The notes under the pieces: model-generated
Told to the model about the DNA's origin: nothing
The model's input: only the letters and a program-made list of their open reading frames with translations
The model's database searches: none
Shown: positions 1 through 25,084 of the stretch, one piece after another
Layout of the letters: each line of letters opens with the position of its first letter
How positions within the stretch are numbered: the stretch's first letter is position 1
IMG/VR virus record: IMGVR_UViG_3300042896_000337
Span: 1 to 25,084 of that record
DNA from: a virus
Reading direction: 5' to 3' (one strand)
Length of the DNA stretch: 25,084 nt
Translations under genes and position numbers: made by a program

Positions 1-305
1 TCTGGAATATATTGAGCGTCATTGAAAAATTCGGATACATTTGTTGGCTTGTTCAATATAAAAGAAGGTAATAAATTGTTTCCTTCGTCCCAATTACTTT
101 GAACTTGACCGCCTTCAACTAATCCAGCGAGCTTGTCTTTTTCAATTTGCGTGAAATTCGTATCCGATAATCCTTTTCCTGTAATTTTATCTACTTTGTT
201 TGCGTAAAGTTCGTTAAAATTGCTCTCGGATTTTACTTGTGACGTTCTTAATGGATCACCATTTCCTGAATTTGGCACATCATAATTTATGTGTTGTTGG
301 CTCAT
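1..305 (-). CDS. Tail-fibre/appendage-like virion protein, N-terminal part (cut by window edge)
   Basis: An open frame runs from an ATG at 305 to the left edge of the window, so only about the first 101 residues are visible. The start begins MSQQHINYDVPNSGNGDPLR, followed by a segment with VDKITGKGLSDTNFT and EKDKLAGL. Segments of this VDKxTGKGLS...EKxKL type recur in tail-fibre and appendage proteins of Bacteroidetes phages and prophages; that is recalled family knowledge, not a search result. The start overlaps the stop of the upstream connector gene in a TAATG junction, so translation is probably coupled and this is a late structural gene. Host recognition or an adsorption appendage is the likely role. 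The receptor-binding end, if present, lies outside the window. Confidence 0.5.
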   Translation of the reverse strand, partial: MSQQHINYDVPNSGNGDPLRTSQVKSESNFNELYANKVDKITGKGLSDTNFTQIEKDKLAGLVEGGQVQSNWDEGNNLLPSFILNKPTNVSEFFNDAQYIP

Positions 306-766
306 TAGTAGAAGTCGTTAAAGTTGGTTGTTTCCTCTCCTTGTTGCTCGCTTGTCCACTCTTGAATTGTTGATGTTTCCATATATTTACGAAAATTATT
401 CTCAACTGAAATAGCTAATGACTTATACTGTTCCGCTAATTGAATGGTCTTTTGCGTTGGTTGACCATTGGTAAGTGACATTATTGTATTTCCAACATTT
501 GAACTTTTCACCTCATTAAATAAAGTAAAATAATGAGCCGCATAAAACACGTGCATATCAATAAGATACTTGTCGAAAATTACAAGATAATCGCCTGCGT
601 ATGTTTCTGTATTCAAATAATAATCGTACAAATCTTGTCCCAATACTCGAACCATATCGGATATTTGAGCATAATATATTTTTTGAGAAATAGAATCGTT
701 ATCAGTTGTTCCGCTTATTGATGTGGTTTCTTTAACGTTTTCGGCTGTTATAAATAATTTTGTCAT
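305..766 (-). CDS. Probable head-tail connector/adaptor protein
   Basis: This 153-residue, mostly helical, acidic protein follows the portal gene with a 4-base ATGA overlap. Short tailless all-alpha proteins directly downstream of a portal are commonly the gp6/gp15-like adaptor ring joining portal and tail. Many Bacteroidetes phages carry such a protein, which I recall as the DUF6712 type. Visible support is the N-terminal LFITAENVKETTSI, which resembles the 'enter-the-pocket' starts of these adaptors, then YYAQISDMVRVLGQDLYDYY, a helix pattern seen in adaptor proteins. No enzymatic motif is visible. Identification rests on size, position and general pattern; a decoration or neck protein is the alternative. 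Confidence 0.5.
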   Translation of the reverse strand: MTKLFITAENVKETTSISGTTDNDSISQKIYYAQISDMVRVLGQDLYDYYLNTETYAGDYLVIFDKYLIDMHVFYAAHYFTLFNEVKSSNVGNTIMSLTNGQPTQKTIQLAEQYKSLAISVENNFRKYMETSTIQEWTSEQQGEETTNFNDFY

Positions 767-2127
767 ATCGTTGGTTCTTGTGTTGGTGTTGCATCTTCTT
801 TTGGAGTTCCTAGTAATTCTTTTGATTTCAATTCATCAAATCCAAAAACATATTGAAGCATCGCGATTGCCGAACCGTAAGAAGTAGTTCCTGCAACGTA
901 TGCGGCTTGTATCTCTAATATTGAAGATACGCCACCTACTGAACCTCTCAACGTTGCTTGTGCTTTTGCATTTTCTACATTTGCATCAAAAGACTCTCCT
1001 GCGACTTCCTCTACATCTCTAAACTCTTCAAAATCTACAAATTCGAGTTTTACATTAACATCGATTAATTTAAATAATTTAGTTAATCCGTCAATTACAA
1101 CTTTTCGCAATGGATTAATATTTCGCCTGTACATTTCTTTTGTAGCTACCAAAATTTCGTCAGCATTAGAACTGAAACCACTTGCATTATTGCTACCAGA
1201 AAATAATATCTTTGGCGCACTGTGAGCTACAATTATTTTCCTTTCGCATTCCTCTGCAAAAAATACATTTTGTTGATTTAGGTTTGGGGTTTCAACTTGA
1301 TCGATAGTAGTTGCATCCAATCCGTCTGCATTATAAGAAACTACTACATGGTGCTTTGGCGAACCTCCTGTATAATCTTTTTTGATCGCTTCGGCTTTTT
1401 CTTTTTTAACTGTTTCACTCGCACTTGCTTGCTTCCCACCATTAAAATTTATAACCGTTGTAATCTTGTTTTCAAATTGAAAATGTGTTTTTGTATTTTG
1501 TCCTAAGAAACCTTCGGCAACACAATAATTAATTCCACTAAAATAATCCGGTAAAGGAAAAAATTTGTTTTTTGTGACTCTTTGGATGATTACAATTTCG
1601 ACACCACCTTGAAAAGTACCATCGAATTTTTTACAAGGTACTGGAGCATATTGTCCAACTCTTGACCAGTCCCACGAATACCAATATCCAGCAACTTTTG
1701 GGTTTACCGTTCTATTTTCCAATTCAACTGCAAAACTCTCTATTGGTACGTATTCAAACTTTAATATTTTGCGGTCTTTTTCGTCATCATTCCAAATTAC
1801 CTGCAAAGCAAAGCCACCGATTAATTTAGCATCAAGACAAACCAATTCGACTGTGTATTCATCAAGATATTTTGAAATATCCAAATCAGAACCGATATTT
1901 TTTAAGCCGTCAGCATACATAAAATTTACAAACGAATTTATGATACTTTGATTTGTTGGGCTATCGTCATAAGCATCGCGTAAAGTTTTATAATTTGAAT
2001 TATTATAACCGTTGCAAACTGCATTTACTCCATTTTGTGTTTGAAGTGGGTTTATATCGATAGGTTGCCAAGCTGACATTTTAACGACTTCTTGACCGAA
2101 ACTATATACGTTATCTTCTACTGCCAT
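763..2127 (-). CDS. Phage portal protein
   Basis: This 454-residue protein matches the size and layout of HK97-type portals, the dodecameric ring at the capsid vertex through which DNA passes. Visible features are an N-terminal segment with YDDSPTNQSIINSFVNFMYA, a central beta-rich region (LKFEYVPIES, AGYWYSWDWSR) and a long C-terminal helical part with SAPKILFSGSNNASGFSSNA and VATKEMYRRNINPLR. The last two resemble the portal crown/stem region, where a helix begins after a 'P..L.G' loop. The acidic, low-complexity tail (PKEDATPTQEPTI) is typical. It overlaps its upstream neighbour by 10 bases and the downstream connector by 4. Its place after the capsid gene, and more than 10 kb from the terminase, is unusual. 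Confidence 0.8.
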   Translation of the reverse strand: MAVEDNVYSFGQEVVKMSAWQPIDINPLQTQNGVNAVCNGYNNSNYKTLRDAYDDSPTNQSIINSFVNFMYADGLKNIGSDLDISKYLDEYTVELVCLDAKLIGGFALQVIWNDDEKDRKILKFEYVPIESFAVELENRTVNPKVAGYWYSWDWSRVGQYAPVPCKKFDGTFQGGVEIVIIQRVTKNKFFPLPDYFSGINYCVAEGFLGQNTKTHFQFENKITTVINFNGGKQASASETVKKEKAEAIKKDYTGGSPKHHVVVSYNADGLDATTIDQVETPNLNQQNVFFAEECERKIIVAHSAPKILFSGSNNASGFSSNADEILVATKEMYRRNINPLRKVVIDGLTKLFKLIDVNVKLEFVDFEEFRDVEEVAGESFDANVENAKAQATLRGSVGGVSSILEIQAAYVAGTTSYGSAIAMLQYVFGFDELKSKELLGTPKEDATPTQEPTI

Positions 2128-2423
2128 CTTTTGTTATCTTGTGAGTTATTGGTGTAATTCTGTACATCCGTGCCATTTTTTAAGAATATCATTTTACCTT
2201 TGTAAACTATTTCATTTCCACGAAATAAAGTAAATGAATAATTTTCCCTTTGTTTAAATTGGCTCGTTTCTGTTAGTGTCAAAGTTAATAAATTACCACC
2301 TATTACCCAAGTAAATGGAATTATAAAACCATTTTCAAACTCTAAAGTAATTATATCTTCCGAATAAGGGTAAAATCTTGGTACTAAATCGATTATTGGC
2401 ATAGCTGTAGTTACTACTTTCAT
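2118..2423 (-). CDS. Small beta-rich phage structural protein, function unknown
   Basis: This 101-residue protein has alternating hydrophobic residues throughout (for example ITLEFENGFIIPFTWVIGG and LLTLTLTETS), which predicts a beta sandwich. There is no signal peptide or transmembrane segment. It sits between the putative tail tube and the portal gene and overlaps the portal start by 10 bases. The pattern 'ENYSFTLFRGNEIVYKGKMIFL' is split here only for description: a strand, a turn at GNE, then a strand. Similar small proteins occur beside portals in Bacteroidetes phages, but I cannot name a family. Head decoration or a neck component is a guess from position. Confidence 0.6.
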   Translation of the reverse strand: MKVVTTAMPIIDLVPRFYPYSEDIITLEFENGFIIPFTWVIGGNLLTLTLTETSQFKQRENYSFTLFRGNEIVYKGKMIFLKNGTDVQNYTNNSQDNKRWQ

Positions 2424-2437
2424 ATAATTTTTAATAA

Positions 2438-2463
2438 AAAAGGACGTAAAATTACGCCCTTTT
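2438..2463 (-). terminator. Hairpin terminator after the putative tail tube gene
   Basis: Arms at 2438-2449 and 2452-2463 form an 11 to 12 base-pair stem with one G-U pair and a very tight loop. On the minus strand it is followed by TTTTTTATT. It lies 24 bases after the stop of the 190-residue gene and 15 bases before the next ATG, so it can end or reduce transcription into the portal region. The stem is close to symmetric and may also work on the other strand. Confidence 0.7.
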
Positions 2464-2486
2464 GTTTATAATAAGTCTAAATAAAC

Positions 2487-3059
2487 TTAATAAGCCATTG
2501 TAGATGCCAATAATTGAGCAACCGCAGGAGCTGTTAACCAATATTTACGGAAGCTTTTGTCTTCATCTGTAGAAATAGTCAAAGTGACTCCGTTCAAATC
2601 TCCGTCCTGACCTCCTGTGGTATCAACTACTGTAGGAACCATTGCGCCAAATTCTGAACCGATAGCGAATACATCACCATTTTTCATTTCTAAAAATGCA
2701 ACGAACTCAGTTTTTGTCAATTGGTCGATAACTTCGCTTAAAGTTACGTTATCTAATCCAGTCCCAGAAACTAAAACCAAAGGCAATTCACCTTTACGTC
2801 CACCGCTTCGAGTATCCATATTATTGGTTAAAGTATCGGTGTAGTTTGTTGTTGTATTCTTAACGTCAAACCTTGCGATTTTTGCACCTGCTGGCAAAGT
2901 AGCTGTAAGCATATAGTCTGGTAAAGTTACCACCCCGCCTGCCGTTGTAGCTACTCGATTTAAAGGCAAATGTTGAACTATTGAAAGGCTTCGAATACCA
3001 ACTTTTGAAGTAACACAGTTAAGGTTACGTGATTTTGTTAATGCGATTGTACACGCCAT
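2487..3059 (-). CDS. Probable major tail tube or other abundant virion protein
   Basis: This 190-residue protein starts MACTIALTKSRNLNCVTSKV and is beta-rich with conserved-looking turns, notably FAIGSEFGAMVPTVVDTTGG, then GDLNGVTLTISTDEDK. The pattern of a glycine-rich loop followed by 'GDxxGxTLTxxxxE' is one I associate with tail tube-type proteins of Bacteroidetes phages; this is recall, not a search. The gene is flanked by hairpin terminators (2438-2463 and 3077-3092), an arrangement typical of genes expressed at high copy such as capsid and tube. Codon use is more regular and less AT-rich than in the early genes. A capsid decoration protein is the main alternative. Confidence 0.5.
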   Translation of the reverse strand: MACTIALTKSRNLNCVTSKVGIRSLSIVQHLPLNRVATTAGGVVTLPDYMLTATLPAGAKIARFDVKNTTTNYTDTLTNNMDTRSGGRKGELPLVLVSGTGLDNVTLSEVIDQLTKTEFVAFLEMKNGDVFAIGSEFGAMVPTVVDTTGGQDGDLNGVTLTISTDEDKSFRKYWLTAPAVAQLLASTMAY

Positions 3060-3076
3060 AATTTTGTGGTATTAAA

Positions 3077-3092
3077 GGGGCATTTCTGCCCC
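3077..3092 (-). terminator. Short hairpin after the major capsid gene
   Basis: A perfect 6-base-pair GC-rich stem, GGGGCA/TGCCCC, closes a four-base loop that reads GAAA on the minus strand, a stable GNRA-type tetraloop. It follows the capsid stop codon by 8 bases. Only TTTAAT follows, so it may be a weak terminator or mainly a 3'-end stabiliser of the capsid mRNA. Confidence 0.5.
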
Positions 3093-3100
3093 GTTATTAT

Positions 3101-4132
3101 TTAAGAATACAATACGTTTCTCGCTTGGTTTTGAACTGCATGAGCATAAGAGTAAACGTTTTTGAAATAAACGTGATCAGCTCCATTCGCTTGCTGTCCA
3201 ATTTCCATAAAGTTAGCATCGGCATTTACTGCATCGGCATTTATGAAAAGTGCTTTTGTTGGGTGCGCAATGATTACGTTAGCGGGCAAGTTCACGAATG
3301 AAACTGGAACACCATTGTAAGAACATTTTGAGTCAACCGCATCGCCTTCAAATAAGAAGTTTTGATTTGAAGCCGCTCCAACTGAATTATTAGCAGTACG
3401 CATTAATTGACGGTGTGCCAATGGTGCTTCAAATATTACTGGCTTATCTGTATCTGCCAAAACTTGTGGCAAAATAAGTGCGTAAACTTTTGCGTATTCT
3501 GCTGCAATGTTTGCGCTTGTGATAGTACCTGCATCGATTTTAACATACTCGCCAAGTCCTGCAACTGCTGAAGCTCTCCAAGTATTGTACACCATAGCTG
3601 CAAAGAAACCATCTCTCAAAGCTGTTGGCAAAGCTGCAACTTTAGCCTGTGTAGTTGCTGAAATAGAACCTTGACCAGCTCCCGGTGTTAATGCTGCAAT
3701 AGCTGCTTTTGTAGCAACTGTAGCTCCTTGCCATCTGTTAATCATTTGTTGGTTTGCAATAGCTCCAGAAAATGATTTAGTAGCTAAATCTTCGAAAGTT
3801 TTAGAGCGAACTTTTTCAGCTCCCACGCCCATATCTTCTGCAAAGATTGAGTTCGTCAAAGTTGTTTGTTTAACAATTTGCTCGAATACTGTTTTAGCAT
3901 AGATAATTTTATTATCTACCATTGCTAAATTGGTATCGTCAGAAACCGCGTCACCTGTGTAGGCTTTTTCAGTTACTGATTGATTTGTTTCAGTCCAAAC
4001 TGAACCTTCTTTTGCGCCCGGTTCGAAACCTACGTAACCATCAGCTACCGAGCTGTCTTTTGTTAATAATAGGGTTTGAAAAGGTAAAAGTTGCTCACCT
4101 CTAATAACCACTTTTGAATAGGATAATGCCAT
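3101..4132 (-). CDS. Major capsid protein (probable)
   Basis: This 343-residue protein lies directly downstream of the protease-scaffold gene and a 59-residue gene, the usual place of the major capsid protein. It is rich in Ala, Thr and Asn, has few cysteines and has a balanced alpha/beta composition. Visible segments include WTETNQSVTEKAYTGDAVSD near the start, a long helical stretch with KTFEDLATKSFSGAIANQQM, a middle domain with VFALIL-like strands (YALILPQVLADTDKPVIFEA), and a C-terminal strand region VYFKNVYSYAHAVQNQARNV. These fit an HK97-fold shell protein or its Bacteroidetes relatives. The less AT-rich codon use and following hairpin suggest high expression. No processed N-terminal delta domain is obvious, in line with a separate scaffold in the protease gene. 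Confidence 0.7.
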   Translation of the reverse strand: MALSYSKVVIRGEQLLPFQTLLLTKDSSVADGYVGFEPGAKEGSVWTETNQSVTEKAYTGDAVSDDTNLAMVDNKIIYAKTVFEQIVKQTTLTNSIFAEDMGVGAEKVRSKTFEDLATKSFSGAIANQQMINRWQGATVATKAAIAALTPGAGQGSISATTQAKVAALPTALRDGFFAAMVYNTWRASAVAGLGEYVKIDAGTITSANIAAEYAKVYALILPQVLADTDKPVIFEAPLAHRQLMRTANNSVGAASNQNFLFEGDAVDSKCSYNGVPVSFVNLPANVIIAHPTKALFINADAVNADANFMEIGQQANGADHVYFKNVYSYAHAVQNQARNVLYS

Positions 4133-4138
4133 AGTGTT

Positions 4139-4318
4139 CTATTTTTTGATTGATTGATAAATTTTAAAATCGTTTTCGATACGTTTCACTTCATTTTCTG
4201 GAAGGTTTTTGCCTACATATTCGGCAATCGTTTTGCCGTTTAATAGTTTTTCAAGCTCTAAATAGCTTACCGTTAATGGGCAAACGTATTCAGTTTTTTT
4301 AGATTTTGCTTCTGACAT
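4139..4318 (-). CDS. 59-residue late protein between protease and capsid genes
   Basis: This small gene has an ATG at 4316-4318 and a TAG stop at 4139-4141. It overlaps the end of the protease-scaffold gene by 20 bases and ends 7 bases before the capsid ATG. The protein starts MSEAKSKKTEYVCPLTVSYL and ends in a charged helix, with KNLPENEVKRIENDFKIYQS. It is lysine- and glutamate-rich, with no membrane segment and one cysteine. Continuous coding between two structural genes and tight packing argue that it is real. A position between protease and shell protein suggests a head role such as decoration, but nothing in the sequence fixes this. Confidence 0.75.
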   Translation of the reverse strand: MSEAKSKKTEYVCPLTVSYLELEKLLNGKTIAEYVGKNLPENEVKRIENDFKIYQSIKK

Positions 4319-5288
4319 CTTCTAAAAATTTAGCTTGTTTCTTTTCCAATGGTGTCAATATCAATTCAACTTTAGGCGTATCACCTAATTTTTGAGATGA
4401 CATTTTAACCGCTTTGTAACTTGAAAAAGCCGTGTTAACCTCTTCTAATTGCGCACTCATAAGAGTAGCATCATTTTTGAATGTTGCTAATTCAGCTTCC
4501 AAGTCTGCATTTTTAGCTTCCAATTCAACGATGGTTGCTTTTGCGGTTTCCAATTCTTTTTCCAAATCGGTTGGTTCAATCGGCTCTTCTGGCTCGATAG
4601 GTTTAGTAATCGGATCGGCTGCCATTTCAGCTTTTTTCTTTTCCTCTTCGGCTGCCAACTCTTCGGCTGTTTTTTCTACGGGTTTTTCTTCGCCCGAAAT
4701 TGCCGACATAATAACAGCCTTCAAATCTGTCAAGGCTTCTAAAAGTGGTTTACTCATTTTTGTTTGTTTATTAAATTTAGCGATCGGGCTATCCGTATCA
4801 TCTTCCATATCTAGGTGTCCTTCAATTGAAAGACCTTGTAATAATTGATTTTTAATCTGTTCTAATATTTCTGAGCTATCACATTTATAACCCATAATCC
4901 AAGTACCCTCTTTTTGTGTTGGCATTCCCAAAGCTTTACTTTTGTCATTTTCTGGATGCTTTACTATCCAAGATTCTACAGGGTAAACCCCCTCAATTCC
5001 ATCGGCACTATGTTCTATATTCGTGTTACTATTCCCATTTTGTTTGAAGTAATTATTTGCTACTTGTTCAACTGTTTCGGCATCATAATACACCATATAC
5101 TTATTTCCATCTTCATCAATCCTTTGAATCTGTAAATCTGGAATCATAACAGGCGCGTAAAATACCCCTTTGATTTCTTGTGCTGACATCAAAACTAAAT
5201 CGCCTTCACCTACTGCGGGATTTTTCACGATTGAAACGCGAAAGACTCCTTTCTTATTTGGATTATATTTGTATTTTAAAACTTTCAT
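4299..5288 (-). CDS. XkdF-like prohead serine protease fused to a scaffold-like coiled coil
   Basis: This 329-residue protein has two parts. Residues 1 to about 170 look like the XkdF-type (S78-like) phage protease: FRVSIVKNPAVGEGDL near the start, NIEHSADGIEGVYPVESWIV with candidate catalytic His93, and LLQGLSIEGHLD with candidate Ser154. Residues about 200 to 290 are an Ala/Glu/Lys-rich low-complexity region, then a clear coiled coil (LEKELETAKATIVELEAKNA). This layout, protease followed by scaffold, is known for prohead proteases that self-assemble inside the shell and are later degraded. The place just before the capsid gene agrees. The tripeptide-like motif MS[A/S/K] occurs five times and could mark cleavage sites. 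The third catalytic residue is not identified. Confidence 0.75.
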   Translation of the reverse strand: MKVLKYKYNPNKKGVFRVSIVKNPAVGEGDLVLMSAQEIKGVFYAPVMIPDLQIQRIDEDGNKYMVYYDAETVEQVANNYFKQNGNSNTNIEHSADGIEGVYPVESWIVKHPENDKSKALGMPTQKEGTWIMGYKCDSSEILEQIKNQLLQGLSIEGHLDMEDDTDSPIAKFNKQTKMSKPLLEALTDLKAVIMSAISGEEKPVEKTAEELAAEEEKKKAEMAADPITKPIEPEEPIEPTDLEKELETAKATIVELEAKNADLEAELATFKNDATLMSAQLEEVNTAFSSYKAVKMSSQKLGDTPKVELILTPLEKKQAKFLEDVRSKI

Positions 5289-5303
5289 TTGCGTATAACG
5301 ACA

Positions 5304-5337
5304 AAAAGCCTACTTGCAATTAAGCAAGTAGGCTTTT
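5304..5337 (-). terminator. Strong bidirectional-looking hairpin terminator
   Basis: Perfect 14-base arms at 5304-5317 and 5324-5337 flank a 6-base loop. The stem is GC-rich in the middle and ends in an A-run on one side and a T-run on the other, so it can terminate on both strands. On the minus strand it separates the tape measure gene from the protease-scaffold gene and lies 16 bases before the latter's ATG. Confidence 0.8.
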
Positions 5338-5482
5338 AAAGTCTTTTAGTTTAGATTTCAAAATGGCTAAATTTTAGTTTCGTGCATCTTCACACGATTT
5401 ATATAAATAAAAGTTCTGTTTCCTCTTTCGAGATACCCGTGTCGGTTATTTATTTAATACAATATTACGAAATATTTTTCAA
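5338..5482 (-). other. 145-base non-coding stretch between tape measure gene and terminator
   Basis: No reading frame longer than a few codons is present on either strand apart from edge effects. On the minus strand there are pairing possibilities: ACACG at 5392-5396 with CGTGT at 5438-5442, and a three-base-pair CTC/GAG hairpin with a GAAA loop (5423-5432). These may belong to a structured 3' UTR of the tape measure mRNA or a small RNA. No TAnnTTTG box is visible, so a new promoter for the head genes is not evident here. Confidence 0.35.
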
Positions 5483-7384
5483 TTAAAATGAATTATTTAA
5501 TTCTTTTTTTCTGTCTAATTCCTGTTGGTCTGTTAACGCTTGTGAAACCACAAAAGCCTGTATTGGTGGCTGTTCTTTTTGTTGTTGATTTATGGAGCTT
5601 GATATTTGATTTTCACTACTACCTTGAAATCCTACTTGTGCAACGTTTCGGGTTGGCGTCGATACTGCACCGCTTGTACCTCCTGATATCGAACCGCCTC
5701 CAACCGCACTTAATGCTTTTGATGCATTCGCTATAATTGAAGCCGCGCCTAATGCACCCGTAGCGATATGAACGCCAGACCACGGCATACCAAAAGTCAA
5801 AGGGCTTGCCGCATTATCTTTACCTACTGCTTCAACTGTATTTATTGCAAGCCTACCTAATGCCGCGCCGCTTTCTGCGACTATCACTCCTTTTTGAACT
5901 GCTTTATTTTTTCCAAATAAATCTTTTGCAGCTGTTAAAGCTGAATTTCCTAAATTGTTTAACGATTCCTGATTTGCTTTTTTAGAATCTAAAATAAGTG
6001 AATCGCGCTTAGCTTGTTCCTCGGCTAAATTATTCGCCACATCGCTTTCGTCTTTAGCTTTTTTAACTTGTGCATCCAAAGCTTCCGCATCTTCTTTAAT
6101 CTTTTTTTCTTTTTCTGCTATTTCCTTTTCAAATTTTAAAACAGCAAACTCTTCATCAACTGCATTTGCTTTTGCTAAGTAGTCTTTTTTATCTTGAATA
6201 GCTTTGTCATTCGCTTTTTTAGTATCTTCAATTTCTTTTTGCCTTGCTTTTTCCGCTTCGTCTGCTGCTTTTTTACGCGCATCTGTTTTAGCTTGCTCCA
6301 AAGAAACTTCATGCGAGTTTTGCAAATCAATCAATCCATCATACCCAACACTAACAGCTGTTTTTGCTTTTTCAATATTCTCTTTTGCTTTCTTTAACGT
6401 TTCTGCGTTGAACTCGGTCGGATTATCTCTATTAGCCTCATACGCTTTTTGCTCGGCCAAAATTGCTTCGGCTCTGAAATTCTTTGCAAGCTGCAACTCT
6501 TGTTCCGCTAAGGCTTTTGTTTCTTTGTAAATTTGTGCCTCACTTGCCCCACTCGCGCGAAGTAAATCAATTTTATGGTCATTTCCTTTTTTAGCAAATT
6601 TATTATTATTTTCGAACGCTTGTGCTTGTTGGTCGATAGCTTGTGACAATTGCATACTTGCTACTTTCGCTTTTTCCTCTTCTTTAACCGCGTCGCCTGT
6701 TATTTTAACATAAGCGTAAATAACAGCTATGGCCGCTGCAATTCCGGCCGCTATCAATACAATAGGATTTGCTAATAAAGCCGAGTTCCAGCTCCAAGTA
6801 GCTGCCGTCGCTTGCCCTTCAACAATTACTAATGCTTCGGTTGTTCCTGCTTCAACTACATCGGCCGCGCTCTTTGCTTTTTTGGAAGCTGTTAAAACTT
6901 GATAAGCGTCTGACATACCACCGACCGCACTTGTAACCCCTAATATAGCCTGAGCACTTCCAATGATTTGATCTAATACTTTGCTTTCAATTCCTAATGC
7001 CGCAAACCCATCCTTTACCCCACCTAATGCCAAAGCCGCGATACCTGCTGTTTGCGTTAATTTTCTGAACTTATCATCTGGATTATAGCTATCTACTAAA
7101 TCCTTTTGAAATCCTATTTCGTCTTTAATTCCTGCGACCGCTTTAGTAGCTTTAATTGCTTCGGCACTTGTTGCCCCATATTGCGCTGACATTTTTTGCT
7201 GTAACAAAATAGCTTCTTTGAGTTGAACCTTCAAAGATTTAAATGACTCTTCAACTTTTTTATTTTCGGCAACCGTTCCCGAAATAGTTGAGTTCATTTT
7301 TGCAACTCCTTTAGTTGTTTCGTCTACTCCACTTTCTTTAACGTCAATTTGAATGACTTGTTTGATTGGTTCTAATCCTTCCAT
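5483..7384 (-). CDS. Tail tape measure protein
   Basis: This 633-residue protein sets tail length and is packed inside the tail tube. It has the usual pattern: an N-terminal helical part with Lys/Glu-rich repeats, an Ala/Gly-rich hydrophobic core (GIAALALGGVKDGFAALG at about 114-131), one predicted membrane-spanning segment at about 205-226 (LANPIVLIAAGIAAAIAVIY), then a long charged coiled coil (about 240-480) and a Gly/Ser-rich stretch near 565-590. Tape measure length suggests a tail of very roughly 95 nm at about 1.5 angstrom per residue, an estimate from the general rule. The start overlaps the stop of the next upstream tail gene in TAATG. Placement before the head genes is unusual. Confidence 0.85.
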   Translation of the reverse strand: MEGLEPIKQVIQIDVKESGVDETTKGVAKMNSTISGTVAENKKVEESFKSLKVQLKEAILLQQKMSAQYGATSAEAIKATKAVAGIKDEIGFQKDLVDSYNPDDKFRKLTQTAGIAALALGGVKDGFAALGIESKVLDQIIGSAQAILGVTSAVGGMSDAYQVLTASKKAKSAADVVEAGTTEALVIVEGQATAATWSWNSALLANPIVLIAAGIAAAIAVIYAYVKITGDAVKEEEKAKVASMQLSQAIDQQAQAFENNNKFAKKGNDHKIDLLRASGASEAQIYKETKALAEQELQLAKNFRAEAILAEQKAYEANRDNPTEFNAETLKKAKENIEKAKTAVSVGYDGLIDLQNSHEVSLEQAKTDARKKAADEAEKARQKEIEDTKKANDKAIQDKKDYLAKANAVDEEFAVLKFEKEIAEKEKKIKEDAEALDAQVKKAKDESDVANNLAEEQAKRDSLILDSKKANQESLNNLGNSALTAAKDLFGKNKAVQKGVIVAESGAALGRLAINTVEAVGKDNAASPLTFGMPWSGVHIATGALGAASIIANASKALSAVGGGSISGGTSGAVSTPTRNVAQVGFQGSSENQISSSINQQQKEQPPIQAFVVSQALTDQQELDRKKELNNSF

Positions 7385-9579
7385 TATTTATTGAGTAAAG
7401 TTAATTTTGTTTTTCCATCGGTTAATGAAATATTTGATTCCATAACCGTATATTTTGTTTCTTTGATAATTATTTCCTGACTATCTTCAAACTTTTGAAT
7501 CTGAATGTTTGGTAAAGATAAATCAATAGTATGTATTAATTTTTTACCCGACAAAGTATCTTCAATGTATCCTTTATAATCTTGAACATATAGCGTATTT
7601 TGGTCTATAAAATCACCAGTTACTATATTGAAAAGACTTGAAATATAATTTGATGCTCCTGTGAAAATTCGATTGCTCCTATAGCTAATTTTATGATAGA
7701 TACCTATACTTTTTAATTGCTTCAAATCAGTATCCACAAAAGCATAAGGTGTTGAAATTCCTACAACTTCGTTATAATAAAATATAGGAAACTCTTTTAT
7801 AATCGTATCGTAAATGTATCTTGTTTCTGTTTCGTTTAATTTAGCAGTCGTACCAAAAGGATAAAACGTATAGACGTTTGTATCGGCATTTGATAAAATT
7901 GGATTGAAAACGGGCGCAGTAAATTTAGTTTCAATCTTAAACTCACTCTTTGGTTTCCCGGTAATTGGAAATTTCAATTGCCCCCATTCCATACCGTTTG
8001 CCAAAGCAAAAGCCAAATTTTGTTGGTAACTACTTGTCGCGTGCTTCAAATCATACCCGTCATATTTTGTATTTGTTTTCTTTGTCAACTTGGATAAATC
8101 AGCATAAGGTGTTAAGTCATTTTCTTCACGAATACCATGGTGTTCAATTGTGCTTATTGTTTTTTGTGTATAATAAAATTCGTTTAAAACCCTGTCTTTG
8201 AATTTCTTATAACCAAACATTGTATAAATGCTTTTCACAAAATCAATCGTTTTCATTTCTGGCAAGCTCTCAAAAAGATTAACAGTAGTAGGCGAAGTTT
8301 GAGGCTGCACGTTGTTTAATATAAGTTTTTTCCAATTCGCATTTGACCAGTCAAAATAAATGTTTGTGAACTTCCATTCGCTCAAACTATCTGCAGAAAT
8401 AAATATAGAAATTAATGGTTTTATTAATTCACTCGGAACATTTCCACCCTCTGGAGTAAAGACATCTAATCCAATATTTAGTTTTAAAGTAGACGTTAGA
8501 CTGTCAACTCCTTCGATTGCATAATTTAATTTCTTTTTCTTTTCTCCATTTTCGAATACTTCCCACACTTCTATATTGTTTACATATGACGAGTTGGCCG
8601 GAGTTCCGTATGTTATAAATGGAATTCCAGAAATAGCAAATAATGTACTTTTTGTTTTTGCTAATTGTATGTACATACCAAAAGCTGCATCGTGTTTTGA
8701 ACCACCGCCATAACCTAAATAGTTTAATTCAAAAGCATTTATGGAAGGTTTTTGAATAATATCAAAACGCTCTTCACGAAATGCGTCATAGTCCCAAACT
8801 GATTTTTCAACTTTTGCTTTTACTTCTTTAACCGATACATTTGCAGAAACACACATTGTACATAAGTCTGTCAATTGCGTAACGTCATTTACATAAGGTG
8901 TCGGATCAATTTTAATATCGTACTTTTTATTTATTTGCTTTAAGATTTCGCTCATAAACATTGCCGGTCTTAACTCCAATGGTAATAGTACGTTTTCGCT
9001 TGTGATAGGTTTTGAAGCATCGTAATAGATATTATCAGTTGGTAATGCTTCAGGTCTGCTGTCAATTGTAACTATTCTATTAGTCGAAACCAACGGTACA
9101 AACCAACGCACACCGCCCGACCCTGTTTGAATGGATTGCAAACCGTTTTGTATGTTCTTTGTTGTCCATGATATATTACCATCTACATTTCCCAACATCG
9201 CCAAAGTGTCTTCACCTAATAATTCAGTTAAATTCTTTTGGCCATCTGAAAAACTCAACTGAAACAATGAAGGCGTCCCATTTATCCAGCTCGCATTTTC
9301 CAAAGTAATGACTCCCTCTTTGAATAACATTCCGTCAAGGTATAATTTAGCGCGTTTTTCAATTGCAGTAGGTTGTAATTGTTCAGTAAAACCAAAGTAT
9401 CCTAATAATTTAACGTTATTTGGTGACGCTTGCACTGAAAAAGAATTGGTAAATCCTTTAAATACTGCTGTAATATCTTGTGTATAAAGTGTTTTAGTGT
9501 TCAAACTAACCGATTCATTTATAAAAGTATCGATTAATCCGTATTTTCCTGCCGTGCTTTTCTCGATATACAACTCCAT
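7384..9579 (-). CDS. Large tail-tip/baseplate protein
   Basis: This 731-residue protein lies directly upstream of the tape measure gene. It is beta-rich, with many aromatic and Asn/Thr residues. Near the start is a segment with FKGFTNSFSVQASPNNVKLL, a motif I recall from tail proteins of Flavobacterium and other Bacteroidetes phages. The middle contains WDYDAFREERFDI and a Gly-rich turn LGYGGGSKHDAAFG. There is no signal peptide, and the cysteines are few. Position and size fit a distal tail, tail-tip hub or baseplate component. It follows the 387-residue gene by one base and overlaps the tape measure start by one, so all three are probably one translational unit. The exact role (hub or receptor binding) cannot be decided. 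Confidence 0.55.
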   Translation of the reverse strand: MELYIEKSTAGKYGLIDTFINESVSLNTKTLYTQDITAVFKGFTNSFSVQASPNNVKLLGYFGFTEQLQPTAIEKRAKLYLDGMLFKEGVITLENASWINGTPSLFQLSFSDGQKNLTELLGEDTLAMLGNVDGNISWTTKNIQNGLQSIQTGSGGVRWFVPLVSTNRIVTIDSRPEALPTDNIYYDASKPITSENVLLPLELRPAMFMSEILKQINKKYDIKIDPTPYVNDVTQLTDLCTMCVSANVSVKEVKAKVEKSVWDYDAFREERFDIIQKPSINAFELNYLGYGGGSKHDAAFGMYIQLAKTKSTLFAISGIPFITYGTPANSSYVNNIEVWEVFENGEKKKKLNYAIEGVDSLTSTLKLNIGLDVFTPEGGNVPSELIKPLISIFISADSLSEWKFTNIYFDWSNANWKKLILNNVQPQTSPTTVNLFESLPEMKTIDFVKSIYTMFGYKKFKDRVLNEFYYTQKTISTIEHHGIREENDLTPYADLSKLTKKTNTKYDGYDLKHATSSYQQNLAFALANGMEWGQLKFPITGKPKSEFKIETKFTAPVFNPILSNADTNVYTFYPFGTTAKLNETETRYIYDTIIKEFPIFYYNEVVGISTPYAFVDTDLKQLKSIGIYHKISYRSNRIFTGASNYISSLFNIVTGDFIDQNTLYVQDYKGYIEDTLSGKKLIHTIDLSLPNIQIQKFEDSQEIIIKETKYTVMESNISLTDGKTKLTLLNK

Positions 9580-9580
9580 A

Positions 9581-10744
9581 CTATTGGTTTTTAATTTTTG
9601 AAGCCGTTTCTTTGAATTTTAATGTATAGCTTATATCACGCTTGTCGTTAATCATTGTTTTTTTAACGAAATCAGAATCAACACACGTTACTGGGACTTG
9701 TAAATAAGTTGAATAATAGCCAACATCTCCAACGGTAATAGTATCGCTATCAACTGTTATCGTTTCATTATCAATTGTTATAATATCATTGTCAACTGTT
9801 ATCCCCACTTGCGCCGTTGTAAATTTATCACCATAAAATCTAATCAAATAAATCTTTGGCGAATAAATAAGCTCTTCTATTAATGCGTTCATACTTTCAT
9901 CTAATACTCCCGTATTTACTGTATATGTTTGAAATACCTCTTCAATACTTGTATTTTTAAAATGCGTGCTTGATACATTTATCATTGTGCTATCTCGAAA
10001 CACTTTTGCACTTTCTTGTCGTTTGGTTTCTGTATTTATGACAATCTTGCCAATAGTAGTTAGGTATTGAAACAATCCTTGTTGATCTAAGTAAATAAAC
10101 AATAACGGTTCTTTTACGCAAATTGTTTCGGATGGGATTAATTGAGTAGTAATAATGAAATTATTGCTAGTGCGATTAATACCAAAAGCGAAGGATTGGG
10201 TGGCGTAGTACGGTATAAGGTCTGCATATTTTTTTATCGGTGTTTCAACTATATTAAATCCATTTGAATTACCAACATACGAGCCATAAAACGGAGCTTC
10301 TTCCGTTCCCCATCTTTTACCTAATGTAGCTACTTTGTCAGTCACATCGATAGCTGCAACGCTTGTTGTTTCGTCATACGCATAGTAAGAGTATCGATAA
10401 AACAAACACATCCCTTGAACGTATGGCAAACTAGTATTGTGATATAGTAATACTGGAAAATCTACATTGTTTAAATTTTCTTTTCTTACTAAATCATTTT
10501 TTAATCTATCTTGAATTTCAAAAGAAACATACTTATCGTCATTTGAAATTCTCGCTTTGTCTAATGGGTGTATAGTAACATTTACCTCTTCTAACGCGTC
10601 ATTAATATCGAACGTAGTTAATTGCAGTCTAATTCGAGTATTGATATTACTAGGCACGTATGCAGGAAAATCAGTAAGTAAGTCAATCCTTATGGTGACT
10701 GGCGAATTACAAAATGCAACTTGTGAAATATCTGTTATATTCAT
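9581..10744 (-). CDS. Tail protein of unknown role with a heptapeptide repeat
   Basis: This 387-residue beta-rich protein is coded between tail-completion-type genes and the large tail-tip gene, so it is probably a tail or baseplate component. Near its C-terminus it has a run of seven-residue repeats of form [VI]D[NS][DE]xIT, three copies in a row, encoded by 21-base DNA repeats (9731-9804). The repeats alternate hydrophobic and acidic residues and could form a beta solenoid edge or a calcium-binding strand set; this is inference. The start overlaps the previous gene by four bases (ATGA). No known domain could be named. Confidence 0.55.
   Translation of the reverse strand: MNITDISQVAFCNSPVTIRIDLLTDFPAYVPSNINTRIRLQLTTFDINDALEEVNVTIHPLDKARISNDDKYVSFEIQDRLKNDLVRKENLNNVDFPVLLYHNTSLPYVQGMCLFYRYSYYAYDETTSVAAIDVTDKVATLGKRWGTEEAPFYGSYVGNSNGFNIVETPIKKYADLIPYYATQSFAFGINRTSNNFIITTQLIPSETICVKEPLLFIYLDQQGLFQYLTTIGKIVINTETKRQESAKVFRDSTMINVSSTHFKNTSIEEVFQTYTVNTGVLDESMNALIEELIYSPKIYLIRFYGDKFTTAQVGITVDNDIITIDNETITVDSDTITVGDVGYYSTYLQVPVTCVDSDFVKKTMINDKRDISYTLKFKETASKIKNQ
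9731..9804 (-). repeat. 21-bp in-frame tandem repeat, 3.5 copies
   Basis: Units at 9731-9751, 9752-9772 and 9773-9793, plus a partial one at 9794-9804, share the pattern AAYKGTWATnnTnTCnnTnTC on the plus strand. As the period is 21 bases, gain or loss of a unit changes the protein by seven residues without breaking the frame. The copies differ at several positions, so they are not a very recent duplication. Confidence 0.75.
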
Positions 10745-11121
10745 TTTCCTACTATATTTTTAATTAAACTTTTTGAAATTGTATTAACCGTTTCTGGTAT
10801 ATGTTTCGCTATACTCGTTGCCATTGGATTGTCCCATAATTCACTCGTCGCGCTTAACGGTGGATTCCAAGGAGTTGAGCCTAATTCTTTAGGCTTTTGG
10901 TACTTACCATAATACAATTGACTCATTGTCAATCTCCTTCCTTTTGCATAAGGTAAAATTGAATCCCGTAATGAACCTCCCTCATTTATTTGATTGCCTT
11001 CACTATCGAATGTATCTTTTGATACTCTAACTACCAATCTAGTTTCGTTTTTCACAATATCGCCCATTATTTTTAATTCGGCTTCAATTATCTTTGCGGG
11101 TGTCCTTTTCTCTTTCGTCAT
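10741..11121 (-). CDS. Tail-completion-type protein, possibly HK97 gp10-like
   Basis: This 126-residue basic protein overlaps both neighbours: 38 bases with the upstream gene and 4 (ATGA) with the downstream one. It contains GGSLRDSILPYAKG followed by LYYGKYQKPKEL, a pattern like the 'DTGxLRxSI...YxxYxExG' core of HK97 gp10/tail-completion proteins that act at the head-tail joint or tail terminus. The C-terminal half has an amphipathic helix (IPETVNTISKSLIKNI). The upstream gene product has a related layout, so the two may be an old duplication. The identification is by pattern and position only. Confidence 0.45.
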   Translation of the reverse strand: MTKEKRTPAKIIEAELKIMGDIVKNETRLVVRVSKDTFDSEGNQINEGGSLRDSILPYAKGRRLTMSQLYYGKYQKPKELGSTPWNPPLSATSELWDNPMATSIAKHIPETVNTISKSLIKNIVGK

Positions 11122-11497
11122 CTTTTTTTCTTTTAGCTCTTATTGCTGCGGCCAAAGCATCGGCATTCGACTCTCTTTTCTTTTGACGTTCATAAGTCGC
11201 AACACGCCCGCTTGTTGCTTTATTAACTCCTTCGACTATATCTCCCTCTTCGTCTAATCTTTCAATCTTGTATGGAACATTTCCCATCATAGCACGCGCA
11301 TTTTCTTCAAGTGTTGAGTTTTTACGTCCATTTGTTTCTGGATATGCCCCGTAATAATATTCACGAAAAACAATAACACCTCGTTGAACTTTTTTATTAA
11401 TCGAGTCTTTTAAACGCCCCGTATCAACTCTCGCCTCATTTCGTGATTTGGCTACTACTCGCTCAGCTAATTGGCTTTCTTCGGCTGTTACTGACAT
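11084..11497 (-). CDS. HK97 gp10-like tail completion protein (probable)
   Basis: This 137-residue protein contains NEARVDTGRLKDSI (about residues 20-33), then REYYYGAYPETNGRK, matching the gp10-like signature 'DTGxLxxSI' followed by an aromatic-rich 'Y.xYxExG' segment. The C-terminus is highly charged and lysine-rich. In tailed phages such proteins are made from a small gene between head-completion and tail genes and help finish or close the tail. It overlaps the upstream gene by 10 bases and the downstream one by 38 bases, so the group is a tightly coupled tail-completion block. Confidence is moderate because the motif is short. Confidence 0.6.
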   Translation of the reverse strand: MSVTAEESQLAERVVAKSRNEARVDTGRLKDSINKKVQRGVIVFREYYYGAYPETNGRKNSTLEENARAMMGNVPYKIERLDEEGDIVEGVNKATSGRVATYERQKKRESNADALAAAIRAKRKKDDEREKDTRKDN

Positions 11498-11943
11498 CCT
11501 GATCCTTCGTTTGAAATCGACAAAACTATATCGAACTCGTGACCACTTAATCCATTTAGATTTTCATTTTTAATCGGTATCACATCGGTAACGCTCGATA
11601 TTTCAATATTATAATCGTTATACTGACGAAACGAATTAATAAATGATTGTGCAATATTAAATGTTTCATTCCATATATCGGACTGGTTCGTATCTTGTTG
11701 TAACTTTGAATCGGTGCTTTTAATGTAAACATCATTTTGATCTAAAACTTTTATGTGATACGAAAATAAAAGTACATCATCTTGGATAGTTGAACTTTGA
11801 TAATCGCAATTAACAACCGGGTAAATAGTTTCTTTGTTGGTGTCAATTAAGTCATCTGACAAAGTTGTGATAGTGTTCACAAGTGCGTTACTATCAAACT
11901 TCGATATAATATAATCCTTTACTTTTTGTAGTTCGTTTGCCAT
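11488..11943 (-). CDS. Possible tail terminator/minor tail protein
   Basis: This 151-residue alpha/beta protein begins with an amphipathic helix (ELQKVKDYIISKFDSNALV) and continues with strands (IYPVVNCDYQSSTI, LLFSYHIKVLDQNDV) and a long helix (WNETFNIAQSFINSFRQYND). The order helix-strands-helix-strands is that of tail terminator proteins of the gpU type, and the place beside a gp10-like protein agrees. There are no catalytic motifs. It is separated from the next upstream gene by 17 bases, which contain only an A/T-rich leader. A fold comparison would be needed for certainty, so this is a contextual call. Confidence 0.45.
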   Translation of the reverse strand: MANELQKVKDYIISKFDSNALVNTITTLSDDLIDTNKETIYPVVNCDYQSSTIQDDVLLFSYHIKVLDQNDVYIKSTDSKLQQDTNQSDIWNETFNIAQSFINSFRQYNDYNIEISSVTDVIPIKNENLNGLSGHEFDIVLSISNEGSGCQ

Positions 11944-11960
11944 AGCACAAATATAATCAA

Positions 11961-12518
11961 TTAATCAATTGTTTCTACACTTCTTTTTCGTAATAGATAC
12001 TCACCAAGTGACAAATAATTTTTCAATACCATTTGATTAATCTCATCAAATTTCATTGCATCGCCTTTGGATAGTAAGTAGGTAATCTCGGCATACGATC
12101 CATAATCCTTTTGAAACTCATCGCGTAACTGTTTACCTATCGAGTGCTTCCCAATCTTGCCAATAGTTGGCGGGTTGTAAATCCATTCATATTTTTCTTT
12201 GAAGTGAGAAACACTAGAAAGGAAATCGTTTTTAACACGCATTGCAAAAGTCACATCGATGTTTTTTACTTTACGACCCGACAAATGATTGTACAAAGAA
12301 ACTAAATCCGATTTCGATAAATATAAATCAGCAATAATGAAATATTCAGCGGGTAACTCTTCAAAGTTTAAATTCAATTTTACCTTACCATCGTATGGCT
12401 TTGATATCAAATAATTGAACTCATCTATACAAATGTTCCAATCTCTTTTATCAGTTGGGTAAAACGTTTTGAGTATTGTTAATATCGAATCTTCATCATT
12501 CAGTTGCTCCTGACTCAT
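11961..12518 (-). CDS. Conserved-looking late protein, unknown function
   Basis: I choose the ATG at 12516-12518 (MSQEQLNDEDSILTILK), giving 185 residues. An upstream ATG in the same frame at 12623 would add 35 residues, but these overlap almost all of the preceding 62-residue gene in another frame. That extension is rich in Trp, Lys and Arg, like shadow coding. The chosen start overlaps the upstream gene by 23 bases. The protein is alpha/beta, rich in charged residues, with ILKTFYPTDKRDWNICIDEF and a C-terminal helical part. The frame offset to the upstream gene is +1; no convincing slippery site is present. Its place after the terminase does not suggest a function. Confidence 0.6.
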   Translation of the reverse strand: MSQEQLNDEDSILTILKTFYPTDKRDWNICIDEFNYLISKPYDGKVKLNLNFEELPAEYFIIADLYLSKSDLVSLYNHLSGRKVKNIDVTFAMRVKNDFLSSVSHFKEKYEWIYNPPTIGKIGKHSIGKQLRDEFQKDYGSYAEITYLLSKGDAMKFDEINQMVLKNYLSLGEYLLRKRSVETID

Positions 12519-12684
12519 CGACACGAACTTTTCGTAATCGATTTGTTTTTTCTGCTTCACAAGGCGCGCACGGAACATCTGAATCCATTTCATTGTACAT
12601 TTTTTTAATTGCCAGTTGCTCATCTGTTAACTGTTCATTTGGTAGTTCCACGTATGGAAATCTACTTTTAAATAATTCTTTCAT
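12496..12684 (-). CDS. 62-residue late protein with a CxxC motif
   Basis: This small gene lies 11 bases after the large terminase stop and overlaps the next gene start by 23 bases. The protein is acidic and then basic: MKELFKSRFPYVELPNEQ at the start, a helical middle, then CAPC at about residues 39-42 and a charged end with KTNRLRKVRVDESG. CxxC suggests a redox pair or metal site, but two cysteines alone are weak evidence. Codon choice and charge pattern look like real coding, and the position is that of a packaging or head-tail accessory gene. No family is recognised. Confidence 0.55.
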   Translation of the reverse strand: MKELFKSRFPYVELPNEQLTDEQLAIKKMYNEMDSDVPCAPCEAEKTNRLRKVRVDESGATE

Positions 12685-12695
12685 ATTTTTTAGTT

Positions 12696-13898
12696 TTAAT
12701 CTAATCCACTCACAAAAATCTGTTCAACAACCGCATAAGTTCCTGCATCTAATATGTGATCTAATCCACTTGTTTTATCTGGCAAACCATTTTTATAAAC
12801 TTGTTGGCCTAATGCATCGGAATAGTTCGGGCATTTTGCCAAATTTACAAAATATTTTCCATCTTCAAAAGATTTATTTACACCTCGAACTCTATTTAAT
12901 ATTTCAGGGTTTTTCCTTCTAATGTTTACATTAAAATTCCATTGGTCATCTAAAATAATATCGTAGTCCGAAAGTCCTGCCGTGTTTCTATTCTTACAAG
13001 ATGCATCGGGATTTATTTCGATTGCATTATTTGGGTAACGCTCTCGGATTAGTTGGCATAGTTCAGACGTATTATAAATTTTTACAAACTCATCAACTGC
13101 GTGCATCGTGCCATTTTCAATAATGTGTACTATTGCGTGCATATTCTGAACGTTGAAATCCATCCCAATATATAAATCTTGTCCTAATTGCGCTATTTTA
13201 TCGGTATCGTTTTTAATTCTGTCGTATGACTTATAAACACTTCCAGAAGTAAGGTTGCAAAACTCGCCATTAATGTATGCGGTAAGTTCTTCCAATGTGT
13301 ACTCAGACTTCAAAGTGTCAATATAGTCATCTGGCAAAAAAGGGTTATCTATTGTTTTTGCTTTAATCAAATACTTATTTTCGTTCGCTTCTTTTACCGC
13401 GAAATTATAAAGGAAATTGAAGCCTTCTGGTGTAGACACTAGGTCTATTGCCCCTGTTTTTCCCTTCTTGTTTTTTTTTCTATTCCTTCCTAAAATTTTT
13501 TTGAAAACCGCAGCAGCTTTTGTTTTTGACAAAGTGTCAATTTCATCTATAACCGAATAAAATGTTTCATAGCCAACTATAGTTTTCGGGTCACTTAAGT
13601 TTTTTAAAATTATCAAACCGTACTTTGTTGAAAATCTTTTTTTTTGCTCATTATACTTAAATTTAATTTTATTTTCTTCTAAAAACTCTTCAATTCTAGG
13701 CACTGCAATTTCAAATATCAAAGGGTAATTTGGTAAATAATATGCGACACTTCTTCTTGATTGTATGTGTTTTACTACCAATTTAGAAACCGCAGCCTCT
13801 GTTTTTCCAGATCCAAAACCAGCTACCAAAACAGTGTGTTTAAATTCGGACAATAAAAAATCCTCTTGGTGTGGCAATAAGCTAAGATTTAATTCCAA
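12696..13898 (-). CDS. terL: Terminase large subunit
   Basis: This 400-residue protein has the ATPase-nuclease layout of terminase large subunits, the motor that packages DNA into the prohead. Visible motifs are Walker A GFGSGKT (27-33), Walker B VIDEID (116-121), a coupling Ser-Thr at LVSTPEG (153-159), and nuclease-domain acidic residues in YIGMDFN (Asp247), INPDAS (Asp298) and LDHILDAG (Asp380, Asp384). The length is normal to slightly short. It overlaps the putative small terminase by 17 bases, the usual coupled pair. Packaging strategy (cos or pac) cannot be read from the sequence. Confidence 0.92.
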   Translation of the reverse strand: MELNLSLLPHQEDFLLSEFKHTVLVAGFGSGKTEAAVSKLVVKHIQSRRSVAYYLPNYPLIFEIAVPRIEEFLEENKIKFKYNEQKKRFSTKYGLIILKNLSDPKTIVGYETFYSVIDEIDTLSKTKAAAVFKKILGRNRKKNKKGKTGAIDLVSTPEGFNFLYNFAVKEANENKYLIKAKTIDNPFLPDDYIDTLKSEYTLEELTAYINGEFCNLTSGSVYKSYDRIKNDTDKIAQLGQDLYIGMDFNVQNMHAIVHIIENGTMHAVDEFVKIYNTSELCQLIRERYPNNAIEINPDASCKNRNTAGLSDYDIILDDQWNFNVNIRRKNPEILNRVRGVNKSFEDGKYFVNLAKCPNYSDALGQQVYKNGLPDKTSGLDHILDAGTYAVVEQIFVSGLD

Positions 13899-14355
13899 TT
13901 CGAGTGATTTTAATTTCAGTTATCTCTTCGTCTTTTCCTTCTTCGTCTTCAATAAAATAAGACCCATCCATTTTATTTAATTCTGCAATAGCTTGGATAG
14001 GATTGAAAATGTGCGCTTTTTGAATACCGTCTTTTGTACCTATCTCTTTCCAAGTGGTTAACTTCCCGGTTGCAATATCGCTTAAAATCTTTTGCCTTTC
14101 GAGTTTAGACAATATACCCATCTTTGCAGCCTCGCCTAACGCTTCAATTTCTTTTGCTTCAATTATCGGAGTTGCTTTTAATAAAAATTCTTTATATAAA
14201 ATTTCAGCAGCATCGAAGTAATTATAGAAAGATTTTTGCGAATTATTGTAATTTTCTGAAAGTTTTTGCAAAATAGAGGCTTTACTAATTCCTTTCTTTA
14301 AGTCCGAAAGTATTAATTTAATTGCCGTTTCCTTGTCTATTTTTTTAAGTGCCAT
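13882..14355 (-). CDS. terS: Probable terminase small subunit
   Basis: I place the start at the ATG at 14353-14355 (MALKKIDKETAIKLILSD), giving 157 residues. An ATG 42 bases further upstream lies inside the terminator hairpin and would code a non-conserved-looking leader. The protein is basic and helical at the N-terminus, with a helix-turn-helix-like stretch KKGISKASILQKLSENY followed by SQKSFYNYFDAAE. It then has a helical oligomerisation-type middle and an acidic C-terminus (DEEGKDEEITEI). Small terminases bind the packaging site and recruit the large subunit. The assignment comes from the position directly before terL with overlap, plus the HTH. Confidence 0.7.
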   Translation of the reverse strand: MALKKIDKETAIKLILSDLKKGISKASILQKLSENYNNSQKSFYNYFDAAEILYKEFLLKATPIIEAKEIEALGEAAKMGILSKLERQKILSDIATGKLTTWKEIGTKDGIQKAHIFNPIQAIAELNKMDGSYFIEDEEGKDEEITEIKITRIGIKS

Positions 14356-14359
14356 GAAA

Positions 14360-14367
14360 CAAAGATA
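14360..14367 (-). promoter_or_regulatory. Possible -7 box of a late promoter (TATCTTTG)
   Basis: The minus strand reads TATCTTTG four bases before the small terminase ATG, matching the Bacteroidetes -7 consensus TAnnTTTG. No TTG lies at the usual 17 to 23 bases upstream; the nearest is 27 bases away, in the loop of the terminator. If used, the transcript would be almost leaderless, or the box works with a phage-encoded activator. It sits just after the terminator that ends early transcription, where a late promoter would be expected. Confidence 0.3.
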
Positions 14368-14374
14368 CAAAAAA

Positions 14375-14407
14375 ACCGCTTCATCCACTAACCACAAATG
14401 AAGCGGT
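14375..14407 (-). terminator. Rho-independent terminator between early and late genes
   Basis: Arms at 14375-14384 and 14398-14407 form a perfect 10-base-pair GC-containing stem with a 13-base loop. On the minus strand it is followed directly by seven T residues. It follows the 45-residue gene and precedes the terminase genes, so it insulates the late operon from early transcription. Confidence 0.85.
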
Positions 14408-14415
14408 AAAAATTA

Positions 14416-14553
14416 TTAGTAATTATGAATAACAAATGTAGTGATAAATTTATGCTTTTCCAAAACTAATTCTTTATATCTATCACTTCCTTTTTCTTGT
14501 ATATTGATTATGGTATTAAACCAGTCTATTATTTCGGTAAATTTAGTTTTCAT
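14416..14553 (-). CDS. 45-residue protein at the end of the early operon
   Basis: An ATG at 14551-14553 opens a 45-codon frame ending in TAA, with an A/T-rich upstream leader like those of neighbouring genes (CAAACAAATAAAATT before the ATG). The peptide starts MKTKFTEIIDWFNTIINIQE and has an amphipathic helical pattern; there is no signal peptide. It fills the otherwise empty 180-base gap between the VRR-NUC gene and the terminator, and the terminator begins 9 bases after its stop. This supports a real gene, function unknown. Confidence 0.6.
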   Translation of the reverse strand: MKTKFTEIIDWFNTIINIQEKGSDRYKELVLEKHKFITTFVIHNY

Positions 14554-14578
14554 AATTTTATTTGTTTGAATTGTTAAT

Positions 14579-14851
14579 TTAAATAGTTAAGTTTTCTGGA
14601 TATATAATTCCGTCAATATTGTGAAGACAAAAAGCAATTTTACCTAATTTATTTATTTCATCTATTCGTAATTTTTGCAACTCTTTCAAAGCGTCTTTTC
14701 CTTCTTTACACTCAATCCAAATATCGATTTCATTTTCCTTCATACATAAAATATCAGGATAACCATTATCTGAAAGTCTAATTATTTTTAATACCGTCCA
14801 TCCGTTAGACTCGTAATTTTTAATCGTTTTAGTTTGAAAATTTGACGCCAT
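14579..14851 (-). CDS. VRR-NUC domain nuclease
   Basis: This 90-residue protein is a minimal VRR-NUC (PD-(D/E)XK) nuclease. The visible core is GYPD at 30-33 (Asp33), then IWIECKEG with Glu47 and Lys49, and LKELQKLR with Gln59. These match the family pattern GxPDxxx...ExKxxxxxxxxxQ. VRR-NUC proteins of phages are usually coded beside an SF2 helicase, and the group is thought to process branched or flap DNA during replication or repair; the exact substrate is unknown. The start overlaps the helicase gene by 23 bases. Length is normal for the stand-alone phage form. Confidence 0.85.
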   Translation of the reverse strand: MASNFQTKTIKNYESNGWTVLKIIRLSDNGYPDILCMKENEIDIWIECKEGKDALKELQKLRIDEINKLGKIAFCLHNIDGIIYPENLTI

Positions 14852-16061
14852 AATCTTTTTTGAATTGTGATAAAGTGTAATTTTTTTTACTCATTATCGA
14901 TTTATAAATATAACTTTCAATACCTTGTTTTGCAAAAATCCAAAATACATTGTTTTCTTTTCTATCCATTGTAGTTAAACGATCTCGAGATTGCCAGTAA
15001 GAAGTAGCTGAAAAATCAGGCGTTAAATAAACTAAGTAATCGGCATTTTTTAAACTTATTCCCTCGCGTCCTGAAATTATTTGCAATGCTATATTTTTAT
15101 TTGTCGTGTCAAAAGTTTCTAAGTCAAAACAAACATCATCACCATAAAATCCTTTTATCATTTCTAATTCCGTTTGGAATTTATAAAATATTGCAATCTT
15201 ATTATTTTTAAATTTTTCATTTATAAAAACTAGTTTTGAGTTATCCAAAACAATTCCGTTGCCGCTTTCTAAAATAACCGTACCGGAATAAAGTTGATGC
15301 AATTTGCTCATTAATTTTACAGCCGTATCCCCTAATATCAAATCTTTTGAACCTTTAAATAATTTATCTTTTTTCAATACTTTGGCGATATTATAAATTA
15401 TAGGCTTCATTTCAACTTCTAAAATAGTTTCATTTACTTTTGTTTCAAAACCTGCCTGTTCTTGAGTAAAAGTAATCATATATTTTTGAGTTAATTTTTT
15501 AATACGTTCCTGATAGGCGTCTGAATAATCATTTACTTCAGCATATCCAAGGTATTTTTTTTTAACATTAACATAATATTTTGCCCACTTGTAAAAATTA
15601 ATATAATCTTTAAACGGTGTGTAATTAGATAACCAGAATTGATGATAAATTTGAGAATAACTTTCCGGTGTCGGCGTTCCTGATAAAAATATCATCGGTA
15701 AATGTGAAAACTTTTCTTTGATAATTTTAGTTGCATTGTTTGGCTTTGGAAAAGCTCCGTTTCTATGATGCTCATCACTTATCACTAAATCATATTTTTC
15801 TTTGATTAAATGGACGCTTTCATTATTTATAACGGTTATCTCATAATCATAATTAAACGCTTTAAAATCGCTTAAAATTGAGTTTATAGCTTTTTTCTTT
15901 GTTAAGAATAAAACTTTTTTTGCTCCGTATAACTTTGCAGTTTCTAAAGCCATTAATGTTTTTCCAGTTCTAACTTCACAGCATAAATAAACTATCTTTA
16001 ATTTTGAAAGTATTTCGTTTGCTTTTTCAGCTATTTCTTTTTGATATTGTCTTAATTCCAT
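14829..16061 (-). CDS. SF2 DEAD/DEAH-type helicase (SNF2-like phage helicase)
   Basis: I start at the ATG at 16059-16061 (MELRQYQKEIAEKANEIL), giving 410 residues. An ATG 78 bases upstream would encode a cysteine-rich leader made only of the TGTAACA repeats (CNIDCNIHCNI), so it is unlikely. Motifs: Q-like QYQ, Walker A EVRTGKT (29-35), DEHH box (96-99), motif III SGTPTP (127-132), and C-terminal motifs V and VI (ISGREGISL and SYWQSRDRL). It probably unwinds branched or origin DNA in phage replication, together with the VRR-NUC protein. The gene begins at the edge of the candidate origin. Confidence 0.85.
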   Translation of the reverse strand: MELRQYQKEIAEKANEILSKLKIVYLCCEVRTGKTLMALETAKLYGAKKVLFLTKKKAINSILSDFKAFNYDYEITVINNESVHLIKEKYDLVISDEHHRNGAFPKPNNATKIIKEKFSHLPMIFLSGTPTPESYSQIYHQFWLSNYTPFKDYINFYKWAKYYVNVKKKYLGYAEVNDYSDAYQERIKKLTQKYMITFTQEQAGFETKVNETILEVEMKPIIYNIAKVLKKDKLFKGSKDLILGDTAVKLMSKLHQLYSGTVILESGNGIVLDNSKLVFINEKFKNNKIAIFYKFQTELEMIKGFYGDDVCFDLETFDTTNKNIALQIISGREGISLKNADYLVYLTPDFSATSYWQSRDRLTTMDRKENNVFWIFAKQGIESYIYKSIMSKKNYTLSQFKKDYGVKFSN

Positions 16062-16079
16062 AATTTTCTTACTTTTTAG

Positions 16080-16344
16080 TGTAACATTGTAAAAAATGTT
16101 ACAGTGAATGTTACAGTCAATGTTACAGTAGTTTTTCAATGTTTATAAGGCTTCGCATCGTTTTTACTGTAACATGTTACACTTTGTGTTTAAAATTAAT
16201 TATTTTTTTTATTTTACTTTTTTTTATTATTTCTTACTGTAACTGTAACATGTTACACTTTTTCTTTGTTAAGTACTATAAACATTGACTTTTTACTGTA
16301 ACATTTAGTGTAACACTGTAACATTTAAAAATTATTTTGTTACA
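16080..16344. other. Candidate replication origin: iteron-like TGTAACA/TGTTACA array
   Basis: Twelve perfect copies of TGTAACA or its complement TGTTACA lie within 265 bases: plus-strand TGTAACA at 16080, 16168, 16244, 16297, 16309 and 16317, and TGTTACA at 16097, 16109, 16121, 16175, 16251 and 16338. Copies at 16097, 16109 and 16121 are exactly 12 bases apart, and so are 16297 and 16309. Two abutting pairs form the 14-base palindrome TGTAACATGTTACA. A T-rich core lies at 16185-16235. The array fills the gap between primase-helicase and helicase genes, the last copy being inside the primase 3' end. I infer an origin or dense operator; neither has been tested. Confidence 0.7.
16109..16315. repeat. 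Large imperfect inverted repeat around the AT-rich core
   Basis: The arms 16109-16147 and 16277-16315 are 39 bases each and match as inverted copies at 32 positions by eye. Each carries two TGTTACA boxes and ends in an 11-base perfect block (TATAAACATTG and its complement). Between the arms lie the two palindromic box pairs and the T-rich core. The dyad symmetry suggests bidirectional assembly of a binding protein. Confidence 0.75.
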
Positions 16345-18587
16345 GTTTCAAACTCTTTAATCCATCTTGTTATGCTCATTCTGGATATTCCTAAGAGTTC
16401 AGCTGTTTCGCTTCGATTAAAGTCTTTTTTACTTTTCCAAATCTCGTGTAACTTCTCTTTTTCGCTTTTTCCTTTATTAGCTACAATAGTATTTTTAAGT
16501 TTTGAGACCTCAATAGAATTGACTTTTATTTTTTTTGCAGTTGCCACAAAGTACTTACTTAATTTTTCAGCTTTTAAGATGCTTTCTTTTGATATTAGTA
16601 AAGTATTGCCACCTTCAGAAAAGAACTCGTCAAATGTATGAATTAAGCACGCAAAACGAGGAATATAACTCTTTTGCTTAGGCAGCATTGACTTTAAATA
16701 TTCATTTTCATTTTCATCATTCTGGATTATGGTTGTTTCATTAAACATTCTAATCCATTCTTTTTTTGCGTCCTCCGAAAAAATAGCAGTCATAGGTATT
16801 ATTTCGCCATCTTCATTACGTTTGATAATTCCTTTTAAAGTATCGTAAAACATAATAATTGATTCTTTGTACCAAATTAATGTATTTTCGTCAATCTCTT
16901 TTTCGTTGTAACAATCAATTTTTAAATCAGGAAATGACAATAACATCCTATCCATAAAACCATTATCTTTGTTTTCATCTGTATAAAATGAATTAAAAAT
17001 ACTCGGCTGTATACCTCCAAGAACAGGTATAAATGGTTTTTCAACAAATGAGCCAGCCCTTGTAAGTCTGTTTAGGTTTACGCTTTTACCGGACCATGTA
17101 GACAGCCAAAATTCCAAATCAGAACCTTCTCTATATTTATTCATGTCTTTTAACCACCCTGCCAGTTCGTCTTTAAAAACTCCAACCGCATTATCACTTT
17201 CTTGATGTAAATCAACTAAGGCCTCAAGTGTAATGTCGTTTGCAATAAATTGGTTTTTCTTTGGTGCAAAAACCTCATTGTGTTCTTCTTTTTCTTTTTT
17301 ACTCAAAGCGGTATAAAAATCAAATTTTTCACGCTCTTTAATATAGGTTTTTATTTCTTTTTGATTAATTTTTACAAGCGGTGAAATCACATTTGATATT
17401 GAAGGAGTTTTTCCAAGCCCGGCTTTTCCAACAATAGAAATCCAAACGGTTAAATTTTCAATCCATCCTTTTTTTACCTCTACATTTATTGAATTTCCAA
17501 CACAAACAGAAATTAACCAAAGCATTGAGCATCCCATATAATCAATTGAACTGTCTAATTTAGAATTGCATTCAGTTAAATAATTTTGCATTTCAGTAGG
17601 GAAAATTTCAATAGGAAAAACCAAATCATTTTCGTTTATGTTTGGTTTTTCCTCATTAGATTGCATCGATATTTTAGGTTTAATCTCATTTACAATTTTT
17701 TTTAAACGAGATCCAAAACCTTTTGCATATAAATCTTTTGCTCCATCTGATAAATTACCATTATGGTTTTTCCAGCAGTACGCAATAAATGGACTTATTT
17801 GTTTTTCGTGTGGGTAAATTGTACCAGTGGAAAAAAGATACATTAATCCATCCTCTTTATAAACATATCCAGAGTGCGGACTTTCTGAACCGTGTCTTTT
17901 TATAACGTACTTTTTATTATGGTTTGCTACTATTGAAAAATCACTTCCAATAATTTCAAAAATATCAGTTTTTTGATTGAAGTCATCCCAACACGCTATT
18001 TCATTTTCTTGATACTCTTGTTTTTTCTTTACCAGCTCAATTGGAAGTTCATTTACATAATTGTAAGTTCTGGAACAGCTCCATAAAATTTCCCTATCTT
18101 CTTCGCTTATTTCTTTGATTTCGTGATAGTTAATTTTTGACAAAGTATCATCGTAAGCGATAACCATTCCGCCAATCCCTCTACTTTCAATCAATGCCTC
18201 AGGATTGCCCTTTAGTTTTGCAATCTTAGTATTTCCTTTTAACGTTTTGCATCGATAAAGAATATGATAGCCTTTATTTAGAGTTTTTTTAATTACAAAT
18301 TTCTTTTCAAAGTCATCAATATTATCAGTTAAAAATCCTAAATACTCATCCCAAAACTCTTTTTGTTCTTTTAAAGTAGACAAAGTTTTGCAATCAATAT
18401 CGATAACCTCAAGATTATTATATCCTGTTACAAGTCCAAATTTAGGGCTATTAAGTTGTTCAATTTCTTCGGGAGTTCTTGCCGTTGTTTGTGCGTTTTT
18501 CCAAGCCCCAATAGGTGCTTTATTTTCTGCACAAGGGATAACCGAAAATCCGTTTTCAGCTAACTTTTTTAAATAATGCTTTTCCAT
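16332..18587 (-). CDS. Prim-Pol / DUF3987-type primase-helicase with C-terminal HTH
   Basis: This 751-residue replication protein has three parts. Residues 1 to about 170 are a primase-polymerase-like domain: FGLVTGYNNLEVIDIDCK with Asp63 and Asp65 as metal ligands, and GYHILYR with His108. Residues about 330-640 are a DUF3987/D5-like ATPase with Walker A GKAGLGKT (387-394) and a later acidic VFKDELAGWLKDM. The C-terminal end has a helix-turn-helix (NRSETAELLGISRMSITRWI). Such proteins start DNA synthesis and unwind DNA. The HTH could bind the iteron array at its own 3' end; that is inference. The start overlaps the preceding gene by one base (TAATG). Confidence 0.85.
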   Translation of the reverse strand: MEKHYLKKLAENGFSVIPCAENKAPIGAWKNAQTTARTPEEIEQLNSPKFGLVTGYNNLEVIDIDCKTLSTLKEQKEFWDEYLGFLTDNIDDFEKKFVIKKTLNKGYHILYRCKTLKGNTKIAKLKGNPEALIESRGIGGMVIAYDDTLSKINYHEIKEISEEDREILWSCSRTYNYVNELPIELVKKKQEYQENEIACWDDFNQKTDIFEIIGSDFSIVANHNKKYVIKRHGSESPHSGYVYKEDGLMYLFSTGTIYPHEKQISPFIAYCWKNHNGNLSDGAKDLYAKGFGSRLKKIVNEIKPKISMQSNEEKPNINENDLVFPIEIFPTEMQNYLTECNSKLDSSIDYMGCSMLWLISVCVGNSINVEVKKGWIENLTVWISIVGKAGLGKTPSISNVISPLVKINQKEIKTYIKEREKFDFYTALSKKEKEEHNEVFAPKKNQFIANDITLEALVDLHQESDNAVGVFKDELAGWLKDMNKYREGSDLEFWLSTWSGKSVNLNRLTRAGSFVEKPFIPVLGGIQPSIFNSFYTDENKDNGFMDRMLLSFPDLKIDCYNEKEIDENTLIWYKESIIMFYDTLKGIIKRNEDGEIIPMTAIFSEDAKKEWIRMFNETTIIQNDENENEYLKSMLPKQKSYIPRFACLIHTFDEFFSEGGNTLLISKESILKAEKLSKYFVATAKKIKVNSIEVSKLKNTIVANKGKSEKEKLHEIWKSKKDFNRSETAELLGISRMSITRWIKEFETVTK

Positions 18588-18841
18588 TATTTAATAGTTC
18601 CATTAAATGTATAGAAAAATACATCTTTGTTTTTTCCAATAAATTCAAAGCAAGCTTCACCTTCAAAAATATCAGAATAAGGAATCATTACATTTATTTC
18701 AATTTTATTATTTACTGATAAATCAGTATTAATTTTATTGAATAATGCTTTGTGAAGTTGACTTGAATTTTTGTAATTTTCTGACGGTTCATTGTCAAAA
18801 ACTTGGTCAAAGTAATCCTTGTTGGTAATAAAAATTTTCAT
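18587..18841 (-). CDS. 84-residue replication-operon protein, unknown function
   Basis: The first gene of the operon headed by the promoter at 18958-18987. The protein starts MKIFITNKDYFDQVFDNEPS and is acidic, aromatic and probably alpha/beta with strands IEINVMIPYSD and CFEFIGKNKDVFFYTF. It is coupled to the primase gene by a one-base TAATG overlap, which suggests a role in replication or its control. No domain is recognised and no membrane segment is seen. It has a 5' leader with a terminator-like hairpin, so its expression may be attenuated. Confidence 0.7.
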   Translation of the reverse strand: MKIFITNKDYFDQVFDNEPSENYKNSSQLHKALFNKINTDLSVNNKIEINVMIPYSDIFEGEACFEFIGKNKDVFFYTFNGTIK

Positions 18842-18866
18842 AATGTATAAATAAATTAAATTGAAA

Positions 18867-18915
18867 AACCCATAATCGTTTGGCTTTAGTGGATAACGCC
18901 TCCCGATTATGGGTT
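18867..18915 (-). terminator. Terminator/attenuator in the leader of the replication operon
   Basis: Perfect 12-base arms at 18867-18878 and 18904-18915 enclose a 25-base loop; on the minus strand the stem is followed by TTTTTC. It ends the upstream operon. As the promoter at 18958-18987 lies upstream of it and the first replication gene downstream, it also stands inside that transcript's leader, as an attenuator would. Confidence 0.75.
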
Positions 18916-18957
18916 AAAGATTTTTAGTTTATAAAAGTATCCACTCTTTTACATAAG

Positions 18958-18987
18958 CAAATATAACAATTTTATTCAAATCTACAA
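18958..18987 (-). promoter_or_regulatory. Promoter for the replication operon (TTG-N19-TATATTTG)
   Basis: On the minus strand a TTG at 18985-18987 is followed after 19 bases by TATATTTG at 18958-18965, an exact match to TAnnTTTG with the usual spacing. The early operon promoter at 24949-24978 has the same spacing and -7 box. The expected start lies near 18950, about 110 bases before the first ATG. Confidence 0.6.
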
Positions 18988-19323
18988 CAATATCTTATTA
19001 AAAAAACTCATTCCTTTTTCTTTAACAATTTCTTTTTCGTCATAAAATCGTTTAGCAAAATCAGAAAATAAAACCAGTTCCGATATATCCATCTTACCAA
19101 TAGTTTCAGCGAGTTCAGCAGTTTTTTGACAAATGTTTATACTCATTTCTGGCGACATCGCATATACTTTTGCGTATTGCTTTTCTAAGTCTTTTTCTGA
19201 TGCTTTTCTCAATGCGTTGGCAGCTTGTTTAACCTCTCTTTTTACGGGATATTGGTCAATAAATTCGCATAATACTTGTAGTTGTATTGTTAATTCAATT
19301 CCGTTTTTTAGTGGGTTTTTCAT
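18982..19323 (-). CDS. 113-residue helical protein, unknown function
   Basis: This basic to neutral, almost fully helical protein begins MKNPLKNGIELTIQLQVLCE and contains charged heptad-like stretches (VKREVKQAANALRKASEKDL and ICQKTAELAETIGKM). It follows the cysteine-cluster protein gene with only one base between stop and start, so it belongs to that operon. The 3' end carries the -33 element of the next promoter. No catalytic motif, signal peptide or membrane segment is seen. A DNA-binding or accessory role for the modification cassette is possible but unsupported. Confidence 0.7.
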   Translation of the reverse strand: MKNPLKNGIELTIQLQVLCEFIDQYPVKREVKQAANALRKASEKDLEKQYAKVYAMSPEMSINICQKTAELAETIGKMDISELVLFSDFAKRFYDEKEIVKEKGMSFFNKILL

Positions 19324-19324
19324 A

Positions 19325-20122
19325 TCATTTTAAATTTATACCACACATTTCTATGCAGTTCTCACATTTTCCTGTGAATGTTTTTTTATTGAATTTACTA
19401 ATTAATAATGTAGTTTTCATAAACGCCATTTTTTTAACATTTATAACGCCGTCAACAACAAACGAATTACTTTTTGATGGTCTAAAAACAGTGTCAATTA
19501 CATTGTTATTTTTTAATAATTTTCTTTGTATTTCTGCTTTTTCTTTTCCTATTTCATTTAACTCATTAAAATCACAAGTAACAACTCTTAAAACTGATTT
19601 ACAATATGGTTTTATGCGTTCAAATTGATTTAAAGCATTATTTATTAACATATCATTATCTAATGCCGAAACAGATGTATTTATGCAAATATTGTATTTT
19701 TTAATTTCTTGTAATTGATTATCTGTTAATTGTTTCCAATGCCTTGTAATTATGACTATTTGTTTTGTAGATGAAATATCGAATAAAGATAATTGACTGC
19801 TATCACGTATTTGTTTTATAATATTTATTGTATGTTCCCAATTTTCTGACGGGTCACCTGAACAGCCAATACGGATAAATGACATATCAATTTTTTCAAT
19901 TTGCCTTATTATCGACTTTTTATGTGCTTCATTTTCAAAATGTCTTTCAATTGATTTACTAAAGTTTATCCCGTATCTATTAGCAGTTTTAAAAGCGTAA
20001 CAATCGTTATAACATCCTTTTTCATTTTCTAACATTCCGCTTTCACATCCTTTTATAGTGTCTAAATCCCAAATACCCCTTTCGTTTTTTGAAAGGGATA
20101 TTATATCTTTATACAACCTCAT
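19325..20122 (-). CDS. Cysteine-cluster protein, radical-SAM-like (phage DUF5131/Gp37-type resemblance)
   Basis: This 265-residue protein has two cysteine groups. Near the N-terminus is GCESGMLENEKGCYNDCYA, with Cys26, Cys37 and Cys41 (C-x10-C-x3-C). At the C-terminus is KCENCIEMCG, with Cys253, Cys256 and Cys260 (C-x2-C-x3-C). Between are alternating strands and helices with FIRIGCSGDPSENWEHT, IVIITRHWKQL and ICINTSVSAL, which fits a TIM-barrel-like fold. The 'CxxDCYA...RxGxSGDP' pattern resembles phage Gp37/Gp68-type Fe-S proteins; canonical CxxxCxxC is absent. The start overlaps the methyltransferase stop (TAATG), so it should be translated with it. I infer a base-modifying partner. Confidence 0.5.
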   Translation of the reverse strand: MRLYKDIISLSKNERGIWDLDTIKGCESGMLENEKGCYNDCYAFKTANRYGINFSKSIERHFENEAHKKSIIRQIEKIDMSFIRIGCSGDPSENWEHTINIIKQIRDSSQLSLFDISSTKQIVIITRHWKQLTDNQLQEIKKYNICINTSVSALDNDMLINNALNQFERIKPYCKSVLRVVTCDFNELNEIGKEKAEIQRKLLKNNNVIDTVFRPSKSNSFVVDGVINVKKMAFMKTTLLISKFNKKTFTGKCENCIEMCGINLK

Positions 20123-20649
20123 TACAAGCGGCCAATATTTGGATAAAGGTCTTTTATTTTTGAAGTATCACCTTTATAGAATACATAAATACGTTGTTCG
20201 CATTTTGGATATTTACGACTATTTAATGTTTTCTTTGCGGTTGCGCGTCTTGTAAATTCACTTTCTAAATAAATAATTTTATTATAAACGTGCAATCCTT
20301 GGTCTTTAAAGAAAAGTTCGTGTTCGGCATCTGAACAATAATAACCGCCGTCTTTGTTTCTGCTGTCACCTGTCATTACGACAAAGAAAGTATTGTCGTT
20401 CATTACTGAAATAGCATTTTTGTAACCTTCAAAAAGCATATCTCTAAACTGTTCATAAGTTGATAATGAATTTAACTCACCCTCTGGGCTTTTGCCATCG
20501 TAATCTAAATAGGTTTCAACTTTGTAATATGGAGGACAACTAAAAATTAAATCATAATTTTGTTTAGGTGTAAATTTTGAAGTGTCAGATTTTAACCATT
20601 TTACATTTACGAAATCTTGACAAAGTGCGTTATTAGCGTCACATTGGTT
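20122..20649 (-). pseudogene. C-terminal half of a DNA methyltransferase, cut off by an in-frame stop
   Basis: Directly after the TAA at 20650-20652 the same frame stays open to 20122 and continues the methyltransferase: NQCDANNALC completes the 'E.R..Q..AN' helix, then NYDLIFSCPPYY carries catalytic motif IV (SCPPYY). Later YEQFRDMLFEGYKNA and FVVMTGDSRNKDGGYY follow, as in N4/N6 DNA methyltransferases of phage type ('F.V...GD.R'). No ATG, GTG or TTG occurs in frame between the stop and motif IV; the first ATG is at 20437-20439, downstream of it, so a separately started product (105 residues) would lack the catalytic motif. It ends in a TAATG overlap with the next gene. Confidence 0.75.
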
Positions 20650-21513
20650 TTATCTTATTTCAGATGATAAATATTCAAAATTACAACCGCCCGCAACAAA
20701 CCCCATTTGAACCCCACCTCCAAAAGGATTGTAAATTCTACATCCGTTTGTAGGCATAAACATTCTGGCAATAATCTCACAAGCCGTTGGATCTAAAACA
20801 GACGCGTTACCATTTAAGTCTTTTGTTTTATCAGTTATAATTTCGCCGTCTTTAACTGTTTGTTTCGATAACACAACATTTGACATTCCGGCTTTACCTT
20901 GCCAACATCCCTCGCGACTTGCAAACTTAGGATTAGGAATATTATATTTTCTTCCCGCTTCTTCTAATTGTTCATTCCAAGCTCTTTTTACTTTTAACCA
21001 TTCCCCAGATGTAGAGTTCCATAAATTAGTCATTGCCATATGGCATAGTCTTTTTATCCTAACCTGCTCTTCTTTTCCATAATAAATATAAGTAAAATCG
21101 CTTTTAGCTAAATTTACTTTAAAACCAAGTGCTAAAAATACTTTTGGATTTTCTAATTTATGCTTATTAGAAACCGTCATTACCATATGATACCCATTAG
21201 TATTTTGATCTATAATTTTTTGCACCATCATTGAGTAAATTTCTTTACATTCTTTGCCGGGATACATTGCGCTTTGCAATAAACAAAATTCTTTTACGTT
21301 ATGATTTACTTCATAAGTAAAAAAACCGCTAAACTCATCATTAATTTTTAAAATAATAGCGGAATGTTTTTGCATATTAGCTCTAGCTGCTCTATAGGCA
21401 ATTTTATCAATTAATGCTAATTCAGCTACTTGTGTTTCGTAACCAGACCCGATGACACTATCCAATTGGATAAGCTCAATTTTTTCTTCAAATAAACTAG
21501 GTTGTTTTTTCAT
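20650..21513 (-). CDS. GNAT-like domain fused to N-terminal half of a DNA methyltransferase
   Basis: This 287-residue product has two parts. Residues about 25-135 follow the GNAT fold order: strand SAIILKINDE, strand FSGFFTYEV, strand CLLQSAMYPG then helix KECKEIYSMMVQKIIDQ, and the final NPKVFLALGFKV, typical of 'NxxAxxxYxxxGF'. Residues 150-287 are the start of an N4/N6-type methyltransferase, with DPTACEIIARMF, motif I NPFGGG (262-267, normally DPFxGxG) and motif II acidic SEIR (284-287). The frame then stops at TAA instead of continuing into motif IV. With the following same-frame segment the intact enzyme would be 463 residues. The preceding leader is highly structured. Function may be DNA base hypermodification. 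Confidence 0.65.
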   Translation of the reverse strand: MKKQPSLFEEKIELIQLDSVIGSGYETQVAELALIDKIAYRAARANMQKHSAIILKINDEFSGFFTYEVNHNVKEFCLLQSAMYPGKECKEIYSMMVQKIIDQNTNGYHMVMTVSNKHKLENPKVFLALGFKVNLAKSDFTYIYYGKEEQVRIKRLCHMAMTNLWNSTSGEWLKVKRAWNEQLEEAGRKYNIPNPKFASREGCWQGKAGMSNVVLSKQTVKDGEIITDKTKDLNGNASVLDPTACEIIARMFMPTNGCRIYNPFGGGVQMGFVAGGCNFEYLSSEIR

Positions 21514-21548
21514 AATTTTAATTTTTATTATTTAATTTTTTTAAATGG

Positions 21549-21586
21549 AAAAACCCCAATTGTGCACTACTACAATTGAGGTTTTT
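21549..21586 (-). terminator. Terminator hairpin before the methyltransferase gene
   Basis: Arms at 21549-21563 and 21572-21586 form a 15-base-pair stem with one G-U pair and an 8-base loop, followed on the minus strand by CCATTT. The T-run is inside the lower stem (GGGGTTTTT). It ends the upstream recombination operon 35 bases before the methyltransferase ATG, so it may also act as an attenuator. Confidence 0.75.
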
Positions 21587-21649
21587 TCCTTAGTATTTCT
21601 ACTAAATATTTTACCGTCGGTAGTGCTTCGACTTGTCAAAGATAGTTAT
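21587..21649 (-). ncRNA. Structured leader with two further hairpins and a loop-loop match
   Basis: On the minus strand a GTCG/CGAC hairpin (21616-21632) shows GCACTAC in its loop, which is perfectly complementary to GTAGTGC in the loop of the terminator hairpin (21564-21570). Between them a 6-base-pair TTAGTA/TACTAA stem closes a GAAA tetraloop (21590-21605). A TATCTTTG box lies just upstream (21637-21644) but has no -33 partner. This could be a regulatory RNA leader; no known riboswitch family is recognised. Confidence 0.45.
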
Positions 21650-21868
21650 TTATTCCGAATAACTACTATGTTCTTTTGTTAATTCTTTCAATACTTCCAT
21701 TGTAACCGCCACATCTTTTACTTTCTTAAATTGTGCTGCAAATATACCAGCATCTTTTAAATATGTATTTGTAGATGTACATTTGTATTGTTCAGTACCC
21801 AACGCGCTAAATTTAACATAATAAATTGTTTGCGGTTTTATTGGTAATCCTGTTTTTTTTAGGGTCAT
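21650..21868 (-). CDS. 72-residue early protein, unknown function
   Basis: A small basic protein starting MTLKKTGLPIKPQTIYYVKF, with beta strands (TIYYVKFSAL, EQYKCTSTN) followed by a helix (MEVLKELTKEHSS). It overlaps the helix-turn-helix gene by four bases (ATGA), and the two are probably coupled. The structured leader and terminator follow its stop within 20 bases, so it is the last gene of the recombination operon. No family is recognised. Confidence 0.65.
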   Translation of the reverse strand: MTLKKTGLPIKPQTIYYVKFSALGTEQYKCTSTNTYLKDAGIFAAQFKKVKDVAVTMEVLKELTKEHSSYSE

Positions 21869-22131
21869 CTCGTATAAGTTTTTAATTTAAATTCTCTAAA
21901 CTGTTCATATAATTCCTCTTTTGTTTCAACGTGATTCATTTTGCTTTCGTAAATAACCTCTTCTAAAACTCCTAATCGATATAAGCAATAGTGTAAAAGT
22001 TCTTCCTGATAAACGTCTAAAAAACTAAAACCGTTTATATTGGTTGGAACAATTTTATTAACTTTCATTGTACGGTATGTTTTTTCGTAATTCAAATTAC
22101 ATTCTTTTGCTATTTGCGAAATTCGTTTCAT
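21865..22131 (-). CDS. Small helix-turn-helix protein
   Basis: This 88-residue protein begins with a helix-turn-helix-like segment (MKRISQIAKECNLNYEKTYR) in which ISQIAKECNL is the first helix and the turn is followed by YEKTYRTMKV as the recognition helix. The C-terminal half is helical and acidic/basic (LEEVIYESKMNHVETKEELY). Small HTH proteins of this kind in phage early regions are often regulators or DNA-binding helpers. It overlaps the 25-codon upstream frame by four bases and the next gene by four bases. Target sites are unknown. Confidence 0.6.
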   Translation of the reverse strand: MKRISQIAKECNLNYEKTYRTMKVNKIVPTNINGFSFLDVYQEELLHYCLYRLGVLEEVIYESKMNHVETKEELYEQFREFKLKTYTR

Positions 22132-22205
22132 AATCTAAATATATTTTTTTGATTTCCAAATAAGAAAAAAGAAATCTTGTTGTAAATTTTATCAAATGTT
22201 TTCAT
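22128..22205 (-). CDS. 25-codon leader-like small frame
   Basis: An ATG at 22203-22205 opens a frame of 25 codons, MKTFDKIYNKISFFLFGNQK and five more residues, that ends in TGA overlapping the ATG of the helix-turn-helix gene (ATGA). The peptide is basic and aromatic. The coupling junction and placement four bases after a possible hairpin arm suggest a leader peptide or very small protein, but frames this short also arise by chance. Confidence 0.35.
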   Translation of the reverse strand: MKTFDKIYNKISFFLFGNQKNIFRL

Positions 22206-22209
22206 AATA

Positions 22210-22254
22210 GGGGTCTTTTAAATTACCCCGCTAAATTTAGGAAAAAAGCGGGGT
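22210..22254 (-). other. Hairpin with two competing partners
   Basis: AGCGGGGT (22225-22232 on the minus strand) pairs perfectly over 8 bases with the upstream ACCCCGCT (22247-22254). Its GGGGT part can instead pair with ACCCC at 22210-22214, four bases before the small ATG at 22205. The two structures exclude each other. No T-run follows on the minus strand, so this is not a simple terminator in the gene direction. Confidence 0.5.
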
Positions 22255-22265
22255 TTTGATTTTGG

Positions 22266-22520
22266 TTATTTAACTTGCCATCCTTGCAATCCTACATAAT
22301 ATTTGCCATTATATTCATTTCCACGAATATTAACGCTTACCGTAACTTCTTGTCCATTTGCCACAAAGTCTAATAAAGTAACTTTATCTTGAACAAAATC
22401 TACTGGCACTTTTTGAGGATATTGCTCGTCTGTTTCAACTACTAATAATCTTTTTTTGAAGTCTTTTGCCCCTACTGTTTCTGTTTCACCTACTAAAAAT
22501 ACTTTTCCTTTAATTTCCAT
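22266..22520 (-). CDS. DUF3127-like OB-fold protein, likely single-strand DNA binding
   Basis: This 84-residue protein matches the pattern I recall for DUF3127 proteins of Bacteroidetes: MEIKGKVFLVGETETVG, then LLVVETDEQYPQKVPVDF, VANGQEVTVSVNIRGNEYNG and KYYVGLQGWQVK at the end. It is a five-stranded small beta barrel by pattern, close to the OB fold of SSB proteins. It lies two bases after the exonuclease gene in the recombination cassette, so binding of single-stranded DNA produced by the exonuclease is plausible. This function is inferred; no acidic SSB-type tail is present. Confidence 0.75.
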   Translation of the reverse strand: MEIKGKVFLVGETETVGAKDFKKRLLVVETDEQYPQKVPVDFVQDKVTLLDFVANGQEVTVSVNIRGNEYNGKYYVGLQGWQVK

Positions 22521-22522
22521 AT

Positions 22523-23170
22523 TTAAAATTTTAATTTGTTTAATTCAATTTCTATTTGTACCCGTAAAGAACATGCTTCAATTTTTGCAATATCAACCCA
22601 TTCAGAAATAGTTTTCAATACCGGTTTCGCTTTCGTTCCTAAATTTACCAAACTGTCTCTTGTCAATTCTTTTACAAAAATAGGTTTATAAATGTTTTCA
22701 GGTCTATAACTGCAAAAGTAATGTTTTTCTAATTTAGGATTAACAGTAAAATAGTGTAAACATTGGTGTATATTATCGCTTGGAATTTCATTTGCGCGAA
22801 TAGTTGATAAATGTTTTTTTGAGTTTGGACATTTTATTTCTGCTGAAATAGTTTCACATTCTGTAATCCCATCAGGTGAAATACCTAAATATTCGTTTTC
22901 CTCACATTGCAACCATCCAACCTCTTTAAGTTCGATTCCTAAATAAGCACTTAAAGCACGTCTTGCCTCTGGTTCTTTTTCCTTGCCCATAATCATATCA
23001 TAAGACTGGTAATTCTCCTGAAGGTCAAACTCCTCACTTAATTCACTTAAAATCTCTATCAGTAAAGTGTCTGACTTTACAAACAGCCCAGAAGAACGTG
23101 TTCCTCCAATTTTTGCGTACCTGCATAAATGCCAGTCCTCGCTTCCTTGTTCAATGTTAATTATTTTCAT
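22523..23170 (-). CDS. YqaJ/lambda-type 5'-3' exonuclease
   Basis: This 215-residue protein shows the motifs of the YqaJ viral recombinase family (PD-(D/E)XK fold): GSEDWHLCRYAKIGGTR (9-25), GKEKEPEAR (62-70), GISPDG with Asp100, and AEIKCP with Glu111 and Lys113 as catalytic residues. The length is normal. Such enzymes resect double-stranded ends for phage recombination together with a single-strand annealing protein. Its ATG directly follows the stop of the homing endonuclease gene (TAAATG), and the DUF3127 gene follows two bases later. Confidence 0.88.
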   Translation of the reverse strand: MKIINIEQGSEDWHLCRYAKIGGTRSSGLFVKSDTLLIEILSELSEEFDLQENYQSYDMIMGKEKEPEARRALSAYLGIELKEVGWLQCEENEYLGISPDGITECETISAEIKCPNSKKHLSTIRANEIPSDNIHQCLHYFTVNPKLEKHYFCSYRPENIYKPIFVKELTRDSLVNLGTKAKPVLKTISEWVDIAKIEACSLRVQIEIELNKLKF

Positions 23171-23935
23171 TTACAAATATTTAAAATTAGTATTGTTTTT
23201 CATTTGTCCATTTAATCTTTTCTGAATAGTCCATTTGCTTATATTTAGCATTTCAGCTAATTCAGTAGCTGAGGTATAAATCTCACCCGTTTCTACATTA
23301 ATTACTTTTCTTTTTAAAGAATTTGATATTTTATTTTTAGTAATTTCAGATAATATCCTGTCTTTGCATCTTGTATTTCCTAATGATGAAAAACTCATTT
23401 TTTTCTTTGTTTCATTTGAAACTTTTCTGCCTTTACAATATTGATTATTTAAATGTATTCTACTTATTTTGTCTAAAGTTTCTTTGCTGTGTGTTTTTCC
23501 ATAAAATGAGTTTTTATCTCCATTTCTACCAAACATAGGATTATTTTTTCCTTTCATTCTATTGGATTTCTTTAAACAAGTTTCTTTAGATTGCTTCATT
23601 CCAGTTCTTGTTATTGACATTTTTAACCTTGTTTCTTGACTGGCTTTTCCATTTCTGTCACTAGAAGTTGTTAAGCTACAATTTAAACCGTTTTTTGAAG
23701 TAGCATTATATAAATCCTGATAATATCGTTCTTTGTCATTCAACTCTGAAACTTCACATTCGCACAATATTTCAAATTTATGATTATCAAAACCATATTT
23801 TAAAAATGAATTTCTCAATCTTGGCTGGTCGAATGGTATTTTATATTTATAAGACTTAAATCTTTTTTCAATATCAATACTTTGTCCAATATAAACTCTT
23901 TTACTCTTACTTGTTATTTTATAAATTCCTATCAT
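23171..23935 (-). CDS. Freestanding GIY-YIG homing endonuclease
   Basis: This 254-residue protein has a GIY-YIG nuclease domain at residues 1-95 (GIYKI at 3-7, YIG at 15-17, Arg25 in KRFKSYK, and a DKERYYQ helix), then repeated NUMOD3-like DNA-binding motifs (NNPMFGRNGDKNSFYGKTHS, SKETCLKKS and KGRKVSNETKKKMS). A C-terminal NUMOD1/IENR1-like HTH follows (TSATELAEMLNISKWTIQKR). This is the domain order of SegA/I-TevI-like mobile endonucleases. It stands alone between the conserved early gene and the exonuclease and abuts the latter. The protein is very lysine- and asparagine-rich and more AT-rich in codon use than neighbours, in line with insertion. Confidence 0.9.
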   Translation of the reverse strand: MIGIYKITSKSKRVYIGQSIDIEKRFKSYKYKIPFDQPRLRNSFLKYGFDNHKFEILCECEVSELNDKERYYQDLYNATSKNGLNCSLTTSSDRNGKASQETRLKMSITRTGMKQSKETCLKKSNRMKGKNNPMFGRNGDKNSFYGKTHSKETLDKISRIHLNNQYCKGRKVSNETKKKMSFSSLGNTRCKDRILSEITKNKISNSLKRKVINVETGEIYTSATELAEMLNISKWTIQKRLNGQMKNNTNFKYL

Positions 23936-23942
23936 AAATGAA

Positions 23943-24011
23943 AATTCCCCTCAAAAGTTTACCGCCAAGTGAAACTAAAGAAGGGAATTGTTAAGTTCTT
24001 AATCTTGGCGG
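23943..24011 (-). other. Pseudoknot-capable leader of the GIY-YIG gene
   Basis: Four arms interleave: AATTCCC at 23943-23949 pairs with GGGAATT at 23983-23989, and CCGCCAAG at 23962-23969 pairs with CTTGGCGG at 24004-24011. The order of arms A-B-A'-B' makes an H-type pseudoknot. On the minus strand the last arm (GGGGAATT) ends seven bases before the endonuclease ATG, where it could hide the ribosome entry site. Some phage homing endonuclease genes are known to be held silent by leader structures. Confidence 0.6.
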
Positions 24012-24038
24012 ATTTACAGTAAAGATATGAAAAATAAT

Positions 24039-24572
24039 CTATTTTAAAGTTGTTTTAAGTTTTTCTTTCAATGCAATTACAGTAGGTAAATGTTGCTCAC
24101 TTGGCGTTAATGTTTTCCACGCTATTTGTAACGATTCTAAAGAAGTACATAAATTTAAAATTCCCAATGCGTTAATATCTAAAACTACTTTTTTAATCAC
24201 TGGTTTAACTTTTATTCCTCCAGTTACTTTACCCATCATTTTAACCGATGGATCGAACCATAAATCAATTTGAATATTTTTCCAACTTGGTAACATTCTA
24301 CTTTCGGCACTTGAGCATCCAAGTTTTTCTTTTACGATTTCATTGATTATTTTACGATTACCGCTATTGGCTACCATGTCTTTTACAGGCTCTATAAATT
24401 CGATAAAATAACCGTCTGTTTTGTTTCCTGATACATCCACACCCCTATCATAGAACGCTTCTTTAATAGTTAAAATACAATTGCCTTTTTCTTCCACAAT
24501 TGCCTCTACATCGATACCCGCTAAATGCGTGGATTTTCGATATTTCATACTGTCAATTTCTGTTTCTTTCAT
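24039..24572 (-). CDS. Conserved phage protein of the recombination cassette, unknown function
   Basis: This 177-residue protein starts MKETEIDSMKYRKSTHLAGI; a start at Met9 is possible. It has a central beta-rich domain with YDRGVDVSGNKTDGYFIEFI, then NSGNRKIINEIVKEKLG, and KMMGKVTGGIKVKPV. I recall proteins with this 'GVDVSGNK..GYF..F.EPVK' pattern beside YqaJ exonucleases in Flavobacterium phages. It could be a recombination partner such as a single-strand annealing or DNA-binding protein, but no RecT, Erf or Sak motif is visible. It follows the 38-residue gene by two bases. Confidence 0.6.
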   Translation of the reverse strand: MKETEIDSMKYRKSTHLAGIDVEAIVEEKGNCILTIKEAFYDRGVDVSGNKTDGYFIEFIEPVKDMVANSGNRKIINEIVKEKLGCSSAESRMLPSWKNIQIDLWFDPSVKMMGKVTGGIKVKPVIKKVVLDINALGILNLCTSLESLQIAWKTLTPSEQHLPTVIALKEKLKTTLK

Positions 24573-24574
24573 AA

Positions 24575-24691
24575 TTACTTTTTTAATTGTTTAATTTTCT
24601 CTAATTCCTTAGCTTTTGCGAGTGCTAATAACGCTTTTGTTCTTAATGATGTTTTGGATTCGTAAACCCAGTTAGTTATGGTTGCGGACAT
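24575..24691 (-). CDS. 38-residue early peptide
   Basis: An ATG at 24689-24691 overlaps the TGA of the first early gene in a TGATG junction and opens a frame of 38 codons ending in TAA, two bases before the next ATG. The peptide starts MSATITNWVYESKTSLRTKA and ends in a basic, leucine-rich helix (LEKIKQLKK). Tight coupling on both sides is the main evidence that it is translated. Function unknown. Confidence 0.6.
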   Translation of the reverse strand: MSATITNWVYESKTSLRTKALLALAKAKELEKIKQLKK

Positions 24692-24927
24692 CAATATTTA
24701 TTTAAAATGTTATTTTTTTCTGTTTGTTCTTCATAACTCAAAAATCCAAAAGTTTTAAAACTTTCTTCAATTTCTTTCAACTTAATTAAATGCAACTTCA
24801 TTATGTGAACTTTTGCACATAATTCCATGTTCCAATCTTGTTGTTGTTCTAGTTCTGTTAATGGTTCGTTTTCGGTTTGATTAATTGGATTGTTTGGATT
24901 CCATTCGTTGTAAGTGTCTAGGCTCAT
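24691..24927 (-). CDS. First gene of the early operon, 78-residue acidic protein
   Basis: The first gene after the early promoter. It starts MSLDTYNEWNPNNPINQTEN, has a Glu/Gln-rich stretch (LTELEQQQDWNMELC) and a helical C-terminal half (HLIKLKEIEESFKTF). No known domain is recognised. As the first leftward early gene it could be an anti-repressor, anti-restriction or host-takeover protein, but that is only position. The start lies about 22 bases after the promoter -7 box, with an A/T-rich leader. Confidence 0.65.
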   Translation of the reverse strand: MSLDTYNEWNPNNPINQTENEPLTELEQQQDWNMELCAKVHIMKLHLIKLKEIEESFKTFGFLSYEEQTEKNNILNKY

Positions 24928-24948
24928 AATTTCTATATTTTAGTTCAA

Positions 24949-24978
24949 CAAATATATAACACTTTTTTAATTAAACAA
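24949..24978 (-). promoter_or_regulatory. Leftward early promoter (TTG-N19-TATATTTG)
   Basis: On the minus strand a TTG at 24976-24978 is followed after 19 bases by TATATTTG at 24949-24956, the Bacteroidetes -33/-7 pattern with ideal spacing. The first early ATG lies about 22 bases downstream. It faces away from the rightward promoter at 25021-25053. Confidence 0.65.
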
Positions 24979-24985
24979 CAATTAA

Positions 24986-25039
24986 AATACAATTTATAAT
25001 TAATATAAATAACAATACAATTTGCATTTATATAAATAA
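24986..25039. repeat. Two direct AT-rich repeats between divergent promoters
   Basis: Copy one at 24986-25012 and copy two at 25014-25039 share AATACAATTT at the start and ATATAAATAA at the end, with a variable middle. They lie 28 bases apart, nearly three helical turns, between or overlapping the -33 boxes of both promoters. This is where operators of a phage repressor would be expected. Confidence 0.5.
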
Positions 25040-25053
25040 AGGTTGTATATTTG
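25021..25053 (+). promoter_or_regulatory. Rightward promoter (TTTG-N21-TATATTTG)
   Basis: TTTG at 25021-25024 is followed after 21 bases by TATATTTG at 25046-25053, matching the Bacteroidetes consensus. The plus-strand ATG at 25078 is 24 bases downstream. It drives the only plus-strand gene of the window. Confidence 0.65.
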
Positions 25054-25077
25054 TCGAAACAATTTAAAACATTAATT

Positions 25078-25084
25078 ATGGCAG
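25078..25084 (+). CDS. Start of a divergent gene, cut by the window edge
   Basis: Only ATGGCAG is visible. The preceding AT-rich leader (AAACATTAATT) resembles those of other genes here, and a good promoter stands upstream. In a temperate phage a gene in this position would often encode the lysogeny repressor, but no sequence is available to judge that. Confidence 0.4.

Follow-up and report, generated by a model that had tools for sequence, protein, structure and literature searches.

Iteron plasmid Rep proteins are devoid of primase and helicase domains and depend on the host for a helicase, which they recruit. In SaPIbov1 the iterons flank an A/T-rich region, the initiator Cch is MCM-like, and in P4 alpha the primase is of the Toprim type and the helicase belongs to SF3. 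In iteron plasmids the origin combines short repeats with an A/T-rich region for unwinding, both next to the initiator gene (PMC4980987). In the case of SaPI Rep and of the SCCmec proteins Cch and Cch2, iterons that lie immediately downstream of the initiator helicase gene are recognised by the C-terminal domain of its product; binding by SCCmec Cch2 depends on the short repeats, and a model of self-loading has been put forward (PMC7581432). The alpha protein of satellite phage P4, as discussed in PMC4234260, unites a primase, a helicase and a DNA-binding domain at its C-terminus and acts at an iteron origin, its sites being ori1 and crr. The pRN1 origin has no iterons; it is a stem-loop of 100 bp that follows closely on the primase-helicase gene ORF904 on its downstream side, and the product of ORF904 has an SF3 helicase with winged helix and a C-terminal DNA-binding domain (PMC4234260). 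A residue-base covariation with iterons has been described for the iteron-related domain of geminivirus Rep (Arguello-Astorga and Ruiz-Medrano, 2001, as cited in PMC12548392).

The heptamer array and the initiator candidate beside it

The window, by which we mean the whole stretch of viral DNA analysed (25,084 bases), contains 15 exact copies of TGTAACA/TGTTACA, against a mean of 5.2 and a maximum of 12 in shuffled sequence, and 12 of the 15 lie, on either strand, within only 265 bases (16080–16344). In 60 dinucleotide shuffles the top heptamer count per 265 bp was on average 4.1 and at most 5, and for the intergenic gap alone the count was 11, a value of 5 never being exceeded in 500 shuffles. 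The 12-copy array, for which the initial annotation had claimed an excess over chance, is thus confirmed; counts, shuffles and the relatives described below are the grounds on which it is proposed to be a replication origin. Since the three copies outside the array are scattered in the window, the heptamer is not spread over the genome at similar density, the pattern that had been named as speaking against an origin.

Two pairs of iterons form perfect 14-base palindromes (TGTAACATGTTACA at 16168–16181 and again at 16244–16257), both of which proved exact on inspection of the sequence. In other respects the array is less regular than first described. A spacing of 12 bases in two groups holds for the three minus-strand iterons at 16097, 16109 and 16121 (16097–16127), 10–12 bp being the commonest spacing over all loci, but in the second group a single 12-base spacing is followed by one of 8. 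The 39-base arms 16109–16147 and 16277–16315 are indeed complementary, but only to 82%, and the inverted repeat is therefore imperfect. A T-rich core does lie between the arms, its position being corrected to 16203–16232 (plus strand), where 25 of 30 bases are T; it is found at the centre of the array (relative position 0.48) and is a candidate DNA unwinding element. The array fills the gap between the primase-helicase and the helicase gene (16062–16331) but extends beyond it, the outermost iteron (16338–16344, minus strand) being located within the last codons of the primase gene (V-T-K). In the loci L030 (1895–2201) and L022 (7304–7614), short repeats with other, unrelated units (AGCGTTG and CAAATTAGCA) were also seen densely packed away from the iteron site.

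The gene on one side of the array (16332–18587, minus strand) encodes a protein of 751 amino acids in which, according to domain search and fold models, primase, helicase and the proposed origin-binding domain are united (AlphaFold2 model with pLDDT 83.8). The PrimPol domain (aa 8–149; 18141–18566, minus strand; Prim-Pol, E = 2.8e-9) has as its best Foldseek match the prim-pol domain of pRN1 ORF904 (E = 5.9e-6). The helicase domain (aa 327–699; 16491–17609, minus strand) is matched by DUF3987 over aa 347–687 with E = 1.7e-51, and in the structure search MCM chains rank first (best Z 17.3; rmsd 3.5–5.3 over about 270 aligned residues), which is why we call it an MCM-like AAA+ domain. The proposed iteron-binding domain is the C-terminal helix-turn-helix (HTH; aa 709–750; 16338–16463, minus strand), with a match to HTH_23 (aa 708–747, E = 5.9e-6); modelled in isolation the C-terminus forms a three-helix HTH with pLDDT 91.7, the fold matches of which, homeodomain- or Lrp-type, are weak (Z about 6). 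It includes the recognition octamer SRMSITRW (aa 735–742; 16362–16385, minus strand), whose residues R736 (X2), M737 (X3) and R741 (X7) belong to positions that covary with motif positions 2, 4 and 6, respectively. On the other side of the array there adjoins a ResIII/SNF2-type helicase gene (14829–16061, minus strand; domain search), which stands outside the code and marks the syntenic position.

GC skew had been suggested as a check on the origin, and here the expectation was not borne out: the codon-third-position skew is 0.083 and 0.082 on the two sides of the array, with no change of sign. A skew without a switch at the array is, however, weak evidence either way. No Rfam families were found in the window or in the related loci L061 and L206. 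Elsewhere in the window, an open reading frame at 23171–23935, which starts with MIGIYKITSKSKRVYIGQS, is a putative GIY-YIG homing endonuclease-like gene inserted beside the gene of a YqaJ-type recombinase; another at 20650–21513, ending in NPFGGGVQMGFVAGGCNFEYLSSEIR, resembles the N-terminal part of a DNA methyltransferase, its sole match being phrog_12517 (unknown function); and the protein encoded at 9581–10744 carries short peptide repeats (NDIITIDNETITVDSDTITVGD) in its C-terminal part.

Arrays at related primase-helicase genes

Scans of viral and genome contigs yielded 161 distinct homologues with a readable C-terminus, to which 42 proteins were added later, so that 203 distinct viral homologues were available; the array motifs were found de novo by word finding that is blind to the protein. 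An array is present beside the gene in 180 of the 203 (143 of 161 in the first set and 37 of 42 in the second), the figure of 143 leaving out L030, in which the tandem repeat upstream of the gene has a different unit (a coding-repeat artefact). For the remaining 23 homologues there was no above-threshold array near the gene. Searching the same locus in related phages, as had been recommended with the initial annotation, therefore did reveal the same kind of array. Across the 180 loci the repeated word varies, with one array per gene, and the six whole relative records (11–51 kb) each have a single array cluster and no second one.

The phage record collection searched contained no close relatives, only 13 records, all of less than 60% identity and each covering less than 60% of the protein, and among 395 Bacteroidota genomes the full-length protein was found in one assembly only, the others having helicase-only DUF3987 proteins. 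Where the genes for a YqaJ-type recombinase, SSB, primase, helicase and VRR-NUC were found, the neighbourhoods resemble each other except for the side on which the array lies. In 77 loci it is located downstream, its start coinciding with the primase stop codon or shortly preceding it, and in 66 upstream of the start codon, with about five switches by parsimony. In four loci (L006, L011, L025 and L045) the primase frame runs into the array, and a longer C-terminal tail is encoded by the iterons. Candidates for satellites that carry the array only were rejected: the arrays found in a 16-mer scan had the primase gene adjoining or sat at cut contig ends (L089, L090, L091), and L084 and L085 contained a lone palindrome only.

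A typical array consists of 11–12 sites with a spacing peak at 10–12 bp, and its sites leave free some 52 bp where the A/T-biased tract lies. The position of this tract is rather constant in the 77 downstream arrays: it lies mid-array (median relative position 0.48, interquartile range 0.46–0.51), in 75 of the 77 it is the gene strand that is rich in A in the most A- or T-biased 30-mer, and the tract is more biased than most other intervals of the same locus, usually more than any comparable one. The claim of an origin-type anatomy is hence supported both by the repeats beside the initiator gene and by the A/T-rich tract at the array centre. Elements of the Bacteroidota-type −7 kind (TANNTTTG) are depleted on the gene strand of arrays (15 in 36.7 kb versus 1173 in 1102 kb), and in most arrays no internal promoter element was found. 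In the upstream lineage the array is closely followed, on the side of the primase gene, by promoter-like elements located at about −100 to −140 relative to that gene. In L061 and L070, the region some 20–110 bases upstream of the primase start shows a promoter-like TATATTTG, then a conserved inverted repeat GTAGACG...CGTCTAC and then a terminator-like CCCTCAATTTACGGGGTTTTTT, a leader that is possibly an attenuator.

Repeats were also noticed at distant genes for helicase-only DUF3987 proteins in Bacteroidota assemblies. Five of these (L452–L456) have 8–9-copy arrays of TGGCGAA and GGCGGAA just after the stop codon, in which no A/T-rich core is visible, and in a further DUF3987 gene (L458) AACTGCA repeats follow the stop codon directly, the copy number being 7–9 across all six. 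An array after the gene may be a wider property of DUF3987 proteins.

Covariation of recognition helix and iteron

For the comparison of proteins with arrays the octamer was written as S-X2-X3-x-x-x-X7-(W/Y/L) and the motif aligned as T-b2-T-b4-A-b6. X2, X3 and X7 would correspond to positions 1, 2 and 6 of the recognition helix, those through which the HTHs of phage repressors classically contact bases. At X2, Arg is paired with G at b2, and Leu or Val with T; at X3, Arg is usually paired with G at b4, and other residues with A; at X7, Arg is paired with C at b6, and other residues with A. All four combinations of X3 and X7 are realised (TGTAAA, TGTAAC, TGTGAA and TGTGAC), and the window, in which SRMSITRW is combined with TGTAAC(A), fits the rule. 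In 101 dereplicated loci the counts with and without Arg were 74:0 versus 5:22 for X2 and G2 (p = 9e-18), 18:5 versus 1:77 for X3 and G4 (p = 2e-14) and 29:0 versus 2:70 for X7 and C6 (p = 3e-23), and mutual information has its maxima exactly at X2-b2 and X7-b6 and, for X3, at b4. The X3 rule, when applied automatically, fails at some loci, several of which are near-palindromic cores read in another register that were counted as failures.

Because related sequences are not independent, pairs on disjoint paths of the protein-body tree were used. A change of residue was accompanied by the change of base in 23 of 23 such independent pairs for X7, in 14 of 18 for X3 and in 10 of 14 for X2, whereas the base changed in only 2/40 to 2/43 of the control pairs. 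A partial Mantel test of helix against motif, given the body, yielded r = 0.52 (0 of 2000 permutations), and of motif against body, given the helix, r = −0.05. Motif similarity was 0.90 for proteins with the same helix and a body identity below 65%, in 147 of 218 such pairs even with the arrays on opposite sides of the gene, and 0.63 for pairs more than 85% identical with different helices, the value for all pairs being 0.58. As far as can be judged from sequences, the motif tracks the recognition helix and not the rest of the protein. The view that the C-terminal domain of the primase-helicase is the partner of the array thereby gains strong support, residue by residue and in independent lineages, and a binding specificity of the HTH for the iterons may be strongly inferred.

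The co-change is also seen over distance. Where the array is downstream, the codons of the HTH border directly on it, and it is at the HTH that sequences begin to diverge (L220/L238, L222/L228). In upstream loci the array is 2.2 kb away from the HTH codons, yet both co-change: with these loci alone, 9 of 9 independent pairs were concordant for X3 and 10 of 10 for X7. For example, the upstream loci L206 and L210, whose protein bodies are identical in 670 of 673 positions and whose DNA is 92–100% identical through the gene body, differ in the helix (SRQQIINL versus SRTQIQRL) and in the array too. L072, L073 and L101, whose proteins are 94–95% identical, are likewise divergent at array and HTH.

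The rule was fixed in writing before the 42 further proteins were fetched, of which the 37 with arrays contributed 20 new helices. In these, Arg at X2 went with G in 16 of 16 cases and Arg at X7 with C in the one case available; non-Arg at X7 went with A in 17 of 19. Non-Arg at X2 gave T in only 2 of 4, because Lys also goes with G, and Arg at X3 gave G in 3 of 5, the misses occurring with Lys at X2 and X3. Over all 37 new arrays the association was significant for X2 (p = 3.5e-6) and X7 (p = 3.6e-5) but not for X3 (p = 0.11). In a leave-one-out comparison of 96 distinct helices, the nearest helix predicted the motif better than the nearest body (0.787 versus 0.655, p = 6e-7); with the 20 new helices alone it was not significantly better (0.627 versus 0.601, p = 0.27). 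The three-residue rule has little out-of-sample power, and prediction for unseen helices is weak. These mixed results indicate that the code exists but is not complete; Lys at X2 or X3 plays a part in it, as do other residues.

A proposed iteron origin, its rivals and known systems

We consider it very probable (about 0.86) that the array is the iteron part of a phage replication origin and that the adjacent PrimPol-MCM-like AAA+-HTH gene encodes its initiator. The recognition helix would bind each iteron, R736 reading G at position 2 and R741 reading C at position 6 of T-G-T-A-A-C, and M737 in place of Arg would go with A at position 4, as the covariation strongly suggests. From spacing and anatomy, the iterons, about one helical turn apart and on both sides of the A/T-rich tract, could load two sets of protomers. 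Helicase rings would then form, the tract would melt and the PrimPol domain would make primers, a course suggested by the domains and by SaPI Rep, P4 alpha and pRN1. By staying beside the initiator gene, the array would keep the cognate pair together.

Sites arranged in tandem and as palindromes, at intervals of about one turn, would also suit a repressor, and in the upstream lineage the array is close to promoter-like elements of the primase gene. It is nevertheless improbable that the primase protein binds the array solely to regulate its own or the next gene, without an origin function, since the array lies downstream of the primase in the lineage of the window and upstream in the other (77 versus 66 loci), is depleted in −7 elements and, with 7–20 sites around a central A/T tract, exceeds what an operator needs, and since the proposed binder is a primase-helicase. 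The central tract and the scarcity of −7 elements suit an iteron origin better than an operator. Many iteron plasmids have an origin that doubles as autoregulatory operator, a common feature of iteron Rep systems. Such dual use is conceivable here, too, the upstream arrays being near promoter-like elements, but we consider it unlikely, because most arrays are without an internal promoter element and a downstream array does not control the primase gene itself. The suggestion that the array is an operator at the same time is weakened accordingly by the paucity of −7 elements and the change of sides between lineages, and retains the position of the upstream arrays in its favour.

Short-repeat arrays serve also as pac, parS and operator sites, and terminase genes come after the helicase gene, so one could think of a packaging or partition site bound by another protein (a repressor, the small terminase subunit or a partition protein). 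This is the least probable of the alternatives, for it is with individual residues of the primase HTH, not with the rest of the primase, that the motif covaries, and the array stays beside the primase when it switches sides. Almost as improbable is a covariation without selection, in which HTH and array, being neighbours, recombine as one cassette. The downstream loci, where array and HTH codons adjoin and the sequences begin to diverge at the HTH, would agree with it; against it stand the upstream loci, both the joint change in L206/L210 across 2.2 kb of nearly identical DNA and the full concordance of the independent pairs, and linked transfer would not yield a rule from residue to base. An iteron origin with its own initiator thus stays our preferred reading. 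Tentatively, and with slightly less than even odds, we further propose that the three-residue HTH code defines many mutually exclusive types of origin specificity and that diversifying selection has repeatedly switched helix and array together, even when 2.2 kb apart. Such selection would stem from the avoidance of cross-initiation by coinfecting relatives or from escape from origin-copying satellites.

Since the word changes with three residues of the primase-helicase in about 180 genes, a natural lock-and-key code of initiator and origin appears to be recorded here. If this is true, the family offers a naturally occurring code, legible in the sequences, for the recognition of DNA by replication initiators. 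Its dozens of natural helix/array pairs, some only a few residues apart, permit a direct test of how the specificities of initiator and origin change jointly. DUF3987, a "domain of unknown function", becomes a testable MCM-like, self-priming initiator with origin and recognition rule derived from sequence alone. In the limited literature searched there was no description of iterons for this PrimPol-DUF3987-HTH family and, there being no close relative in the phage records searched, this would be, within the material searched, the first description for this group of viruses. What is known is the iteron origin with a dedicated initiator; what our findings support as new is the PrimPol-MCM-HTH initiator, the readable recognition code and the mobile position of the array.

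In its proposed working mode the system comes closest to SaPI Rep and SCCmec Cch/Cch2, to P4 alpha and to pRN1 ORF904. Like SaPI Rep with its origin, it has an MCM-like AAA+ helicase, a predicted C-terminal DNA-binding domain and iterons directly downstream (in the window and the 77 loci). Unlike SaPI Rep, it combines PrimPol, MCM-like helicase and HTH in a single protein, belongs to full phages whose hosts are probably Bacteroidota, shows a readable residue-to-base code and can have the array on either side of the gene (upstream in 66 loci). With P4 alpha it shares the combination of primase, helicase and (here predicted) C-terminal DNA-binding domain in one protein at an iteron array. It is, however, not a member of the P4 alpha family because its primase is a Prim-Pol (AEP) and not of the Toprim type; the helicase, too, is MCM-like, and a second, crr-like cluster was absent from the six relative records. 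The PrimPol fold, the array just downstream of the primase-helicase gene and the predicted C-terminal DNA-binding domain are reminiscent of pRN1, but here there are iterons instead of a pRN1-type stem-loop, and an MCM-like helicase. The initiator residues covary with iteron bases among relatives as in geminivirus Rep, which is a rolling-circle HUH protein of ssDNA viruses with an unrelated fold. As in iteron plasmids, clustered short repeats and an A/T-rich region lie beside the initiator gene, but in contrast to iteron plasmid Rep proteins the initiator itself contains the primase and helicase domains.

Follow-up and report, generated by a model that had tools for sequence, protein, structure and literature searches.

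The window, by which we mean the whole 25,084-nucleotide stretch of viral DNA analysed here, carries a phage gene for a GNAT-methyltransferase (MTase) fusion protein that is interrupted by one in-frame TAA codon. With a probability of about 0.9, the interruption reflects a very recent single-base nonsense change in an otherwise intact and constrained gene, taking together a real allele and an error in the consensus sequence. The stop is probably a recent nonsense allele rather than a consensus error, and readthrough is unlikely. The features on which the analysis is based are the following:

20122-21513, minus strand (read from 21513 to 20122): frame of the GNAT-MTase family, from translation.
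20653..21513, minus strand: N-terminal part actually encoded, 287 residues, from translation, the AlphaFold2 (AF2) model and the VIA alignment, with the motifs in 34/34 aligned members.
20650..20652, minus strand: premature TAA, codon 288 of the family frame, a sense codon in 147/147 covering relatives.
20437..20439, minus strand: first in-frame ATG past the stop, downstream of motif IV, opening the ORF 20122-20439 (MLFEGYKN).
20122..20649, minus strand: remaining frame, holding the catalytic part of the MTase, including motif IV CPPYY (residues 326-330), and the natural stop; matched by PHROG 498, with Pfam N6_N4_Mtase below cut-off.
19325..20122, minus strand: partner gene, intact, 265 aa, from its cysteine pattern and a TIM-barrel-like model.

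A sequence-only reading of the same DNA had proposed that a single TAA at 20650-20652 breaks a frame that is otherwise open. Translation confirmed this, and its coordinates were correct; the strand, which it had left unstated, is the minus one (reverse translation of 20122-21513). The frame runs from MKKQPSL to SEIR (287 residues), meets the TAA, and continues from NQCDANN for 175 residues to the natural TAA. The encoded N-terminal part includes the GNAT-fold domain (residues 10-148) and a linker, followed by the first segment of the MTase domain, up to and including motif I (NPFGGG, residues 262-267). The same reading held that no bases were lost at the join, and indeed SEIR-(Q/K/E)-NQCDANN-like text of the same length was found in 34 aligned sequences. 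Its statement that the rest of the frame is undamaged was also borne out: across 59 aligned copies, the window has just one further residue that no other copy shares, C89 of the GNAT domain. As it had further stated, no ATG, GTG or TTG lies in frame between the premature TAA and motif IV, the earliest restart being the ATG at 20437-20439, past CPPYY. Without readthrough, the catalytic part is thus untranslated. The virus, or its sample consensus, would make only the N-terminal 287 residues, without the MTase catalytic part, and the truncated protein would be expected to have no MTase activity. The family may modify phage nucleic acid, and its loss would then be tolerated where the host does not select for the modification.

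Then, we compared the gene with its relatives. With the protein or its alignments as query, viral_contigs was scanned three times and genome_contigs once, which gave 148 distinct contigs; two of these scans used the best 80 of 246 and the best 80 of 216 matches, and duplicate loci of one contig were removed through a hand-typed list based on contig names. At the position of the window stop, each of the 147 contigs that cover it encodes an amino acid (Gln in 126, Lys in 16, Glu in 5). The count required at least 50% identity, which set aside, for instance, another, divergent MTase of L009; its unit is the contig and not the independent lineage, since the 144 full-length coding sequences include 123 distinct ones. 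The alignment with homologues that had been suggested for finding the normal codon therefore gave Gln, Lys or Glu, and a stop in none. With three alternative residues among the relatives, the position is not invariant, nor does it represent a conserved site of recoding. Contigs L033, L055, L059 and L062 were excluded from the codon alignment.

The gene is one uninterrupted chain in 144/148 contigs; three of the others are cut by contig ends and one (L055) is broken by a deletion. This bears on the idea that the family normally consists of two chains, GNAT and MTase, of which the window would hold one split gene. The two domains are separate folds, as such an arrangement would have it, but homologues that are regularly two chains, which the sequence-only reading had named as evidence against a break, were not what we found. 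There is also no start codon from the stop to motif IV, and the stop lies past motif I, within the MTase domain, rather than between the two domains. The split-gene reading is contradicted by the single-chain relatives, the lack of a restart and the position of the stop within the MTase domain, and we regard it as hardly credible.

Two additional stretches were observed among the relatives. In L009, the second divergent MTase lies on the opposite strand (L009:1357-2025) with 29% identity to residues 237-460. In L162, a second stretch with 36% identity to residues 12-181, the GNAT half, directly follows the full gene and reaches the end of the available sequence (L162:2967-3500).

The age of the break was evaluated from the selection acting on the two sides of the stop. 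Among the relatives fetched, the nearest one (L021) shares with the window copy 87% identity at the DNA level and 97% at the protein level. Against five close relatives, the whole gene had a dN/dS of 0.038-0.060 and the part beyond the stop one of 0.016-0.038, the latter being no higher than the post-stop values of intact relatives compared among themselves (0.040-0.074). On the window branch, 10 synonymous changes and 1 non-synonymous change were counted after the stop, so the neutral share of the branch is at most ~11%, a rough 95% bound calculated solely from the columns that are invariant in seven relatives. Because the gene evolved under purifying selection before as well as beyond the stop, the break is either very recent or a consensus error. 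By these substitution patterns, the MTase gene was under constraint until the stop arose. The suggestion that selection was relaxed over the lineage found no support, given the purifying selection until the stop and the absence of an enrichment of MTase breaks relative to other genes. Conversely, the suggestion of a recent break or of a sequence error was well founded, in the form of a single nonsense change.

A functional protein made by readthrough would be strongly constrained as well, and programmed or suppressor-tRNA readthrough of the TAA could allow the full-length protein to be made in low or regulated amounts. In addition, since the relatives have Gln, Lys or Glu at the site, insertion of a residue there would not necessarily do harm. 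However, a conserved stop, which marks programmed readthrough, was found at the site in 0/147 relatives. An alternative code with TAA as a sense codon is equally unsupported, since TAA is the main normal terminator of the window (18 of the 29 listed ORFs, with TGA closing 6 and TAG 5). In the 25-kb fragment we found no tRNA, hence no suppressor tRNA, and no Rfam match; RNA structure at and after the stop was not unusual (z -0.19, 1.11 and -0.28, in a test that leaves pseudoknots aside). A very recent origin of the stop accounts for the constraint beyond it, with no need for readthrough. The regulated readthrough proposed by the sequence-only reading thus did not hold up, and we consider it very unlikely.

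A consensus error is a more serious competitor: the viral population would have the sense codon, and the stop would exist in the contig only. The stop occurs in one contig only, in a gene that is otherwise constrained, and all the comparable window genes are intact. Indeed, the window genes at 2487-16139 align in frame with near relatives in L137-L142 without any break, in a check of frame soundness that covers the window genes with near relatives; by reading of the start codons, the stops seen in relatives over this region lie where the 5' ends of the window ORFs are over-extended. A 41-base pattern spanning the site, with the first base of the stop left open, found no match that could represent a second copy of the window virus in viral_contigs, a collection from which records very close to the window may have been withheld. 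On the other hand, the window contig carries one such break only and no other frame damage, so that its error rate is not visibly high, and natural breaks are known in the family (L055). We therefore give a consensus error a substantial but minor share of the probability, and somewhat favour the presence of the stop in real virus genomes.

The window is also a mosaic: its structural half (2487-16139) is close to L137 and L140-L142, and most of its replication half (16332-24927) is unmatched there. On the minus strand, the ORF 23171-23935, which starts MIGIYKITSKSKRVYIGQSIDIEKRF, resembles by its motif a putative GIY-YIG homing endonuclease.

The frequency of MTase breaks was compared with that of breaks in other genes. 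In one detector run on the same contigs, the MTase was broken in 2/148 instances (the window and L055) and other genes in 3/339 (Fisher p 0.64), among relatives fetched through intact peptide patterns, in which broken copies are under-sampled. The other genes comprised the partner (0/100, by a detector that needs 60% identity and missed the apparent partner breaks in L169, L110 and L189) and the remaining genes (3/239, with two of the three broken ones, in L045 and L227, based on one comparison each). These apparent partner breaks were seen by eye, as an in-frame stop at the cysteine cluster in L169:658-1449 and as internal deletions in L110:3796-4392 and L189:1735-2076. Both genes of the cassette are thus subject to breaks, with no sign of an unusual rate.

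The second broken MTase can be compared with a nearly identical intact one. The record of L055 has 35,202 bases, including a 114-bp end repeat from which the genome is apparently complete and circular, and aligns at 99.3-99.9% with the 26,744-base record of L010. The MTase of L055 has a 94-bp out-of-frame deletion at L055:6016 (L010:6017-6110), just past motif IV, with no microhomology at the junction. Outside short divergent patches near the ends of the L010 contig, the two differ by this deletion and by 2 bases in the partner gene; in the compared stretch, all ORFs have equal lengths apart from the MTase and a short one within a divergent patch. At the level of the assembled records, the pair shows that phages in nature can lose the MTase, and it represents a useful natural knock-out pair.

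The loss of the MTase could also be adaptive or phase-variable, with broken alleles being kept as some hosts restrict modified nucleic acid. The natural break in the L055/L010 pair is in line with this, as are the apparent partner-gene breaks in the three contigs L169, L110 and L189. Nevertheless, the MTase is broken at a rate like that of other genes, itself uncertain given how the relatives were fetched, and the point change is the one alteration noted at the site. We consider this explanation improbable. The break itself is ordinary, be it a nonsense allele or a consensus error, with a rate close to background. Natural nonsense and deletion alleles of phage accessory genes present the same picture, a single recent disruption in a gene that is otherwise constrained, and, as far as tested, nothing distinguishes the window break from them.

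The identity of the interrupted protein was investigated by motifs, family matches and folds. Class I amino-MTases have a glycine-rich motif I and a motif IV made of xPP followed by Y, F or W; NPFGGG and CPPYY are both present in 34/34 aligned members. The part after the stop is matched by PHROG 498 (DNA methyltransferase, E 3.6e-31), and PADLOC matched mad2 to the MTase half (E 1.5e-7). Pfam PF01555 (N6_N4_Mtase) stayed below its cut-off of 26.7 with both the C-terminal part (24.8 bits) and the read-through protein (21.1), and the MTase profile matched no PDB sequence. The AlphaFold2 model of the read-through protein, obtained with 34 aligned sequences, had a mean pLDDT of 78 and a pTM of 0.81. 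Since methyltransferases dominated the Foldseek matches of the full MTase model, VIA-align was used to reveal the GNAT half: residues 10-148 have a GNAT fold (Z 16.4, 134 aligned, rmsd 2.5 A against 7rb3_A). Fold comparison assigned residues 152-448 to the class I MTase fold, the best match for residues 131-447 being the Rossmann MTase fold of 5e71, a Trm11 tRNA methyltransferase (Z 17.0, 202 aligned, rmsd 3.9 A). The name GNAT-methyltransferase, which the sequence-only reading had used, is backed in both halves by these comparisons and is right as a description of the modelled folds; acetyl transfer is putative.

Known systems resemble the protein in part. The MTase half is similar to the phage orphan DNA methyltransferases of PHROG 498 and PHROG 12517 (Croceibacter phage P2559S_66, Listeria B054 gp77, Enterococcus phiFL3A gp36), and in P2559S residues 166-455 of the query were matched in one piece within one annotated gene. 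However, the 22 named records are all below 60% identity, none covers 80% of the query, and the GNAT half is unmatched among the listed hits. Trm11/TrmN-type N-methyltransferases are the best structural match, yet share 13% identity; these enzymes act on tRNA guanine, whereas we assign no substrate to the window protein, DNA being a candidate suggested by the family names. GNAT N-acetyltransferases (NatC, Naa50) share the fold of residues 10-148. Their usual acetyl-CoA signature is Q/R-x-x-G-x-G/A; in the window family, it was found in 0/34 members, with residues 1-150 searched.

The MTase gene does not stand alone. The ATG of the partner gene overlaps the natural MTase stop as TAATG. Within the flank examined, the partner was found in 129/148 contigs, downstream in 110 and upstream in 19, always on the same strand, and its start overlaps the MTase stop in 102 contigs. 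The cysteine pattern C-x(9-12)-C-x3-C is present in 30/30 partner members, together with a C-terminal CxxCxxxC; the radical SAM motif CxxxCxxC is present in 0/30. The partner model (pLDDT 90) is TIM-barrel-like, and Foldseek gave weak matches to TokK (E 0.014) and RlmN (E 0.082), with none at E 0.001. NCBIfam rSAM_mob_pairB was matched in 2/30 members (best E 0.00087), and searches of Pfam, NCBIfam and PDB sequences gave no confident family. On the basis of the model, the partner is possibly radical-SAM-like, which we treat as a lead only.

Neither a partner match at E 0.001 in 50,697 named phage records nor a match to the cassette DNA in named phages was found. A relative of the terminase was present in just 1/8 tested cassette-bearing records, and weak there, which suggests transfer of the cassette between unrelated phages. 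In the part of the literature that our search covered, we found nothing on such a stop or on the two-gene cassette.

From these data we put forward a tentative proposal, with the odds against it as a whole. The stop may be a loss allele of natural origin in a mobile phage cassette that has yet to be described, in which a GNAT-fold/amino-MTase fusion without the usual acetyl-CoA signature and a multi-cysteine TIM-barrel enzyme, possibly radical-SAM-like, together make an unusual nucleic-acid modification. Either gene would be lost now and then in wild populations, the MTase in the window and L055 and the partner in L169, L110 and L189. If this is true, near-isogenic pairs of intact and broken phages could reveal the purpose of the modification.

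More generally, isolated in-frame stops in metagenomic phage contigs should not be taken for readthrough. The stop described here draws attention to a common two-gene, modification-like cassette, and the cassette is more interesting than the stop.
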